64,000 nt of DNA, taken from NCBI GenBank assembly GCA_030706635.1, contig JAUZOD010000002.1, forward strand, positions 1-64,000. The letters are read 5' to 3'. This document shows, one piece after another, positions 1 to 64,000 of the stretch. The stretch comes from Bacteroidota bacterium (GTDB lineage: Bacteria; Bacteroidota; Bacteroidia; Chitinophagales; Chitinophagaceae). The notes under the pieces were generated by a model. That model did no database searches and was not told where the DNA came from. It saw only the letters and a program-made list of their open reading frames with translations. Each line of letters opens with the position of its first letter. Within the stretch, counting starts at the first letter, position 1. Made by a program: the position numbers and the translations under genes.

Positions 1-1189
1 AAGACAATACTAGCAATCCGGCTCCGCTGGAAAATAAACCGGATCCTAATGAAATGGAAAAAGCGAAATCGCATATTATCATTCATAACATCAAAGCCTG
101 AGCCATTGTCTGCTATCGATAGCAGAATCGTATCGTTATTTCGAGAAAGATCAATTTTTACCACTGAAGCTTTTGCGTGTTTTATTATGTTATTTAGTTG
201 TTCCTGCACAATTCTGAAAACGTCCTGATTAAATTTTGCACTCATTCGGGTATGAATTTCAGAATCCATCGTACAACTTATTTTGATGGGATAGACTTCC
301 ATCAGGTCCTGCGTCATTTTATGAATAGCATCACAGAGTCCGATATTTTGAATGGCATCATTAATGAGCCCCTTGGCTAATTTTCTGATTTCTTCGATAG
401 CGGTAAGCGTGTATTCTGATGAACGGGTCAGGTTTAACTCCCTGTTCACCTCATTTCTTCTCCCTATGTCCAGATATATCCTCGAAGCAGCCAGCAACTG
501 ATTTACATTGTCATGCAGTTCTTTGCCAAGGTCAGACCTTTCAATCTCTTTTGCCTCCGTTATGGCATCTGCTATCTGTATCTCTTTTAGCCGTGTTTCC
601 GCTGCCCATTCTTTTTTGAAAAGTTTTTGCTGAATCAGGGACGACGACTGGGATTTCTCCTTGGCCGTTATTTCTTTGTCCAGCTTATGTTCCAGGTCGT
701 CCAACCGGTTTGAAGTGGCATCTGACTTCGACAGAGCAAAAATAATTTCGTCGGCTACTTTTTTTCCTTTTTAGTGTCAATTTTTTTTTGCCTGCGGATG
801 CCCTCGCTTCTGTCCACGAGCGTAGTAATAGCTTTTTTGACATCATTATCACCGGTAAATATCACCGAGGTAATTTGGCAAGGCAATTGCCGGCCATTTT
901 TTTTTGTGGCCATAAGATTCCCTGTAGCTTGCCCCACGGCTGCTCTTCGTTTTATCATTTGAGTAAAACCGCTATCCGCCCCATTAAAAATATCTCTAAG
1001 ATTTTTTGTCAGGAGTATTTTCTTCGGATATCCCAGCAGTTTTCCCGCCGCCCGGTTGACGGAAATGATTTTTCCGTCTTCGACGACAGATATGATATTG
1101 GGCAGAAGGGAGTTATCAAAGGCCTTTTGGTGCAGTTGGCGGGGTATGGGCTTTAGCGGTTTGTTATATTCTGACGACTTTTTAATCAT
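1..1189 (-). CDS. PAS-domain sensor histidine kinase (HisKA_3 type), 3' end outside window, split by a -1 frameshift
   Basis: The open frame from 1189 to 755 encodes 144 residues with one PAS domain (about residues 24-128). It stops at a TAG at 757-755. In the -1 frame, coding resumes at once and runs to the window edge, giving a coiled-coil linker, a dimerisation helix with ERSDLGKELHDNVNQLL (phospho-acceptor His) and the start of a HATPase_c domain with an N box (QEQLNNIIKHAKA) and the G1 box ADNGSGFD. The joined protein is a typical soluble Bacteroidota sensor kinase of the NarL-partner class, phosphorylating an unseen response regulator. The break lies in seven A residues, so it is either programmed slippage or an indel. 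After the G1 box the expected GxGL motif is not in frame (a GAGL is seen in another frame near position 20), so the gene may carry a second lesion. The family is clear; intactness is not. Confidence 0.75.
755..764 (-). other. A AAA AAG slippery heptamer followed directly by TAG
   Basis: On the minus strand the zero frame reads GAA AAA AAG TAG. The heptamer A AAA AAG (764-758) matches the -1 frameshift site known from E. coli dnaX. One backward slip turns AAG-TAG into AAG-GTA-GCC and joins the PAS part of the kinase to its histidine-kinase part with no lost or extra residue. A purine-rich AAGGA lies directly 5', closer than the stimulatory Shine-Dalgarno of dnaX. A sequencing or assembly indel in the A7 run would look the same. 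Confidence 0.5.
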
Positions 1190-1361
1190 GAAGAAACATT
1201 TGGCGGACTCACGGGCTTCAAAAGGTAAACTCTTTATCTGGTTAATCGTTTAAAACTGTGAATCTTGCAAGCTTTTATCATAGTTCTGTAACTAACGCTG
1301 ATGGAAGCACGTATTCAGTCGTTACACAGTTGGCCAAACAATTGCATCCAGACAAAACAAT

Positions 1362-2183
1362 ATGAGCTGGGCTTTAATAACAGGGGGAAGCAAAGGTTTG
1401 GGCTATTCTATTGCCGAGGCATTAGGTGGGAGGGGATATGATATCCTGTTGCTTGCGCGCAACAAGGAGGACCTTGTGTCTGCAAAACACAGACTGGAAA
1501 GCAATTGGTCCATACAGGTCGAGACATTTTCGATTGATCTTTCCTTACCCGGATCTGCGGAGGAAATTGGCAGTTGGTGCCGCACTCAGGCATTTGAAAT
1601 AAAAATCCTTTGCAACGTTGCGGGTCTGGGAGGAGCAAAAGATTTTCTTAGTCTGCCATTGTCTGACCTGATCCGTATGGTAAGCGTAAATTTTGAGTCT
1701 CCCATGAGTCTCACGCTATCCTTGATTCCCATCCTGCAAAAAAATGCTCCTTCTTTCATATTGAATGTTGGCAGTTTGGCCGGGTTTGCGCCCATCCCGG
1801 CAAAAAATATTTATTCAGCTACTAAGTCCGCCCTGCTTTTTTTCAGTTATTCCCTCAGGTGTCAACTTAAAGAGAAAAATATTTCCGTTAGCTGTCTTTG
1901 TCCCGGCCCCATATTTACAAAACCTGCCGTTGAAAAAGAAACTCGAAAAAAATTAGGATGGCTTGGTTCGCAGATGGCTGTTGAGCCTGCCAGGGTGGGA
2001 GAGATGGCTGTCCGCAACACGCTCAAACGCAAAATGCTTATCATTCCCGGAAGACTGTCCACCCTCATCTCCTTCGTACTCCGGGTGATGCCAGCAAGAT
2101 TATTAGCCCGGATTTTTTCGGAAAGCATCAGGGGCGATGAAAAGAAAAGAGAAAGTCAGCGCAAACAAACTGACCAAACATGA
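1362..2183 (+). CDS. SDR family NAD(P)-dependent oxidoreductase (tandem copy 1)
   Basis: A 273-residue short-chain dehydrogenase/reductase of the classical type, presumably cytosolic. The cofactor motif TGGSKGLG is at residues 7-14, NVAG at 85-88, the catalytic Ser at about 138 and YSATK (Tyr151, Lys155) follows. The C-terminal tail is basic. The order and spacing fit the DltE/YqjQ-like SDRs that act on acyl, ketone or sugar substrates. The substrate cannot be read from sequence. The stop codon overlaps the start of the next SDR (ATGA), so the two are translationally coupled. The two proteins are close paralogues with matching segments throughout, which points to a local duplication. Confidence 0.9.
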   Translation: MSWALITGGSKGLGYSIAEALGGRGYDILLLARNKEDLVSAKHRLESNWSIQVETFSIDLSLPGSAEEIGSWCRTQAFEIKILCNVAGLGGAKDFLSLPLSDLIRMVSVNFESPMSLTLSLIPILQKNAPSFILNVGSLAGFAPIPAKNIYSATKSALLFFSYSLRCQLKEKNISVSCLCPGPIFTKPAVEKETRKKLGWLGSQMAVEPARVGEMAVRNTLKRKMLIIPGRLSTLISFVLRVMPARLLARIFSESIRGDEKKRESQRKQTDQT

Positions 2184-3076
2184 AAAAGCTAGTGGTTCTT
2201 CTTTTATTTGGCTTTAAAGGATTGATGATTTTCGCCCAGGCAAACGATGAAAACAGATCGTCTGCCGACGGCTCCCGGCCTTATGCCCTGGTCGCTGGCG
2301 GAAGCAAAGGAATCGGTTATGGCATTGCAGAAGCGTTGGCCAAAAGAGGGTATAACCTGATATTGATTGCAAGGCATCTGGACACCCTGCAGGCTGCAAA
2401 AAGAAAATTGGAATCAGTCTATTCCGTCCACGTGGAGATATTGACGATTGATCTGAGTTTTGAAAGATCGGCAAATGAAATTGCGCAATGGTGCAAAGAC
2501 CGCAATATTCATCTAAAAATTCTTTGTAATGTGGCCGGTTTGGGAGGGGCTAATGATTATTTATCCTTTCCTCTGGATTCCCTGCGTTATATGGTCAGGT
2601 TGAATATTGAATCCTGCATGGCGCTTTCTCTAACACTGATGCCATTGCTGGAAAAAAACACGCCTTCTTATATCCTGAATGTTGCCAGTATGGCCGGCTT
2701 TGCTCCCATTCCGGTTAAGAATTTATATTCCGCTACCAAATCAGCTGTCATTTTCTTCAGTTATTCGTTACGCTATCAATTGAAGACCAAAAATATCAGC
2801 GTAAGCTGCCTCTGTCCCGGCCCCGTTTTTACCAAACCGGAAATTGTAAAAGATACCAAAGCAAAGCTGGGATGGTTTGGTATGAAAATGGCCCTTGATC
2901 CTGGAACGGTGGGCGAAGTAGCGATAAAAAAAACGCTCAGAAAGAAACTGATCATTGTACCCGGTTCCCTGGCCAAAATCAGTTCCGTTGTGATCAGGAT
3001 ATTGCCCCGGCGCTGGGTTGTTTCTCTTTATGGAAGGGCCGGAGACAAGAGCAAAAAGCGAATGAAGTCTTCATGA
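2180..3076 (+). CDS. SDR family oxidoreductase with N-terminal signal-like segment (tandem copy 2)
   Basis: A 298-residue paralogue of the preceding SDR. It has GGSKGIG at residues 40-46, NVAG at 117-120, Ser170 and YSATK at 183-187. It differs by about 30 extra N-terminal residues: two Lys, a hydrophobic stretch (about 3-18) and a plausible cleavage region FAQA. This resembles a Sec signal peptide or a membrane anchor. NAD(P)-dependent SDRs are normally cytosolic, so either the segment is an uncleaved anchor or the enzyme carries its cofactor across. The start overlaps the upstream stop by 4 bp, which supports this long form; the next in-frame Met codons would cut into the needed region or only partly shorten the segment. 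Substrate unknown. Confidence 0.87.
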   Translation: MKKLVVLLLFGFKGLMIFAQANDENRSSADGSRPYALVAGGSKGIGYGIAEALAKRGYNLILIARHLDTLQAAKRKLESVYSVHVEILTIDLSFERSANEIAQWCKDRNIHLKILCNVAGLGGANDYLSFPLDSLRYMVRLNIESCMALSLTLMPLLEKNTPSYILNVASMAGFAPIPVKNLYSATKSAVIFFSYSLRYQLKTKNISVSCLCPGPVFTKPEIVKDTKAKLGWFGMKMALDPGTVGEVAIKKTLRKKLIIVPGSLAKISSVVIRILPRRWVVSLYGRAGDKSKKRMKSS

Positions 3077-3129
3077 CGGTCCCGGGTTCCGGGTGCTGAA
3101 ACCTGATACCGTTGATAATGGCGATACGT

Positions 3130-3867
3130 CTAGTAGCGACCAGTTATCCTTTCCCCCGCCGCCGCATCCAACAGGATCTCACAATCCGGATGCAGTTGAA
3201 TCACCGATGCGGGTATATCTGTAGTCACCGGTCCGAGGATGGCTTTTTCAATGATCTCCGCTTTGTGTGCGCCTTTGGCTACGAGAATCAGCTTGCGGCT
3301 ATGCATGATGTTCTTAATGCCCCGCGTTAATCCGCCCAGTACAATATGATCCGGCACTTTCGTTTCCCTTCTCACCCGGGCTTCGAAATCAGGATCCATC
3401 GGAGAAACCCAGGTTTCGCTTTCAAATGGCGTTCCCGGCTGGTTGATGCCGATATGCCCGTTGGCTCCAATACCCAGTATCTGCAGGCCTGCACCACCGC
3501 GCTCTGCCAGTCGCTGTTCAAACAACCTGCACTCTTTTTCAAAATCATCTGACATGGTGGGCGGCATAATAAAATTTTCTTCCGGAATACCCAAAGGACC
3601 GGACAGCTGATTCAGGATCATGGTATGACAACTTCCGGTATATTCCCCGGGCAGGTTGGTTAGTTCATCCACATTGAACAGGGTAATCCGGGAAACATCA
3701 AAGGGGTATTGGGCATGAATTTGGGAAACGATCCGGTGCATGCCGATGGTAGTCTGTCCGGTAGATAAGCCGATGACGGCATTGGATTTATTCAGGATCT
3801 GCGCTATGATGCGCCAGGCCGCCGTTTCATCGAACTCCTTTTCGTTTTTAGTTATGGTGATCTTCAT
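3130..3867 (-). CDS. Glucosamine-6-phosphate deaminase family protein
   Basis: A 245-residue protein of the NagB/6-phosphogluconolactonase fold, expected to convert glucosamine 6-phosphate to fructose 6-phosphate and ammonia in the cytosol. Family landmarks are GLSTGQTT (33-40), FNVDELTNL with the Asp-Glu pair at 67-68, and GIGANGHIGINQPG (132-145) carrying the catalytic His. It is shorter than E. coli NagB (266), as many Bacteroidota homologues are. It is not next to nagA; a second homologue that is lies at 48375-49118. Its ATG overlaps the stop of a short upstream HPr-like frame (ATGA), which suggests the two once formed a coupled pair. Sugar specificity is inferred. Confidence 0.85.
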   Translation of the reverse strand: MKITITKNEKEFDETAAWRIIAQILNKSNAVIGLSTGQTTIGMHRIVSQIHAQYPFDVSRITLFNVDELTNLPGEYTGSCHTMILNQLSGPLGIPEENFIMPPTMSDDFEKECRLFEQRLAERGGAGLQILGIGANGHIGINQPGTPFESETWVSPMDPDFEARVRRETKVPDHIVLGGLTRGIKNIMHSRKLILVAKGAHKAEIIEKAILGPVTTDIPASVIQLHPDCEILLDAAAGERITGRY

Positions 3868-4200
3868 AAATGCTTTAATTGTTCATTAAAAAATAAGTCA
3901 ACGGCACTGGCTGCCATCACTTCATCCTCTCCTTCAATCAGGATGCTGATGGTGTCGCCACCGGGGGCGGTCAGCCTCACGAGCGCCATTGGAAAAGATC
4001 ACCAGTTTGTCTTCCGAGTTCACCTGTTCCCACACTTTTTGCTGATCGGCATCGACGGATTTATTGCCGTCCAGATAGGCCTGAATGAGAAATACATTTT
4101 CTGCCGGGCCGATAATAATGTCCAGTGAAGATTGAATTCCTTTGGCGAAAGCTTCATAGGCGGCAATCAGAAATTTCCGGATTGTGACGTGATCCTTCAT
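3864..4200 (-). pseudogene. Small gene upstream of the deaminase, frameshifted; C-terminal part HPr-like
   Basis: An 88-codon frame (4200-3934) starts with MKDHVTIRK and is not confidently recognised. In the +1 frame from 3989 to 3864 lies a 41-residue stretch (MALVRLTAPGGDTISILIEG at its start, then EDE and an Ala-rich helix) that resembles the C-terminal half of the phosphocarrier HPr: the SIM-like helix, a GDTI turn, the EGEDE strand and the last helix. Its TGA overlaps the ATG of the deaminase. If both parts belong to one gene, a single frameshift near 3990-4000 breaks it. The first part lacks the HARP phospho-histidine motif, so a working HPr is doubtful. Two unrelated short frames is the alternative. 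Confidence 0.4.
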
Positions 4201-4365
4201 TTTGAATAATATCGCACCTGCAATATGTATAATAAATGCATTGAACTGTGCATTTATTTTCAGAATCTTATGATAAAAGCAGATGTCGAAGCGGAGCTAT
4301 CACTAAAATTTTAACAGGCGGCTTCAGGCACTCCCGAATTGAAGCGGCGGAAATAACCATTAGAT

Positions 4366-4809
4366 TTGACAGATCTTCATTCCATGTTTATGACCAAAAT
4401 CAGTAACGGGCGGAAGTTTTTGTTTTTGCTTGCTTTCTTTCCCGTCGTGCCGGCCGCTATTTCAGGCGGTAGAGTCCCCACCCCGGTTGGGCTGAAGGAT
4501 GATCATAAAACACTGGCTATCGGCGCACCCGCGCCGGATTTCCATTTGCAGGGTGTGGATGGGAAGATGCATTCCCTGAAGTCTTTTGAAAAGGCAAAGA
4601 TATTCGTGTCGGCGGAAAAAGCGGTCTGGATTCAGAAAGCCGCCGTCAACTGGGCAAACGAACCGGTGAAACAGGATACCATCGGATTGAAAGGTATCGG
4701 GGGATTGGTGAAAAGCCCTACGGAAAAATTGAGGCTCATCAACGTCTGGGCTACCGGGTGCGTTCCCTTTGTACAGGAATTTCCGGTTATGAATCGGCAA
4801 ATATTATGA
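4366..4809 (+). pseudogene. Degenerate redoxin / TlpA-like gene, internally deleted and truncated
   Basis: The frame begins with a signal-peptide-like N-terminus (best start MFMTK at 4384), followed by the start of an AhpC/TSA-type redoxin domain (IGAPAPDFHLQGVDGKMHSL). It then jumps to KLRLINVWATGCVPFVQEFP, which matches the entry strand of a thioredoxin/TlpA domain but reads GCVPF where the active site WCGPC is expected. The reading frame ends a few residues later, overlapping the start of the next gene. A working protein of this kind would be several hundred residues long and keep a Cys pair. I read it as a relic with lost internal and 3' sequence. Confidence 0.6.
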
Positions 4810-7418
4810 ATAAACAATTCTTCAAACCATGGATGCTGCTGACGACGCTTGTCACGATCCTGATGTCTGCGCCGGTTTTTGTAAAATGCCAGACAAAACG
4901 TTTCAATGTGCTGGTGCTGGCGTCCCGGGCAAAGGATCATCTGAAAATGATCTCCGCGGCAAAACCATTCCTGGAGAAAATGGGTGCGGAGAATAATTTT
5001 TCGGTAGATTTTACCGATGACAGCAGCAAGATCAATACAGATAATCTGGCCCGTTACCAGGTATTTGTTATGCTGGATCTGGCGCCCTTTGATATGTCCT
5101 ATTCCCAGCAGGCCGCGCTGCAGCGGTTTGTGGAAGAAGGCAACGGCTGGGTGGGTATCCATGCCGCAGGGCTCACCGGAAAACAGTTTCTGGCTCCCGG
5201 AACCCGCTACTGGCAATGGTTCGAGGATTTTATGGGAGGGGTCGTCTATTCCCCCCATCCGGCTTATCAGAAAGGGACCGTTATCATCGAAGACCATAAA
5301 CATCCTGCCATGGAACATCTGCCGGAGAAATTGGAAATCTCCGACGAATGGTATGAATACAATAAAAGTCCCCGCGCCCATGTCCGTGTGCTCGCTACCG
5401 CCGACGAGTCTACATACAAACAAAATAAACCGATGGGAGACCATCCCATTATCTGGACAAATGAACGGTATCGCCGCATGATCTATATTGGTATCGGGCA
5501 TGATCCTTCCATATTGAATAATGAAGGTTACGATCACTTACTCCGGGATGCCATTCTCTGGGCTGGTTCTTCCGGGATGCCCATGCCCATGAAAAATGGA
5601 ATTATTCATTATGAAAAAAAATATGGTCCGGAAAAGGATTTGGATGGAAAAGAAAGATATAAACGCGCCATGGAGTGGTTTGCCAGATCCGGTCCGCGGG
5701 TCTCTAAAAAGATAAAGTATGCAGACGAAGAAGAAGGAAAAATTGCCGGAACGGGCATGTTCAGGGTGGTCACCGGAAATGCCGGTAATTATTACGAGCT
5801 GAAATTTGATATAAATATAACGGTGACGGATACCGGTTGTTCTTTCAGCACCGGACATTATTATGAGAAATCTGTGGAAAAAGGGATCAGCAATGAGTAT
5901 TCAAAAATTGGATACCGCTGGTGGGATTTCAGGCAGGGAAAACCCTGGTCAGCAGAGGATAGTATGTTATTTGCAGGACTCGATTCGAATAGTCTGGCGT
6001 TAAGGAGTTCCTTTGAGCAGTTTATGTCGCCCCGTTTCCGGGTACTCGTATTGTATGAAAATGGAGGGCATCATATTGATTATTCCAAAAGAGCGGTGAT
6101 ATGGCTGAACAAACTCGCCTCAGACAGCAATTTCAGGATCGATTACGTAACCAATACTGACAGCCTCAATGAAGAATTCTTATCGAAATACGGGCTCGTC
6201 ATTCAGCTGGACTATGCGCCCTATGCCTGGAAGCCCGATGCAGTATCCGCTTTTCAGCATTATATAGATCAGGGAAAGGGAGGATGGATTGGGTTTCACC
6301 ATGCAAGCCTGCTCGGTGAATTTGATGGATACCCGATGTGGCCCTGGTTTTGGAACTTTATGGGCGGTATCCGCTGGAAGGATTATATCGCGCGTTTCGC
6401 GAGTGCCACCGTACACGTGGAAGATCATCTCAGCCCTGTTATGAAAGGTGTGCCGGATTCATTCACGGTGCAGAAAGAAGAATGGTATACCTACGATAAA
6501 AGCCCCAGACCCCGCGTACACGTGATCGCCAACGTGGATGAATCGTCCTACCGCCCCGATACGACCATTAAAATGGGCGACCATCCGGTGATCTGGACCA
6601 ATGAACAGGTGAAGGCCAGGAATGTATATATTTTCATGGGTCATTCGCCGATACTGTTTGACGATTCCGTATACAGGAGAATTTTTTGCAATGCCATTTT
6701 CTGGGCGTCCGAAAAACCAAAACCGGCATTCAAAGCACTGGCATTCTATTCTACTACGGTTGAGTCTGACCATGTGGATTTTGCAAAAGATGCCATCCGG
6801 TTTTATTCCAGGTTGGCAGCTGAAAAAAACTTCGTTTTTGATACCACAACCAATTGGGAAAACCTGAATGAAGTCAATCTGAAGAATTATCAGGAGCTGA
6901 TATGGCTGAATGATTTCCCGCACACCGAACAGCAAAGAAATGCTTTCCAGCATTATATGGAGAAAGGCGGCGCCTGGCTTGGCTTTCATGTATCGGGTTA
7001 TAATGACAAGGATACAAAGTGGCCCTGGTTTGTCCGCTTTTTTGGAGGTGCGGCTTTTTACAATAATAATTGGCCTCCGCTCCCGGCCAAACTATTGATT
7101 GATGATACCCTGCATGCAGTGACCCGCCATATGCCCGCCTCGTACACGGCGCCGATTAACGAATGGTATGGATGGGATCCCGATCCCCGGCTGAATAAGG
7201 ACGTCCGGGTACTGATCACTCTGGATCCGGTAAATTATCCGCTGGGTAAAAAAGATATTATCACCCACGGGGATATTCCGGTGGTCTGGACCAACACCCG
7301 TTACCGGATGCTGTATATGAATATGGGACACGGCGACCAGATATTTAAATCTGATTTACAGAATCGTCTCTTTGAAAACGCCATCTGGTGGCTTGGAACT
7401 AAAGGGAACCCTAAGTGA
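4806..7418 (+). CDS. Secreted protein with three ThuA domains and a DUF4468-like insert
   Basis: An 870-residue protein with a Sec signal peptide (start chosen at MNKQFF, 4806, since upstream codons belong to the redoxin relic). ThuA-type domains (flavodoxin/class I amidotransferase-like fold) lie at about 32-265, 400-640 and 645-868. Each shows the strand FNVLVLAS-like start, a GNGWVGIHAA or GGWIGFHHAS or GAWLGFHVSG turn, an EWY motif after the 'below the threshold' loop, and a WTNERYR-MIYIGIGH ending. Between domains 1 and 2 (about 285-390) is a segment like DUF4468 with TBP-like fold (ERYKRAMEWF, then basic strands). ThuA proteins are tied to sugar metabolism, including 3-keto-glucose and trehalose derivatives, but the role here is unknown. 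Location is predicted periplasmic or outer-membrane associated. Confidence 0.85.
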   Translation: MNKQFFKPWMLLTTLVTILMSAPVFVKCQTKRFNVLVLASRAKDHLKMISAAKPFLEKMGAENNFSVDFTDDSSKINTDNLARYQVFVMLDLAPFDMSYSQQAALQRFVEEGNGWVGIHAAGLTGKQFLAPGTRYWQWFEDFMGGVVYSPHPAYQKGTVIIEDHKHPAMEHLPEKLEISDEWYEYNKSPRAHVRVLATADESTYKQNKPMGDHPIIWTNERYRRMIYIGIGHDPSILNNEGYDHLLRDAILWAGSSGMPMPMKNGIIHYEKKYGPEKDLDGKERYKRAMEWFARSGPRVSKKIKYADEEEGKIAGTGMFRVVTGNAGNYYELKFDINITVTDTGCSFSTGHYYEKSVEKGISNEYSKIGYRWWDFRQGKPWSAEDSMLFAGLDSNSLALRSSFEQFMSPRFRVLVLYENGGHHIDYSKRAVIWLNKLASDSNFRIDYVTNTDSLNEEFLSKYGLVIQLDYAPYAWKPDAVSAFQHYIDQGKGGWIGFHHASLLGEFDGYPMWPWFWNFMGGIRWKDYIARFASATVHVEDHLSPVMKGVPDSFTVQKEEWYTYDKSPRPRVHVIANVDESSYRPDTTIKMGDHPVIWTNEQVKARNVYIFMGHSPILFDDSVYRRIFCNAIFWASEKPKPAFKALAFYSTTVESDHVDFAKDAIRFYSRLAAEKNFVFDTTTNWENLNEVNLKNYQELIWLNDFPHTEQQRNAFQHYMEKGGAWLGFHVSGYNDKDTKWPWFVRFFGGAAFYNNNWPPLPAKLLIDDTLHAVTRHMPASYTAPINEWYGWDPDPRLNKDVRVLITLDPVNYPLGKKDIITHGDIPVVWTNTRYRMLYMNMGHGDQIFKSDLQNRLFENAIWWLGTKGNPK

Positions 7419-7644
7419 TATTTAGTTTGCAGCGATCATTGGCTGACGGAAGTTGCTGTTGGCATTTGCAAAAACCAGGCTCCATGCAGTTTCAGATGTG
7501 GATCGGTTGCTCATTCATCATTTTGTGAAACGAGGTCATTGATGGAATGGAAGTGCACAACGAGCTTTGCTTTTTTATTTACGACTTTCTTTCTCTAACA
7601 TTGCAGCGTGTCGGCTATTTGTTTTTAATTACCAAGATACTGCT

Positions 7645-8679
7645 ATGTTTGAAAATAATGCAAGCCGGAAGGCGTTTGAACTGCCAACGGTTGTTTTCGG
7701 AACGAGTGCACTGGGAAATTTGTATACGGCTCTGGATGATGATATTAAACTCGGGATTGTCGCCGAGTGCATACAGCATAGTTCCGGTAAGGTCGTATTC
7801 GATTCGGCTGGAAAATATGGCGCCGGGCTTGCTCTGGAATCCCTCGGTAGATCACTCAGATCGCTGCTGGTTGATCAGGAAAATGTCATGATCAGCAACA
7901 AGCTGGGATGGTACCGAACCGAATTAAAAACGGATGAACCGAGTTTTGAGCCCGGCGTTTGGAAGGATTTGAAATTCGATGCGGTTCAAAGGATCAGCTA
8001 TCAGGGAATCAGGGAGTGTTTTGATCAGGGAAATGAATTGCTGGGTGGCTATATTCCTCAAATGCTTTCCGTGCACGATCCGGATGAATACCTTGTACAG
8101 GCACGTAACGAGCAGGATGAAGAAAAACGATATCTGGATATCTTGGGAGCGTATCAGGCCCTTGCTGAACTGAAAGCCCAGGGTAGAGTGATGGCCATTG
8201 GCGTAGGAGCTAAAGACTGGAAAGTGATCAAACGGATATCAAATGATGTGTCGCTGGATTGGGTTATGATAGCCAACAGCATGACGATTAAAAGTCATCC
8301 GGAAGATCTGTCTGTTTTTATGAAGAGTTTGAAAAGCAAAGGGATTCCCATTATAAATTCGGCTGTTTTTCATTCCGGGTTTTTAATCGGGTCTGATTAC
8401 TATGACTATCGGCTGATCAAACCGGATAACAACGAGAACAGGGAAATCTTTCAGTGGAGGGCAGATTTTTTCAAACTGTGCAAAGCATTTGATGTAACGC
8501 CGGCACAGGCCTGTGTTCAATTTGCCCTGAAGGCGCCAGGTGTGAAAAGTATTGCGCTAAATACCAGCAATCCGAAACGGGTAAAGGAAAATATGGCTAT
8601 GGCAAATGCAGAAGTCACGGATCGTTTTTGGAAAACGATGAAATCAGCGGGACTGATACGAGCAGATTATCTCATTTAA
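7645..8679 (+). CDS. Aldo/keto reductase, D-threo-aldose 1-dehydrogenase-like
   Basis: A 344-residue TIM-barrel aldo/keto reductase. The N-terminal strand LPTVVFGTSALGNLY, the FDSAGKYG segment (catalytic Asp/Tyr region), and the C-terminal cofactor-binding part with a QFALKAPGVKSIALNTSNP ending match the family of D-threo-aldose 1-dehydrogenases (L-fucose and L-galactose dehydrogenases), which oxidise an aldose C1 to the lactone with NAD(P). The start at 7645 is preferred over 7567 because the extra 26 residues do not resemble the family. The gene stands alone, with about 225 bp of unremarkable sequence upstream. A sugar role fits the neighbouring alcohol dehydrogenase and AraC regulator, but no dehydratase or lactonase is adjacent. 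Confidence 0.85.
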   Translation: MFENNASRKAFELPTVVFGTSALGNLYTALDDDIKLGIVAECIQHSSGKVVFDSAGKYGAGLALESLGRSLRSLLVDQENVMISNKLGWYRTELKTDEPSFEPGVWKDLKFDAVQRISYQGIRECFDQGNELLGGYIPQMLSVHDPDEYLVQARNEQDEEKRYLDILGAYQALAELKAQGRVMAIGVGAKDWKVIKRISNDVSLDWVMIANSMTIKSHPEDLSVFMKSLKSKGIPIINSAVFHSGFLIGSDYYDYRLIKPDNNENREIFQWRADFFKLCKAFDVTPAQACVQFALKAPGVKSIALNTSNPKRVKENMAMANAEVTDRFWKTMKSAGLIRADYLI

Positions 8680-8933
8680 ACTTTCGCGTCATCCTTGTTT
8701 ATTTCCCGGATGCGCAATCCGGCCGGATTACGCTGTCCAAAAGCGACATTAACATAGAATTTTGAAAAGCCCTGTAAGCGGTATCCGATGGGTATTTTCT
8801 TCTTGCAATTTGCGCAAACAATAAGATATTCCTGGGAAAGACTATCCTCGACGCAATCGGAATTGACATAATAAACGTATCTTGTAAGAGTGAGCCGGGA
8901 ACAGATCCCGGGGCCGGTATCAGATTTATTCAT
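8676..8933 (-). CDS. Small hypothetical protein with a Cys-x2-Cys pair
   Basis: An 85-codon frame in the gap between two plus-strand genes. It has VCANCKKKIPIGYRLQGFSK in the middle and a basic C-terminus. I do not recognise a family. In favour of coding: the frame fills the gap, the Cys pair looks like half of a zinc ribbon, and the start lies just before the desaturase start at 8950, giving a divergent arrangement. Against it: the stop overlaps the end of the aldo/keto reductase, and the length is modest. It may be a fragment of a longer gene. Confidence 0.35.
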   Translation of the reverse strand: MNKSDTGPGICSRLTLTRYVYYVNSDCVEDSLSQEYLIVCANCKKKIPIGYRLQGFSKFYVNVAFGQRNPAGLRIREINKDDAKV

Positions 8934-8949
8934 TAATAGTTCTTTATTT

Positions 8950-9969
8950 ATGGCTTTTATTGATGAGGTTCTTCAAAAACCTTCTTATGGTTGGATGGAC
9001 GCGCAGGGATCGTTGATAAAGCCGACCATCCACCAACTTTTTTCAGAAGCGTTCTCGCGTATTAATATTTTTAAAAGCAAAAAAAATTGGATTTCCCTCA
9101 TCAGCTGGTTTATGGCCATCTGCATGCTCCCGTTCTTTTTCTTTTTTTTATTTGATTTTCTTTCCTGGAAATGGGTCATCGTACTCACTCTTTATGCGAT
9201 GATTGTTATGAGCACCCATGGCACCATCTGGCTTCACCGGTTTTGCACCCACAAGTCCTATAGGTTCAGTAATAAAATCTGGCGGATCATCACACAAAAT
9301 CTGGTGATTAAAACCTTCCCTGAAGAGATCTATGTAGTTTCTCATCATGTGCATCACGTCAAATCTGATCAGCCGGGGGACCCTTATAATCCCCGGGGAG
9401 GATTTATGTATTGCATGCTCTCCGATGTAAATCATCAGAGCATTTCCAGGGATCTGAGTAAAGAAAAATATGAACGCATCCGTCATTTCATGGAGCATAC
9501 TGGCGTTGCCCTTAATTCTTATAATCAATACCAGACCTGGGGTTCCGTATCCCGGCCTTCCTATGTGATTGGCATGTGGCTGCTCAACTGGACTGCCTGG
9601 TATGCCATCTTTTATGTCATTGGCGGCCATGCGCTGGCCTGCTGTTGTTTCAGCGGAGCATTTTTATGGTTTGTTCTGGTAAGGGCCTTTAATTACACGG
9701 GTCATGGTAAAGGGAAGGACAAACATGTGGCAGGAATCGATTTTGACCATTCCAATTTATCTATTAATCAGACCCGCCCCGGCATATTTTCGGGAGAATG
9801 GCATAACAATCATCATCTTTATCCGGGCAGCGCCAGAGCAGGCTTTTTGCCCTATCAGCTGGATCTGGCATGGATCTATATTTACAGCTTGTTTAAGCTC
9901 GGAATGGTTTCTTCTTACAAAGATTCTAAAAAGGAATTTTTAAACAGATATTATACAAAACGACCGTGA
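8950..9969 (+). CDS. Acyl-CoA / fatty-acid desaturase (membrane di-iron)
   Basis: A 339-residue membrane desaturase that inserts a double bond into acyl chains using a di-iron centre and O2. The three histidine boxes are present: HRFCTH at 96-101, HHVHH at 132-136 and HNNHH near 290 (in GEWHNNHHLYPG). Hydrophobic spans lie at about 50-90 and 195-235. The layout fits the delta-9 acyl-CoA desaturase group (FA_desaturase). The start MAFIDEV at 8950 is preferred to 8890, which would overlap the small minus-strand frame and add family-unlike residues. It is followed by a hairpin terminator, so it is probably a single-gene unit adjusting membrane fluidity. Confidence 0.9.
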   Translation: MAFIDEVLQKPSYGWMDAQGSLIKPTIHQLFSEAFSRINIFKSKKNWISLISWFMAICMLPFFFFFLFDFLSWKWVIVLTLYAMIVMSTHGTIWLHRFCTHKSYRFSNKIWRIITQNLVIKTFPEEIYVVSHHVHHVKSDQPGDPYNPRGGFMYCMLSDVNHQSISRDLSKEKYERIRHFMEHTGVALNSYNQYQTWGSVSRPSYVIGMWLLNWTAWYAIFYVIGGHALACCCFSGAFLWFVLVRAFNYTGHGKGKDKHVAGIDFDHSNLSINQTRPGIFSGEWHNNHHLYPGSARAGFLPYQLDLAWIYIYSLFKLGMVSSYKDSKKEFLNRYYTKRP

Positions 9970-9998
9970 ACTGATTCCTGGAATTGTAAACAGGGAGG

Positions 9999-10026
9999 CC
10001 GTCTTGTTGCAAGAAGCGGTCTTTTT
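9999..10026 (+). terminator. Probable rho-independent terminator of the desaturase gene
   Basis: About 30 bp after the desaturase stop there is a stem formed by CCGTCTTG and CAAGAAGCGG with a two-base bulge, a three-base loop, and then TCTTTTT. Confidence 0.5.
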
Positions 10027-10088
10027 GAAAAAGGATTGGCAGTTGATGCCAGGATGCAGCAATGCCGGTTTAATTATCAGGCTGACCG

Positions 10089-10973
10089 CTAATTGAATTT
10101 ATCTTTCACGTATTCCTTCTGGTATTCCTGGGGCGTTTTGCCTGTTATTTCCTTGAAACATTTATAAAAGCCGGCGGCATTATTAAAACCGCTTTCGAAA
10201 CAGAGCTGTTTGATGCTGAGCTTATTTTCGATGAGAAACTTGCAGGCATAACCTATTCTTATCTCCGTTAAGAACTGGGTGAATGTTTTGCCGGTTCTGG
10301 ATTTAAAGTAACGGCAAAAGGAATTGGGCACCAGACCGGCTACACCGGCTATTTTATCCAGGTACAATTTATCCCTGAAGTTGGAAAGCGCATAATCGTA
10401 AATGGCGTGCATCCGTTCATTTTCTGTTTCAGAAAAAGTTTGCTGAAAACTGATGGACGAAAGCAGGTTAAGTTTGGGGATATGTCCAAAATATGACAGG
10501 CATTGAAGCAGCGCAATCATCCGTTCGATACCCTCTGATGTTCTTATTTTTTCGATGAGGACCTGGACGGCAGCCGCATCGTTCGGGCCGACCATAATTC
10601 CCCGTTTTGCCTTGTCCAGAACCACCTTAATAGATTTGGTTTCCGGAAGATTCAGAAAAGATTCACCCCAGAAATGCGCGCAGAAATGAATGACGGTGGA
10701 ATAGACCGTTTCTTTTTTCCTGCCCGTAAAGAAAGAATCATCATATCGCCAGTAATGAGGAAGGTTGGCCCCCACCAGTACGATATCTCCCGGTCCGAAT
10801 CGTTTTATATTGTCTCCCACGAACTGGGTTCCTGTACCCCGGTGAAAGCAGATCAGTTCAACTTCCGGATGATAATGCCAGCGGTTATTGATATAGGGAA
10901 GGGTATCCTGCCTTACACTAAAAGAGTGATGAGGACTGGTAACAACTTTCAGTAACTGGGGTTTCATAATCAA
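10089..10973 (-). CDS. AraC family transcriptional regulator (cupin sensor)
   Basis: A 294-residue regulator. The N-terminal about 130 residues form a cupin-like ligand-binding domain (YHPEVELICFHRGTGTQFVG; GDIVLVGANLPHYW). The C-terminal about 100 residues hold two helix-turn-helix motifs ending in FESGFNNAAGFYKCFKEITG-TPQEY, the HTH_18 signature. Such proteins usually sense a sugar and activate nearby catabolic genes. It is divergent from the zinc alcohol dehydrogenase at 11116, its most likely target. A 19-bp palindrome begins five bases upstream of its start codon and may be an autoregulatory operator. Confidence 0.92.
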   Translation of the reverse strand: MIMKPQLLKVVTSPHHSFSVRQDTLPYINNRWHYHPEVELICFHRGTGTQFVGDNIKRFGPGDIVLVGANLPHYWRYDDSFFTGRKKETVYSTVIHFCAHFWGESFLNLPETKSIKVVLDKAKRGIMVGPNDAAAVQVLIEKIRTSEGIERMIALLQCLSYFGHIPKLNLLSSISFQQTFSETENERMHAIYDYALSNFRDKLYLDKIAGVAGLVPNSFCRYFKSRTGKTFTQFLTEIRIGYACKFLIENKLSIKQLCFESGFNNAAGFYKCFKEITGKTPQEYQKEYVKDKFN

Positions 10974-10977
10974 AACT

Positions 10978-10996
10978 ATTCATTAATTTAATGAAT
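10978..10996. promoter_or_regulatory. 19-bp palindrome in front of the AraC gene (candidate operator)
   Basis: ATTCATTAA-T-TTAATGAAT is a perfect 9+1+9 inverted repeat. It starts five bases before the AraC ATG and lies in the 142-bp gap to the alcohol dehydrogenase. Its position could block or control the regulator's own expression. AraC proteins more often bind direct repeats, so another regulator is possible, and AT-rich palindromes do arise by chance. Confidence 0.4.
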
Positions 10997-11115
10997 GGTT
11001 TTGAAAATATGTTAAAATAATGGAGTACCCGGATAATTGGCTGGCGGATTACCTGATTTTAATCGGTTTCTTTGGATATTGAACAGCCGTTTTTTCACCC
11101 ATCGTGCTGTAAAAA

Positions 11116-12138
11116 GTGTATATGAAATCATTGGTTTGTACGAAACCGGGCGTGTTTGAGTACCAGGAAGCCGATATGCCTGTATTATTACCGGGGTATG
11201 CAATCCTTAAAATTCAACGGATTGGTATTTGCGGAACTGACCTGCATGCTTTTGAAGGAACCCAGCCTTATTTTAGTTACCCGAGGATTCTGGGACATGA
11301 ATTGGCGGGGGATCTGGTAGAGATGTCCGGATCGGGTGATTTTAAGACGGGAGAAGCGATAACCATTATTCCCTATTTTAATTGTGGACATTGCATTGCC
11401 TGCAGAACGGGCAAGCCCAATTGCTGTGCTTCCATAAATGTTTGCGGCGTTCATTCGGATGGCGGTATGGCGGAGTATTTCCAGGTGCCTGATTATGCCC
11501 TGGTCCACGGAGACGGATTGGCTTATGATCAATTGGCGATGGTGGAACCCTTTGCCATTGGCGCACATGGAATCCGGAGGTCGTCGGTAGCTGCGGGTGA
11601 ATTTGTCTTGGTGGTTGGCTCGGGTCCGATTGGTTTGGGAGCCATGGAATTTGCGCGGATTGCCGGGGCTGAGGTGATTGCTCTGGATTTTAATGAACAA
11701 CGCCTACAGTTCTGCAGGGATGTTTTAAATATACCGCATGTTATCCGGGCTGGTTCAGACAACGTGATGGAGCAACTGAAAGAAATTACGCATGCTGATA
11801 TGCCTTCTGTCGTTATAGATGCTACTGGCAATAAAAAGGCGATAGAAAAAGGACTGGACTATCTGGCTCATGGAGGCAGGTATACGCTTATTGGACTTCA
11901 GAAGGAAAATATTTGTTTCAGCCATCCGGAATTTCACAAGCGGGAAACAACGCTGATGAGCAGCAGAAACGCGACACGTAAGGATTTCGAGCAAGTGATT
12001 GACGCCATCAAACGCGGTAGCATAAATCCGTCCTCTTATATCAGTCACCGGGTCTCCTTTGATAAAGTCAAAGACGTATTTGGAAACTGGCTGAACCCGG
12101 CCAGCGGGGCGCTCAAGCCGATGATTGAAATGGAATAG
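11116..12138 (+). CDS. Zinc-dependent alcohol / polyol dehydrogenase (MDR family)
   Basis: A 340-residue medium-chain dehydrogenase. Catalytic zinc ligands appear in GICGTDLHAFEG (Cys39) and GHELAG (His61, Glu62). The structural zinc lobe has Cys90, Cys93, Cys96 and Cys104. The Rossmann motif VVGSGPIGLGAMEFA is near 170-185, followed by an acidic residue (ALDFN) that suggests NAD. The sequence is closest in style to L-galactonate/L-gulonate 5-dehydrogenase, sorbitol and threonine dehydrogenase-like enzymes acting on a sugar acid or polyol. ATG at 11116 or 11122 are both possible starts. It is probably controlled by the divergent AraC gene. Confidence 0.88.
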   Translation: MYMKSLVCTKPGVFEYQEADMPVLLPGYAILKIQRIGICGTDLHAFEGTQPYFSYPRILGHELAGDLVEMSGSGDFKTGEAITIIPYFNCGHCIACRTGKPNCCASINVCGVHSDGGMAEYFQVPDYALVHGDGLAYDQLAMVEPFAIGAHGIRRSSVAAGEFVLVVGSGPIGLGAMEFARIAGAEVIALDFNEQRLQFCRDVLNIPHVIRAGSDNVMEQLKEITHADMPSVVIDATGNKKAIEKGLDYLAHGGRYTLIGLQKENICFSHPEFHKRETTLMSSRNATRKDFEQVIDAIKRGSINPSSYISHRVSFDKVKDVFGNWLNPASGALKPMIEME

Positions 12139-12159
12139 TGCATTTTCTTCTGCCCGTTC

Positions 12160-13305
12160 TTATTCGCAGGAGTACTCTTTACTAAGTAAGTTTCTTTCAT
12201 TGGAATGGATATACCGGCATTGAAGCATGTATCTTTCATAATGGTCAATGATTTCTTCCCAGTTATACTTTGTCGTGATTTTTTTCAGGTTGACGCTGAC
12301 CATCCGGGTTCGGGTCTCCGGATGACATTTGTGTTCTATGAGTTGTTTAATATCCTGAGCGGATGAAAAATAGAAAGCTTCTTTTTCCAAAACGGTTCTG
12401 TTGAAAACATTGTCATGAGCAGCAATCAGACAACTGCTTGCCATGGCTTCCAGAAGAGAAGGGTTGGTGCCGCCGCTGCTGTGTCCATGAAAATAGAGAT
12501 GCGAATAATGGCGCAGGGTATGAGTTATTTTGTCGTCATACAAAGAACCGGTAAACCGGATACGTTTATCACATCCGAATTTTTTAGTCAGATATTTTCC
12601 AAAATTATTTTCAATATTGCCGACCACCAATAACTGCTGTTCAGTATTGCTTAACGAAAAACCCTGCAGGATCATCTCAATGTTATTTTCGGGTTCTATT
12701 CGGGCAATGAGCATCAGGTAACTATCCGGGGTAAGTTCGTAATTCTTCAACACTTCTTCATTCACTTCCGTGAATAGTTCCGAACCGTAAGCAATATATT
12801 CCGTACTGAGATTATATTTGTCCAGATAGTAAGATTGGATAGGGGGAGAATCTGAAATATGAAAGTCACTGAGTCTTACAGCGAGTTTCTCGGCGTATAA
12901 CAAAAACTTCCTGGTGTTGTGAGAATATTTAGATCGTTGCCATTCCAGGCCGTCCATATGGTAGATGATTGTACTACTGCGGGGAAGGAGACGGGTCCAG
13001 ATTGAGCTGCTGGTATAACCCAAAATCAGGATGATATCAAATTTCCTGCTCCGTGCATCGAGCATGCAGTTGAGGTCATATATAAATTGGCCGCTGCATC
13101 CGATGAGGTGTTCGGGATCATAGCAATGAATGATATTAACACCGCGCCAGGTATTTTCAACGTAAGGGTGGTTGTGCGAATTGTAGACACATACTTCATG
13201 ACCCTTGTTTACCAGGCCGCGGGAAAGTTGTTCTGCCAGGCGCTCAAAGCCTCCGTAATGATTGGGAATACCCCTTGACCCTATTATTCCGATGCGGATG
13301 CTCAT
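12160..13305 (-). CDS. Glycosyltransferase, GT4 family (DUF1972-type N-terminus)
   Basis: A 381-residue GT-B glycosyltransferase. The start MSIRIGIIGSRGIPNHYGGF is the DUF1972 signature seen in rhamnosyl- and galactosyltransferases of the RfaB/WsaF style. The C-terminal GT4 half has the nucleotide-sugar segment GHSSGGTNPSLLEAMASS (the Glu of the EX7E motif). It is presumably cytosolic and adds a sugar to a lipid-linked or glycan acceptor. It starts inside the previous gene, with a 62-bp overlap in a different frame, and closes a two-gene minus-strand unit. The start at 13305 is chosen because the family motif begins there. Confidence 0.9.
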   Translation of the reverse strand: MSIRIGIIGSRGIPNHYGGFERLAEQLSRGLVNKGHEVCVYNSHNHPYVENTWRGVNIIHCYDPEHLIGCSGQFIYDLNCMLDARSRKFDIILILGYTSSSIWTRLLPRSSTIIYHMDGLEWQRSKYSHNTRKFLLYAEKLAVRLSDFHISDSPPIQSYYLDKYNLSTEYIAYGSELFTEVNEEVLKNYELTPDSYLMLIARIEPENNIEMILQGFSLSNTEQQLLVVGNIENNFGKYLTKKFGCDKRIRFTGSLYDDKITHTLRHYSHLYFHGHSSGGTNPSLLEAMASSCLIAAHDNVFNRTVLEKEAFYFSSAQDIKQLIEHKCHPETRTRMVSVNLKKITTKYNWEEIIDHYERYMLQCRYIHSNERNLLSKEYSCE

Positions 13306-14383
13306 ATGTATGTTGAATGTGATGGTAAGCTTTTGCAATTCGGGCGGCGGCCTGTGGCCAGGTATAGACTGATAAGATTTTCTCTCTTAGCTTCTTTGGA
13401 AATCCGGAAACGGCGGCTTCGTTGACTGCCTGCAGGATCGAAGCAGGTGATTCCGGATGGCAATAAAATGCGTATCCTTCATAATATTCCCGTGTATATC
13501 CATTGGCCGTGATCACGATGTTACAGCCCATGGCAGCAGCCTCCAGAGATGAAAGTCCGCAGGCCTCAAACCAGCTCGCTAATACATGCACTTTTGCCCT
13601 TTGGTAATAAAGGGCCAGTTCAGACTGCTCGACGAAATCCATAAAATGCACATTGGAGGCTGCGGTCCTGCGGCATTCGCGGTAATAGGTCGGTTGATTG
13701 GGTGCCGCTGAACCAATGATCAGGAGTTTGTATTTTGTGTTATTCAGCGCTTCGATCAGGTTAAGCTGATTTTTAATGCCTTCAATACGGCCTACGCACA
13801 GAACCAGCGTTTCATCCTTACCGATTTGTTCATTATAGGCAAAAACCTCCGGATCCACGCCATTGGACACAGCCACGCAATTTGTATTAAGACCGTACCG
13901 TTGTGTAATTTTTTTTGATTCCATATGAGAATTTGAAAAAACCATCGCGGCATGCGTTAATATCTCCTTAATGCATTTGCGTTGTCCCATCCATACGTAG
14001 GACCTGGTCATTAGTCTCTCCTGTCCTTTCAGGAACCTGGCCATCGCCTTTATATATTCCGCGTTGTCTGCAGATAAAAAACGCAGAATAAAACCCGAAA
14101 TTCCTTTTCTGTAAATCTTATCGAAATCGCTGTAGTCGATTAATATGGTCGTAATAACAAAAGGTTTTCCGGCTTTTTGGATATGAAAAAGTATATCCGC
14201 CGGTCTGGTTATATTGAAAAAATGCAACAAATCGTAGTTTGAATAATTGATCTTCTCCTGGGTGAGTTTCACGTCTGCCGAAATGCCCAGTCGGGCCAGA
14301 TGTTTCGCCGTTTGAAATACTTGTATGGTATCTCCGCCTTTTACTGTAAGCAACGTTGACCTGGTTATGAGAACTACCTTCAT
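13244..14383 (-). CDS. Glycosyltransferase, GT4 family
   Basis: A 379-residue GT-B glycosyltransferase. The N-terminal acceptor domain begins MKVVLITRSTLLTVKGGDTI with the Gly-Gly loop. The donor-binding region includes VLCVGRIEGIKNQLNLIEAL and HVLASWFEACGLSSLEAAAMG, the EX7E-type element of family 4. The start at 14383 is chosen because 22 upstream codons precede the family's usual beginning. It is the first gene of a two-gene minus-strand operon and overlaps the next GT4 by 62 bp. Its promoter lies in the 174-bp gap shared with the divergent nucleotidyltransferase gene. Acceptor and donor are unknown. Confidence 0.9.
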   Translation of the reverse strand: MKVVLITRSTLLTVKGGDTIQVFQTAKHLARLGISADVKLTQEKINYSNYDLLHFFNITRPADILFHIQKAGKPFVITTILIDYSDFDKIYRKGISGFILRFLSADNAEYIKAMARFLKGQERLMTRSYVWMGQRKCIKEILTHAAMVFSNSHMESKKITQRYGLNTNCVAVSNGVDPEVFAYNEQIGKDETLVLCVGRIEGIKNQLNLIEALNNTKYKLLIIGSAAPNQPTYYRECRRTAASNVHFMDFVEQSELALYYQRAKVHVLASWFEACGLSSLEAAAMGCNIVITANGYTREYYEGYAFYCHPESPASILQAVNEAAVSGFPKKLREKILSVYTWPQAAARIAKAYHHIQHTYEHPHRNNRVKGYSQSLRRL

Positions 14384-14557
14384 ATTTGGATCGTATCCCT
14401 GAGTCCATAGGGCGCTGACGGGATAAAATATACATTTAAAACGCATCACAAAACGGGGTGGTTGCCTGACGGTTTTTCAATTCAGTTAATTTAAAAGCAA
14501 TTGAATTTCACGCAACTCCGGCCTTAAAAAAAACGTTTTAACAGAGAATATAATAAC

Positions 14558-15463
14558 ATGCCGGTGGCTTTGAGCTATAGCATAAGGAAGGTGTTGACTT
14601 ACTTTGATCTCTTTGATTACCCGCTTTTAAAAGAGGAAATAGTATCCTTTCTGGATCAGCCTGTACATTTGGATAAGCTGGAGGAGGTCTTGGAACAGAT
14701 GCTCGATGAGCAGTCGGTGTTTCGTTATGACGATTACTATTCTATTCATAAAGATAACGGCCGGGTGATGCAGAGGATTGCGGGAAATCACCGGGCACAA
14801 CCCCTATTGCGTACTGGAGGCAGGATTTCCCGGTTTCTGTACCAGGTTCCTTACGTGCGCGCAATTGGGATTTCAGGTTCTCTGTCAAAAAATTTCGCCA
14901 GGGAGGATGCGGATATTGATTATTTTATTATCACCAGGGCCAACCGGTTGTGGTTTGCGAGAACGTTGATGCATATTTTTAAAAAATTTAGCTTTTTGTT
15001 GGGCCGGCAACATTGGTATTGTCTGAACTATTACATAGATGAGGAAGCACTTGAAATTGAAGAGAAAAATATCTATACGGCCATTGAGTTGATTACGCTG
15101 TTCCCTGTTTGCGGGAATGGTATTTTGCATGAATTCTACCGGAAAAACGGCTGGGCAAATTCCTTTTATCCGAACTATCGCCTGAAAATTGATGATGGCG
15201 ATTTTTCGAAGACGGATTCGAAGCTAAAGCGGATGCTGGAATCGTTGTTTAGCGGCAGACTGGGCGACTGGCTGGACGACTATTTCATGCGGGTGACAAG
15301 CCGGCGCTGGAAAAGAAAGGAAGCCCGCCAGAAAAAGTCAGTAAAAGGCGCCAGGATGGGGCTGCATACGGGGAAACATTTTTCAAAACCGAACCCTTTG
15401 TTCTTCCAAAAGGAAATACTCGATCTGTATAGTGAGCATCTGAAGAGACTCTCCACTAAGTAG
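14558..15463 (+). CDS. Stand-alone nucleotidyltransferase-fold protein
   Basis: A 301-residue protein. The core GISGSLSKNFAREDADIDYF (104-123) is the minimal pol-beta-type nucleotidyltransferase signature: Gly-Ser at 107-108 and the metal-binding Asp119-x-Asp121. Before it is a helical, winged-helix-like segment of about 90 residues (a YFDLFDYPLLKEEI start). After it is a helical domain with a very basic segment near 270-280. This is not a tRNA or DNA polymerase family I can name. It sits between minus-strand glycosyltransferase and methyltransferase genes as a one-gene plus-strand unit, which suggests a part in the same biosynthetic locus, perhaps nucleotidylating a small substrate or a protein. 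Confidence 0.72.
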   Translation: MPVALSYSIRKVLTYFDLFDYPLLKEEIVSFLDQPVHLDKLEEVLEQMLDEQSVFRYDDYYSIHKDNGRVMQRIAGNHRAQPLLRTGGRISRFLYQVPYVRAIGISGSLSKNFAREDADIDYFIITRANRLWFARTLMHIFKKFSFLLGRQHWYCLNYYIDEEALEIEEKNIYTAIELITLFPVCGNGILHEFYRKNGWANSFYPNYRLKIDDGDFSKTDSKLKRMLESLFSGRLGDWLDDYFMRVTSRRWKRKEARQKKSVKGARMGLHTGKHFSKPNPLFFQKEILDLYSEHLKRLSTK

Positions 15464-15480
15464 TATTTCCGGTCAATGGG

Positions 15481-16290
15481 TCAGACCTTCTTCTTCAGGG
15501 AAATTATGTAGTAATCACCGAGGTGGTTCCAGGGCCATTTGTTTTTTAATCTGTCTTCCTTCTTTTTAAGATACCGATAGATCAGAGGATGTTTTTCAGG
15601 GAAACCTTCCATATAACTGGGTGGAACAATACTGCATAAACCTTCCAGACTTAACAGATGGAAGCTGTTGCGAAGTGTGCGGGTAATAAAAGACGGATTA
15701 TAGTACCAGCAGGTGAATTTTTCTCCAGTAACCCGGGCAGGAACTCCTTTTTTGCTAAAGGCTCTCCTGAATGCTGTGCGAAACTTTCCTTTAAACAGCA
15801 GTGCGGATTCCCACAGGCAAAATTTTGGCATGATGACCAGGATGGCCAGGCCCCCTGGATTTAACAGGTCCTGAAAGCTGTTTAATACGCTGGCTAATTC
15901 CGCGGTACAATTTAATCCGGCAAAATTGGAGAAGACCAGATCATAGGGCCCTCTGTGTTTCAGGGAGCTCAATTGGGTAAATGAGCAGCATTCCGTGCTG
16001 ACAGAATCCTGTAAGCCTTTAACGGCCACTTTATTTCTGAGTACGTCTTGCATGCCGGTAGAAAGATCCGTGGCATGTACCCGGTAGCCTTTTTCGGCAA
16101 ACCAAACAGCATCTTCCCCTGTACCGCTGTTTAGTTCCAGGATATGGCCGCCCGGCCGAAGATATTCCTGAACCCGTTCCCTTACTCTTTGCCGTTTATA
16201 CTGAATGATCGTGTTGCCTATAAAGAGAGAATCAAAAATTGCCGACTGTTTCGTAAAAGCTGCGGCAACGAGTTGTTCATTCGTATCCAT
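15481..16290 (-). CDS. Class I SAM-dependent methyltransferase
   Basis: A 269-residue Rossmann-fold methyltransferase. Motif I is HILELNSGTGEDAVWFAEKG (about 50-69), followed by HATDLS (acidic residue of motif II) and the DLVFSNFAGLN motif IV region. The C-terminal part has several basic and aromatic patches that may bind the substrate. It is the last gene of a tight minus-strand operon with three radical SAM genes and another methyltransferase; the gap to the preceding radical SAM gene is only 9 bp. The substrate is unknown and the operon suggests an unusual glycan or lipid. Confidence 0.85.
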   Translation of the reverse strand: MDTNEQLVAAAFTKQSAIFDSLFIGNTIIQYKRQRVRERVQEYLRPGGHILELNSGTGEDAVWFAEKGYRVHATDLSTGMQDVLRNKVAVKGLQDSVSTECCSFTQLSSLKHRGPYDLVFSNFAGLNCTAELASVLNSFQDLLNPGGLAILVIMPKFCLWESALLFKGKFRTAFRRAFSKKGVPARVTGEKFTCWYYNPSFITRTLRNSFHLLSLEGLCSIVPPSYMEGFPEKHPLIYRYLKKKEDRLKNKWPWNHLGDYYIISLKKKV

Positions 16291-16299
16291 AGCCTTAAT

Positions 16300-17769
16300 T
16301 TAGAGTGGAACTGTTTTTTCCAGCTGTCTTAGTTTTCTTTTTTCAAAAAAGGTAGCTGGTATATAATACAATCCGGATAATGCCTTCTTTAAATGGGTGA
16401 ATCGACCGTTTGCCGGATGCTTCAATAACCACTGTAAATTATCAAAAGCGATGTGTTTGCGATAACTTTTGTGGACAAACCGATGTAATTGCTTGTAAAA
16501 TGCGGGAGAATAAGTATTCTGAAACATCAGGGCCATCTCGTCAGAGTCGGTCCAGTTTGTTTTTTGACGTATGTTGCCCTTTACTTTTTCATAAAAAATG
16601 GTTCCCGGCAGCGGATAGGAAACCGATATGCCAATTTCGTAAGGCAATAAATGATTGATCATCCGGATGGTCATATCAATATCTTCTTTGGTTTCCCCCA
16701 GATAGCCAAATTGAATGAAGAAAGAGGGCTTCATGCCCAGTTTTCGGATCAGTCGGGTAGCCTCCTCTATTTGTTGTACGGTAATCCCTTTATCCATAGC
16801 ATCCAGTATTTTCTGGGAACCACTTTCCGCACCCATCCAGATATTATCGCATCCGGCGCGGGCCAGGGCGCGGACGTTATCCTCCTTGAGGAGAAGATCC
16901 GCTCTTGCCTGTATCTTAAATTTGAAATGCAGGTTCTCCGTCTCGATCAGGCTGGCGAATGCATTTACCCAACCCGGTTTGAGTCCAAAAATATCATCAC
17001 AAAACCAGATATGATCAAATGCATATCGCTCTTTGAGCCATTTCAGTTCTTTCACCACATGCTCCGGCGACCTGGCATGATAGCGGTTTCCGTAGATGGG
17101 CTTGGCGCACCAGTTGCATTTAAACGGACAGCCCCGCGTGGTGGCCATATTTAGGGAAAAATAGCCAGCATGATTTATCCATGCACTACGGTAAGGATTC
17201 AGGTCAATTAGATCCCATGCTGGCATCGGTAGCAGGTCAAGATCCCGGATCACTGTACGGGGCGCTGTTTTTACATAATCCTGCCGATCCCTGAAAGCGA
17301 TTCCATTGATCCCGGAAAATCCCGATTTACCATTTTGAATCCACGTAATTAATTCGCGAAGTGTTTCTTCGGCTTCACCCAGTATCACGAAATCAGCTCC
17401 TTTGTCCAGGTATTGCCGATAGCGATCCGTTGCATCCGAGCTGGATACGATTACCTTACAGTCCCGTCCCTTTGCCTGCCTGATCATCCGGAATGCGGCT
17501 TCCCGCATATTGGTCAGGCACATTTTGGTTAAATAGTTGAAACCATCGTCGCAGACAACAAAAAAATCAGGCTTGATTTCGTCCAATACCGAAATGATCT
17601 CCTCCGGCTTATGGCAAAACATGGTATCAAACAGAGATACTTCATTTCCGGCTTCTCTTATGCAGGCAGCAGCGTACAGGGTGCCGAGTGGCGGATAAGG
17701 CTGACCCGTAGCCCATTGCTTCGGGTCGAATCGTAAAAAATAGGAATGCGAAAAAAGAATTTTATTCAT
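16300..17769 (-). CDS. B12-binding-type radical SAM protein (BchE/HpnP-like architecture)
   Basis: A 489-residue protein. The N-terminal about 150 residues follow the B12-binding domain pattern (YPPLGTLYAAACIREAG, then GADFVILGEAEETL). The radical SAM core carries the cluster motif in TRGCPFKCNWC: Cys214, Cys218 and Cys221. A GAESGSQKILDAMDKG motif follows, then a helical C-terminus. Members of this class methylate unactivated carbons, form rings or rearrange skeletons using SAM and often cobalamin. It lies 19 bp after the SPASM-like radical SAM gene and 9 bp before a methyltransferase. Substrate unknown; whether cobalamin is really bound needs testing since no classic DxHxxG is evident. Confidence 0.87.
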   Translation of the reverse strand: MNKILFSHSYFLRFDPKQWATGQPYPPLGTLYAAACIREAGNEVSLFDTMFCHKPEEIISVLDEIKPDFFVVCDDGFNYLTKMCLTNMREAAFRMIRQAKGRDCKVIVSSSDATDRYRQYLDKGADFVILGEAEETLRELITWIQNGKSGFSGINGIAFRDRQDYVKTAPRTVIRDLDLLPMPAWDLIDLNPYRSAWINHAGYFSLNMATTRGCPFKCNWCAKPIYGNRYHARSPEHVVKELKWLKERYAFDHIWFCDDIFGLKPGWVNAFASLIETENLHFKFKIQARADLLLKEDNVRALARAGCDNIWMGAESGSQKILDAMDKGITVQQIEEATRLIRKLGMKPSFFIQFGYLGETKEDIDMTIRMINHLLPYEIGISVSYPLPGTIFYEKVKGNIRQKTNWTDSDEMALMFQNTYSPAFYKQLHRFVHKSYRKHIAFDNLQWLLKHPANGRFTHLKKALSGLYYIPATFFEKRKLRQLEKTVPL

Positions 17770-17788
17770 TGCGTGGATGATGAACTGC

Positions 17789-18850
17789 CTATGCCGGGTT
17801 TTTGCCGGGAGGCAGGTTTAAATAACAGACACATTGAATACAGGTCTCATTGGTGCTGACATCTAAATTTCTTCGGAAGTCGATCGCTCCCGGACTGTTT
17901 AAAATGGCATCCAGTGAAGTTTCATGAATATTTCCTATGGGCTTATGAAAAAAACAGGGCCGGATGGTTCCGTCCGCTTCAACGACGGTGGAAACCCAGG
18001 GGGCGTTGCATTTCTTATAAGGGAAAGGATTCATCCCGTAAAATGCGGCATAATAGGTATATATTTTCTCCAGTTTTTCAGGTGATTCCGCAATGAAACG
18101 GGATTTGAACAAGGGCTCGAAATCACGGAATAGGCATTGGATCACTTCCTTGAGTTCCGGTAATTCTTCGCGCGCCAACAGAATTTCCTGTTGCCTGGAT
18201 TGATCCCAAATCTGCTCCCGGTTAAAGGCCTGACTGCTTACATCTGCAGGCAGGAAACTGATTTGTTTAAGACCCAGATCCCGGGCACTGCGAATGACGG
18301 AGGCCCAGATCCTGAAATTCAGCCGGTGAATAACGGTCCTTCCGGTGATGGGATATTGGGGGTTCAGGGAATGCATATGGGCTATTCCTTCTTTTAATTT
18401 TCTGAATGCCCCCGGAATGTTCCTGATCTTGTCATGGATTTGTTCATTGCCATCCAGTGATACAATAATGTCATTCACCCATTCAAGCAGAGCGCCCGAA
18501 TTTTTTTTCAGGAGAAGACCGGTGGAAAGCAGGGAGATTTTTATTCCTTCGTTCCTGAATATTTCACACAAAGCAAAAAAATTAGGATTTAGCATGGCTT
18601 CCCCTCCGGACATGACCACCTGCTGTGTCCCGAATTTTTTAAGTGTCCCCAGGAGCGTTTCGATATCTGCTTTGCTGAGCTGCTTCAGGTTATTATTTCC
18701 TTTCCAGATATCACACATCACGCATTTGCAATTACATGCGCTGTGCGGCATCAGAATAACCACCGGTAATACGGAAATCCTGCCAGTGTGTAAGGTGCGG
18801 TATCGTTGAATGGTATGTTGGATGGATTGGGTATGCATGCAATTGTTCAT
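17789..18850 (-). CDS. Radical SAM protein with SPASM-like C-terminal cysteines
   Basis: A 353-residue protein with the radical SAM motif CNCKCVMC (Cys39, Cys43, Cys46) near the N-terminus, the GGEAMLNP motif that contacts SAM, and a Cys-rich C-terminus (KKCNAPW, RPCFFHK, ETCIQCVC) typical of SPASM or twitch auxiliary Fe-S clusters. This group includes peptide-modifying enzymes and sugar-alcohol dehydrogenases of the BtrN kind. The start is set at 18850 because ATGA there overlaps the stop of the upstream methyltransferase, giving tight coupling. No precursor peptide is seen next to it, so a sugar or lipid substrate is as likely as a peptide. Confidence 0.87.
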   Translation of the reverse strand: MNNCMHTQSIQHTIQRYRTLHTGRISVLPVVILMPHSACNCKCVMCDIWKGNNNLKQLSKADIETLLGTLKKFGTQQVVMSGGEAMLNPNFFALCEIFRNEGIKISLLSTGLLLKKNSGALLEWVNDIIVSLDGNEQIHDKIRNIPGAFRKLKEGIAHMHSLNPQYPITGRTVIHRLNFRIWASVIRSARDLGLKQISFLPADVSSQAFNREQIWDQSRQQEILLAREELPELKEVIQCLFRDFEPLFKSRFIAESPEKLEKIYTYYAAFYGMNPFPYKKCNAPWVSTVVEADGTIRPCFFHKPIGNIHETSLDAILNSPGAIDFRRNLDVSTNETCIQCVCYLNLPPGKNPA

Positions 18851-19611
18851 TTTTTGACGCGGATCCAGTGGAAGCAATCTCGGCTTCCTAAAAACCTGTT
18901 GAAAACAGAGTTTGGATTTTGCATGATCTTGTGGTTGAATACCTGGAGTTCACGGATGTCATGATGGAAATAATACTCGCTCATTTCGGGATATCCCAGA
19001 GAGTCGTAGTAAGAAAAGGTTCGCTGCTTTGCTGCTTCGATTTCGCCGCTGAGATACAACGGAGAATCGATCAGATGAATTTCACCATCCCGCTTCAGCA
19101 GTTTAAGACATTTGCAAAAGCTGTCTGTCAGCGAATGGAAATATTGAATGGAAGCGGCAAAAACGATTACATCAAAAAGCCGGTCATGCAGTATGCCCGA
19201 TGTGATGTCGCCATAAATAAATCTCAAATGCTCATGTTCGTTAAATACCCGGGCAGCCTGTTGAAGCTCGGTAAAATTTATGTCGAGGCCCGTTACTTCC
19301 GCTCCGGGTATTTCTGAGAGGCCATGGGCCAGCCAGCCATTGCCGCATCCGACTTCCAGAATATTCAACCGTCTTTTTCGAGCGGTCAGATAACGGATGA
19401 GCCGCTGACTGGATCTTTTCCTGATGATCCATTCGGAGAAATGGGAATGTTGGCGGGAGATGTCGGGAAGGCTGGCTACCTCGTCATCGGAATACAGCCT
19501 GTTTTCCATACACCGGATGCTGATGTATTTTTTTTCAAATAAGGAATTCCCGGGATTTTCGTTTCCGGGAAAATGGATATTGGTTAATATGGATGAATCG
19601 GGAAGGGTCAT
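18847..19611 (-). CDS. Class I SAM-dependent methyltransferase
   Basis: A 254-residue protein with an N-terminal helical lead and a methyltransferase core: LNILEVGCGNGWLAHGL (motif I), VTGLDIN (acidic motif II residue) and FDVIVFAASIQYFHSL (motif IV). The core resembles the Methyltransf_11/25 group acting on small molecules. It lies between two radical SAM genes (9 bp after one stop, 4 bp overlap with the next start), so all are probably one transcript. The first about 35 residues are poorly conserved-looking and a later start, such as the Met in CMENRLY, cannot be excluded. Confidence 0.86.
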   Translation of the reverse strand: MTLPDSSILTNIHFPGNENPGNSLFEKKYISIRCMENRLYSDDEVASLPDISRQHSHFSEWIIRKRSSQRLIRYLTARKRRLNILEVGCGNGWLAHGLSEIPGAEVTGLDINFTELQQAARVFNEHEHLRFIYGDITSGILHDRLFDVIVFAASIQYFHSLTDSFCKCLKLLKRDGEIHLIDSPLYLSGEIEAAKQRTFSYYDSLGYPEMSEYYFHHDIRELQVFNHKIMQNPNSVFNRFLGSRDCFHWIRVKK

Positions 19612-19620
19612 ATCCGGGGT

Positions 19621-21120
19621 TTAGAAACCCTGGGTTTCCGGCTGCCGGTATTTCCAGAGTTTGTGTAAAAGTTTGATCTCATAGGGGTATTGATAGAAAC
19701 TAGCCTTATAACGCAGCCCCGAGAGCCATCGCACAAGCCTACGTTTCACTGTGTTCAGCCTGATATCTGAAACGGTGGGATAATAGCCGTTCAGCACCGT
19801 TTCGAAATTCCGGATCTTGTCGATCATCCCCGGAGTCAGCCAGGGCGTCAGGGGATTCTTACGCATGTCGAAATTTTCCCAATGCGGACTTATCCAGTCT
19901 TCCAGCGTCTGAGGGAAGGCGAAGCCCTTGGAGAGCACTTCGGCGTATAGTTCGGAACCCTCTGTGGGAACCGGGCTGTAGGTGTACATGACGATCTCTG
20001 TATGGGGATTGATCGCCTTGATTTTTTTAATGAAATTGATATCGAACTCAATCTGTTCCATCACCTGTTCTTCCGTGGGTGCCGGGGTGCCCAGTACAAA
20101 TGAATACTCAGGGATGATATCGAATTTCTTCATCCGCGCCGCGAAACGCGCGATCTGATCCCCGGTCTGCGTACCTCCTTTGTCGAGCTGCTTCAACACT
20201 TTGTCATTACCACTTTCGGCGCCGAAGAAAATGATCTTGCACCCGGCTTCCCTGATCAGGGTCAGTGACTCATCTTTAAAGCGGTCCATCGTATCAATTC
20301 GGGCCATGCCCCACCAACTCATCTTCTCAGGCTTGATGAGGCGGGAAAATTCCACAGTTCGTTTTTCGGAGACGAAGAAATTATTATCGTGGAACTCGAT
20401 GGCATCTGCGCCCCAGCGATCTTTGATATACTTGATATCCTGGTAAGTATGCAGTGCTGATTTAGCCTTCCACCGGGCTTCATAGGTGGGCACTACTGCA
20501 CAGAACGAACAGGTAAAAGGACATCCTATGCTCGAATGGTAAGCCAGGGTCTTCTCGCCCAAATAGGTTTTGCCGAGGTATTTACCGATAGGGTAGATGC
20601 GATCCAGCTTATCGTATGGAAGGGCCGGCAAGCTGTCCTGCTCAATAAGATCATCTTTAGCTGTCTTCAGCACCTTATCCCCCGATCGGTAGATCAGGTT
20701 TCTGATAAGCTCGTAGGGCTTGTTGTTTTCAAGGGCATCCACCAGACGGGGGAAGGCATAGTCGCCGGGTCCGTTGATAACGAAATCCACATAACCGGAT
20801 TGCAGAATCACCTTGAACTGGTTAGTGGGAAAGTATCCTCCCCAAATCATAATCGTTCCGGGAAAGTCCTCCCTGATCTGCCGGGCAAAGGGAATGGCCT
20901 GTTTTGCCTGGGGGCCGGGCATTACGGTAAATCCGACATATCGATATTCGCCGGTACTCAGGCAGGATGCAATTTTTTTATATGGATCAGTTTCACGGTT
21001 GCCGTCAACGATCACCCAATCATAAATGCCTTCCACCGATGCGGCGATGCTTAATATAGAATTGGGGATGCGGAATTTAGACGGAGCGCTTCGGGGATTG
21101 AACAAAAGAACCTTAGCCAT
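19621..21120 (-). CDS. B12-binding-type radical SAM protein
   Basis: A 499-residue protein and first gene of the five-gene minus-strand operon. The N-terminus (MAKVLLFNPRSAPSKFRIPN) leads into a B12-binding-like domain (VGFTVMPGPQAKQAIPFAR; IWGGYFPT). The radical SAM core carries GCPFTCSFC with Cys200, Cys204 and Cys207, then FGAESGNDKVLKQLDKGG. The long C-terminal part has a VLGTPAPTEEQ motif and basic tail. It is clearly a relative of the gene at 16300 but not a recent copy. The start at 21120 is chosen because five upstream codons are family-unlike. The 69-bp gap to the divergent methyltransferase holds both promoters. Confidence 0.87.
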   Translation of the reverse strand: MAKVLLFNPRSAPSKFRIPNSILSIAASVEGIYDWVIVDGNRETDPYKKIASCLSTGEYRYVGFTVMPGPQAKQAIPFARQIREDFPGTIMIWGGYFPTNQFKVILQSGYVDFVINGPGDYAFPRLVDALENNKPYELIRNLIYRSGDKVLKTAKDDLIEQDSLPALPYDKLDRIYPIGKYLGKTYLGEKTLAYHSSIGCPFTCSFCAVVPTYEARWKAKSALHTYQDIKYIKDRWGADAIEFHDNNFFVSEKRTVEFSRLIKPEKMSWWGMARIDTMDRFKDESLTLIREAGCKIIFFGAESGNDKVLKQLDKGGTQTGDQIARFAARMKKFDIIPEYSFVLGTPAPTEEQVMEQIEFDINFIKKIKAINPHTEIVMYTYSPVPTEGSELYAEVLSKGFAFPQTLEDWISPHWENFDMRKNPLTPWLTPGMIDKIRNFETVLNGYYPTVSDIRLNTVKRRLVRWLSGLRYKASFYQYPYEIKLLHKLWKYRQPETQGF

Positions 21121-21189
21121 GTTTAATTGGAACAATGATTACTTTTATATTTCTGCTTTCTATTATAAACGGTTTAATTATATCAAAGG

Positions 21190-21942
21190 ATGCCTCTGTT
21201 CGGTCGGTTTAAACAGTCATTTTTCCTGCAGCGCAGTAAGGGAGCAGCATCTTCCGAGGCGTATGATCAATGGTCGGCAACCTACGACAGCCAGCCTGAT
21301 AATCTTATGCTGGCGCTGGATGAACAATTGACCGCTGAGTTGTTGAAGGGAATCAGTCTGCAATCGAAGATTATTGCAGATATAGGTTGTGGGACCGGGC
21401 GTCACTGGGAAAAAATAAGGAAAGGGAACCCGGGAAGAATTTTTGGATTTGATGTTTCCGCGGGCATGCTTGCCATATTAAAGCAAAAATACCCACAGGC
21501 AGAAACCTTTCTTCTAAGAGACAATCATTTGCCTGGGCTGGAAAATGATTCCTGCGATCTGCTGCTATCTACCCTCACCATCGCACATATCAGGAACCCC
21601 GCACAATCCATGAAGGAATGGTGCCGTGTACTTAAGCCGGGAGCCAGGATGCTGATTACTGACTATCATCCGGCGGCTCTGGCCAAAGGCGCCCGTCGTA
21701 CATTCAGCCACAACCATCAGACGATTGCCATCCGGAATTATATTCATTCCATTGAAAAATTAAATAAAATAGCCAGGCAACTGGGCCTGAAGCAGGTGCG
21801 TTTTATAGAGAGAAAGATTGATGAAACCGTAAAGTCATATTATGATAAGCAGCAGGCCATTGCCCTTTACGAAGATTTTTATGGAACGCCCATTATTTAT
21901 GGCTTGCTTTTAATTAAATCCGATGCTGGTTCGCCATGTTAA
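21190..21942 (+). CDS. Class I SAM-dependent methyltransferase
   Basis: A 250-residue methyltransferase. The AYDQWSATYDSQPDN lead is the usual helix before the core in Methyltransf_11/25 proteins; motif I is IIADIGCGTGRHW, motif II FGFDVS and motif IV DLLLSTLTIAHI. It opens a four-gene plus-strand unit (methyltransferase, amidohydrolase, membrane protein, GT9) and overlaps the amidohydrolase start by 20 bp in another frame. The substrate is unknown. The family includes enzymes that O-, N- or C-methylate small molecules. Confidence 0.88.
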   Translation: MPLFGRFKQSFFLQRSKGAASSEAYDQWSATYDSQPDNLMLALDEQLTAELLKGISLQSKIIADIGCGTGRHWEKIRKGNPGRIFGFDVSAGMLAILKQKYPQAETFLLRDNHLPGLENDSCDLLLSTLTIAHIRNPAQSMKEWCRVLKPGARMLITDYHPAALAKGARRTFSHNHQTIAIRNYIHSIEKLNKIARQLGLKQVRFIERKIDETVKSYYDKQQAIALYEDFYGTPIIYGLLLIKSDAGSPC

Positions 21943-23089
21943 TATCGTCGGCAAGCAGGATTTAAAAGATATTCTTATCCGGGAAGATAAAATACAGGCG
22001 GTTTATGCTACGGCTAATGGCGCAGACGAGAAAGATAAACTCTCCCTTTCATTCACGCATGCCATGGCTTTCCCCGGACTTATCAACTCCCATGATCATC
22101 TGGATTTTAATTTGTTCCCCCCGTTAGGCAACAAAATTTACAGGAACTATACAGAATGGGGAAAGGATATTCATACTGCAAATAAGGAGGCGATCGACCG
22201 GATTCTCCGGATTCCCCAGGATCTCCGGACGCAATGGGGAATCTATAAGAATCTGATCAATGGAATAACCACCGTAATTAACCACGGAAAATATTTGCCG
22301 GTAAAAGATGATTTGATAACCGTATTTCAGAATTCCAAATCCTTGCATTCTCCCGCATTTGAGAGAAATTGGAAGTGGAAGATCAATTTCCCGTTTGGCA
22401 AAAAACACCCGGTCGTTATTCATGTCGGCGAGGGAACAGACAAGAATGCCGGTCGCGAAATTGACAGGCTGATCCGGTGGAATCTTTTTAAAAGAAAAAT
22501 TGTGGCTATTCATGGCGTTGCCATGACTAAAAAACAGGCTTCTGCATTCAGGGCATTAATCTGGTGCCCTGCTTCCAATTATTTTTTACTGAACAAAACG
22601 GCGCCTGTCCATACGCTGACCAGTCAGGTCGCGGTTATGCTGGGAACTGATTCAACTCTAACGGCAAGCTGGAATTTCTGGGAACATCTCCGGCTGGCCA
22701 GGAGCGAAAAAACATTGTCTGATGAATCCATATTGAATATGATTGGCAATATTCCGGCAAAAACCTGGGGCCTTGAGCATTGCGGAAGCCTGTCAGAAGG
22801 CGGCCAGGCGGATCTGGTTATCGCGTCCTGCAAAAAAGAGATGAAAGCAATGGATCAATTTTATGCTTTAAATCCGGAGGATTTATTGTTGGTGCTTCAC
22901 AAGGGCAATATCAGATTGTTTGATGCGGTTCTTCTCGAACAACTGGTTGCGGGTGATTTCCCGGTAGCCGGGTTCAGTAGAATTTCTGTAAATGGCAGAG
23001 TGAAATATGTTGAAGGTGATTTGCCCGGATTAATGCAGAATATCCGGAAATATTATCCCGAAGTGCAGTTTCCCGTTTCGGCGTCCTGA
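21923..23089 (+). CDS. Amidohydrolase family metal-dependent hydrolase / deaminase
   Basis: A 388-residue protein of the amidohydrolase superfamily. Metal ligands visible are His57-x-His59 in PGLINSHDHLDF, a His in VVIHVGEG, a His in VAIHGVAM, and the Asp in MLGTDSTLTASW. No Lys suitable for carbamylation is evident, so the site fits the mononuclear group (cytosine deaminase, TRZ/ATZ, SAH deaminase). It hydrolyses or deaminates a small ring or amide substrate. The C-terminal beta-sandwich carries the AKTWGLE and GGQADLVIAS motifs. It overlaps the methyltransferase and is followed 27 bp later by a membrane protein. In this setting it may trim an intermediate of the locus product. Confidence 0.85.
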   Translation: MLVRHVNIVGKQDLKDILIREDKIQAVYATANGADEKDKLSLSFTHAMAFPGLINSHDHLDFNLFPPLGNKIYRNYTEWGKDIHTANKEAIDRILRIPQDLRTQWGIYKNLINGITTVINHGKYLPVKDDLITVFQNSKSLHSPAFERNWKWKINFPFGKKHPVVIHVGEGTDKNAGREIDRLIRWNLFKRKIVAIHGVAMTKKQASAFRALIWCPASNYFLLNKTAPVHTLTSQVAVMLGTDSTLTASWNFWEHLRLARSEKTLSDESILNMIGNIPAKTWGLEHCGSLSEGGQADLVIASCKKEMKAMDQFYALNPEDLLLVLHKGNIRLFDAVLLEQLVAGDFPVAGFSRISVNGRVKYVEGDLPGLMQNIRKYYPEVQFPVSAS

Positions 23090-23116
23090 GACCTTTTTCA
23101 GTGTAGACTTTTAGCC

Positions 23117-24283
23117 ATGAAAATAAACATAAGCAACCCGAGGCGACTGGCCGGAATAATTATTCTGGCAGCCTATTTTATGATTATTTCCGGGCTGCTG
23201 ATCCGTTCATTTCACAAGCCCGAATACAATTGGGATATGCTGGCCTATATAGCAGTTGTCTTATCCCGAACGCATAAAGATATTGGTGAGATTCATCGCG
23301 ATACCTATGCCGCTGTCAGAGATCAAATACCTTCTGCATCTTTTCAGCAATTGGTAAACCCTGCTAACAACTACAGAATCAACGTGTATCGGAATGATAC
23401 AGCATTCTATCAGCAACTACCATTTTATGTTGTTAAACCTTTATACACAACCCTTGTTTATCTGGGTTACCGGTCTGGATTTTCACTGCCGGCATCTACC
23501 GTATTGCCTTCGGTTCTGGCATGTTTATTCATCGCCGGCCTGCTGCTCATCTGGTTCAGCAGATATCTGTCTCTTTTCTATGCCGCAGCAGCGGCTTTGC
23601 TTCTCATGCTTTCGGCCCCTTTGTTGACGGTTTCGGGATTGTCTACTCCAGATGCCCTTTCTGCTTTTTTACTGCTTTGTGTTTTTTATTTTATCATAGA
23701 AAAGCCCATGCTGGTGCCGGTGATTTTTTTTATGACGGCGGCCATTTTGACCCGTCTGGATAATATCATCGCCTGTGTTCTTATCGTTTTTTTAATGGCC
23801 ATTGCAAAAGAACCTCCGTTTAAAATCAGGGTATCCGGATTCCTAGGTTTGTTCTTTTGGTTGTCTGCTGTTTATTTTATGGTCTCCCGGGCAGCGGGTG
23901 CGTTTGGGTTCGGTATTTTATATTATCCTTCGTTTTTAAGTTATCTGAATATGGCGCATCAATTCCATAGCGTTTTTTCCTGGTCAGCGTACCTGCAGGT
24001 ATTCCGCTCAGATGCAGTAAGCGGATTTTATCATTCTGCGATTGCTCTGTTTGGATTCTTAGCCTTATTGCTTTTTTACAGAAACAGGAGCGGCCCTTTG
24101 AGAAGTTTATCTTTTTATTCGCTGCTGCCGGTGTTGCTTTGTGGTATCATAGGGCTACGGTTTATCCTCGATCCTGATATATCAGACCGGTTCTATATAC
24201 CTTATTATCTGTTCATTGCTGTTTTATGGGTTAAAAGCTTCACGGAGAGCGGCGTTGCCGCTTTTCAGCGAACCAAAATATGA
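23117..24283 (+). CDS. Polytopic membrane protein, GT-C glycosyltransferase-like
   Basis: A 388-residue hydrophobic protein with about nine to eleven predicted membrane spans. An early periplasmic loop contains NWDMLAY, an acidic residue in the position where GT-C enzymes (ArnT, PMT, Wzy-like) keep their catalytic Asp. Another loop has LTRLDN. No soluble domain is seen. GT-C proteins move a sugar from a lipid carrier to an acceptor on the outer side of the inner membrane; this fits the glycosyltransferase-rich neighbourhood but is only a topology-based guess. It sits between the amidohydrolase and the GT9 gene with gaps of 27 and 7 bp. Confidence 0.7.
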   Translation: MKINISNPRRLAGIIILAAYFMIISGLLIRSFHKPEYNWDMLAYIAVVLSRTHKDIGEIHRDTYAAVRDQIPSASFQQLVNPANNYRINVYRNDTAFYQQLPFYVVKPLYTTLVYLGYRSGFSLPASTVLPSVLACLFIAGLLLIWFSRYLSLFYAAAAALLLMLSAPLLTVSGLSTPDALSAFLLLCVFYFIIEKPMLVPVIFFMTAAILTRLDNIIACVLIVFLMAIAKEPPFKIRVSGFLGLFFWLSAVYFMVSRAAGAFGFGILYYPSFLSYLNMAHQFHSVFSWSAYLQVFRSDAVSGFYHSAIALFGFLALLLFYRNRSGPLRSLSFYSLLPVLLCGIIGLRFILDPDISDRFYIPYYLFIAVLWVKSFTESGVAAFQRTKI

Positions 24284-24290
24284 TTTTCCG

Positions 24291-25307
24291 ATGGAGATAT
24301 TAGCTGTGAAATGGAAGAAGCACCGGGCTCCCCGCAGGGTGCTGGCTATCCGTTTGCAGGCCATGGGAGACTTGGTGATCACCTTGCCTTATTTGCAGGG
24401 ATTGAGGAACATGCTTCCGCCCGGTACGAGACTGGATTTGCTGACCAGGGAGGAAGTAGATGCAATTCCGCGAAATATGAATCTGTTCAACCGGGTTTAT
24501 TCTATCGGGGGCGGACGCATCACGAAAAAACAATTGCTGCACACGGCCATGCTGCTGCCACGGCTCCTGTTAAACCGGTATGACGTGGTGATCGATCTGC
24601 AGGACAATATCATCAGCAGGCTTACAACGAAATGCCTGAGACCAAAATCCTGGTCGGTGTTCGACCGACTTTCAGAAATCCCCGCCGGGGAGCGAACCCG
24701 CCAAACGATTGAGGCTATTGGTCTGGGAACATGTTTCCCGGCTGCCGGGTTTAACCTGGTCAATAGAACGGATGCGATGAAGTTATTGCAGGATAACGGG
24801 TGGATAAAAGAATGTAAGTTGCTGCTGTTAAATCCTGCCGGCGCTTTTGAAACGCGTAACTGGCCCTTAGATAACTATACACGTTTCGCTGGCCTGTGGC
24901 TGAAACGATTTCCCAGAACCCAGTTCCTGATCCTGGGTACAAGCTTCATTGCCGATAAATCGATCTACTTAGAAGAGGCGTTGGGCGGATTATGCATTAA
25001 CCTGGTTAATAAAACAACGCCGGCGCAGGCATTTGCCATTATGCAGGAGGTGAAATTCGTATTATCGGAAGATTCCGGACTCATGCATATGGCCTGGGTT
25101 TCCGGCGTACCCACGATGGCTCTTTTCGGTTCCACTGGGAGCCAAAAGGCAAGACCCCTGGGCGGCCATACCGCATTTGTTGATTCAGCAGATCTGGAAT
25201 GCGGCGGCTGCATGCTGGAAAAATGTAAATTTGCTGACACGCGCTGCCTGACCCGTTATACTCCCGAATTGATATTTAAGAAGTCCATTGCTCTGCTGGA
25301 ATCATAA
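24291..25307 (+). CDS. Glycosyltransferase family 9 (heptosyltransferase-like)
   Basis: A 338-residue GT9 protein. The N-terminus RVLAIRLQAMGDLVITLPYL matches the ADP-heptose:LPS heptosyltransferase pattern with the key Asp; the C-terminal donor site includes LLLNPAGAFETRNWP, VLSEDSGLMHMAWVSGVPTMALFG and a Cys-rich tail (ECGGCMLEKC). GT9 enzymes build the inner core of lipopolysaccharide or related glycans in the cytosol. The start at 24291 gives a 7-bp gap to the membrane protein; the longer frame overlaps it. It is the last gene of the plus-strand unit and converges on the GT4 gene at 25314. The true donor may not be heptose. Confidence 0.9.
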   Translation: MEILAVKWKKHRAPRRVLAIRLQAMGDLVITLPYLQGLRNMLPPGTRLDLLTREEVDAIPRNMNLFNRVYSIGGGRITKKQLLHTAMLLPRLLLNRYDVVIDLQDNIISRLTTKCLRPKSWSVFDRLSEIPAGERTRQTIEAIGLGTCFPAAGFNLVNRTDAMKLLQDNGWIKECKLLLLNPAGAFETRNWPLDNYTRFAGLWLKRFPRTQFLILGTSFIADKSIYLEEALGGLCINLVNKTTPAQAFAIMQEVKFVLSEDSGLMHMAWVSGVPTMALFGSTGSQKARPLGGHTAFVDSADLECGGCMLEKCKFADTRCLTRYTPELIFKKSIALLES

Positions 25308-25313
25308 CAGATA

Positions 25314-26381
25314 TCAGGCGTCCGCATAATGAAACAGGGCCATTAATTTCTTTGCGCTGTCGTCCATCGAATAAACCAGAACCCGGCCGTAATCTATATC
25401 CCGGTCAGTTATTATTTTTTGGGCTACGGCGGCCATCTCTTTTTCGTTCTGAACCGTATGCCAGTGGGATATCTTACCCATCATGGGATCGCAAAGGCTG
25501 ATGACATGTGCGCCGGTATACAATGCTTCCAGGCATACGGTGCTAAAACCTTCATAGCGTGAGGGATGAAGCAGTATTTTACAACGCCCCATCCATTGCA
25601 ATACTTCAGCATGATCTCTTTCGCCGGTAAGCGAAATGTTTTTTTGAAGATCATGGTCGAGGATCATTTTCCGCAACCGTTCTTCTTCGGGTCCTTTGCC
25701 ACAGATAAAGCAGGTAATGCCCGGAATGGTCCCGCGCAGTTTATTTACTACCCGGATAAAAGCATCATACTGCTTTAGAGAAATTAAAGAACCCACGCCA
25801 AGAAGATCAATATCCCGGTTTTCATTTCCTGGGGGAAAAAGGGAGCTGTCTAAACCATTGGGAATAATATGTGCCGGTCTTATGCCATGGTTTTTAAAGA
25901 ACTCTTCCGCAAGAAATCGGGATACGGCCAGCAGATTTTCTGAAGCGGGTTTTATCCACGAAACGAACTTGTTTTCTTTGCGGGCATCCTGACCGAGTAT
26001 CCAGATGAAATGGGGAATACGTCTTTTTTTCCCGAAGCGACTCCCAAGTAAGGCACATTCCGTACACCAGAAACTCAGGATTCCGGCGACGTCATTTTCT
26101 TTATTTATTCTTTTCAGGGTTTTCCATGCTTTTAACCAGGTAAGGAGCCTGTTCAATTTTCCTTTGTTCCGGCCAAATAACGGAATAACCTGGTTGCCAT
26201 TCCATAAATAGGGTGTGGAAACGAAAGGGTACTGAAAGGAGACTAAAATGATTTTTAATTTTTTGAACTGTCTGTTGAGTGATTGTATTAACACCTGTTG
26301 CGCAGGAAGACAGGTGCTGTCCGATTCATTTGCCGGGAAACCAGGCGTCAGAACAACCAAAGTTTTGGCGACGGCTTTCAT
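25314..26381 (-). CDS. Glycosyltransferase, GT4 family
   Basis: A 355-residue GT-B glycosyltransferase. Landmarks are the N-terminal KTLVVLTPGFPANESDST, the mid-part HIIPNGLDSSLFPPG, LLGVGSLISLKQYDAFI at the start of the donor domain, and LHPSRYEGFSTVCLEALYTG with the EX7E motif. It belongs to the common GT4 group making exopolysaccharide or glycolipid. It is convergent with the GT9 gene (6-bp gap) and marks the end of the glycan locus. About 28 bp upstream of its start lies a 12-bp palindrome TTCCGATCGGAA (26409-26420), which may be chance. Confidence 0.9.
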   Translation of the reverse strand: MKAVAKTLVVLTPGFPANESDSTCLPAQQVLIQSLNRQFKKLKIILVSFQYPFVSTPYLWNGNQVIPLFGRNKGKLNRLLTWLKAWKTLKRINKENDVAGILSFWCTECALLGSRFGKKRRIPHFIWILGQDARKENKFVSWIKPASENLLAVSRFLAEEFFKNHGIRPAHIIPNGLDSSLFPPGNENRDIDLLGVGSLISLKQYDAFIRVVNKLRGTIPGITCFICGKGPEEERLRKMILDHDLQKNISLTGERDHAEVLQWMGRCKILLHPSRYEGFSTVCLEALYTGAHVISLCDPMMGKISHWHTVQNEKEMAAVAQKIITDRDIDYGRVLVYSMDDSAKKLMALFHYADA

Positions 26382-26588
26382 TTATACAATTTTGCATTTT
26401 TACCTGTTTTCCGATCGGAATATGACCAGAACGTTTAATTCAGCAAGGCTATTTGGTTTTGCGCGTGTTTCCCGCGATCAACCAAAAACCAACGAAAGGA
26501 ATGTTGATCATCTCCATGCCGTGGATATATGGAAAACCATAATATTTTTCAGCCGCTTGTCTGAATAAGTCCGCAAATTTATTTTCGT

Positions 26589-27164
26589 TCAAATCACGCA
26601 CGTGACAAATGCCGATTTTTCTGAATTGAGTTTTTTCTGCAGAATTGCTTTTGCTTTGAAGAGATTGGATTTCGACGTGCCCACCATGATGCCTAGTTTT
26701 TTTGCAATTTCAGCATGGGAGTAACCTTCAATCACGTGCAGGTTAAATACCAGCCGGTACACCGGAGGTAATTCCCGGATCATACAAATCAGTTCTTTAA
26801 ACATCAGGCTATTGTCTGAAAGCTGGCTGTCGTCCTTATATTCGCAGCCACTTTGGGTCAATTCGCTGATTTCCGGAATATTTTTTTCTCTTCTCCTGTA
26901 GTCAATGGCAGCATTGATCACAATCCTGCGCATCCAGCCCAGCATTACTATCTCCATTCTTTCCCTGTCCCTGATTTCGAACCGGCTGAAATTCCGGAAG
27001 ATCTTTACAAACCCGTCATTAGTTACTTCTACGGCTTGCTCATAGGTATCCATATACCGGAAAGCTACCTTAAGGCAGGTTCCGTAGTACTGCTCATAAA
27101 GTATCTTTTGACATTTTCGGTCCTGTATGGCACAACCATATATTATTTGGAGTAGTTTTTCCAA
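26589..27164 (-). CDS. ECF-type RNA polymerase sigma factor
   Basis: A 191-residue sigma-70 family protein of the extracytoplasmic function type. Region 2 is at about residues 20-90 (YRRREKNIPEI at its end, after RMEIVMLGWMRRIVINAAID, the -10 recognition helix). Region 4 is at about 130-185 with LPPVYRLVFNLHVIEGYSHA, the -35-binding helix-turn-helix. No anti-sigma gene is adjacent; the nearest upstream gene on this strand is the Lys-rich DUF6496 gene, separated by a strong terminator, so the sigma gene is probably a single-gene unit. Lone Bacteroidota ECF factors of this kind are often regulated from a distant site. Confidence 0.9.
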   Translation of the reverse strand: MEKLLQIIYGCAIQDRKCQKILYEQYYGTCLKVAFRYMDTYEQAVEVTNDGFVKIFRNFSRFEIRDRERMEIVMLGWMRRIVINAAIDYRRREKNIPEISELTQSGCEYKDDSQLSDNSLMFKELICMIRELPPVYRLVFNLHVIEGYSHAEIAKKLGIMVGTSKSNLFKAKAILQKKLNSEKSAFVTCVI

Positions 27165-27317
27165 TCTGGGCTGGGTTACACTGAATTGAATAATTATGTA
27201 TATAAACGCCTAATTTCCAAAGGGGGTTGCGTGAGATTCTGCCGGATGACCGGACAAGAGAGTAAATGGCCGGTTATTTAAATCCGGCGGGGTATACGGC
27301 GAAATAAATGTCAGATT

Positions 27318-27346
27318 AAAAATAAAAAGCCGGCAATGTTGCCGGC
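27318..27346 (-). terminator. Rho-independent terminator (minus strand)
   Basis: On the minus strand GCCGGCA-ACAT-TGCCGGC forms a perfect seven-pair GC-rich stem, followed by TTTTTATTTTT. It lies 80 bp after the DUF6496 stop and separates that gene from the sigma factor gene. Confidence 0.75.
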
Positions 27347-27426
27347 CCGTAGTTTGATATGTGCGATCCTCGTGTTGACCAGCATATTTGACAGCGTTTT
27401 TGGCGCTTTTGCCCCTCTCTTCCACT

Positions 27427-27696
27427 TCAGCTGTTTTTTTTGGCAACCTTTTTCTTTGCGGGGCCCCTTCTTTTTTTAGTAACTCCTTTCTTTTTTGCCG
27501 CAACTTTCTTTTTGGGTGCGATTTTTTTCCTTGGAACCTTTCTTCCCTGTTTTCTCGCCTCGGATAATCCGATGGCTATAGCCTGTTTACGGTTTTTAAC
27601 TTTCCTGCCGCTCCTCCCGCTTTTTAGTTTCCCTTTTTTCATTTCATCCATTGCTCTTTTTACTTTCTCCTGACTGCCTTTTGAATATCTGGCCAT
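27427..27696 (-). CDS. DUF6496-type small basic protein with histone H1-like tail
   Basis: An 89-residue protein. The first half (ARYSKGSQEKVKRAMDEMKK, then NRKQAIAIGLSEARKQG) is the DUF6496 core. The second half is almost entirely Lys, Arg, Ala and Pro in repeated PKKK/AKKK units, like eukaryotic histone H1 or the bacterial Hc1/AlgP tails. A DNA- or RNA-binding role is likely but not shown. A terminator follows. A 97-codon frame on the same strand and overlapping it (27210-27503) is a shadow. Confidence 0.8.
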   Translation of the reverse strand: MARYSKGSQEKVKRAMDEMKKGKLKSGRSGRKVKNRKQAIAIGLSEARKQGRKVPRKKIAPKKKVAAKKKGVTKKRRGPAKKKVAKKNS

Positions 27697-27862
27697 GGTA
27701 TCATTTTTAAATGAAGAAATAATATATATACAGATATCAAATAACCTGCCAGGTGATTTGGAGAAATCATTGTTTTTTTGATGATTATTTTCCCCGACAA
27801 AAATAATTATTCAGAGTGCCGTCTGCTCTTGTTGATGCGATTTTGTGAATTGCGGGAATGAG

Positions 27863-28108
27863 TTACGATCCGGGAAATTCAAAGCCGCGTCTTTTTTTCT
27901 TTCCGGATTTTTCCGGTCCTGTCTTCAGCTCTTTCAACAGATAACCATAACCTTTGCTGATCAGTTGGCTGTAGGATGCGTGTTCAAAGGACTTGATTTT
28001 TCCCGTTGCTTTATCAATCAGGGATAGTTTCATAAGGGTTTCTTCTTCCATGGACAACGCCAGGTCGTATTTCAGTAAGATTTGTTTTAATTTGGTTGTG
28101 TTACGCAT
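27863..28108 (-). CDS. Small hypothetical protein, divergent from DUF2252 gene
   Basis: An 81-residue charged protein. It starts MRNTTKLKQILLKYDL, has a short predicted beta-rich middle (MKLSLIDKATGKIKSFEH), an SYSQLISKGYGYLLKEL helix, and a basic tail. I do not recognise a named family, though small proteins of this style are common in Chitinophagales genomes. The start is 62 bp from the DUF2252 start on the other strand, so they share a promoter region. Composition and helix pattern suggest it is real. Confidence 0.6.
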   Translation of the reverse strand: MRNTTKLKQILLKYDLALSMEEETLMKLSLIDKATGKIKSFEHASYSQLISKGYGYLLKELKTGPEKSGKKKRRGFEFPGS

Positions 28109-28170
28109 GGAAAGTCGTTAAAGTTAATATTTCGGCTTTAAAGAAAATCTTTATAAATCATTCGACGGCT

Positions 28171-29397
28171 ATGTATACCTGTTTTCAAAGAATTGAAGCC
28201 TTTAATCAGGGAAGGATCCCGGATATGCTTCGTGTGAAATACGATCTTATGCGACAGAATCTTTTCAGGTTTTTTCGCGGGACCGGTCATTTATTCTATG
28301 AGGATCTGTATGCGGACAATACACTGCCTGCGTCACCCCTGGTGTGGGTTTGCGGAGATCTCCATCTGGAAAACTTTGGCAGTTACAAAGGCGACAACCG
28401 GTTGGTATATTTTGATATCAATGATTTTGATGACGCCTTGCTGGCTCCGGCAGCCTGTGAACTCGCCCGGATGGCCTGCAGCATTTTTGTTGCTTTTGAT
28501 ACGCTGAAAATAGAAGAGAACAAGGCGTATAACATGGTGCAGCTTTATTTAAAGACGTATGCACAAATTTTAACTAAGGGTAAATCTTATTATATCGAGC
28601 CACAGGTTGCCAAAGGAATTGTGCGCGCTTTTTTAACGACAGTCAGTAAAAGAGCGGAAAAGCAGGTGCTGGAAAAACGGACGGTTCGAAGAAGGGATGG
28701 TCTGACCATCCTGCTGGAGCATCCCCGCCACTTTGAACTGGATAGGGAATTAAAAGCCGCATTAAGCAGGCACATCAATGAATGGATAACCCACAACAGT
28801 TATAGTCCGTATAATTTCGAAGTGCTGGACGTGGCTTTCCGCCTGGCCGGCACGGGTAGTGTTGGTTTAAAGCGATATATTTTTTTATTGAAAAGTACAA
28901 ACAGGAAGAATAAGTACATGTTGATGGAGATGAAACAGGCTGCTCCGTCTGCGCTTAAAAAGTATCTGAATATTCAGCAACCTGAATGGAAGTCCGAAGC
29001 CCAGCGGGTAGTCAATATCCAGCAGCGGATGCAGAATATCCCGCCGGCGTTGCTGAGTTATACGCTTTTCAGAAATGAATCATTTATTGTTCAGGAGATG
29101 CAGCCCATGAAAGACAGTTTTGATTTTAAGATCGTGCGCGATCAATATCGTGACCTTTATCAGATCATTCATGACATGGCTACGCTTACAGCCTCTGCGC
29201 AGATCAGGAGTTCCGGATGGAAAAGCGCGGCCGTAGTAGATGAGTTAAGTGCCTTTGGAGAAAATAAGCAGTGGCAGGAACCCATACTGGAATATGCGAA
29301 GCGGTATAAAGCAACCATGCAAAAGCATTACTCGGAATTCTGGGAAGAAAGCGCAAAGATTACCGCAAAGAAATCAAAGAAGAAAAAGGACCGCTAA
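28171..29397 (+). CDS. DUF2252 family protein (kinase-like fold)
   Basis: A 408-residue DUF2252 protein. Landmarks are RVKYDLMRQNLFRFFRGTGH, then VWVCGDLHLENFGSY (the HxDxxxxN-like catalytic loop, here GDLHLENFG) and YFDINDFDDALLAP (the DFD-like metal motif). These resemble the active sites of aminoglycoside phosphotransferase or kinase-like proteins, so an ATP-dependent kinase activity is a fair guess; the substrate is not known. The ATG at 28171 is preferred over 28096 because the 25 extra residues overlap the divergent small gene. A 7-bp gap to the HEAT-like gene indicates an operon. Confidence 0.87.
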   Translation: MYTCFQRIEAFNQGRIPDMLRVKYDLMRQNLFRFFRGTGHLFYEDLYADNTLPASPLVWVCGDLHLENFGSYKGDNRLVYFDINDFDDALLAPAACELARMACSIFVAFDTLKIEENKAYNMVQLYLKTYAQILTKGKSYYIEPQVAKGIVRAFLTTVSKRAEKQVLEKRTVRRRDGLTILLEHPRHFELDRELKAALSRHINEWITHNSYSPYNFEVLDVAFRLAGTGSVGLKRYIFLLKSTNRKNKYMLMEMKQAAPSALKKYLNIQQPEWKSEAQRVVNIQQRMQNIPPALLSYTLFRNESFIVQEMQPMKDSFDFKIVRDQYRDLYQIIHDMATLTASAQIRSSGWKSAAVVDELSAFGENKQWQEPILEYAKRYKATMQKHYSEFWEESAKITAKKSKKKKDR

Positions 29398-29404
29398 GGA
29401 TATT

Positions 29405-29914
29405 ATGAATCTGGAATCAGCCATCCGGGAAGAGCATTCAAAGGCACAGTGCAGCAAAATTGTTGACTTCATTGGAGACGAGCCGGAACGTTTTGCGGAA
29501 TTGATGAAGCTGTTTTTCAGCGGGGAATATCGGCTCGCCCAGCGGGCTGCATGGCCCATGAGCTATTGCGTGAGAAATCATCCTTCCCTGGTTAAGCCGT
29601 ATTTCAAAAAATTATTGGATCGGCTGATGATGGCGAATGCGCATCCGGCGGTAAAGCGGAATATTGTCCGGTTGTTGCAATATGTGGAAATTCCTAAACG
29701 ATATCAGGGCAAGCTGATGAGTATTTGTTTCGGTTTCATTGCTTCTCCGGAAGAAGCCGTTGCCGTAAAAGCTTTTTCGTTAACCATTCTGGAAAACCTG
29801 ATTGTTCAGTATCCGGCGATCCTTCCGGAAATAAAAATCGTTATTGAATCCAGATGGGAATACGAAACGCCGGCCTTCCGGAGCAGAGCCAAACGGATAT
29901 TGAAAAGGAAATGA
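29405..29914 (+). CDS. HEAT-repeat-like helical protein
   Basis: A 169-residue, mostly helical protein. It shows at least three helical hairpins of HEAT type (RLAQRAAWPMSYCVRNHPSL; AHPAVKRNIVRLLQYV; AVAVKAFSLTILENLIVQYP) and a basic C-terminus. I do not know a specific family; similar proteins are annotated as hypothetical in Bacteroidota. It begins 7 bp after the DUF2252 stop, and both run on one strand, so they probably share a transcript and may work together. The longer frame from 29249 overlaps DUF2252 and is rejected. Confidence 0.7.
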   Translation: MNLESAIREEHSKAQCSKIVDFIGDEPERFAELMKLFFSGEYRLAQRAAWPMSYCVRNHPSLVKPYFKKLLDRLMMANAHPAVKRNIVRLLQYVEIPKRYQGKLMSICFGFIASPEEAVAVKAFSLTILENLIVQYPAILPEIKIVIESRWEYETPAFRSRAKRILKRK

Positions 29915-30035
29915 AAAATGTGAGTCTTTTTTCGCCCGATTGTATGACCAATGCCCTGGGCGTTCGGTTAAAAGTTGGAACAATGACCGCGGAAAATAAT
30001 TATCCCCGGGCTTTCCGTAATTGAGTGGTAAAGCG

Positions 30036-30043
30036 TACTTTTG
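30036..30043 (+). promoter_or_regulatory. Bacteroidota-type -7 promoter box of the tRNA-Pro gene
   Basis: TACTTTTG matches the Bacteroidota -7 consensus TAnnTTTG, 23 bp before the first base of tRNA-Pro. A clear -33 TTTG at the normal distance is not seen, so the call rests on one box and position. Confidence 0.5.
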
Positions 30044-30066
30044 CTCCCCGCGATAAAAAGAGCGTT

Positions 30067-30141
30067 CGGGGCGTAGCGTAGCCCGGTCATCGCGCCTGGT
30101 TTGGGACCAGGAGGTCGCAAGTTCGAATCTTGCCGCCCCGA
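30067..30141 (+). tRNA. tRNA-Pro (anticodon UGG)
   Basis: A 75-nt cloverleaf. The acceptor stem CGGGGCG pairs with CGCCCCG (30134-30140), with A as discriminator. The anticodon stem CCTGG/CCAGG encloses loop TTTGGGA, with anticodon TGG at 30102-30104. The T arm has GCAAG-TTCGAAT-CTTGC. The CCA end is not encoded. A terminator follows directly. Confidence 0.95.
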
Positions 30142-30145
30142 CTTC

Positions 30146-30179
30146 GCCCGCCGAAGCTTTAGCGAAGGCGGGCTTTTTT
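30146..30179 (+). terminator. Rho-independent terminator after tRNA-Pro
   Basis: GCCCGCC (30146-30152) pairs with GGCGGGC (30167-30173), with further loop pairing, and seven T residues follow. It starts 5 bp after the tRNA. Confidence 0.85.
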
Positions 30180-30299
30180 ATTTTCAGGCCGGCTTATATT
30201 CCCGAGAGGGCATTGCCGGGCGAAGCCCCACAGGAATTCGGAATTTGTCCAGAAGGGTCGACGAATATAGCATTCAAACAAAATCAAAAGCTCGTAAAG

Positions 30300-30874
30300 C
30301 TGAATGGTTACGGGCTCTTTGAGGGTTCCTTCGTTACCCGGAACTTCGGTTGCGATGGCTTTGATCTTACTGCCGGCGAGCGGGCTGTTCGCCTGCGTGG
30401 CCGTATAGATCCAGTCAACGCCGTTGACCTATTGTTCAGCATTACCTTTTTCCAGTAGGGTTCCGTTGGCAGTATAGATTTCCAGCTGCACGCCGGTTAC
30501 GCGGAAATCATCCACGGCGCGGACCGAGATCCCGCTGCCGCTGACGCCGGTGTAATTACTGGTGCCGATGATTTTAACGACCGGCGGAGACATAAAATCT
30601 TCCACTGGCCGGCTATACAGGTTTTGTCTGGTTCTCAGCGCCGCGGTATAAGCGTCTCTGATTCCCTGGTCCTGGCCCTGCACTACTGATTTGGCATATC
30701 GTGAAGCAAGCAGGAATCTTTCCTGTATTTGCACCTGTGCCGGGCTGGGGTCTCCCTCCCTGACTTTAGGTGCTTTAGCCACTACTGTTTTGCCCTCCCA
30801 CTCGCGGAATACGAGCTATTTACCCAGGCTCCTCTGAATTTACCTGGTATGACACTGTTGTTTGAGTTTGCCAT
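30300..30874 (-). pseudogene. Inactivated Bacteroidota hypothetical gene (frameshift plus in-frame TAG)
   Basis: Three pieces on the minus strand read as one protein. ATG at 30874 gives MANSNNSVIPGKFRGAWVN. A frameshift near 30812-30820 is needed to continue into VFREWEGKTVVAKAPKVREG and the long frame (30782-30429) with QERFLLASRYAKSVVQGQDQ and NYTGVSGSGISVRAVDDFRV. That frame ends at TAG (30429-30431), where EQ-stop-VNGVDW stands; reading through gives VNGVDWIYTATQANSPLAG and ends near EPVTI. The order matches a widespread Chitinophagales family of about 190 residues, whose function is unknown. CAG to TAG is one substitution. Two independent lesions make a pseudogene the best call. Confidence 0.72.
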
Positions 30875-31478
30875 ATGGTACTTGTTTTTGAATAGTTATT
30901 GAATCTGGTTCACTTTACCGGTTACTGCCAGGGGAGCGGGTTTCCGGGGTCACACTTCCCGGCAGCCCGGTGTGAACAACTCCCTTGTCAGCGACCGGTA
31001 AGGCAAATGTATATCCGCCCCGGACCCTTCCGGTTAGAAATGTGACGGTGTTTTAGGAAACCTGTGTCGGTCTTCTCTTAAAAGTGTGACGAACTGCAAA
31101 TTCTCCCCGGAAACACCCCGGTTCAACCCGGTTTGTTCCAATAACCTTCCTATTGCCTATCTATTGTTTCCTCTTTGGGTCCCCGGGAATCCAGGGGGGC
31201 AAAGAGAAGGAGCAGAGGAAGCAAAGAAGAGGCAATAGGGACGAGCACGGTAGCAAAGGGAGGCGATGCATCACACGGCACAGTGAAAAATGGTTAAATG
31301 GGTTGAAGGACGAACCTGAGACGGAACAGGGGGCAAGATCAGCCTGAATCCAGGCATTTTTATCAGGTAGAAGCGATTGAAGCATTTCTTTTGTTTAAAT
31401 TGGGGAGCACATTCCAGCAGCTGTTTTTGATCTTTACAGCGGTCCTGGTACAATTACCCAACTTTTAATACGCACTTG
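30875..31478. other. Gene-free stretch with a long imperfect hairpin
   Basis: About 600 bp without a credible gene; the short frames at 31153-31453 are low-complexity and unsupported. The one structured element is an inverted repeat at 31149-31239. Confidence 0.6.
31149..31239. repeat. Long imperfect inverted repeat
   Basis: CCTATTGCCT (31149-31158) is the exact reverse complement of AGGCAATAGG (31230-31239), and CTCTTTG (31171-31177) of CAAAGAG (31200-31206). The sequence between is pyrimidine-rich on the left arm and purine-rich on the right, so most of the about 90 bp can fold into one irregular stem around a GC-rich loop. No T run follows, so it is not an ordinary terminator. Confidence 0.6.
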
Positions 31479-32045
31479 ATGAAACTATACATCAAAAATA
31501 TGGTGTGTATCCGCTGCAAGATGGTGGTGAAAGACGAGTTGACAAAACTGAGCATACCTTATACCACCATCGAACTCGGTGAGGCTGAGATCCCGGGATC
31601 TGTCTCCGAACTACAGCGCGAGCAAGTCAGGGTAGCTCTGCTGAGATCAGGTCTGGAATTAATGGACGACAGGAAGGCTGTGATTGTTCAGAAAATTAAA
31701 AACCTAATCATTGAGTTGGTTCATTATTCAGAGGAACCCTTAACGATCAATTTATCAGAATACCTGAGTCAGAAATTAAACTACGATTATACTTACCTGG
31801 CCAATCTTTTTTCTGAAGCACAGGGTATTTCCATCGAAAAATTCTTCATCGCGCACCGGATAGAACTGATTCCGATTCCATTATCCCGGATCTCCAGAAC
31901 ACATTTGTCATTAATGGATTTGGTGGCCAGTATCAGCTGGCCATTTACGGCAGGCATGGCATCTATCGCATTAATGATGATGTTGGTAAGGGCTATGATG
32001 ACTTTCGGCTTATCCATCATGACCTTGCAATCCACCGTACTGTAA
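31479..32045 (+). pseudogene. AraC-type regulator truncated before its DNA-binding helices
   Basis: The first about 128 residues match a Bacteroidota AraC group: MKLYIKNMVCIRCKMVVKDE (an HMA-like start with a Cys-x2-Cys) followed by a linker and the first HTH helices (LTINLSEYLSQKLNYDYTYL; LFSEAQGISIEKFFIAHRIE). At about 31861-31868 homology ends, and the rest of the frame is the antisense of the convergent kinase gene. The second HTH motif, needed for DNA binding, is missing. ATG at 31479 is the start; the preceding TTG is less likely. I read this as a gene cut by a deletion that fused it tail-to-tail with the kinase. Confidence 0.75.
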
Positions 32046-32512
32046 TCTTTCCTGACCTTAATATTTTTTAGTGCAATCCGGTCTCCCGTCATCGCCAGTA
32101 CTTCATCCAACAACTTGTGTACGGATTCATGTTTCTTTTGCCTTTTGCCGGTACGAAAGGAAGCCAGGAGCTCGGCGACTACTTCATTAATGCGTTCGGA
32201 ACCCCGCATAATAAAATCCAGGTACAAATGCTGATCCTGGTCACTAAGGGTAGGCTTTAATATTTCCACTGCCAACTGGATATTGGCCAGTGGATTGCGG
32301 ATCTCATGCGCCAGCGCCGAGGCAAACTGAACCGGCAGTTGCTGAATCACTTTTTGTGGTGCAAGGGATTGAAACAGGGCCGCTGATGTGGGATGCCTGG
32401 TTTGTTTCCTGACAGCAACCGTGTTGCGAGGGCTGTTCATTTTTTTCATTTTTAGTCTGGTTCTCCGCCGCGCAAGTAATTCACAACCACCTTTAATGAT
32501 AGGCGAGATCAT
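31793..32512 (-). pseudogene. Sensor histidine kinase truncated after the G1 box
   Basis: A HisKA domain (QFASALAHEIRNPLANIQLA, with phospho-accepting His) and HATPase_c domain with N box (IIALTNIIINAIDAMPA) and G1 box (LEIRDNGIGI) are intact. At about 31868 the match stops; the last about 25 codons are the reverse complement of the AraC gene. The G2 box and ATP lid are missing, so kinase activity is not expected. The start is uncertain: 32512, or ATG at 32449 (MKKMNSPRNTV). Together with the AraC relic it marks the junction of a deletion between two convergent genes. Confidence 0.75.
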
Positions 32513-32747
32513 TGTATTTTGAATTTACCCAATACCCCCGGGGCTTCTTTGGATAATAGGTTCCCAATTCCACTTGAAGTTCCTTTTTATTTAGGCGTTT
32601 TTGTTACACTAATTGGAGTAAATATTATAAGATTCACACATTTACAAGAGATCTATATGCTCCATGGACGGATAAGGTGTGAATGTTGTAACATTAACGA
32701 AACTATATGTAACATTTGGTCAGAAAAATAATTGGAACTTGATTCAT

Positions 32748-33831
32748 ATGTCCGGGAACGGCGACAATAAATTTATTTCGAAAGCAAGTGATCTTCTGGA
32801 AATCGGTCATGGTAATGGTTATTCCGGGAGACCTATTTCTGAATTTATTTCTAATGGATTCTTCACTGTCGATCAAAACTGGATGGTTACTTACTGGAAC
32901 AGGGCAGCGGAGAAAATAACCGGCATACCGTCAAACAAGATTGTTGGTGAGAACCTGTGGAAAGAATGGGATGGCATCCTGCCAACAAAACTTTTTGAAC
33001 TTTATCCTAATGCTTTTTCAGAAAATATTCCTGCTCATTTTCAGGAAAACTGGGGGGAGATGGGATCCTGGTCGGACGTTATCAGCTACCATTGCGAAAA
33101 TACTTTATCGGTTTCTTTTAAAGACGGTAATCAGGCCATATCTGCTGAAAATCCAGAGTTGCAATTGAAAGCGCTGAATCAATTGTACCGGTTTGTAACA
33201 GAAATTTCCAATGATTGCCTTTGGGAATGGGACCTTCAACGTAAGGAAATGTTTTGGATAGACGGAGGTCATAAAAGAGTTTTCGGTTATCCGATAGAAA
33301 ATGCGCTTATCCCGCAAAGTTTCTGGGAGAATCTCCTGCACCCCGATGACAGGGAGCGCATTTCTAAAAAAATAAGCAAAATTACTACGGAGGAAATGGG
33401 CAGCGTATGGGGAGACGAATACAGGTTTAGAAAGGCAAATGGAGATTATGCCTATGTATGTGATCGCGGACACATTATTTATGATGAAGATAGGCTGGCA
33501 TCCAGGATAATCGGCGCTACCCAGGATATTTCTTCTACGAAAATTGCGGAGATCAAATTGTTGGATGAGCGATTGGCCGCACACAAGGAACTTGCCTGCG
33601 CCATATCAACCGCCCGGCAGAATGAAAGGGCTGAGATTGGAAAAGTCCTGCATGAGAACCTCAGTCAGATCCTGTGCGCTGCCAAGCTGCAACCGTGCAG
33701 AACGATATGATGGAAATGTTGAAATTACCTCCAATCCCGGGGAAGGGTATGAGTTGAAAGTCACCCTGTCATTATTTGCGCGACACAAGGAATTGCAACA
33801 GCAGTTGAGCGATTACGACGATTCCGAATAG
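32748..33831 (+). pseudogene. PAS-PAS sensor histidine kinase with internal deletion
   Basis: From ATG 32748 the frame encodes two PAS domains (about residues 25-90 and 150-265; LLHPDDRERI and GATQDISSTKIAEI are typical) and the start of a HisKA_3 dimerisation helix (RQNERAEIGKVLHENLSQIL). It then ends abruptly at TGA (33708-33710). In the next frame, directly after, NRAERYDGNVEITSNPGEGY is the terminal part of a HATPase_c domain, running to the stop at 33831. The missing portion (rest of the helices, N and G1 boxes) is about 140-150 residues. A deletion that also shifted the frame explains this. It cannot bind ATP as it stands. Confidence 0.75.
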
Positions 33832-34241
33832 TCATTCAAAATAAGTGACCTGTGAAAGGCCGGCAGAAGAGTCGTCTTAATTGATTTTAGGACGACTTTT
33901 CGATTTTATTAATGATTATGAAGATAACCTATCTCGATGCAGCGTGAAGCTGCGTGAACTTGTTTTGACTTTCGAAAATGGCAACGCTTAGAGACAAATG
34001 CCAGGAGGATTTGCACAGATCTCCGGGAATTGCCTGACTTGATTACTGTCCGGACCTTTGAAATGGAATAAATTTATTATTAATAGTAAAGGAGATCAGA
34101 GTAGAAAAAGTGTTGATTATCAACAGCTCAAAGAAAATATTTGGTTGTTCTGGAAACATCCCTGATTTTTAATGGTTATTACGATGTTAATTTCCGGTTT
34201 CAAATTCAGCTAAAACGCTCCTTATTTCTAGAGAACAAACA
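33832..34241. other. 410-bp spacer before the ECF/FecR/Sus locus
   Basis: Apart from the hairpin at 33869-33900 I see no gene or motif here. The second half is AT-rich and should hold the promoter of the sigma factor gene. Confidence 0.5.
33869..33900 (+). terminator. Possible terminator after the PAS kinase relic
   Basis: AGTCGTC (33870-33876) pairs with GACGACT (33891-33897), followed by TTT, C and then AT-rich sequence. The 14-base loop is large, so strength is moderate. Confidence 0.45.
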
Positions 34242-34766
34242 GTGAACGACACACAAACGAAAGACATCAGAGAGGGTAATCTCCGGGCTTATTATCAGGT
34301 TTTTGAGGAATACCATCTTAAGCTTTACCGGTATATTTATAAATATACCCAATCTGCTTATTACGCCGATGAAACGGTTCAACTCTCCTTTATAAAATTG
34401 TGGGAAAAAAGAGAAGGTTTGTCTGAACAATACAGCATTTCTTCCCAATTATTCAGAATTGCCAAAAGCATACTAATTGATCTGATTCGGAAAGAGAAGA
34501 TCCGCGACACACAGGAACTTTCTGACGTTTTTATCTCCGATACGAGGGAGGATGAAAAGTTTTTATATAAAGAAGAGCTGCGGCATATTCTTTCCTCCAT
34601 AGATGGGTTGCCTCCGCAGAGCAGGCAGGTATTTAAGTTGAGCAGGCTCGATCATCTTTCCCATAAAGAAATCAGTGCCCAGCTTTCCATTTCCCCCAAA
34701 ACGATAGAAACCCACATTTCAAAGGCTATTAAATATCTCAGAAAAAGCCTTTCCATCTTTCTATAA
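34242..34766 (+). CDS. ECF sigma factor (Bacteroidota FecI-like)
   Basis: A 174-residue ECF sigma factor. Region 2 includes YIYKYTQSAYYADETVQLSF and region 4 LPPQSRQVFKLSRLDHLSHK with the SPKTIETHISKAIKYLR helix-turn-helix, the hallmark of the Bacteroidota sigma-70 family that pairs with FecR and SusC. Translation probably starts at GTG (34242); no upstream in-frame ATG exists. It is followed by the FecR gene after a 139-bp gap, then SusC and SusD. The sigma factor should direct transcription of the locus when the receptor senses its ligand. Confidence 0.92.
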   Translation: MNDTQTKDIREGNLRAYYQVFEEYHLKLYRYIYKYTQSAYYADETVQLSFIKLWEKREGLSEQYSISSQLFRIAKSILIDLIRKEKIRDTQELSDVFISDTREDEKFLYKEELRHILSSIDGLPPQSRQVFKLSRLDHLSHKEISAQLSISPKTIETHISKAIKYLRKSLSIFL

Positions 34767-34905
34767 AAAACGTTATCGCGCAATGTGCTCAGATTTAATG
34801 CGGCCAAAGGTCTGTATGCCAGGCAAAATGCCGGTAATCGAACAGAAACTAAAAAAAATTTCCCGCTGAACTAAGGGATACGGCATTTTCAAACGAATAC
34901 AATAT

Positions 34906-35982
34906 ATGGAGGTTTCAGACCGGTTGATTGAGCAGTTCTTCTCCGGCGGTGGCACGGAGGAGGAAAGAAGGTTGGTGGCGGATTATTTAAAAAATAATCC
35001 GGATAAGCTGAATCAGTATCTCACTGAACAAAGTTGGGAGAGTTTTAATTCGGATAGCCGGAAGGAGCAAGTGCCTACGTATCAAATCCGCCAATCAATA
35101 GAAAGAAAGATAGGCAGGGCGCCGGTGAGGAGCATAATGAATAACCGGATGGCAGCAGCTGCTGTTATTTCTTTGGTTTGCCTGGTTGCTTTTTTTCGTT
35201 GGTATGCGGGCAGGGAAATTAAAAGCGATACAAGACCCGTCATTGAGGCAACAGCGCAGGCAACAATAAAAGAAGAAAAAACTAGCGGACCTCAACCCGT
35301 AATACAGTCTATACGCAATGAGTCGTCCAAGATCAAAATATATTCTTTACCTGACGGAAGTAAACTGGAATTAGGCGGTCACAGCATGATTTCCTTTAGC
35401 CAGCCTTTTATCAATAACCGAAGGGATTTCTTTTTAACGGGCGATGCCGTTTTTACCGTAATGAAGGATAAGGCAAGGCCTTTCGCCGTTCACTCAAAAG
35501 GTATTATTACAACAGCATTAGGCACTGTTTTCCGTGTAAACGATAAAAACCGGCTGTTCACCACTGTTCGTCTTTTCAGCGGCAGGATTGTTATTAAGAA
35601 AGAAGTGCCCGATGCAGGTAAATCGTTTAAGGACATTTATTTAACACCCGGGCAGGAACTGGTGCTGAATAACGAGGTCTTCTCGGTGCAGATAAAAGCG
35701 GATCAGCCAAAGCTTGTGTTGTCAAAAGAGGAGCGCGGGCCGTTGCAGCCGCAAATTTTGAAGTTTAACAGACAATCCCTTGCGGAAATATTTTCAATAT
35801 TGAAAAAAGAATATAAAACGAAAATTTCATATAATTCTGCTGACATGAAGAATATAGATTTTACGGGCACATTCGACCAGAATAAAGAAACTCTTGAATC
35901 TTTTTTAAATACCCTGTGCATCCTGAACGAACTGAAAATCAAAAAAACGAACAGCAACGGTTTTTCCATAAAGGAAAAATAA
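34906..35982 (+). CDS. FecR family anti-sigma factor
   Basis: A 358-residue inner-membrane anti-sigma factor. It has an N-terminal cytoplasmic segment (about 1-80), one membrane span (about 82-99, AAAAVISLVCLVAFF), the periplasmic FecR domain with LPDGSKLELGGHSMISFSQP and VHSKGIITTALGTVFRV, and a C-terminal DUF4974 domain (FNRQSLAEIFSILKKEYKTK to end). It binds the ECF sigma factor encoded upstream and passes on a signal from the outer-membrane receptor. The DUF4974 domain is STN-like and may contact the receptor plug. Confidence 0.92.
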   Translation: MEVSDRLIEQFFSGGGTEEERRLVADYLKNNPDKLNQYLTEQSWESFNSDSRKEQVPTYQIRQSIERKIGRAPVRSIMNNRMAAAAVISLVCLVAFFRWYAGREIKSDTRPVIEATAQATIKEEKTSGPQPVIQSIRNESSKIKIYSLPDGSKLELGGHSMISFSQPFINNRRDFFLTGDAVFTVMKDKARPFAVHSKGIITTALGTVFRVNDKNRLFTTVRLFSGRIVIKKEVPDAGKSFKDIYLTPGQELVLNNEVFSVQIKADQPKLVLSKEERGPLQPQILKFNRQSLAEIFSILKKEYKTKISYNSADMKNIDFTGTFDQNKETLESFLNTLCILNELKIKKTNSNGFSIKEK

Positions 35983-36086
35983 ACATCCTGTAAAACAATC
36001 AATCAATCAATGGTCGAAAAAACACAATTAAAAATGTGATGGGTATGCTATTGCCAAAAAAACATGAATCATCAAAACAAACGCTT

Positions 36087-39000
36087 ATGAAACGAACGCT
36101 ACTCTGGTTAATGGTATTATTCATCTGTTCCCTGCAGGTGATGGCACAGGTTCACACGAATGTTGCTTCAGGCATTATTAAGGATGAGAATGGGGAAGCG
36201 TTGGACGGCGCAGCAGTGTATCTGCAAAACGAATCCAACGGGTTTAAGCAAACCACGCTGAGCAACAGCAGTGGCCTTTTTAGCTTTAGCGATGTCCCTG
36301 CAGGCCGTGGGTATCAGTTTATCATCAGCTACGTCGGATACGCCAGTGATACATTATCCGGTTATGAAATGAAGGAAAAGGGACGTATATCTTTGAGTAT
36401 TATCCTTCATGACAAGAATTTGGGTTTGGACAAAGTGGTGGTGATCGGATATGGTACAGTGAAGAAAAAAGACCTGTCTTCTGCGGTAGCAGATGTGCCG
36501 GATATGAAGCAGATCAAAGAGCGCCCGGTATTGGATGTAGCCAATATGATACAGGGAAAGGTTCCTGGTGTTACGGTAGTGAGCAACGGGGGGTATCCGG
36601 ATCAGGCTCCTTCGATAGTAATCCGTGGTATTGGTTCCCGGAGTGGAGAAAGCGTATTAACGGTAGTAGACGGTGTTCCGGGTGCGCCGTATAATCCGGC
36701 CGATGTGGAATCCATAACCATTTTAAAAGATGCCGCTTCGGCAGCTATTTATGGGGCATTTTCGGGGTCTGCAGGCGTTATTCTGATAACAACCCGCCAG
36801 GCCAAACAAGGCAAGGCCGCTATAGAATATGATGCTTTTGCGGGGGCTAAGACCGCCTGGAAACTGCCTCAGTCGTTAACGGCGGATAAAGCTGCCGAAG
36901 TGTCCAACCTGGCCCAGACCAACGCGGGGATGCCGCTGCTTGACGGATGGAATGCCACCCTGAATCCGTACGATCAGGTGACCCGTACCGATTGGATGCA
37001 TACTATATTCAGAACTGGTCTCATTCAACGGCATAATATTGTGGTAAATGCAGGTACAGAGAAATTCTCAACTCTTTTTGAGGGCCGGTATGAAGAAAAT
37101 CAGGGTACCCTGATCAATACCTTTGCAAAGAACATCTCCGGACGTTTCAATGCAAACTATAAGTTCAACTCCAAAATAAAATTTAAGCAGGATATATTTT
37201 TAAATAATAGTGACATCAGGGGTACCAATGGTTACCAGGGTAACAATGGCACCGATGCTCAAAGTGGTTACAGTGGCGTGATTTTGTCCGCTATTTACAT
37301 GCCCCGCTCGGCTGCCAGGTATTATGACGACGGAACTTTCGGCGGCACGGGTCCTCGGAATTCACCTTATCTGGGTATTCATGGTGATGCCATTAATCCC
37401 GAGGCCTCTCTACGGCGTTATCAACCCTATAATAAGGGAAATGACATACAATCCATCTCTGAGTTGAATATCTCAGATATTGTAAAAGGTCTTTCTTTCC
37501 TGACCCGTTTTTCCTATCGGCAGGGTTCCATTTTATACAAAGACTTTAGCCCCAAACGCACTGAACCGGGAAAGCCCAATAATCAGAATTCCCTGTATTA
37601 TTACACGGATAAAAGCTATCACTGGATCTGGGAAAATACGCTGAACTACGACCGGCGTTTTGGAAGGCATCGCCTTGGGGTGATGGCCTCAACAACTTCT
37701 CAGGAAGCTTATGATATGGGCTTTAGTGCCGCGGCCAAAACTTTTGATAATGAGGCCACCTGGGCGCAGTTTTTTGTTAATGCCGGTAATTTTACTGATT
37801 TGAGACCCAGCGATTGGGAAACAAAAGATCGCAATCTTTCCTATGTAGGCAGATTGTCTTATAGTTGGGCAGATCGTTATTTTTTAACAGGCAGTTACCG
37901 TTATGATATAGCCGGAAGGCTGGCTCCCGGTCATCGTGCAAAAGGATTTCCCGCTGCAACAGCTGCATGGAAAATAAGCTCAGAACCCTTTTTCCACCTG
38001 GCCGCTGTAGATCTTGTTAAGATAAGAGCCAGCTGGGGTCGTATCGGAAATATCGGTTCGGTAGGTCTCTATTATGGTTATCCGACACTGAGTTCGGACT
38101 ATACCTACCAGATTGGTGATGGGGCGCCTCAGACGAGTGCCCTGTTGATGACCAACTTTAACAATCCCAGCCTCTCCTGGGAAACATCTGAACAAAAGGA
38201 TTTGGGCTTGGATGTGAGTTTGCTAAAGGAAAGGCTGAACCTGACCTTGGACTATTTTGATAAACTCACTTTTGACCTCATCAAGACCCAGGATAATAAC
38301 TGGCCCAATACATTTGGCCTTGGCGCTCCTCTGATTAACCAGGGTGAGATCAGGAATAGTGGTTTTGAGTTTTCTGCTACGTGGAGAGGTCAGGTCGGGA
38401 GATTGGGATATACGATAGGCGGCAATTTTGCCACACTGAAAAACAGGGTTGCCTATATTGATGAAAACCCCAATTCATTTTGGGCGCATGGCGATGCCTG
38501 GAGAGGTACCCTCGCTCCTTACCGTTCTACCGTTGGCCAGCCTTATTATTCTTACTGGCTGATCAGAAACTCCGGAATATTCCAAAGTGATAAAGAGGTA
38601 CAGGACTATAAAGGACCTGACGGAACTGAGATTCAGCCCAATGCCAAGGCCGGCGATTTAAAATTTGTAGATCAGAATCATGATGGCAAAATAGATGATA
38701 ATGACCGGGTTTATATGGGCAATGCCTTTCCTAAATTTACTTATGGGTTTACGGCGAATCTCTCCTGGAAAAACTTTGACCTGAGCATGTTCTTTCAGGG
38801 AGTGGCCGGTGTAAAGTTGTTCCATGCATTTAAGGAATCCACACTGAACGGAGCAGAGCAGGGTTATAACCGCTGGAATAAAATTCTGGGCGCCTGGTCA
38901 CCGACGAATACCGGTTCCAAAATCCCGATTATTTCCGCCAGCGACGCCAATAGTAACTTTCAGACACCGTCTGACTGGTATTTGGAAAGTGGCGATTACC

Positions 39001-39203
39001 TGCGTTTGAAAAGCCTGGTGATCGGCTATAATTTTCCAAAATTCATTAAAAGCAGTAGCCTGCGGGTCTATGTCAGTGGCGATAACCTGATCACCATTAC
39101 CAAATACAGCGGATTAGATCCCGAAGTGGGTGGCATAGGCCTGGACGGCGGTCAATTCCCCGTATCGAGGGTTATTTCCGGTGGTGTAAAACTTACTTTT
39201 TAA
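36087..39203 (+). CDS. SusC/RagA-type TonB-dependent receptor
   Basis: A 1038-residue outer-membrane transporter that imports glycans or other ligands with the aid of SusD and TonB. It has a Sec signal peptide (MKRTLLWLMVLFICSLQVMA), a carboxypeptidase-regulatory-like domain (about 30-115), the SusC signature VVVIGYGTVKKKDLSSAV, the plug (VSNGGYPDQAPSIVIRGIG; LKDAASAAIYGAFSGSAGV) and a long beta-barrel ending in VSRVISGGVKLTF with the terminal Phe. No N-terminal STN signalling domain is seen, though a sigma/FecR pair is adjacent. The start at 36087 gives the signal peptide at the very N-terminus. SusD follows after 17 bp. Confidence 0.95.
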   Translation: MKRTLLWLMVLFICSLQVMAQVHTNVASGIIKDENGEALDGAAVYLQNESNGFKQTTLSNSSGLFSFSDVPAGRGYQFIISYVGYASDTLSGYEMKEKGRISLSIILHDKNLGLDKVVVIGYGTVKKKDLSSAVADVPDMKQIKERPVLDVANMIQGKVPGVTVVSNGGYPDQAPSIVIRGIGSRSGESVLTVVDGVPGAPYNPADVESITILKDAASAAIYGAFSGSAGVILITTRQAKQGKAAIEYDAFAGAKTAWKLPQSLTADKAAEVSNLAQTNAGMPLLDGWNATLNPYDQVTRTDWMHTIFRTGLIQRHNIVVNAGTEKFSTLFEGRYEENQGTLINTFAKNISGRFNANYKFNSKIKFKQDIFLNNSDIRGTNGYQGNNGTDAQSGYSGVILSAIYMPRSAARYYDDGTFGGTGPRNSPYLGIHGDAINPEASLRRYQPYNKGNDIQSISELNISDIVKGLSFLTRFSYRQGSILYKDFSPKRTEPGKPNNQNSLYYYTDKSYHWIWENTLNYDRRFGRHRLGVMASTTSQEAYDMGFSAAAKTFDNEATWAQFFVNAGNFTDLRPSDWETKDRNLSYVGRLSYSWADRYFLTGSYRYDIAGRLAPGHRAKGFPAATAAWKISSEPFFHLAAVDLVKIRASWGRIGNIGSVGLYYGYPTLSSDYTYQIGDGAPQTSALLMTNFNNPSLSWETSEQKDLGLDVSLLKERLNLTLDYFDKLTFDLIKTQDNNWPNTFGLGAPLINQGEIRNSGFEFSATWRGQVGRLGYTIGGNFATLKNRVAYIDENPNSFWAHGDAWRGTLAPYRSTVGQPYYSYWLIRNSGIFQSDKEVQDYKGPDGTEIQPNAKAGDLKFVDQNHDGKIDDNDRVYMGNAFPKFTYGFTANLSWKNFDLSMFFQGVAGVKLFHAFKESTLNGAEQGYNRWNKILGAWSPTNTGSKIPIISASDANSNFQTPSDWYLESGDYLRLKSLVIGYNFPKFIKSSSLRVYVSGDNLITITKYSGLDPEVGGIGLDGGQFPVSRVISGGVKLTF

Positions 39204-39220
39204 TCTGAAAATACTGAACA

Positions 39221-40807
39221 ATGAAACGCTCGAAATTTATATATTCCCTGTTATTGCCGGTATTGGTGCTGTGTTCGTGCAGTAAAAACTGGGTGGATAC
39301 AAAACCAAACGGCACGGCATCATCCGCCAATTTGTGGGATGGCGAAACGAATGTGCTGAAAGGCGTTGCCGCCTTATATGTGCCCTTCCGTTACGAATCC
39401 ACCTGGGGACGGGATCTTTTCTGGATGCAGGTTGCCAGCGATGACCTGATCGTCGGCAGATCCAAGGCAGCGGCGGAAAACATTAAAAATTTTGTATGCA
39501 CCGGCAGGGAAGGTTATATGTCCACCGGCTGGCATGATCTGTATGCGATGCTGAATAAGACAAATATGGCTATTGCCGGTCTTCAGAATGCCACAAACAT
39601 TTCGGATGATCTGAAAAACCGGTCTTTGGGGGAAGCTTATTTTCTCCGCGGGTTTACCCATTTCTGGATTGCCTACCTGTGGGGGGAAAAAGCCCAGGGT
39701 GTGCCTTATGATGGCGTGGAAGACCCCGAATTCGGTAAACAGATTCCACCTCAATTGCCTTCGGTTACAGACAACTATGCAATTATAGCGGCTGATTTTC
39801 AAAAAGCCGCAGATCTGCTTCCTCTGTTTAGCAGCTATGGTCCGGCCGACCAGGGACGCGCACACAAAGCAGCAGCCTTGGGATACCTGGTGAAGACCTA
39901 TGCTTATTGGGCGCAGTATGATAATACCAAGTGGGCATTGATACCAGATTTATGCGACCAGATAAAAGCCACTGGCCGGGCGCTGATCACGGGACAGGCA
40001 ACGCCATCGGCTAATTTTAAAGCCGTTTTTTCAGTAGATAACAATTGGAGTTCTGAATATATATGGTCTGCTACCTCAGGTACGCAGGGCGGCTCGGAAT
40101 TTCCGGGCGTTGTATTGGAAAATACAGGATGGGGCATCTTCAACGGCTGGGGCTATTTCCAGCCTACCGAAGAACTATATGACGAGTATGAACCCAACGA
40201 CCCCAGGCGGGAAGCGACTATTTTAAAGTTTGGGGATGAGTTTACTTACTTTGGAGTGGACAGGCTATATTACTCCACCAACAGTCTCTCCGGTTTCCAG
40301 ATCAATAAATACATGGATCCTTATCGTTACGGGAGCAATAATCAATCAGGAACAAATACAAAAATTAATCAGAGTGGCGATTATCCGACGACTGCACTCA
40401 ATTTGTCTTTGATGCGTTATGCGGAGATTTTATTGTTTAAGTCAGAAGCGCTGATACAGACAGGTCAAAATGGAGCCGATCCGCTCAATGAGGTACGTGC
40501 CAGGGTGGGGCTGGCTCCCATTGCCAACCCAACCATGGACGACCTGAAGCATGAACGCCGTTGTGAATTGGCGTGTGAGTGGACAGATCGATTTGAGGAC
40601 CTTAAAAGATGGGGTGATTATGACAAGATAAATGCTCCCCTTCATGGACGTATTCATACAAACAAAACCGATCCCGCCTCGCCTTATACTATTCAAACCG
40701 TCTGGGCTGCCCGTAATTTCAATCCGAACAGAGATATGGCTTGGCCTATTGATCCTGATGAAATTTCCAGAAGCAACGGTGTTTATAAGCAAACGCCGGG
40801 CTGGTAG
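39221..40807 (+). CDS. SusD/RagB-type nutrient-binding outer-membrane lipoprotein
   Basis: A 528-residue SusD homologue. The lipobox VLVLCSC places the lipidated Cys at residue 20. Family features are the tetratricopeptide-like helices (SLGEAYFLRGFTHFWIAYLW; DFQKAADLLP) and a C-terminal YAEILLFKSEALIQTG and ERRCELACEWTDRFEDLKRW, the standard RagB/SusD ending. It caps the SusC channel and recruits the ligand. No glycoside hydrolase, lyase or sulfatase follows, so the substrate cannot be inferred. A strong terminator ends the locus. Confidence 0.95.
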   Translation: MKRSKFIYSLLLPVLVLCSCSKNWVDTKPNGTASSANLWDGETNVLKGVAALYVPFRYESTWGRDLFWMQVASDDLIVGRSKAAAENIKNFVCTGREGYMSTGWHDLYAMLNKTNMAIAGLQNATNISDDLKNRSLGEAYFLRGFTHFWIAYLWGEKAQGVPYDGVEDPEFGKQIPPQLPSVTDNYAIIAADFQKAADLLPLFSSYGPADQGRAHKAAALGYLVKTYAYWAQYDNTKWALIPDLCDQIKATGRALITGQATPSANFKAVFSVDNNWSSEYIWSATSGTQGGSEFPGVVLENTGWGIFNGWGYFQPTEELYDEYEPNDPRREATILKFGDEFTYFGVDRLYYSTNSLSGFQINKYMDPYRYGSNNQSGTNTKINQSGDYPTTALNLSLMRYAEILLFKSEALIQTGQNGADPLNEVRARVGLAPIANPTMDDLKHERRCELACEWTDRFEDLKRWGDYDKINAPLHGRIHTNKTDPASPYTIQTVWAARNFNPNRDMAWPIDPDEISRSNGVYKQTPGW

Positions 40808-40838
40808 TATATATAAGCAGGCCAATGGTTCGCAAAAG

Positions 40839-40865
40839 CCCTCACTTAAACGAGTGGGGGTTTTT
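40839..40865 (+). terminator. Rho-independent terminator after SusD
   Basis: CCCTCACT (40839-40846) pairs with AGTGGGGG (40853-40860) around a six-base loop, and TTTTT follows. It is 30 bp after the SusD stop. Confidence 0.85.
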
Positions 40866-40904
40866 CACTTCCGTCATGAGCCCAAAGGCCGGTAGAAGAA
40901 TATT

Positions 40905-41828
40905 TTACCGGGATAATTCCGCCTGCGGCGGATTTTTATACTCCCACAGCGTAATGATGAGGGTGCTGATCAGAACCAGTACGCCGCCGGCCATCGACAG
41001 GATGCTGAGTTTTTCGCCCAGCCAGATGGCGGCAATGGGAAGGGCAAAAAAAGCAATTAGAAAATTGGACAGGGCAACCTGAATGGCTTCCAGATTCTTC
41101 AGCGCTTTAAAGAAGAGGATCATGGACAGGAAATTGTGAAAAACAGTCAGCAGCGCCAGGCCCGTCCAGGTGCTCACGGTAAATGACGGTATATTTTTCA
41201 GCATATTGCCTTCATAGTACCAGACGAGCGGGGCCAGCAGGATGATCATGAAGATGTACGTATAGAAAAGCATTTCCATTTCTGTATAGTCCTGCGCTAT
41301 TTTTTTGCAATAGGTATTGTAGAACCCGCTGCCCAGCACACCGGCAAAGATGAGCCCGTTGCCCAGAATATATCGCACGCTGAAGTTCACACCGCGAATA
41401 TCATTCATGGAACAAATGATGACGCCCGCAACAGCAATGAGAAAACTGACCCATCGCAGACGGGTCATTTTCTCTTTCAGCATCACGACCGCGAAAAGGG
41501 CCGAAATCACCGGTAGGGTGAGGTTGATGATGGCGCCGTTGCTGGCGGTGGATTGCTGCGTGCCGATGGTGGTGAGTACCTGTGCCGGGAACTGACCTAA
41601 TAAAGCCAGGAAAGCAAAAATCTTTAAGTCCCCGAATTTTCTTTTCTTATTTGTCTTTACGGTTTTATAAACAAACGGCAGCATAAAAACAGCCGCCAGC
41701 AGCATCGGTATGAATACCGTACTAAAGGCCCCGATTTGATTTTGAACCAGTTTGATGCAGGTAAACTGAAGTGACCACATCAGATTGCAGGCAAACAGTG
41801 CGCTCCAGGAAATGATTGATTTCTTCAT
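40905..41828 (-). CDS. DMT superfamily (EamA) permease
   Basis: A 307-residue inner-membrane protein with ten predicted spans in two EamA repeats (first half ending near KEKMTRLRWVSFLIAVAGVI, second near LGEKLSILSMAGGVLVLIS). This is the drug/metabolite transporter fold, moving small metabolites in or out. It is the last gene of a tight minus-strand operon with a sugar-acid dehydratase (3-bp gap) and a class III aminotransferase, so it likely imports the substrate of that pathway or exports a product. Ligand unknown. Confidence 0.9.
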   Translation of the reverse strand: MKKSIISWSALFACNLMWSLQFTCIKLVQNQIGAFSTVFIPMLLAAVFMLPFVYKTVKTNKKRKFGDLKIFAFLALLGQFPAQVLTTIGTQQSTASNGAIINLTLPVISALFAVVMLKEKMTRLRWVSFLIAVAGVIICSMNDIRGVNFSVRYILGNGLIFAGVLGSGFYNTYCKKIAQDYTEMEMLFYTYIFMIILLAPLVWYYEGNMLKNIPSFTVSTWTGLALLTVFHNFLSMILFFKALKNLEAIQVALSNFLIAFFALPIAAIWLGEKLSILSMAGGVLVLISTLIITLWEYKNPPQAELSR

Positions 41829-41831
41829 TAT

Positions 41832-43556
41832 TTATGAACGTCCCACAACCGGTTGTACAAATTTCAGTTCCTCTGCATTTTTGGGTTTTAAAAAATCAAA
41901 ATCACAGCCTTCGTCAGCCTGTAATATCTCGCGTTCATACAATGCCGGATATCCGCGAACATGAGCGCTTGCCGGCACCGTCCAGCTTTTCAACCGCTCT
42001 GTTATCGTTTGATCATCCACTAATAGGCTGATCTGCCTTTTTGGAATATTTATTTGAACAAAATCTCCATTCCGTATAACTGCAAAAGCGCCTCCCAGGG
42101 CGGCTTCGGGAGTTACGTGCAGGATTACAGTGCCATAACTGGTACCGCTCATGCGGCTGTCGCTCACCCTGACCATATCCGTTATGCCCAGGTTTTTTAG
42201 TTTCTTTGGTATGGGAATCATACCCCATTCCGGCATACCCGGCACGCCTTTGGGTCCGGCATATTTTAATACCAGCACGGAAGACGGATCAACGTGCAGA
42301 TCCGGATCATCGATTCTGTTCAGCATATCTGCGTAGCCTTCAAATACAACTGCCATGCCCGTATGAATCAGCAATTGCGGATCTGCTGCCGATACTTTAA
42401 TCAGGGATCCCCTGGGAGCCAGGTTGCCCTTTAATATGGCGAGTGTGGGCGCCTGACTTAACGGATGATCGTGAGGCCGGATGATTTCCTGATCTATCGC
42501 TTCATTGTTCAGCAATTCTTCCAGTTTCTTTCCGGTATATGTTCTGGCAGACAAATCGATGATTGCACCCAGTTGCCTGATCACGCCAGGAATTCCGCCA
42601 GCCGTATGCAATTCATCCACCAGTCTTTTTCCTGAAGGCTGAACATCGGTTATGCAGGGTGTTTGCCTGCCGATTTCCTCAAACTCATCGGGAAAAAGAG
42701 AAATATTCAGCCGGCCCGCTACGGCGGTAAGATGAATAACTGAATTGGTGGAGCCGCCAAGCGCCATGCAAACACGAATGGCGTTTCTGAAATTATTGAG
42801 GGTCATGATGTCGGATGGTTTCCAGTCTTCATAAACCATTTCCACAATTCTTTTTCCTGCTTCCTGTGTTATGGCATACCGTTCTTCACCATCCACGGGA
42901 AGGGTGCTCAGGCCCAGCGGCATCATGCCCAGCACTTCGAGCATTCCGTTTAAGGTGGATGCAGATCCCATGGTATTGCAGGATCCGAATCCGCAACTCA
43001 GCTCCTTTCCAATCTGTTCCCATTCCGCATTCGTGATTTTTCCCATCCTTAGATCATCCCAGTATTTCCATAGGTCCGTACCGCTGCCCAGTCGCTGCCC
43101 TTTAAACACGCCTGCCTTTTTGGGACCGCCGTTTAACTGGATGGCCGGAATATTTGCACTGGCGGCACCCATCAGTAAACCCGGCACTGTTTTATCACAA
43201 TTCCCGAGCAATACAATGCCATCCAGCGGATAGGATCGTATATTTTCCTCCACTTCCATTGACAACAGGTTTCTGTACAGCATGGCGCTCGGCTTCATCA
43301 GTTCTTCGCCCAGGGACGTTACCGGGAACTCCAATGGAATACCACCCGCTTCATAAACGCCTTTCTTCACTTCTGCAGCAATTTGCCTGAGGCTCATATT
43401 GCAACTGTTCAGCTCAGACCAGGTGTTGGCAATACCAATTATGGGTTGACCGGAATAACTATCCATGTTAATACCGGCTGAACGCAGGGCCCCTTTGTGC
43501 TGGATGCCGAGTTCGTTGGCTGCATAAAACCAGTGATGACTTCTTAACTTATGCAT
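41832..43556 (-). CDS. IlvD/Edd-family sugar-acid dehydratase (arabinonate/xylonate dehydratase-like)
   Basis: A 574-residue Fe-S dehydratase. Cluster ligands lie in TWSELNSCN, GNCDKTVPGL and SCGFGSCNTMGSASTLNGML; the substrate loop ALGGSTNSVIHLTAVAG and C-terminal SDSRMSGTSYGTVILH are family marks. The N-terminus (KLRSHHWFYAANELGIQHKG) is like the [2Fe-2S] aldonate dehydratases rather than IlvD itself. It should turn a sugar acid into a 2-keto-3-deoxy acid in the cytosol. It lies 4 bp after the aminotransferase stop and 3 bp before the DMT gene. Which aldonate is used is unknown; a dihydroxyacid dehydratase role in amino-acid synthesis is less likely in this operon. Confidence 0.88.
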   Translation of the reverse strand: MHKLRSHHWFYAANELGIQHKGALRSAGINMDSYSGQPIIGIANTWSELNSCNMSLRQIAAEVKKGVYEAGGIPLEFPVTSLGEELMKPSAMLYRNLLSMEVEENIRSYPLDGIVLLGNCDKTVPGLLMGAASANIPAIQLNGGPKKAGVFKGQRLGSGTDLWKYWDDLRMGKITNAEWEQIGKELSCGFGSCNTMGSASTLNGMLEVLGMMPLGLSTLPVDGEERYAITQEAGKRIVEMVYEDWKPSDIMTLNNFRNAIRVCMALGGSTNSVIHLTAVAGRLNISLFPDEFEEIGRQTPCITDVQPSGKRLVDELHTAGGIPGVIRQLGAIIDLSARTYTGKKLEELLNNEAIDQEIIRPHDHPLSQAPTLAILKGNLAPRGSLIKVSAADPQLLIHTGMAVVFEGYADMLNRIDDPDLHVDPSSVLVLKYAGPKGVPGMPEWGMIPIPKKLKNLGITDMVRVSDSRMSGTSYGTVILHVTPEAALGGAFAVIRNGDFVQINIPKRQISLLVDDQTITERLKSWTVPASAHVRGYPALYEREILQADEGCDFDFLKPKNAEELKFVQPVVGRS

Positions 43557-43560
43557 GGCG

Positions 43561-44886
43561 TCAAATGGATTTCAAAGCCTCCCGGGTTGCGGTAAGCGTT
43601 ATATGAATATCATTCTCCGTGTGGGCATAACTGACGGAGCCCTGCTTACAGGCAATGGGAATATGATAGATTCCGTTCCGGATAAGCGCATGACGGTATT
43701 TCCTGTCCAGGGGGAAATCAACGTTTTCCAATAAATCATGCAGATCATACGGGCGGTGACCGGCGAAGTATACGCAAAAGGCCGAGGCATTGCTGGAAAT
43801 GACTGCGGGAATTCCCTTCTCGGCAAGGAGCTTTTCAAGTCCCTCATACAATTGCTTACTCCTCCTTTCGATCTGCCGGTACACCTCCGGATCTTCCAGC
43901 ATCTCCAGGGTCGCAATGGCTGCGGCTGTGTTCACAGGATGGGCGTTGTAGGTGCCTGCGATCAATACCCGTTTGGCCGGATCGGGATGATAAAATAATT
44001 GCATGATTTCTGCCTTGCCACCGATTACCCCCAGAGGATAACCATTCGCCACTGCTTTTCCAAAAACGGATAAATGTGGTTTTACATTTTCAACCGACTG
44101 GTAACCACCCAATGCGGATCGAAAGCCCGTTTTCACTTCGTCAAAAATACATACGGCCCCGTGTGCTTCGCATAAATCGACCAACCCTTTCAGATATCCG
44201 GGCCCGGGTAAAATCACGCCGACATTTTGAAGGACCGGCTCTGTTAACACACAGGCAATGGGATACCGCTTCAGCATGGTTTCAACAGAATCCAGATCGT
44301 TGAAATTGACGATGTGCACCTTGCGTTTGTTATCCTCCGGAATACCGGCAGAGTTTGGGAGGAAGGGATATTCTTCCCTGGAAACCCGCCCGCCCAATTG
44401 TTTGAGAGAAGGCATTACCGCCCTGCAAACATCATCATTCCATCCGTTGTAACCGCCTAGCATAAGTATCACGTGTTCCCTGCCAGTAAAAGCGCGGCTA
44501 AGCCGGATGGCATGCGAAACAGCCTCACTGCCGGTGTTAACGATCTGGACCAGTTCGAGCGACGGAACTGCTTGGCAAAGCAGTTGCGCCAGACGAATTT
44601 CGAGTTCATTGGTTCCACTGCCAATCAAGGAAAGATTTTCCCGGATCGTATCCAAAACAGCATTGTTTACCTGTTCATTGTTATGGCCCAGCAAATGCGG
44701 CCCGAATGCCGCATGATAATCTATATATTCATTTCCTTCCACATCTGTAATGCGGCATCCTTTTCCGGTGCTGAAAACGATATCCGGCTCCACCTTACGG
44801 TTAAGCGAAGAGGCGCCTCCGGCAATATACCGGGCAGATTCTCGGGACAGCTGGCCGCTGCACACATGCATTTTCTGGAAGTTCAT
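43561..44886 (-). CDS. Class III PLP aminotransferase, glutamate-1-semialdehyde aminomutase-like
   Basis: A 441-residue PLP enzyme. Landmarks are DYHAAFGPHLLGHNNEQVNN near the N-terminus, IVNTGSEAVSHAIRLSRAFTG, IFDEVKTGFRSALGGYQ (Asp-x-Val binding the pyridine) and HLSVFGKAVANGYPLGVIGG with the PLP-binding Lys. These fit the HemL/GSA-aminomutase group of class III transaminases. HemL itself works in haem synthesis, but this copy opens an operon with a sugar-acid dehydratase and a permease under a GntR regulator. A catabolic transaminase on a sugar-derived keto or amino acid is more likely. Its promoter region contains three GntR-type operators. Confidence 0.87.
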   Translation of the reverse strand: MNFQKMHVCSGQLSRESARYIAGGASSLNRKVEPDIVFSTGKGCRITDVEGNEYIDYHAAFGPHLLGHNNEQVNNAVLDTIRENLSLIGSGTNELEIRLAQLLCQAVPSLELVQIVNTGSEAVSHAIRLSRAFTGREHVILMLGGYNGWNDDVCRAVMPSLKQLGGRVSREEYPFLPNSAGIPEDNKRKVHIVNFNDLDSVETMLKRYPIACVLTEPVLQNVGVILPGPGYLKGLVDLCEAHGAVCIFDEVKTGFRSALGGYQSVENVKPHLSVFGKAVANGYPLGVIGGKAEIMQLFYHPDPAKRVLIAGTYNAHPVNTAAAIATLEMLEDPEVYRQIERRSKQLYEGLEKLLAEKGIPAVISSNASAFCVYFAGHRPYDLHDLLENVDFPLDRKYRHALIRNGIYHIPIACKQGSVSYAHTENDIHITLTATREALKSI

Positions 44887-44900
44887 CGTTGTGAATTACC

Positions 44901-44912
44901 TTTGTATACAAA
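44901..44912. promoter_or_regulatory. Perfect 12-bp palindrome, candidate GntR operator 1
   Basis: TTTGTATACAAA is a perfect palindrome between the aminotransferase and GntR starts and fits FCD-type GntR sites. It is the first of three related sites spaced 18 and 20 bp centre to centre. Confidence 0.6.
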
Positions 44913-44917
44913 TATAA

Positions 44918-44931
44918 TGTTTACGTTAACA
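44918..44931. promoter_or_regulatory. Near-palindrome, candidate GntR operator 2
   Basis: TGTTTACGTTAACA is a 14-bp inverted repeat with one mismatched pair. Its left half TGTTTACG recurs at 46558-46565 upstream of the SDR gene. Confidence 0.5.
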
Positions 44932-44938
44932 GCATTAA

Positions 44939-44950
44939 TTTGTTTACAAA
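44939..44950. promoter_or_regulatory. Near-palindrome, candidate GntR operator 3
   Basis: TTTGTTTACAAA is palindromic except for its central pair. It overlaps the region immediately upstream of the GntR start codon (44957), which would permit autorepression. Confidence 0.5.
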
Positions 44951-44956
44951 ATTTAT

Positions 44957-45613
44957 ATGAAAACCGATTCCCTGACGTCTAAGGCGTATCATGAGATCCG
45001 GAAAAAGATTCTTTCCAATCAGTTTCCCGCGCATACCCGGCTAAAAGAAGATTTCTGGGCTAAAAAGTTAATGGTCAGCCGCATAGCCATCCGGGAATCT
45101 CTTACGCGATTGCTGGGGGAGGGTCTGCTGACAACGGGAGAAAAAGGTGGCTTTTTTGTTTTGGGCCTGAATGCCGGAGACGTCCACCAAATCAGGGAGT
45201 TGCGGGAGATTTTGGAAATTGGTGCGCTAAAACTGGCAATCCGGAAAGTAACCCGGCAACAAATAGATCAGCTGGAAAAAATCTGCGATGAATTCCGCAC
45301 CATGGCAGATCGGGGCTATTTTAATGGAGCCTGCGAGGCAGATATTAAATTTCATGAAACCCTGATTAAATGTGCAGACAATGAAAAATTATTTGCCGTG
45401 TATGTCTCCAGTCATATTCCGATCTTTCATCAAAAGCTTGGGAATATCCAGATTTATCTGGATGATTATAATCAGTCAGATAGGGAACACCGGCAAATTG
45501 TAAAGGGCCTGAAAGAAAAAAACTTATCCCTGGCTCAAAAATATCTGATCAGGCAGTTTTCCAGGGGAGAGACAGCGATACTGGATCTGGAGCCCGGTGA
45601 AAAAATGTCCTGA
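44957..45613 (+). CDS. GntR family transcriptional regulator (FCD subfamily)
   Basis: A 218-residue regulator. The N-terminal winged helix-turn-helix (about 1-70) contains KAYHEIRKKILSNQFPAHTR and MVSRIAIRESLTRLLGEGLL. The C-terminal FCD helical bundle (about 75-205) has EILEIGALKLAIRKVTRQQI and the conserved His pair in DIKFHETLIKCADN and DREHRQIVKGL, which bind a metal and a sugar-acid or similar effector. It is divergent from the aminotransferase-dehydratase-permease operon and most likely represses it until its inducer appears. Palindromes in the 70-bp gap are the expected operators. Confidence 0.93.
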   Translation: MKTDSLTSKAYHEIRKKILSNQFPAHTRLKEDFWAKKLMVSRIAIRESLTRLLGEGLLTTGEKGGFFVLGLNAGDVHQIRELREILEIGALKLAIRKVTRQQIDQLEKICDEFRTMADRGYFNGACEADIKFHETLIKCADNEKLFAVYVSSHIPIFHQKLGNIQIYLDDYNQSDREHRQIVKGLKEKNLSLAQKYLIRQFSRGETAILDLEPGEKMS

Positions 45614-45631
45614 CCGGCGCAGTGGCCATGA

Positions 45632-46432
45632 TTACCCGATTTTTATTTTATTTAATAAAGCCTCTCCGGGCTTCTGTCCTGCCAGTTGCCCTCCGTCCGC
45701 TATCAATATCTGTCCCGTTATGAAACTGCTTTCATCGCTGGCCAGAAATAAAAATAAAGGTGCAATTTCCGCCACGTTCCCCGCCCTGTTCATCGGAATG
45801 TACCGATTCACAAAATCCTGCGTAAACTCCGGTGGATCTATTTCCATAGACATCGGCGTCTGAATATAACCCGGGCAAACGGCATTCACCCGAATGCCGA
45901 GATGGGCCAGTTCCAGTGACATCGTTTTCGTGAGCATAATTACGCCGGCTTTTGATGTGTTGTAATGGGCATATCCGAATTCCCCGTCCAGTCCGTTCTT
46001 GCTTCCCATATTGACAACCACCCCTTTTTTTCTGCGGGCCATAAAACGGCAGACTGCCTGGGCCACATAGAACATGCCGGACAAATTGATGTCCAGAATT
46101 TTCCTCCATTCTTCTTCTTCAATATTCAGAAAAGGGGTTTCAAAAGCGATGCCTGCATTGTTGATCAATACGTCAATGGGATGAATTTTTTCCGCGGCAG
46201 CTATCGCTTCATTCACCTGCTGTCTTCTGGATACATCCAGAAGATAGGGATAGACTTCAGGAGCGATCCGGCCAAGTTCCTTTGTCGATTGCGAAAGTGT
46301 TTTTGCATTAAAATCAATAATGGAAAGCACGGCAGCTTCCATGGCAAATTGCCTGGCGATTTCAAAACCAATTCCCCGGGCTCCGCCGGTAATCAGCACG
46401 TGCTTACTTTCAAAACGTTTTTCTGATCTCAT
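45632..46432 (-). CDS. SDR family oxidoreductase
   Basis: A 266-residue classical SDR. HVLITGGARGIGFEI carries the TGxxxGIG cofactor motif, followed by NNAG, a catalytic Ser in VVNMGSKNGLDG and YNTSK with the Tyr/Lys pair. The C-terminal SSFITGQILIADGGQL is the usual ending. The start MRSEKRF at 46432 is preferred over 46471. It is convergent with the GntR gene (about 18 bp between stops) and carries GntR-like half-sites upstream, so it probably belongs to the same pathway, perhaps oxidising a sugar acid or a 2-keto-3-deoxy acid. Confidence 0.88.
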   Translation of the reverse strand: MRSEKRFESKHVLITGGARGIGFEIARQFAMEAAVLSIIDFNAKTLSQSTKELGRIAPEVYPYLLDVSRRQQVNEAIAAAEKIHPIDVLINNAGIAFETPFLNIEEEEWRKILDINLSGMFYVAQAVCRFMARRKKGVVVNMGSKNGLDGEFGYAHYNTSKAGVIMLTKTMSLELAHLGIRVNAVCPGYIQTPMSMEIDPPEFTQDFVNRYIPMNRAGNVAEIAPLFLFLASDESSFITGQILIADGGQLAGQKPGEALLNKIKIG

Positions 46433-46557
46433 GTCCAACAGTTTATGCTTATATCCTATCGAATATTTCAAATGATCACTGGTGGGTATCAGAGGTAAGT
46501 CCCGATAATTTGAAATGGATAAGGTTTGAGCCGCAAGGGGAGAGGCAATTTAATAAA

Positions 46558-46590
46558 TGTTTACGGATTGCAATAAAATTAGTTTACAAA
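46558..46590. promoter_or_regulatory. GntR-like half-sites upstream of the SDR gene
   Basis: TGTTTACG (46558-46565) and GTTTACAAA (46582-46590) repeat the half-sites of the operators at 44918 and 44939. They sit about 125-160 bp before the SDR start, in the gap to the DUF3592 gene. Confidence 0.4.
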
Positions 46591-46612
46591 AAATGCAAAA
46601 CAAATTACTCAT

Positions 46613-47068
46613 TTAAAAGGGAATGATCCTGATCAATGGTTTTTTACCCAGAATAATCTTTGAATTTCTTGGAACGATGGGATCAAACCGTTCCGGAATA
46701 AAGAATATGATCAATAGAACGATCATGGGGAAAAACGCATAAGCCATAGCATCACCCCAGATGCAGATGGGCGTATTTATTTTTGCATCTGAAAAGTCAT
46801 TCTTTTGATAACGCACGGAAACCGGATCTCCGGGTTTTACATCCAGGTTGATGTTCCCGTTAAATTCAACCGTATCGCTGCCGGCTTTAAACCGGATCAC
46901 CGGGTAAGTGGAAATTCCCAGTGCTGATCCCAGATTGCCATGCCCGATAAAATACACGATCCCGTCGGTCTTTCTTGTGGTAGCCAGCCATAATAACTTA
47001 TAAGCAAAAAATGGCATGATGGAAATGGCAAACAAAAGGAGGAAGAATTGATTTCTGCTAAATACCAT
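46613..47068 (-). CDS. DUF3592 membrane protein
   Basis: A 151-residue protein with two predicted membrane spans: one near the N-terminus (FFLLLFAISIMPFFAYKLLW) and one near the C-terminus (AYAFFPMIVLLIIFFIP). Between them is the DUF3592 beta-strand domain (STYPVIRFKAGSDTVEFNGN; VKPGDPVSVRYQKND). The function of the family is unknown. ATG at 47068 (MVFSRNQ) is preferred; a longer frame starts at 47098. It is a lone gene between nagA and the SDR. Confidence 0.7.
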   Translation of the reverse strand: MVFSRNQFFLLLFAISIMPFFAYKLLWLATTRKTDGIVYFIGHGNLGSALGISTYPVIRFKAGSDTVEFNGNINLDVKPGDPVSVRYQKNDFSDAKINTPICIWGDAMAYAFFPMIVLLIIFFIPERFDPIVPRNSKIILGKKPLIRIIPF

Positions 47069-47184
47069 GTTCCGGTTTTGATGGAAACGCTTTCCCAATG
47101 CAATTTCTGCTATTCTCCCGTTCCGGCAACGGAAGAATATTCCAGACTGGACAGGTTCCGGCTGATGCGCTGTGAGGAGTGGAT

Positions 47185-48378
47185 TTACCCGAGCTTTTGG
47201 TAAATGACTGTTCCGTTAACAATCGTGGTTTGTATATTGATGTCCTCATCAAAAACAACCACGTCGCCATCTTTTCCGGGCGCCAGCGATCCTTTCTGAT
47301 TTATACGCATAATGCGCGCGGGTGTTTCTGTAATCATGCGGACGCATTCCGTGAGGGAGAGGCCGGTGAGTTGGCGCATGGTCCTGACCAGCCTGTCTGC
47401 CGTGGCCACACTTCCCGCAAAGGAACTCCGGTCGGGCAGTTTGGCCACCCCGTCTTCCACGATCACTTTTAATCCGTTTTGTTTTGATCCCAGGATGCTT
47501 TCTCCCGGAGGCATGCCGGCTGCACGCATGGCATCTGTGATGAGGGCGATGCGACGGGTGCCCTTTATCTTATGGATCAGTTTTAAGAGGGGCGCGGGCA
47601 GATGAACACCATCCGCAATAATTTCCACGTCAATTTCGTCCAGGAGATAAACACTTTCTATAACACCCGCATAGCGGAAGGCATTACGGCGCATAACACC
47701 GGACATGCCCGAATAAAAATGCGTGGCCAGGGTATATCCATTCTCCAAAGCCTTCAGCACATCGTCGTACACGGCATTGGTATGGGCGATGGCCGGCAGG
47801 ATCCCCTTTGATTTCATGTACCGGCCAAATTCAATAGCGCCGGGCAACTCAGGAGCAGCGCTCCATCGGACAATGATATCACCCGCACGGGCAATCACTT
47901 CGCGGTATTCCTTTTCATCTGGGTGGCGGATATACCGGGGATCCTGCGCCCCGCGCTGTTCCATATCGAAGTAAGGGCCCTCTATATGCATGCCCATAAA
48001 TTGAGCGCCCCGATTATTTTTTTTATAAGCCTGCCGGTAGATATCCAGCGTATGCAACAGATCTTCTTTTTCAGCCGTTAGCGTAGTGGGTACGAGTGAA
48101 GTGGTTCCGTAGCGGGCATGTAACTCTGCAATTTTTAAAAAAGCATCCACCGTTCCATCCATGAAATCGCTGCCCCCGCCGCCGTGCACGTGGATATCGA
48201 TAAAACCGGGGGAAACGAATTTCCCGGCTGCATCCAGGATAACCGAAGCGGATGAATCAATTCCGGATTCACTGATTTCGGTTATACGGCCTCCGGAAAT
48301 GAGTAAACTTCCGTTTTTAAGGATTCCGTTTGGCGTGATGATCTGCCCGTTGATGATCTTTGTCTGGGGGATGCTCAT
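47185..48378 (-). CDS. nagA: N-acetylglucosamine-6-phosphate deacetylase
   Basis: A 397-residue amidohydrolase-fold enzyme that removes acetate from GlcNAc-6-phosphate in the cytosol. Motifs are PGFIDIHVHGGGGSDFMDG (metal-binding HxH), MHIEGPYF (Glu ligand), AIAHTNAVYDD and LATHFYSGMSGV (His), and LITDAMRAAG with the catalytic Asp. The length is typical of NagA. Its ATG overlaps the nagB stop (ATGA), a translationally coupled nagB-nagA pair. Together they convert GlcNAc-6-phosphate to fructose 6-phosphate. Confidence 0.95.
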   Translation of the reverse strand: MSIPQTKIINGQIITPNGILKNGSLLISGGRITEISESGIDSSASVILDAAGKFVSPGFIDIHVHGGGGSDFMDGTVDAFLKIAELHARYGTTSLVPTTLTAEKEDLLHTLDIYRQAYKKNNRGAQFMGMHIEGPYFDMEQRGAQDPRYIRHPDEKEYREVIARAGDIIVRWSAAPELPGAIEFGRYMKSKGILPAIAHTNAVYDDVLKALENGYTLATHFYSGMSGVMRRNAFRYAGVIESVYLLDEIDVEIIADGVHLPAPLLKLIHKIKGTRRIALITDAMRAAGMPPGESILGSKQNGLKVIVEDGVAKLPDRSSFAGSVATADRLVRTMRQLTGLSLTECVRMITETPARIMRINQKGSLAPGKDGDVVVFDEDINIQTTIVNGTVIYQKLG

Positions 48379-49118
48379 GGGTTGTTTTCTATCAGAGAGG
48401 CTGCCTGCTTATCCAGGAATAAAAAGCAGGATTGATGATTTCTCAGGATGCTGGCAGGACGAAGATTGCTGATTTCTTTTTCCAAACAATCCCGAACGGC
48501 TGCCGCTTTGCGGCGGTCGGGTACTGAACAGATGATGTGTTTGGACAGCAGGATCTGATGGACAGACATGCTGATAGCTTTTTCGGGCACATCGGCCAAT
48601 GAGGTGAACCAGCCTTCATTCAGTTGCTGTCTGCGGCACGCTTCATCCAGATTCACAACCAGGAAAGGCTTATCTGTGTCAAAATCTGCGGGCGGGTCAT
48701 TAAAAGCCAGATGACCATTTTCCCCGATTCCGATCATGGCGAGATCGATGGGATGTTCCCGGATGATCTTACCCAGCCGTTCACATTCTTTTTCCGCATC
48801 GGATTCGCCCTGAACCAGATAAACGGCTTTAAGAGGGGGGACCTTCTCCAGAAACCTTTCTTTTATGTATTTCCTGAAGCTCGCGGGATGTGTATCTGAC
48901 AAACCTATGTATTCATCCAGATGAAACAGGACTACCTTGCTCCAGTCAATTTCTTTTTCGGTGATCAATTGCTTCTGGGTTTCGAACTGGCTGGCCCCCG
49001 TAGCCAGAATGATATGGGCACGGCCTTTTGTTTTTATTGTCTCGACGATCAATCCGGCGGCTTTCCTGCCTGCGGAAAAGCCCAGGTTTTCCGGAGAATT
49101 CTGAATACTCAATTCCAT
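48375..49118 (-). CDS. nagB: Glucosamine-6-phosphate deaminase
   Basis: A 247-residue NagB. It has LATGASQFETQKQL near the phosphate site, VLFHLDEYIGLSDTHPASF with the catalytic Asp-Glu, and IGIGENGHLAFNDPP with the ring-opening His. It is the first gene of nagB-nagA and converts the NagA product to fructose 6-phosphate. The start at 49118 (MELSIQNS) is used; the frame extends to 49211 but the extra residues are unlike the family. It is divergent from the uxa operon, sharing a gap of about 195 bp. A more distant homologue is at 3130. Confidence 0.93.
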   Translation of the reverse strand: MELSIQNSPENLGFSAGRKAAGLIVETIKTKGRAHIILATGASQFETQKQLITEKEIDWSKVVLFHLDEYIGLSDTHPASFRKYIKERFLEKVPPLKAVYLVQGESDAEKECERLGKIIREHPIDLAMIGIGENGHLAFNDPPADFDTDKPFLVVNLDEACRRQQLNEGWFTSLADVPEKAISMSVHQILLSKHIICSVPDRRKAAAVRDCLEKEISNLRPASILRNHQSCFLFLDKQAASLIENNP

Positions 49119-49279
49119 CCGATTTGATTTTGTAAACGATTTCCAGCCTACCGTGCGCACAGCAGCAATTTCATTGTGATGGAAAATTACCTTAAATGAC
49201 AGCAGAAACAAAATATCGGAGTGTTTGCCATAGTTAATATATCATACAGCCCTGTTAAACCAAATGGTTTTTGCTTTCG

Positions 49280-49287
49280 TAATTTTG
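49280..49287 (+). promoter_or_regulatory. Bacteroidota -7 promoter box of the uxa operon
   Basis: TAATTTTG fits TAnnTTTG, 27 bp upstream of the uxaB ATG. The -33 box is not clear (a TTAA-containing stretch lies near 49251-49257). Confidence 0.5.
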
Positions 49288-49313
49288 GGCAAAACCGAAG
49301 CAAACCGGGCAAT

Positions 49314-50816
49314 ATGAACCTGTCGAAAAATAATATGCAGGCGTTTGATCAGTCTGGCATAGAGATTCCATCCAATGATTATTTTCAGCTCCCGGAGAAA
49401 GTGCTGCAGTTCGGAACCGGCGTGTTGCTTCGCGGATTGCCAGACTATTTTATTGACAAGGCAAACAAACAGCATGTTTTTAACGGGCGTATCGTTGTGG
49501 TTAAGTCTACAAATTCCGGCAATCCTGATGGATTCGAAAACCAGGACAACCTGTACACGATCTGCGTCCGGGGCATTGAGGAAAATAAAAAAATAGAGAA
49601 AAATATTATCAGCGCTTCCATTAGCCGCGTACTCTCGGCCCCTGAAGATTGGGAAGCGGTTTTGCGTTGTGCAGAAAACCCGGACATGAAGATTATCATT
49701 TCGAACACAACGGAAGTGGGCATCGTGTTGTCGGATGACAGAATAGAGGATAACCCGCCGGGTTCCTTTCCCGGCAAACTGCTGGCTTTCCTGCATCACC
49801 GGTATAAAACATTCCGCGGAGATTTGAGCAAAGGAATGGTGGTGATCCCGACGGAATTAATCCTGGATAATGCAGACCATTTATATGCCATCCTCCGGCA
49901 ACTGGCCGTTCGGCAGTCTCTGCAACCTGCTTTTCTGGAGTGGCTGGGAAAGGCAAACTATTTTTGCAATTCTCTGGTGGATTGTATTGTCCCGGGAAAA
50001 AAGCCCGGGATGGATGCCAGTCTGGGCTATACTGACGATCTGCTCATCATGACCGAAGTTTACCGTCTCTGGGCGATACAGTCAGCAGATCCTGAAGTAC
50101 GGGAAATACTATCTTTCTCGGGGACGGATAACCGTGTAGTGATTGCACCCAATATTGAGTCGTTTCGCGAATTGAAACTGCGTTTGCTGAACGGGCCACA
50201 TACCATGAGTTGCGCCCTGGCCATTATGGCGGGCTATTCGATGGTGCGGCAGGCACTCGAGGCGCCTGAGTTTTACCAATATATGAGCGGCCTGATGATG
50301 GAGGAAATCATCCCGGTGATTTCTGGCGGGGAAATTTCAGAGAACGCCGCAACCGATTTTGCGAGGCAGGTAATCGACCGGTTTAAAAACCCATATATAG
50401 ATCATTACTGGCTCAGCATCTCCCTGCAATACGCCACCAAAATGCGGATGCGCAATGTGCCACTCATGGTCAAATACTCGGAAAAATTTGGGAAAACGCC
50501 CGAATATATGTCGCTTGGTTTTGCCGCATTCCTGCTCTTTATGAAATCGGAACAGAAAGCAGACGGCAAATTTTATGGTTCTCTTTCCGGGCAAGAGTAC
50601 CTGATCCAGGATGATCAGGCGGCTTATTTTTCCAGCCAATGGAAAGAACAGGATAAAGATCATTTTCTGGACGTTATTTTGCAGAATGAGGATCTTTGGG
50701 GAACAGACCTTTCTGGGTTGCCCGGATTTGTATCGGCTGTGCAACATCGATTGGACATATTATCGACGCAAGGTGCCGCTGCGGCATTAAAACAGATTAT
50801 CGCATCGAAAAAATGA
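49314..50816 (+). CDS. uxaB: Tagaturonate reductase (altronate oxidoreductase)
   Basis: A 500-residue member of the mannitol dehydrogenase family. The N-terminal Rossmann part begins VLQFGTGVLLRGLPDYFIDK, and the C-terminal domain includes RELKLRLLNGPHTMSCALA with the catalytic Lys-Asn-His layout. It reduces D-tagaturonate to D-altronate with NADH, the second step of galacturonate breakdown. It opens the uxaB-uxaA-uxaC-kdgK-eda run. The ATG at 49314 is chosen over a longer frame from 49221 because the promoter box falls between them. The stop overlaps the uxaA start (ATGA). Confidence 0.93.
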   Translation: MNLSKNNMQAFDQSGIEIPSNDYFQLPEKVLQFGTGVLLRGLPDYFIDKANKQHVFNGRIVVVKSTNSGNPDGFENQDNLYTICVRGIEENKKIEKNIISASISRVLSAPEDWEAVLRCAENPDMKIIISNTTEVGIVLSDDRIEDNPPGSFPGKLLAFLHHRYKTFRGDLSKGMVVIPTELILDNADHLYAILRQLAVRQSLQPAFLEWLGKANYFCNSLVDCIVPGKKPGMDASLGYTDDLLIMTEVYRLWAIQSADPEVREILSFSGTDNRVVIAPNIESFRELKLRLLNGPHTMSCALAIMAGYSMVRQALEAPEFYQYMSGLMMEEIIPVISGGEISENAATDFARQVIDRFKNPYIDHYWLSISLQYATKMRMRNVPLMVKYSEKFGKTPEYMSLGFAAFLLFMKSEQKADGKFYGSLSGQEYLIQDDQAAYFSSQWKEQDKDHFLDVILQNEDLWGTDLSGLPGFVSAVQHRLDILSTQGAAAALKQIIASKK

Positions 50817-52462
50817 ACGGAATGAATAATCAAGTGCTTAAAGTAAACTCAGCAGACACCGTACTCGTTGCGCTGAAAAATCTGGCTGCGGGCAGTACGG
50901 TTAGCTATAACGGAGAGATGTACACGCTGAAAGACGCCGTGCCCGCCAAGCATAAATTTTTTATGCGGGACGAAAAGGCCGGCAACGACATCATCATGTA
51001 CGGCGTGCTGGTAGGAAAAACCAGGATGGACGTGCTTGCCGGGAACCGGTTAACAACCGATAATGTAAAACATGCAGCCACTCCGTACGACTACCGCCAG
51101 CGCGAATTTCACTGGACCCCGCCGGATGTATCCGGATTCCGGAACCGGCAATTTATGGGCTATCACCGGAGTGACGGCCGGGTAGGCACAGCCAATTACT
51201 GGTTATTTATTCCCACGGTATTTTGCGAGAACCGGAATATGGATGTGATCCGCGAAGTGCTTCAGGATGAACTCGGCTATTCCGTTACAGAAAAATACAA
51301 GGCCTATACGCGGGAACTGATCCGTTCCCACCAGGAAGGAAAGAACCTCGTGGATGCGGATTTCTCTCATTCCTCCGGCAACACCCGATCTGCTTTATTT
51401 CAACACGTGGATGGCATCCGTTTTCTAAACCATGACGGAGGCTGCGGCGGTATCCGTCAGGATTCGGCCGTTTTGGGAAATCTGCTGGCGGCTTATGCCA
51501 ACCACCCGAATGTGGGTGGCATTACTTTATTGAGCCTGGGTTGTCAGCACCTGCAGACCAGCGATCTGCTCCAGGATATTAAGAAAGTCAATCCCGGTTT
51601 CGACAAACCTTTTTTCATATTTGAGCAGCAACGTTCCCAGAGTGAGGAACAACTGATTGCCGAGGCGATCCGGAAAACATTTGAGGGGCTGATCACCATC
51701 AATCAGTTTGAGCGGAAACCGGCTTCCCTGGATAAATTATGCATAGGCGTGAAATGCGGCGGCAGCGATGGCTTTAGCGGCATCACGGCCAATCCCGCTG
51801 TCGGCTATTGCTCGGATCTGCTGGTGGCCCTGGGCGGAAAGGTGCTGCTGGCTGAATTTCCGGAACTCAACGGGGTGGAACAGGAACTGATCGACCGTGC
51901 CGTGAGTGAACCGGTGGCCAGGAAGTTCATCCGTCTGATGAAAGACTACGAAGCCGCCGCACAACGCGTGGGTTCGGGATTCGATATGAATCCTTCGCCG
52001 GGAAATATCCGCGATGGGTTGATCACCGATGCCATGAAATCTGCCGGCGCTGCCAAAAAAGGGGGTAGTTCTCCCGTAGTGGATGTGCTGGATTATACGG
52101 AGCCAGCCACCAGGGCGGGATTGAGCCTGGTTTGCACTCCGGGAAACGATGTGGAAGCCACCACGGGACAGGCCGCATCGGGGGCAACCCTGATCTTATT
52201 CACCACCGGCCTTGGAACCCCTACGGGCAATCCGGTGAGCCCCACCATCAAGATCTCCACAAATACCCCACTGGTAAAACGCATGGGAGACATCATCGAT
52301 ATAGACACGGGGCCCATCATAGAAGGAGAGAAGACAATTGAAGAAATGGGGGAAGAGATTCTAAACTATTGTATCCGCGCGGCCAGCGGAGAGGTGATCC
52401 CGAAAGCTGTCCTGCTGAACCAGAACGATTTTATTCCCTGGAAAAGAGGGGTTTCCTTATAA
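50813..52462 (+). CDS. uxaA: Altronate dehydratase
   Basis: A 549-residue full-length altronate dehydratase, with the N-terminal SAF domain (LKVNSADTVLVALKNLAAGS and onward, about 1-95) fused to the UxaA C-terminal domain. Motifs include GYHRSDGRVGTANYWLF, FLNHDGGCGGIRQDS with Cys, and CIGVKCGGSDGFSGITANPA. It removes water from D-altronate to give 2-keto-3-deoxygluconate, an iron-dependent reaction. ATG 50813 overlaps the uxaB stop by 4 bp. The frame could start upstream at 50696, but that reads through uxaB. Confidence 0.94.
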   Translation: MNGMNNQVLKVNSADTVLVALKNLAAGSTVSYNGEMYTLKDAVPAKHKFFMRDEKAGNDIIMYGVLVGKTRMDVLAGNRLTTDNVKHAATPYDYRQREFHWTPPDVSGFRNRQFMGYHRSDGRVGTANYWLFIPTVFCENRNMDVIREVLQDELGYSVTEKYKAYTRELIRSHQEGKNLVDADFSHSSGNTRSALFQHVDGIRFLNHDGGCGGIRQDSAVLGNLLAAYANHPNVGGITLLSLGCQHLQTSDLLQDIKKVNPGFDKPFFIFEQQRSQSEEQLIAEAIRKTFEGLITINQFERKPASLDKLCIGVKCGGSDGFSGITANPAVGYCSDLLVALGGKVLLAEFPELNGVEQELIDRAVSEPVARKFIRLMKDYEAAAQRVGSGFDMNPSPGNIRDGLITDAMKSAGAAKKGGSSPVVDVLDYTEPATRAGLSLVCTPGNDVEATTGQAASGATLILFTTGLGTPTGNPVSPTIKISTNTPLVKRMGDIIDIDTGPIIEGEKTIEEMGEEILNYCIRAASGEVIPKAVLLNQNDFIPWKRGVSL

Positions 52463-52474
52463 CGCTTTGTAAAC

Positions 52475-53881
52475 ATGAAGGAATTCCTGGGCAGCGATTT
52501 TTTGTTAAATAGTAAAACCGCAGAACGACTTTATCATGAATACGCGGAGCCGATGCCCATTGTGGATTATCATTGTCACCTGCCTCCGGAACAGATTGCG
52601 GCTGATCATCAGTTTAAGAGCATTACGGAGATCTGGCTCAATGGGGATCATTACAAATGGCGCGCAATGCGCGCCAACGGAGTGAATGAGGAATACATCA
52701 CCGGTAAAAAAACGGATTGGGAGAAATTTCAACAATGGGCGGCAACAGTTCCGTATACTTTCAGGAATCCCCTTTATCATTGGACGCATTTGGAATTGCA
52801 ACGTTATTTCCAGATAGATAAAATACTGAACCCGGATTCGGCCAAAGAGATATTTGATGAATGCAATCGCAAATTGCAAACCAGGGAATACCGTGTTCGA
52901 AACCTGCTGAAGTCCATGCATGTAGAGGTTGTATGCACTACCGATGACCCTGCCGATTCCCTCGAACATCATCTCTCGATGAAGAAAGAAGGTTTTGAAA
53001 TACTGGTGCTGCCGGCATTCCGGCCGGACAACGCACTGGCTGTTGATCATCCGGTTTTTTTCAATGAATACCTGGATAAGCTGGGCAAATCAGCCGGTAT
53101 TTCCATCCGATCGTTCGGTCATTTCCTGGATGCGCTGAAAAGCCGGCATGATTTTTTTCATGCTTCCGGATGCAGACTTTCAGATCATGGCCTGGAGCAA
53201 ATGTTCTCAGAAGATTTTACAGATACTGAAATTCGCAGCATTTTCGACAAAGCCCTCCTGGGTCAGAGACCGGATCCTCTGTCTGTGAAAAAATTCAGAA
53301 CCGCTGTGCTGCTGCAATTGGCTGAATGGGATCATGAAAAGGGCTGGGTGCAGCAATTCCACCTGGGTGCCCTGCGCAACAATAACAGCCGCCTGCTCAC
53401 CATGCTGGGTAAGGACACGGGATTGGATTCCATCGGTGATTTCACGCAGGGCAGGGCATTGTCCACTTTCCTCGATACCCTGGATAAAAACAACCGGCTC
53501 GCAAAGACCATTCTGTACAATCTGAATCCCGCAGATAATGAAATGATGGCCACCATGACCGGCAATTTCAACGACGGATCACAAGCCGGCAAAATCCAAT
53601 GGGGATCAGCCTGGTGGTTTCTGGATCAGAAAGACGGTATGACCCAACAGCTGAATGCCCTGTCCAATATGGGCCTGCTTAGCCGTTTCGTGGGCATGAT
53701 CACGGATTCCAGGAGCTTTCTTTCCTATCCGAGACATGAATATTTCCGCCGCATTCTCTGTGATTTATTTGGCGGAGAAATTGAAAAAGGGGAATTGCCT
53801 AACGACATCGCCTGGACCGGTAAACTGATTCAGGATATTTGTTATTATAATGCAAAGCATTATTTTGACTGGAAAATATGA
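52475..53881 (+). CDS. uxaC: Glucuronate isomerase (uronate isomerase)
   Basis: A 468-residue enzyme of the amidohydrolase superfamily that converts D-galacturonate to D-tagaturonate and D-glucuronate to D-fructuronate. Landmarks are PIVDYHCHLPPEQIA with the HxH metal motif, VVCTTDDPADSLEHH, VLPAFRPDNAL and the C-terminal SRSFLSYPRHEYFRRILCDL. The length is normal for UxaC. It begins 12 bp after uxaA. The operon order puts this first pathway step third, as is often seen in Bacteroidota. Confidence 0.95.
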   Translation: MKEFLGSDFLLNSKTAERLYHEYAEPMPIVDYHCHLPPEQIAADHQFKSITEIWLNGDHYKWRAMRANGVNEEYITGKKTDWEKFQQWAATVPYTFRNPLYHWTHLELQRYFQIDKILNPDSAKEIFDECNRKLQTREYRVRNLLKSMHVEVVCTTDDPADSLEHHLSMKKEGFEILVLPAFRPDNALAVDHPVFFNEYLDKLGKSAGISIRSFGHFLDALKSRHDFFHASGCRLSDHGLEQMFSEDFTDTEIRSIFDKALLGQRPDPLSVKKFRTAVLLQLAEWDHEKGWVQQFHLGALRNNNSRLLTMLGKDTGLDSIGDFTQGRALSTFLDTLDKNNRLAKTILYNLNPADNEMMATMTGNFNDGSQAGKIQWGSAWWFLDQKDGMTQQLNALSNMGLLSRFVGMITDSRSFLSYPRHEYFRRILCDLFGGEIEKGELPNDIAWTGKLIQDICYYNAKHYFDWKI

Positions 53882-53927
53882 ACTTTGCTGGTAAGAACCG
53901 GCCCTTCAGCCGGACAACAGTGATGCG

Positions 53928-54947
53928 ATGGGAAAAATATTATGCTTTGGGGAATTGCTGCTGCGTCTTTCGCCATCTGCCAACGGTGGCTGGCTGAAAA
54001 CCCATTCCATGCCCGTTTATCTTGGCGGTGCGGAACTCAATGTGGCAACGGCTTTGGGCAAATGGGGAGCGCCTGTTTCATATTGTACGGCCCTGCCGGA
54101 CAATTATCTTTCGGCAGACGTGGCCGAAGCAATCCGCGAAAAAAATATTTCCACCGAAGCTTTATTTTATTCCGGTAACCGGGTTGGAACCTATTTTCTG
54201 GCACAGGGTTCCGATGTAAAGAATTCGGGTGTTATCTACGACCGGGATTATTCTTCTTTTGCTGAATTGAAAAGAGGGATGCTGAACTGGGATCTTATTT
54301 TAAAGGATGTATCCTGGTTTCACTTCAGTGCCATTAGCCCCGCATTGAATGCTTCCATTGCCGAAGTCTGCCGGGAAGGATTGGAAGCAGCTTCAAAAAA
54401 AAACATAACCATTTCCGTTGATCTCAACCACCGACCCAAACTATGGAAAGGCAGAAATCCGCATGATGTAATGGCTGTACTGGGTCAATACTGCGACGTG
54501 ATCATGGGTAATATCTGGTCGGCACATCAGCTGCTGGGCATTCCGCTTCATGATGGCCGCATTGATCCTTCCAGGCGGGAATCCTATCTTGAACATGCGA
54601 AGCAGACTTCTCTTTTAATTCTTAAAAAATTTTCCAGATGTAAGACAGTTGCTAATACGTTCCGGTTTGACCAGGGTGAAAAAGGAATCCGGTATTATGC
54701 AACCCTTTACTCGGAAGGCCATCATTTTTTAAGTTCTTCCGTGTTCGAAGCGGATACTGTGGTGGATAAGGTGGGAACCGGCGATTGCTTTATGGCCGGA
54801 CTGATTCTCGGATTATATAAACATTGGCCGGAAGAAGAGATCATCCAGTTTGCCGCTGCCGCTGCATTTGGAAAATTTATGGAAGCAGGAGATGCTACCG
54901 GACAGGACCTGGCAACAATTCACGCAAGAGCCATTCAGTATGCATAA
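53928..54947 (+). CDS. kdgK: 2-keto-3-deoxygluconate kinase (PfkB family)
   Basis: A 339-residue ribokinase-fold sugar kinase. N-terminal GELLLRLSP and the PVYLGGAELNVATALGKWGA Gly-rich segment bind the sugar; the C-terminal DTVVDKVGTGDCFMAGLILG holds the catalytic Asp in the anion hole. It phosphorylates 2-keto-3-deoxygluconate to KDPG. It follows uxaC after 46 bp and overlaps the aldolase start by 8 bp. The order kinase then aldolase completes the lower uronate route. Confidence 0.92.
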   Translation: MGKILCFGELLLRLSPSANGGWLKTHSMPVYLGGAELNVATALGKWGAPVSYCTALPDNYLSADVAEAIREKNISTEALFYSGNRVGTYFLAQGSDVKNSGVIYDRDYSSFAELKRGMLNWDLILKDVSWFHFSAISPALNASIAEVCREGLEAASKKNITISVDLNHRPKLWKGRNPHDVMAVLGQYCDVIMGNIWSAHQLLGIPLHDGRIDPSRRESYLEHAKQTSLLILKKFSRCKTVANTFRFDQGEKGIRYYATLYSEGHHFLSSSVFEADTVVDKVGTGDCFMAGLILGLYKHWPEEEIIQFAAAAAFGKFMEAGDATGQDLATIHARAIQYA

Positions 54948-55623
54948 AAAGGAGGAAATTTTACAGGCCATTATCAGGCAGGGAGTGTTGCCCTTGTATT
55001 TTCATCCGGAAGGAACCGTCAGTATCCAAATCATGAAGGCTCTGTACGATGCCGGTATCCGGGTCATAGAGTATACCAACCGGGGATCGGAGGCACTGGA
55101 GAACCTGAAAGAACTAAAACAGGCGGTGAAGAAAGATTGTAAGGAAATGATCCTCGGAATGGGTACGGTGACAGATGGGGATATCGCGGAACAAGCTTTG
55201 GATGCGGGAGCCGATTTTCTGATCAGTCCCGGTTTTGTAAAAGATGTACTGGCCGTGTCCCGTAAACGTCAGGCACTCTGGATACCCGGGTGTATGACGC
55301 CATCGGAATTGATCAGGGCCCACCAGTCCGCAATCCGGATGGTAAAATTATTTCCCGGCAACCTGCTTGGTCCCGCTTTTGTATTATCCGTCAGGGAGCT
55401 TTTCCCCGATCTCTTATTCATGCCTACCGGTGGCGTAGAACCGAAAACGGATAATCTCACGGCCTGGTTTAGCTCAGGGGTTTCAGCGGTGGGGATGGGA
55501 AGCAAGCTGCTCACGAAATCGGTAATTGATAAAAAGGAATTTGCGGAGATAACAACGCTTACGGTTGCGCTTTTGAATCAGATTAAAGAGATACGACGTT
55601 CCTTGGGAAAGGTTGATAGTTGA
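54940..55623 (+). CDS. eda: KDPG aldolase
   Basis: A 227-residue class I aldolase that cleaves 2-keto-3-deoxy-6-phosphogluconate to pyruvate and glyceraldehyde 3-phosphate. The family pattern is visible: VLPLYFHPEGT, GIRVIEYTNRGSEALENL with the Glu, ILGMGTVTDGDIAEQALDAG, GADFLISPGFVKD, and MVKLFPGNLLGPAF with the Schiff-base Lys. The ATG at 54940 is used. An inverted repeat overlaps the last codons and the stop. Confidence 0.94.
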   Translation: MHKKEEILQAIIRQGVLPLYFHPEGTVSIQIMKALYDAGIRVIEYTNRGSEALENLKELKQAVKKDCKEMILGMGTVTDGDIAEQALDAGADFLISPGFVKDVLAVSRKRQALWIPGCMTPSELIRAHQSAIRMVKLFPGNLLGPAFVLSVRELFPDLLFMPTGGVEPKTDNLTAWFSSGVSAVGMGSKLLTKSVIDKKEFAEITTLTVALLNQIKEIRRSLGKVDS

Positions 55624-55688
55624 TGGATTTGATGGATCCTTGTGCGATTTTCCCAACTAAAGTCCATCAACCATCAACTGTCAACAAA
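55611..55688. repeat. Inverted repeat overlapping the eda stop codon
   Basis: Left arm 55613-55636 is nearly the reverse complement of the right arm 55663-55684; both consist of TTGATGG/CCATCAA units, and the loop is about 26 bases. It may act as an mRNA-stabilising hairpin between eda and cydA, or be a REP-like intergenic element. The left arm encodes the last codons and stop of eda. Confidence 0.6.
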
Positions 55689-55692
55689 TGAT

Positions 55693-55700
55693 TACCTTCG
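55693..55700 (+). promoter_or_regulatory. Possible -7 promoter box of cydA
   Basis: TACCTTCG differs from TAnnTTTG at one position and lies 22 bp before the cydA start, just after the inverted repeat. Confidence 0.3.
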
Positions 55701-55721
55701 CCCAACCATCATTCTCCCACC

Positions 55722-57035
55722 ATGAATGATTTCCTGGCAGCCCGATCACAGATGGCGCTTTCGCTGGCATTTCACATTGTCTTTTCCTGTATAGGTATGG
55801 TGATGCCTTTTTTTATGGCCGTCGCTCATTTTTATTATTTGAGGTCTGGCAAAGTGGTTTATCGAAATGTGACGAAGGCCTGGAGCAAGGGTGTGGCTAT
55901 TTTTTTTGCCACGGGTGCTGTTTCGGGAACGGTACTTTCCTTTGAATTGGGGTTGCTTTGGCCCACTTTCATGAAACATGCGGGACCGATATTCGGTCTT
56001 CCTTTTTCTTTGGAAGGAACCGCTTTTTTTATTGAGGCCATCGCACTTGGATTTTTTCTATATGGATGGGATCGGTTTAACAGATGGTTCCATTGGTGTG
56101 CCGGCGTGGTGGTAGGAGTAAGCGGACTGGTATCGGGAATTCTTGTTGTTGCCGCAAATGCCTGGATGAATAGTCCGGCGGGTTTTGAATATGCCCATGG
56201 AAAGTATTTTAATGTGGATCCGGTTAAAGCCATGTTCAATGCTGCCTGGTATTCGGAGGCGGTTCACATGTGTATTGCTGCATTTGCGGCTACCGGTTTT
56301 GCCGTTGCCGGAGTACATGCCTTCATGATCGTCCGGAAAAGAAATACAGGATTCCATACGAAAGCCTTCCGGATCGCTGCCGTGTTTGCCTGCGCTGCGG
56401 CAATTGTTCAGCCGCTGAGTGGTGATCATTCAGCCAAGGATGTTGCCAGGCGGCAGCCCGCCAAACTTGCCGCGATGGAGGCGGTTTTTCACACACAATC
56501 CCATTCACCCCTGCTTATCGGTGGAATCCCCGATGAACAAAACAGAACAGTGAATTACGGAGTTGAACTTCCGGGAATGCTCAGCTTCATGATCTCGGGC
56601 GATACCCATACGGAAGTGAAAGGACTGGACCAATTCCCTATCGAAGATCAACCGCCGGTGCTGGTCACGCATCTTGCGTTTCAGCTGATGGTGGGTTTGG
56701 GTATGCTGATGCTGGCCATCAGTCTGCTCTATTTTTTCGGGTTGTGGAGGAAACACAACTGGCAGGAACGTCGCTGGCTGTTAAAATTGTTCGCTCTGGT
56801 CACACCCGTCGGCTTTATTGCTGTGGAGGCTGGCTGGACGGTTACTGAAGTTGGCCGCCAGCCCTGGATTATTTATGGATTTATGCGCACGGCGGATGCT
56901 GTTACACCCATGCCGGGTATCCTGTATTCTTTTTCCATATTTACGGCAGTCTATTTTTCGCTGGCCCTCGTGGTTTGCTTTTTACTTTATCGTCAAATTA
57001 AAATGGTTCCGGAACTATACGATATCCCGGAATAA
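55722..57035 (+). CDS. cydA: Cytochrome bd ubiquinol oxidase subunit I
   Basis: A 437-residue inner-membrane subunit with about nine spans. It carries the haem-ligand His18 in SLAFHIVFSCIG, another His in the GDHS motif (about 186), and the GRQPWIIYGFMRTADAVTP motif of bd oxidases. At 437 residues it lacks the long Q-loop insert of the E. coli enzyme (522 residues), so it belongs to the short Q-loop group. With CydB it reduces O2 to water at high affinity, using quinol. It begins after the inverted repeat and promoter-like box; cydB follows 6 bp later. Confidence 0.95.
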   Translation: MNDFLAARSQMALSLAFHIVFSCIGMVMPFFMAVAHFYYLRSGKVVYRNVTKAWSKGVAIFFATGAVSGTVLSFELGLLWPTFMKHAGPIFGLPFSLEGTAFFIEAIALGFFLYGWDRFNRWFHWCAGVVVGVSGLVSGILVVAANAWMNSPAGFEYAHGKYFNVDPVKAMFNAAWYSEAVHMCIAAFAATGFAVAGVHAFMIVRKRNTGFHTKAFRIAAVFACAAAIVQPLSGDHSAKDVARRQPAKLAAMEAVFHTQSHSPLLIGGIPDEQNRTVNYGVELPGMLSFMISGDTHTEVKGLDQFPIEDQPPVLVTHLAFQLMVGLGMLMLAISLLYFFGLWRKHNWQERRWLLKLFALVTPVGFIAVEAGWTVTEVGRQPWIIYGFMRTADAVTPMPGILYSFSIFTAVYFSLALVVCFLLYRQIKMVPELYDIPE

Positions 57036-57041
57036 ACAGAT

Positions 57042-58052
57042 ATGATATACGTCGTGATCATCTATTTGTGGGCCGCCCTTTTGCTTTACCTGTTACTGGG
57101 CGGCGCTGATTTTGGTGCCGGCATCATTGAACTCTTTACTTCAGATAAGAACAAAGACAAAACCAGCAATACACTTTACCGGGCAATCGGTCCCGTTTGG
57201 GAGGCCAATCACATGTGGCTGATCATTGTGATCGTGATCCTGTTTACCGGCTTTCCCGAAATTTATGCGACGGTCTCTACTCATTTGCACATTCCCCTGG
57301 CCATCATGCTGCTGGGGATTATAGCCAGGGGCACTGCATTCGCTTTTCGGCATTATGACGCTGTGCAGGACGACATGCAGAAAGTATACAATAAAATCTT
57401 CCGGTATTCCAGTTTTATCACACCGTTTTTTCTCGGGATCATTGCGGGAAGTGCCGTGGCTGGAAAGATAGATCCGCATGCCATGAATTTCCGGGATGCT
57501 TTTATTTTTCCCTGGCTGAATTTATTTTCTGTTTCCGTGGGATTGTTTACGGTTACCATTTGCGGCTATCTGGCTGCGATATTCATCATCGGCGAAGCGC
57601 AAACGGAGGCGGGGAGGAAACGTTACATTATTAAAGCGCGGTCAATGAATCTGGCTGCTGCGTTTGCGGGTTCACTTGTTTTTGTGGCGGCTACCCTCGA
57701 CCATATCCCGTTGGCGGAATGGCTTTTTGGAAATGGGATCGGCATCATCTCCATATTGGCCGCTGTTATTTCCCTGATCATTCAATGGCGTCAGATTGCC
57801 AAAGGAAAGGTCATTATGATCCGCGTGATTGCCGGATTTCAGATTGCCATGATCCTGCTGGCCACTACCTATTACCATTATCCGCGGATTATTTTATTGA
57901 AAGGCGGAGGTTATCTTTCACTTCTGGAACATCGCGGAGATGATCAGGCGATCCGGGCACTGGCTCTGGCTTTGCTCATCGGAAGTTTGTTTATCTTACC
58001 AGCCCTGGTATATCTCATCTATAGTTTTCAGAAGAAAAAAATGACTGCGTGA
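57042..58052 (+). CDS. cydB: Cytochrome bd ubiquinol oxidase subunit II
   Basis: A 336-residue inner-membrane subunit with about eight spans. Family marks are LLYLLLGGADFGAGIIELFT, GPVWEANHMWLIIVIVILFT and FPEIYATVSTHLHIPLAIML. It forms the heterodimer with CydA. No CydX- or CydCD-like genes are seen nearby. It ends one base before the stop of the convergent VWA gene. Confidence 0.95.
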   Translation: MIYVVIIYLWAALLLYLLLGGADFGAGIIELFTSDKNKDKTSNTLYRAIGPVWEANHMWLIIVIVILFTGFPEIYATVSTHLHIPLAIMLLGIIARGTAFAFRHYDAVQDDMQKVYNKIFRYSSFITPFFLGIIAGSAVAGKIDPHAMNFRDAFIFPWLNLFSVSVGLFTVTICGYLAAIFIIGEAQTEAGRKRYIIKARSMNLAAAFAGSLVFVAATLDHIPLAEWLFGNGIGIISILAAVISLIIQWRQIAKGKVIMIRVIAGFQIAMILLATTYYHYPRIILLKGGGYLSLLEHRGDDQAIRALALALLIGSLFILPALVYLIYSFQKKKMTA

Positions 58053-59819
58053 TCAAAGGGTTTCGGGAATATTTTTCTTTTTTCTGGTTTTATGATAGAT
58101 TTTTTTGGCCTTTTCGATCAGCTGCAGGTATTCTTTCTGCGACACGTCATTTATGTCGTAACTCGCTCCTGCCATTTTTAGCAATTCATCCCAGGATGCT
58201 TTTCCTACGAATCGCGAATTCTTCAAGAGACCTCCAAAGAGCGCTACGGAACTGGCAAACCGGTAATATTTGGGCAAATTGTTGAAATTGCTGAAACGGT
58301 AGGGAACTGTATATTGTTCCATGCGCGCTGTATCCGCATTGGGCAGCTGATAGTGCAACGACACTTTAGCCAGACAAGAGCTGAGGAAACCACTGTCCAT
58401 TCGCGGTTGCGTGGGTTCGATTTCGAGCAGGGCCATTAAAGTATGCCCTGATCCAATTTCACCACCCTGTAAAATATTACTTGTGTCCGATAGAGCATTC
58501 AGCTTATTGTCGAAGCCGATCAGCCGATAGCTTTTAATCAGGGACGGATCAAAATGGATGTCTATATAAGCATCTTTGGCAACAGCATAAATAGTCTGCG
58601 CAAATTCTTCCATCAATACTTTTTCCGCTTCTTTCTCATTGTCCAGATAAGCAAAATTTCCCTTACCGCGATTGGCAAGCACTTCCAGTTTAGAGTCCTT
58701 ATAATTGCCCATACCCACGCCAAGACAGGTCAGGTATATATCGGATGTCCGATAACTGCTGATCAGCCGGTTTAATTCCTCCTCCGATTGCTCACCCACA
58801 TTAAAGTCACCGTCGGTTGCCAGAATTACGCGATTGGTTCCTCCCTTGATGAACTGGCTTTTGGCCAGGCGATATGCTGCCCTGATACCGCCCTCCCCAG
58901 GAGTAGCGCCTCCGGGTTCAAGCTGGGCGATGGATTCGAGTATCTTCTTTTTATTCCCACCGGAAGTTGGCGTTAACCAAACGCCATTGACACCGCCATA
59001 TACAACGATGGAGACCGTGTCTTTGTCGCGCAGATTATTTACCATAAGGCTGAAGGCAGATTTCAAAAGAGGTAACCGGTTCGGAAGATCCATGGATCCC
59101 GAGACGTCAATCAGAAAGACCAGGTTGGCTGAAGGAATGCTGTCCATGTTTGCTTTTTTTGCACAAACCTGGAGAAAAAGCAACTGGTTGTTGGAGTTCC
59201 AGGGACAGGACGAAACAGCTGACCGGAATGAAAAAGTGCTGTCACCTGACGGTAAGCTGTAATCGTAGTTAAAATAGTTGAGCATCTCTTCGATCCGGAT
59301 GGCATCTGGCGGAACAGAATTCTCCATGTTTAGGAATCTGCGGATATTGCTGTAAGAGGCTTTGTTGATGTTGATGGCGAATCCGGTTTCAGGATATCTG
59401 TCCGCCGGAAGAAATTCATTCTCTACCAGCGAGCTATAGGTTTCTGCGGCCACAGTCCACCTGTTCAATTCTTCCGTGGAAAGATTTTTGGTAAGAGACA
59501 ATAGCCGGTTCAGGGGTTTTGGCGTTGCTGGAAACCGGGCTTTCATTATAATGGACTGAAACTCGGTGGCGTTCACGCTAATTGAACTGGGATAGTATCC
59601 ATCGGCTGAAAGGGTGAGGGAATCCTTTACGTTGGGCAGTGTGATCCCAAATCCACCCAGATTACCCGAATAATAAAGGTATCCGGAGGAATGCAGCATG
59701 ATCCTTACATTGCTGACCGGGTTATTAGATTCGTCTTTGACCTCTCCACGCAAATAATACTGGGCCTTGCCGGAGAGGCAGATAAGCAGTGTATACAGTA
59801 TGATCGGCAAGGTCTTCAA
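58053..59819 (-). CDS. Secreted VWA-domain protein (VWF_N / VWA / DUF3520, YfbK-like)
   Basis: A 588-residue exported protein. A signal peptide (MKTLPIILYTLLICLSGKAQ) precedes a carboxypeptidase-regulatory-like domain (about 22-95), a VWF_N-type region (about 140-210, INKASYSNIRRFLN), a VWA domain with an intact MIDAS motif in LVFLIDVSGSMDLPNRLPLL and LATDGDFN, and a C-terminal DUF3520 (about 400-575). Such proteins bind metal and protein ligands and are found near secretion or envelope genes in Bacteroidota; the partner is not known. The N-terminal domain resembles the fold found in SusC receptors. It ends next to cydB and follows hpt by 47 bp. Confidence 0.9.
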   Translation of the reverse strand: MKTLPIILYTLLICLSGKAQYYLRGEVKDESNNPVSNVRIMLHSSGYLYYSGNLGGFGITLPNVKDSLTLSADGYYPSSISVNATEFQSIIMKARFPATPKPLNRLLSLTKNLSTEELNRWTVAAETYSSLVENEFLPADRYPETGFAININKASYSNIRRFLNMENSVPPDAIRIEEMLNYFNYDYSLPSGDSTFSFRSAVSSCPWNSNNQLLFLQVCAKKANMDSIPSANLVFLIDVSGSMDLPNRLPLLKSAFSLMVNNLRDKDTVSIVVYGGVNGVWLTPTSGGNKKKILESIAQLEPGGATPGEGGIRAAYRLAKSQFIKGGTNRVILATDGDFNVGEQSEEELNRLISSYRTSDIYLTCLGVGMGNYKDSKLEVLANRGKGNFAYLDNEKEAEKVLMEEFAQTIYAVAKDAYIDIHFDPSLIKSYRLIGFDNKLNALSDTSNILQGGEIGSGHTLMALLEIEPTQPRMDSGFLSSCLAKVSLHYQLPNADTARMEQYTVPYRFSNFNNLPKYYRFASSVALFGGLLKNSRFVGKASWDELLKMAGASYDINDVSQKEYLQLIEKAKKIYHKTRKKKNIPETL

Positions 59820-59866
59820 TCGGAATGGTTTGGATATCAGAATAAAAGGTACGCTTACAACGATAA

Positions 59867-60403
59867 TTATTCCAAAAGCTGATAGATGGCGGGCGTATTT
59901 CTTCCCAAACCGTTATAATCCAGGCCATAGCCCACCACAAATTTGTCCGGAATCTCAAAACCGCTATAATCCACTTTCATAGGATAGATGGTTGCTTCCG
60001 GCTTATGGAGAAGTGCCACAATTTTAAGGGAAGCTGGCTGCTGATGCTGTAGCTGGGGCAGGAATTCGTTTAATGTTTTACCGGTGTCCACAATGTCCTC
60101 AATAATCACCACATGCCGACCGAATATTTCCGTATCAAGACCAATGGAGGTGATCACCTGTCCGCCGGATTTCATCCCTTTGTAAGAGGCCAGTTTAATG
60201 AAAGAGATTTCCGCATCAATGGTCAGCTCCTTGAAAAGATCGGCCGCAAATATGAACGAACCATTTAAGATGGCTATAAAAACGGGATTTTTTTCTTTAT
60301 AATCCTTGTTTAACGCTTCCGCCAGTTCAGCCACTTTCTTTCGGATGGCTTCTGCAGTTATGTAAGGTTTGAAGTTTTTATCGTGTATGCGGATGATGGA
60401 CAT
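59867..60403 (-). CDS. hpt: Hypoxanthine phosphoribosyltransferase
   Basis: A 178-residue purine-salvage enzyme. The PRPP-binding loop is VVIIEDIVDTGKTLNEFL, with FIAILNGSFIFAADL and FVVGYGLDYNGLGRNTPAIY as further family marks. It converts hypoxanthine or guanine and PRPP to the nucleotide in the cytosol. It is downstream in a minus-strand run with GH73/LysM (9-bp gap) and upstream of the VWA gene. Confidence 0.95.
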   Translation of the reverse strand: MSIIRIHDKNFKPYITAEAIRKKVAELAEALNKDYKEKNPVFIAILNGSFIFAADLFKELTIDAEISFIKLASYKGMKSGGQVITSIGLDTEIFGRHVVIIEDIVDTGKTLNEFLPQLQHQQPASLKIVALLHKPEATIYPMKVDYSGFEIPDKFVVGYGLDYNGLGRNTPAIYQLLE

Positions 60404-60412
60404 GGATTGATT

Positions 60413-61447
60413 TTAGGAAGCTGGTATTGCCGGCTTTTTATACCCCAGATTTTTGAGGGCCGGCCGGGATGTTGCTGCGTATTGAAGAAATATTTTCTCT
60501 CCGGCTGCGGGCTCTTCACCCGGACTCATCCGGTTCAATTCCAGCAGGCTCTCGTAACGTATTCCTTCAGACTGGCATATGGAATACAAGCTCTCCCCAG
60601 ACCGTACAATGTGTACCGGGTTCATGCCTGTTTTCCGCTTTCTCTGCAAAAAGATTAGCTGATCGTTGGCCAGAATATCTTCCTGGCTCATATCATTAAA
60701 ATCCAGTAATCGGGATAGGGGAACATCATATTGGTTGGACAGGGAAAGCAGGGAAATGCCGGCCTTTGCAAAAATAACACGGGCGGAATTGATGGAAAAA
60801 GGTCCATCGGGGTAAATCGTATTCACCAGGGGTTGCATTGTGCCCGCGCTATCAGTAAATCCTTCCAGGGTTTTCCGGGGATTTTCAGCAGTAACCGGAT
60901 TAACGGCAACCGGTTCATCCGGATGAAGTTTACCCATGGCAATCAGCGTATACCGCTCCAGATCGTAATCCTGGATTAGTTTGATCAGTATCTGAGGATA
61001 GCGAGTATTGGTTGCGTACCCGGCCTTTTTTAAACCATAGGCCCAGGATTCGTAATCCTCCGGATTCAATTTGAATAAAGAAGCATATCTCGGACTGCCT
61101 GTGAGGAAATCGGAATGATCCCGGTAAGATTCCTCGGCCGTAGCGTAACTGCGGAAGCATTCCCCGCGGGCATCATCGTCGTGAAAAACAGTCTGGCCCG
61201 TCCAGGTGCTTTTGCATTTAATACCAAAATGATTATTGGAATGAAGCACCAACTCACTGGTGCCCGCTTCTGTTTCATGAATGCCCTGCGCCAGAATAAT
61301 CGAAGCAGGAATACCGGAGCGTTGCATTTCGGAAATCGCGAGGCTTTTGTAGTTGCTGATATAGTTCAGGATCTGATCGTTGTTTTGCGCCCGGAGAAAT
61401 CCCGAACTCATCATCATAACTCCGAATATCAGTCCTTTTAGTTTCAT
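60413..61447 (-). CDS. Glucosaminidase (GH73) with LysM domains
   Basis: A 344-residue secreted peptidoglycan hydrolase. The signal peptide is MKLKGLIFGVMMMSSGFLRA. The GH73 domain (about 25-180) has SIILAQGIHETEAGTSEL with the catalytic Glu, SNNHFGIKCKSTWTG and FRSYATAEESYRDHSDFL. A first LysM-like repeat (about 225-270, ISLLSLSNQYDVPLSRLLDF) and a second (about 280-325, VRSGESLYSICQSEGIRYES) bind glycan chains. It cleaves N-acetylglucosaminyl bonds. The start at 61447 places the signal peptide at the N-terminus; the frame continues to 61528. Confidence 0.93.
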   Translation of the reverse strand: MKLKGLIFGVMMMSSGFLRAQNNDQILNYISNYKSLAISEMQRSGIPASIILAQGIHETEAGTSELVLHSNNHFGIKCKSTWTGQTVFHDDDARGECFRSYATAEESYRDHSDFLTGSPRYASLFKLNPEDYESWAYGLKKAGYATNTRYPQILIKLIQDYDLERYTLIAMGKLHPDEPVAVNPVTAENPRKTLEGFTDSAGTMQPLVNTIYPDGPFSINSARVIFAKAGISLLSLSNQYDVPLSRLLDFNDMSQEDILANDQLIFLQRKRKTGMNPVHIVRSGESLYSICQSEGIRYESLLELNRMSPGEEPAAGEKIFLQYAATSRPALKNLGYKKPAIPAS

Positions 61448-61499
61448 CCGTTCATTATATTTTTTTGTCGGATGGATCATAAAAGATTCATCAGCAGCT

Positions 61500-62135
61500 T
61501 TATTTTTTCCGGATGAGCAGCAGGCCATCCCGAACCGTCAGCATCACCTTGTCCACGCTTGTGTCCTGCAGAACCAGTTCATTGAAAGCCTGGATAGCTG
61601 CTGCATTTTTCCCTTTCAGTTTTTCTTCCAGTACCTGGCCATGGAACAACACATTGTCGGCCAGGATCAGACAGCCTGATCTGATTTTTGGAAGCAGGAA
61701 CCGGTAATAATCTGAATATCCGGTTTTATCCGCATCAATAAAAACCAAATCCCAGGGTTTATCCAGGTTTTCGAGTACCTCTAACGCATTTCCGGTGTGC
61801 AAAATTATTTTATTACTTGTTTTAGATTTCTTAAAATTTTCGCGGGCCACAGCTGCTGTTTCTTCCCGGATTTCCAGGGTATGCAGTTCCCCTCCTGGTT
61901 TGAGCCCTTTGGCAAGACATAAAGCACTGTAACCCAGGAAGGTACCAATCTCTAAGATATACTTGGGTTGAGTGATCAAACTGATCATTTCCAGCAGTTT
62001 GCCCTGAAGGGGTCCGCTAAGCATCTGCTTTTCGGGATGGCTTTGGCTATCCTGTTCAATCTGATTCAGGAGCGGATCTCGCTGTGGGGAGAAATGCTCC
62101 GCATAAGCCTGAGCTTTTGGATTGATGAGTTCCAT
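61500..62135 (-). CDS. O-methyltransferase (COMT-like, family 3)
   Basis: A 211-residue methyltransferase. Motif I is YILEIGTFLGYSALCLAKGL, the acidic motif II is in HTLEIREE, and DLVFIDADKTGYSDYYRF holds the Asp residues that bind the divalent metal. These are the caffeoyl-CoA/catechol O-methyltransferase features; the substrate is likely a catechol-like or quinone compound. The start at 62135 avoids 11 extra codons that lie over the inverted repeat. It is 30 bp after the symporter and 53 bp before the GH73 gene. Confidence 0.88.
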   Translation of the reverse strand: MELINPKAQAYAEHFSPQRDPLLNQIEQDSQSHPEKQMLSGPLQGKLLEMISLITQPKYILEIGTFLGYSALCLAKGLKPGGELHTLEIREETAAVARENFKKSKTSNKIILHTGNALEVLENLDKPWDLVFIDADKTGYSDYYRFLLPKIRSGCLILADNVLFHGQVLEEKLKGKNAAAIQAFNELVLQDTSVDKVMLTVRDGLLLIRKK

Positions 62136-62150
62136 GGTGTAAAGGTAGTA

Positions 62151-62193
62151 ACAATGGACAATTGTCAACTGTCCGTTGCCAACTGTCCATTGT
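62151..62193. repeat. Inverted repeat overlapping the symporter stop codon
   Basis: ACAATGGACA (62151-62160) is the exact reverse complement of TGTCCATTGT (62184-62193). Inside lie further copies of the same units, including the palindrome GACAATTGTC and two AACTGTCC. The symporter gene reads through it, and its last codons and stop are repeat-derived. It is similar in kind to the repeat at 55611. Confidence 0.6.
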
Positions 62194-63637
62194 CAGCCCT
62201 GTACGAGGCCAAAAAAAGCCCAACAAAAGTAATCAGTCCGTTAATTACCAGAAGCTCGAGGCCGATATGAAATTTTCCGCCAAACAGGGTATCCTGGTAT
62301 CTGTCCAGCAGAAAGCAAAGCAGGGGTGATAATATACAAATCAAAGGGACCCAGCGGCCATGCAGCTGTCTTTTGGTAAGAATGGAAAAAGAAAACAAAC
62401 CCAGCAGGGGGCCGTAGGTGTAAGCCGCCACTTTCAGGATGATGCCGATCATGCTGTCGCTCGAAATCCATTTGTATACAAGAACGAACAAAAGGAACAC
62501 GAACACAAATACGAGATGGACCCTTTGGCGGATCTTCTTTTTTTGCGCTTCCGGAAGGCTTTTATTCCGCTGAATGCCGAGAATGTCTATACAGAACGAT
62601 GAGGTAAGGGCGGTAATTGCACCATCCGAGCTCGGGAACAGGGCCGAGATGAGCGCAATGATAAAGATGATGGAAATGTACCTGGGCATATGGTGCAGTG
62701 CCAGTTCGGGAAAAAGATTGTCGCCTGTCAGGTTCAGATTTTCCGCGGCGGCGAAAAGGTGCAGTAATCCACCAAGAAAAAGAAAAAGAAAGATCACAAA
62801 CAACATAATGAACCCCAGCACGACCATATTTTTTTGCGAATCTTTTAGTGTTCTGACAGAAATACTTTTCTGCATCATCTCCTGATCCATACCCGTCATG
62901 GTAACGGTGATGAACATGCCGGCGAGGATCTGTTTCAGGAAAAATAATTTACTGTTGGGATCCGTGAAAAAGATTTTCGAATAGCCTTTGGTATGCAGGG
63001 CTTCCATGGCGCCACCCAGGTTCAGATTCAAATGATGCAGAATATAGACCACACAAATCACCATCCCGCCCAGCATACAAGTCGTTTGCAGGGTGTCAGT
63101 CCACACGATGGTTTTCACGCCCCCCTCATAGGTGTACAAAAGGATCATCAGGAGAATGATCAGGGTAGTAAGCCAGAACGGCACATGAAAATCCGAAAGG
63201 ATGGCGACCTGCAGAATATTCACCACAAGATATAAACGGGCGGTTGCACCCAGTACCCTGGACAGGATGAAAAAAGAAGCACCGGTTTTATAAGCACTGA
63301 CACCGAGGCGCTCCTGAAGATAATTATAGATGGAGGTGAGTTGAATCCGGTAATAGAGCGGAAGCAGCACGAAAGCAATCAGGATATATCCGATAAAATA
63401 ACCCAGGGTGATCTGGAAATAGGCAAATGATTCTCTGGATACGGCGCCCGGCACACTCACAAACGTAACGCCCGACAAAGAAGTGCCGATCATTCCAAAT
63501 GCCACGAGCATCCAGTTGGAATTCCGGTTGCCAATAAAAAAGGATTCATTGTCTGAACCCTTTGACGTGCGCCAGGCAACCGCCAGCAGCAGGATAAAAT
63601 ATGCAACTACAAATGTGAATAATAATGCTGGAGACAT
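62165..63637 (-). CDS. Sodium:solute symporter (SSS family)
   Basis: A 490-residue inner-membrane transporter with about 13 spans. The family features are NRNSNWMLVAFGMIGTSLSG (TM2 region), VSVPGAVSRESFAYFQITLG and the GMDQEMMQKSISVRTLKDS loop with LFPSSDGAITALTSSFCID. It couples Na+ influx to uptake of a sugar, amino acid or organic acid; the substrate is not evident. The last about ten residues are encoded by an inverted repeat. It is first in a minus-strand series with the O-methyltransferase, GH73 and hpt genes, and divergent from the LOG-family gene. Confidence 0.93.
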   Translation of the reverse strand: MSPALLFTFVVAYFILLLAVAWRTSKGSDNESFFIGNRNSNWMLVAFGMIGTSLSGVTFVSVPGAVSRESFAYFQITLGYFIGYILIAFVLLPLYYRIQLTSIYNYLQERLGVSAYKTGASFFILSRVLGATARLYLVVNILQVAILSDFHVPFWLTTLIILLMILLYTYEGGVKTIVWTDTLQTTCMLGGMVICVVYILHHLNLNLGGAMEALHTKGYSKIFFTDPNSKLFFLKQILAGMFITVTMTGMDQEMMQKSISVRTLKDSQKNMVVLGFIMLFVIFLFLFLGGLLHLFAAAENLNLTGDNLFPELALHHMPRYISIIFIIALISALFPSSDGAITALTSSFCIDILGIQRNKSLPEAQKKKIRQRVHLVFVFVFLLFVLVYKWISSDSMIGIILKVAAYTYGPLLGLFSFSILTKRQLHGRWVPLICILSPLLCFLLDRYQDTLFGGKFHIGLELLVINGLITFVGLFLASYRADNGQLATDS

Positions 63638-63721
63638 GTGAGGAGGCTAAATTAGTGATTGAAAATTAGGAAATACAATATTAAAAATTCAATTTTAGTT
63701 TTCTGAAAGGAACAACATCTT

Positions 63722-64000
63722 ATGGATATCGAATCGGTAGCGGTCTTTTGCGGGTCCCACGAAGGGAATAATCCGGTCTATGCAGAACAGGTTAAAGAAT
63801 TGGGCAAGCTATTGTGCATGCTCAGGATTAAATTAATCTATGGGGGCGGTCACAAAGGCCTGATGGGCATTCTGGCAGATTCGGTACTCCGGCATGAAGG
63901 CCATATCATGGGCATCATTCCCCAACTACTCATTGAATCCGAACAACAACATAAGGGGCTTACGGAAATGGCCGTTGTCCCGGATATGCATACCCGGAAA
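63722..64000 (+). CDS. LOG family protein (TIGR00730), 3' end outside the window
   Basis: The first 93 residues of a Rossmann-fold protein. SVAVFCGSHEGNNPVYAEQV, LIYGGGHKGLMGILADSVL and GIIPQLL match the N-terminal half of the LOG (cytokinin riboside 5'-monophosphate phosphoribohydrolase, or lysine-decarboxylase-like) family; the M-HTRK turn at the window edge precedes the PGGxGTxxE motif. It would hydrolyse N6-substituted AMP or act on AMP. The gene is divergent from the symporter with an 84-bp gap. Confidence 0.9.
   Translation, partial: MDIESVAVFCGSHEGNNPVYAEQVKELGKLLCMLRIKLIYGGGHKGLMGILADSVLRHEGHIMGIIPQLLIESEQQHKGLTEMAVVPDMHTRK

Follow-up and report, generated by a model that had tools for sequence, protein, structure and literature searches.

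The window, i.e. the whole stretch of 64,000 nucleotides that was analysed, carries on its minus strand five adjacent radical SAM and methyltransferase genes in the transcription order E, D, C, B, A. These open reading frames and their neighbours are the following:

12160..13338, minus strand: DUF1972/GT4 glycosyltransferase, Cps2T-like (Pfam DUF1972 73.7 bits; NCBIfam Cps2T 218.3 bits, cut-off 500)
13244..14422, minus strand: GT4 glycosyltransferase, a recurrent neighbour (Pfam Glycos_transf_1 69.5 bits)
14558..15463, plus strand: N, convergent with A, nucleotidyltransferase-like protein of 301 aa (weak Polbeta/NTP_transf_2 match below the cut-offs)
15481..16290, minus strand: A, class I SAM methyltransferase, 269 aa (Pfam Methyltransf_25)
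16300..17769, minus strand: B, B12-binding radical SAM protein, 489 aa (Pfam B12-binding and Radical_SAM)
17789..18850, minus strand: C, radical SAM protein with a probable one-cluster (twitch-like) SPASM tail, 353 aa (Pfam Radical_SAM and SPASM)
18847..19611, minus strand: D, class I SAM methyltransferase, 254 aa, overlapping C by 4 bp (Pfam Methyltransf_25/11)
19621..21120, minus strand: E, first in the operon, B12-binding radical SAM protein of 499 aa (Pfam, motif, AF2)
21190..21942, plus strand: F, divergent from E, class I SAM methyltransferase of 250 aa (Pfam Methyltransf_11 64.1 bits)
21923..23089, plus strand: G, deaminase/chlorohydrolase-type amidohydrolase, 388 aa, frame overlapping F (Pfam Amidohydro_1 42 bits)
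23117..24283, plus strand: H, membrane protein without Pfam match up to E 0.5
24324..25307, plus strand: GT9 glycosyltransferase (Pfam Glyco_transf_9 65.1 bits)
25314..26381, minus strand: J, GT4 glycosyltransferase, recurring at the named loci described below (Pfam Glycos_transf_1 75.8 bits)

The initial annotation had described an operon of three radical SAM enzymes and two methyltransferases, and its coordinates, gaps, motifs and domains were all confirmed. Recomputation from E to A returned the claimed gaps of 9, -4, 19 and 9 bp, and the class I methyltransferase domains of A and D scored above the curated Pfam cut-offs. The motif CxxxCxxC was likewise intact in all three radical SAM proteins (B C214, E C200, C C39), and CX3CX2C was found in 68/68 B, 81/81 E and 69/69 C family members of at least 300 aa, the window included. 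These motif counts, like the loop, N-B adjacency, deacetylase-locus and small-frame counts given below, were made on picked frames and miss a gene wherever a longer opposite frame took its place. Radical_SAM was detected at 18 places in the source genome, 17 of them over the cut-off, and three of them lie within 6 kb here. Given this clustering and the recurrence of the gene set at the named loci of other species, the grouping is not due to chance.

The flanking gene N scored 17 bits against both Polbeta (cut-off 26.9) and NTP_transf_2 (cut-off 21), and its profile gave only chance-level matches to solved structures (best E 0.13). Nucleotidyltransferases of the Pol-beta type have a GS motif followed by a DxD pair; N of the window has GSLSK and then DxD, with G107, D119 and D121 invariant in a 26-sequence alignment. 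The metal and catalytic pattern of deaminase/chlorohydrolase amidohydrolases is HxH, HxxE, H and D. The corresponding residues of G (H57, H59, H167, E170, H197 and D243) were all invariant among 18 aligned sequences. By profile, the nearest solved structure of G is TM0936, of the cytosine deaminase/chlorohydrolase type, which shares the metal-ligand pattern, although the match amounts to 49 bits only and no listed NCBIfam deaminase model reached its cut-off. In two of the 20 relatives of the first set (L041 and L050), C and B are separated by a homologue of H.

The radical SAM proteins

B matched the Pfam families B12-binding (40.0 bits) and Radical_SAM (83.8 bits) above the curated cut-offs, while E scored 32.6 bits for B12-binding, barely over the cut-off of 32.1, and 40.8 bits for Radical_SAM. 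The two are clearly different enzymes, as had been claimed: they share 30-31% identity across ~260 aa and stand on separate supported branches in a tree of 25 chosen sequences. According to the accessible part of PMC13331322, class-1 cobalamin (Cbl)-dependent radical SAM enzymes have an N-terminal five-strand Rossmann B12-binding domain followed by a beta-hairpin. Structure prediction, which the initial annotation had proposed, placed a cobalamin-type Rossmann domain, the absence of which would have counted against the initial reading, and a hairpin in both proteins. In the B model (AF2 pLDDT 83.8) the Rossmann strands are 3-8, 43-47, 69-74, 105-110 and 127-129 and the hairpin 157-161 and 164-167; in the E model (pLDDT 80; low-confidence parts 205-212, 446-455 and 479-499, the last 21 residues) they are 3-8, 35-39, 59-66, 90-95 and 113-116, with the hairpin at 142-146 and 149-152. 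As modelled, B and E combine the class-1 cobalamin-type fold and hairpin with the CX3CX2C motif and Radical_SAM domain. The loop after strand 3, of which a residue lies below the cobalt in class-1 enzymes, reads DDGFN in 67/67 named B proteins (window included) and 15/29 distant ones, and MPGPQ in 80/80 named and 11/12 distant E proteins, counting sequences of at least 440 aa.

The best fold matches of the B model were OxsB (Z 29.4, 398 aligned, 3.8 A) and AprD4 (Z 28.1, 403 aligned, 3.7 A), followed by CysS (26.1), and methylases were matched well too. For E, AprD4 (21.8, 398 aligned, 3.8 A), OxsB (21.1) and TsrM (20.2) were near-tied. To our knowledge AprD4 itself has no cobalamin requirement, so the Rossmann fold alone is no proof of cobalamin use by B or E. 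The source genome encodes a MetH activation domain, which indicates that cobalamin is used elsewhere by the host. Both best matches act on sugar-containing small molecules, OxsB according to the accessible text of PMC13331322 and AprD4 judging by the title of its solved structure with paromamine, but they share only 14-19% identity with B and E.

Membership of B or E in the BchE, HpnJ, AprD4, PhpK, TIGR04295 or HpnR equivalogs was rejected, since all scores lay below the NCBIfam cut-offs; nor did the 25-sequence tree, where several of the named sequences have long branches, support membership in a named B12 radical SAM family. The closest model for B was BchE (TIGR02026; 154.8 bits, cut-off 481.35), which was second for E (105.7 bits) and forms a separate branch. 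HpnJ (TIGR03471), the enzyme of BHT cyclitol ether formation, was best for E (109 bits, cut-off 577.6) and second for B (132.9 bits), but grouped with neither, though it lies on a long branch. In the available portion of PMC12583986, HpnJ acts downstream of a glycosyltransferase and a sugar deacetylase, and a polysaccharide deacetylase family occurs at 23/81 clustered loci here. The AprD4 model gave 84.5 bits for B and 43.6 for E against a cut-off of 500. The B12-binding radical SAM model TIGR04295 gave 99.4 and 35.6 bits against 400 and falls on a different branch. A gene of this last family lies between epimerase and GT4 genes on an Azospirillum plasmid, so there is precedent for a B12 radical SAM gene within a sugar locus.

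C matched Radical_SAM with 52.1 bits and SPASM with 46.9 bits (cut-off 21.5). A two-auxiliary-cluster SPASM domain needs seven or more Cys, and the family alignment of C showed five invariant ones in the tail (281, 299, 337, 340 and 342). The SPASM-like Cys-rich tail noted earlier was thus borne out as a domain, but its Cys set falls short of two auxiliary clusters, and judged by these residues the tail would suit a single cluster (twitch) better than a full SPASM. In profile comparison with solved structures, SkfB and BlsE matched the core and BtrN the tail.

A conserved eight-gene cassette and its surroundings

It was found that the operon is the centre of a conserved eight-gene cassette, N, B, A, E, D, C, F and G. 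That these genes belong together is evidenced by synteny, nested co-occurrence and fusions. Synteny and glycan genes were counted on six-frame translations at the named loci (the best 80 of at least 529 relatives) and at the distant loci L149-L173, which represent 25 of 27 B-positive genomes, the remaining two being G000 and G010. Members outside 0.75-1.3 of the median length were excluded from the search HMMs, and alignments A3 and A4 comprised 45/52 and 44/44 deduplicated named proteins plus the window. At the 51 full-flank loci among the best 80 of at least 529 relatives, B, A and E (the query) were always present, C at 48, G at 47, F at 46, N at 44 and D at 36, and all eight genes occurred together at 30. 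The 25 distant loci gave N 25, A 23, E 13, G 8, F 7, D 7 and C 3. One distant genome has the complete set in a single same-strand run (L169:8263-17811), and named isolates with all eight genes include Dyadobacter frigoris and several Mucilaginibacter. The five-gene unit first proposed is a real operon, but the conserved unit is wider, taking in N, F and G, and lies amid glycosyltransferase genes.

Among 395 Bacteroidota genomes, source genome included (cut-offs 1e-80 for B and E, 1e-20 for N, 1e-40 for C), B was found in 27, covering 12 family and 21 genus labels. N was present in 30, namely all 27 B-positive genomes and three others; E (17) and C (11) occurred exclusively in B-positive genomes. 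Co-occurrence with B gave Fisher p values of 9e-39 for N, 3e-23 for E and 2e-14 for C, without correction for relatedness. This nesting of N with B, then E and C, is compatible with a core step followed by optional later steps. Of the cassette's enzymes, B and N are conserved most widely. N adjoins B on the same strand at 20/25 distant loci, being directly upstream of it in many distant genomes. In one distant genome (L164:9740-11923) A forms the C-terminal part of a fusion with B, and in another (L157) GT4 is fused to N; A of L169 is joined to a sub-threshold GT29-like stretch (20.5 bits, cut-off 23). A plasmid location was rejected: N had no match in the plasmid search, and relatives of B and E were all below 60% identity (22-29% among the matches listed). 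Among the open-licence PubMed Central papers listed by literature searches, no title or abstract opening was about this cassette.

Glycan-type genes, ABC transporters excluded, were detected at 76/80 named loci (best 80 of at least 529), at 51/51 of those with full flanks and at 15/25 distant loci, versus 0/20 control stretches, a contrast that is inflated since the families used as queries derive from the named neighbourhoods of the cassette itself. The first value becomes 77/80 on picked frames if ABC transporters count. Ten of the 25 distant loci match no glycan HMM. Adding GT87 and flippase queries, some of which came from counted loci, raised the distant count to 18/25 against 0/20 controls and left seven unmatched (L162, L163, L164, L167, L168, L169 and L172). 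In the L163 genome, GT87 and flippase genes occur further along the same cluster. The flanking Pfam families comprise GT4, GT2, GT9, Bac_transf, Wzy_C, ABC transporter, polysaccharide deacetylase, GNAT and PMT_2, and in another family GT87 and a Polysacc_synt flippase lie beside the cassette. The window has glycosyltransferases, with Wzy_C, Bac_transf and ABC families at the loci of relatives; no initiating transferase, polymerase or ABC exporter was found in the window among the tested families. The mostly surface-polysaccharide setting changes the likely substrate relative to the initial annotation, which had rightly seen two distinct B12-type enzymes and no RiPP precursor but had missed N, F and G and this setting. 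The sequential radical reactions on a single substrate, with methyl transfers, that it had put forward are a putative scheme.

Candidate products and a proposed pathway

With a little more than even confidence, we propose that the cassette synthesises or decorates an unusual structural unit for a cell-surface glycan. Alternatively, the product could be a free or lipid-linked small molecule (of nucleoside, cyclitol or terpenoid type, or a membrane lipid) merely co-located with polysaccharide genes. Among the NCBIfam models hit by B and E are BchE, HpnJ and one for ladderane-type lipids; OxsB, the best fold of B, is a nucleotide-acting enzyme, an E-related Streptomyces plasmid gene lies near polyprenyl synthetase genes, and several distant loci have N-B without any tested glycan gene. 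HpnJ itself targets the sugar headgroup in a hopanoid lipid, as the accessible part of PMC12583986 states. This reading is possible but rather unlikely, as none of the 15 recurrent neighbour families, the only ones scanned, is of polyketide, peptide-synthetase or terpene type, and one fusion joins N to a GT4. That same fusion also speaks against the quite improbable case that the N-B core tailors a polyprenyl carrier or nucleotide/RNA, with the other genes joined for a glycan in some lineages, and Pfam shows B without an RNA-binding domain. The case draws on N-B being the tightest pair, found without E and C in other genomes, and on the GT87 and PMT_2 membrane proteins that recur beside the cassette. 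Folds of the Pol-beta type have nucleotides and RNA as substrates, and GT87 and PMT_2 proteins are of types using polyprenyl-phosphate sugars.

That the radical enzymes modify a protein or, as in RiPP-like systems, a ribosomal peptide appears very unlikely. The best solved-structure match of C (residues 23-185) is SkfB, a RiPP maturase, and the ApyD and rSAM_ocin models pick up B and E with scores below their cut-offs. On the other hand, the operon gaps of -4 to 19 bp leave no room for a precursor, and the medians of relatives in the E-to-A run are -4 to 12 bp; their longer gaps reach 339 bp between C and B, with a median of 179 bp between the divergent F and E. Moreover, among 1116 small frames at 80 loci (best 80 of at least 529), grouped by BLAST at 1e-5, which may miss short divergent peptides, and searched at the loci only, no family occurred in more than 5. 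The largest, at 5/80, lies near the loci ends and by eye resembles the end of a membrane protein; the RiPP reading was rejected. No RRE-type domain was found by Pfam in the cassette proteins.

For the favoured surface-glycan building block, N and B would perform the first committed step: N may activate or mark a sugar with a nucleotide, and B may then apply cobalamin and SAM radical chemistry to an unactivated carbon. The reaction of B and E may be carbon methylation or else the formation or rearrangement of a ring. A would methylate the intermediate of B, the B-A fusion in one genome suggesting that both act on the same intermediate. E, plus D where present, may add a second radical change, while C would act like BtrN-type sugar enzymes and oxidise or epimerise a carbon. 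F could provide a methylation step, and G might deaminate an intermediate or clear 5'-deoxyadenosine and SAH from the radical enzymes. Glycosyltransferases would afterwards place the modified unit in the glycan.

A more specific version, which we consider doubtful, is that B and E build or rearrange a ring without methylating, so that a carbocyclic (cyclitol-like) or ring-contracted sugar enters the surface glycan. We know of no carbocyclic or ring-contracted residue in any bacterial polysaccharide. The idea rests on BchE and HpnJ being the top two NCBIfam hits of both proteins and OxsB a best or near-best fold of each. As set out in the accessible part of PMC13142503, BchE performs Cbl-dependent, non-methylating ring formation, and it belongs with HpnJ to the non-methylating, ring-forming Cbl radical SAM set.

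Two cobalamin-type radical SAM groups that fall below the cut-off of every named model are kept together with a nucleotidyltransferase-like protein and three methyltransferases. If the product is a surface glycan, the cassette would offer a rare example of a polysaccharide altered by radical B12 chemistry, could reveal a previously unseen sugar residue, and would tie a cell-surface structure to the supply of cobalamin.

Gene organisation and extent of the cassette

The operon occupied positions 15481-21120, and the gaps reported in the initial annotation were reproduced (9, -4, 19 and 9 bp in the order E-D-C-B-A on the minus strand). Each of the five operon assignments was backed by Pfam, the B12-binding match of E being marginal (32.6 bits against a cut-off of 32.1).

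Genes of the cassette in the window
E, 19621-21120, minus strand, B12 radical SAM protein of 499 aa, first in operon order
D, 18847-19611, minus strand, methyltransferase of 254 aa, second
C, 17789-18850, minus strand, radical SAM/SPASM protein of 353 aa, third
B, 16300-17769, minus strand, B12 radical SAM protein of 489 aa, fourth
A, 15481-16290, minus strand, methyltransferase of 269 aa, last
F, 21190-21942, divergent from E, methyltransferase
G, 21923-23089, divergent from E, amidohydrolase
N, 14558-15463, convergent with A, nucleotidyltransferase-like protein (tentative)

The cluster motifs were intact in all three radical SAM proteins of the window, as previously noted, and in every relative of at least 300 aa that was examined (68/68 B, 81/81 E and 69/69 C). 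The genome contains 18 Radical_SAM places, 17 of them above the cut-off.

The conserved unit is larger than the five operon genes. Relatives of E were collected at 80 named loci (the best 80 of at least 529) in Chitinophagaceae, Mucilaginibacter, Dyadobacter and others. At the 51 named loci with full flanks, B and A were found in all cases, followed by C (48), G (47), F (46), N (44) and D (36); E was present at 51/51 because it was the query that defined these loci. The complete eight-gene set was found at 30 of the 51. Mucilaginibacter phenanthrenivorans (L130), M. aquaedulcis (L136) and Dyadobacter frigoris (L113) each carry it, and the Puia dinghuensis locus was devoid of C, F and G. At 25 distant Bacteroidota loci, which were selected by B as stretches of 20 kb, all 25 had N and 23 had A, followed by E (13), G (8), F and D (7 each) and C (3); in several of these genomes E or C was additionally found outside the 20-kb stretches. 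N and B were immediate same-strand neighbours at 20 of the 25, and in one distant locus (L169, genome G061, 8263-17811) the genes N, B, A, E, F, G, D and C formed a single same-strand run.

Parts of the cassette are also linked by fusions. The B protein of L164 (727 aa) carried A at its C-terminus, the N protein of L157 (662 aa) had a GT4 glycosyltransferase at its N-terminus, and the A protein of L169 (567 aa) included a stretch that matched GT29 below the threshold.

Among 395 Bacteroidota genomes, searched with cut-offs that were not identical for the four proteins, B was detected in 27 and N in 30, including all 27 B-positive genomes; E (17) and C (11) were both confined to B-positive genomes. 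The co-occurrence of N, B, E and C is nested, and the Fisher p values calculated for it take no account of kinship between genomes. E and B shared a contig in 16 of the 17 E-positive genomes, the exception being G345. Three genomes (G075, G168 and G179) had an N relative and, at the cut-off used, no B. For G168 and G179, this relative lay in an open frame of 675 or 669 aa, close in length to the GT4-N fusion of L157.

Properties of the cassette proteins

Structure prediction of both B12-type proteins had been proposed in the initial annotation. A five-strand Rossmann domain followed by a hairpin was obtained in the AlphaFold models of B (46 sequences, pLDDT 83.8) and E (45 sequences, pLDDT 80.0). 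PMC13331322 gives this layout for OxsB, TsrM and TokK, and in its structures the residue below the cobalt is located in the loop after strand 3. The sequence of this loop is DDGFN for B and MPGPQ for E. All named loci retained it, but from the distant set only 15 of 29 B-type and 11 of 12 E proteins did. The best fold matches of the B model were OxsB (Z 29.4) and AprD4 (Z 28.1), and the E model gave a near tie between AprD4 (21.8), OxsB (21.1) and TsrM (20.2). AprD4 is not known to require cobalamin, so the Rossmann fold is not proof of a cobalamin need in B or E. A MetH activation domain is encoded in the genome, which shows that cobalamin is in use elsewhere in the cell.

When a tree was built with BchE, HpnJ, HpnR, TIGR04295 and other relatives carried on plasmids, all seven B rows grouped together (100/100), as did six of the seven E rows (100/100), the placement of long-branched named rows being unsure. 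The seventh E row, a distant protein from G311, met the other six at an unresolved fork, together with a pair of plasmid proteins, one from Calothrix and one from Streptomyces. The E-related B12 radical SAM genes that encode this pair (L203:4886-9259 and L204:4838-9319) lie in a setting unlike the cassette, shared by both plasmids, with a second radical SAM gene (moaA in Calothrix), an LD-carboxypeptidase gene and a lysyl-tRNA-synthetase-like gene, an SDR gene being next along. A second B-like protein, B2, adjoined the cassette at L162:11611-13002, L170:7000-8370, L173:3897-5279 and L049:14108-15499. The first three formed their own group, sister to B in the tree, and that of L049 was 34% identical to B.

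The tail of C had been described as SPASM-like. Its Cys-rich character was confirmed, and the five tail Cys, retained together with CX3CX2C, fit one auxiliary cluster. The top profile matches of C among solved structures were SkfB and BlsE across the core, and BtrN in the tail only. In G the metal-ligand set is preserved, and the nearest match is TM0936, which would allow a possible role in clearing by-products. N carries a GS...DxD pattern and had no Pfam match above the cut-off, and for this reason its label as a nucleotidyltransferase is tentative.

No small-frame family was common to more than 5 of the 80 loci at the sensitivity used, in agreement with the earlier remark that no small precursor peptide frame was seen in the operon or its edges. 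The gaps in the window operon leave no room for one. Across relatives, median gaps in the E-to-A run were -4 to 12 bp, with longer single gaps (up to 339 bp for C-B); between the divergent genes F and E the median was 179 bp.

Glycan neighbourhood

Glycan loci make up the majority of the sites at which the cassette occurs. The neighbours that recurred at the named loci were glycosyltransferases of the GT4 and GT2 types, DUF1972/GT4 proteins, initiating transferases of the Bac_transf family, Wzy_C proteins, ABC transporters, a polysaccharide deacetylase, a GNAT protein and a membrane protein resembling PMT_2. With ABC transporters excluded, glycan-type families were found at 76 of the 80 named loci (absent at L072, L075, L090 and L110), at all 51 with full flanks, and at 15 of the 25 distant loci against 0/20 control stretches of the same genomes (p 9e-6), a contrast that is biased upward because the test families were taken from the cassette's own neighbourhoods. 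When GT87 and flippase queries were added the count rose to 18/25 against 0/20, again biased upward, since some queries originate from loci counted in the same test. Genome G327 encodes a Polysacc_synt flippase and two GT87 proteins in the interval from B to C. In the window, the cassette is neighboured by three GT4-type genes and one GT9 gene, and none of the initiating-transferase, polymerase and ABC-exporter families of the test set was found there.

Other genes were observed near the cassette. In G327, the third gene after C encodes a PNGase F-type N-glycanase (L175:16724-18388), and family f18 (L059:7031-7981), a conserved protein of roughly 300 aa with no Pfam match, occurs near G at 27 of 81 clustered loci. 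The window also holds an apparent hexuronate and amino-sugar breakdown island (41832-55623), assigned by eye from translations, with altronate dehydratase, uronate isomerase, KDG kinase, KDPG aldolase and nagA/nagB-like genes.

Proposed role

Radical SAM action on sugars is already known. GenK is cobalamin-dependent. This enzyme methylates a gentamicin sugar (PMC4039129), the substrate of OxsB is a nucleotide (PMC13331322), and HpnJ converts a glucosamine-bearing hopanoid to a cyclitol ether (PMC12583986). On an Azospirillum plasmid, a TIGR04295 gene and a GT4 gene are neighbours. Neither B nor E reached the NCBIfam cut-offs; their best-scoring models, below cut-off, were BchE and HpnJ, and on account of these scores a ring-forming role is kept as a bold reading, in which B and E might form rings.

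No published account of the cassette was found in the open-licence PubMed Central literature (titles and abstract starts). What appears to be new is this cassette, in which two distinct groups of B12 radical SAM proteins are present, together with its wide, nested conservation. Most likely, the cassette tailors a sugar unit that goes into a surface glycan, in which case N, B and A would constitute the core of the tailoring machinery and E, D, C, F and G its extension.
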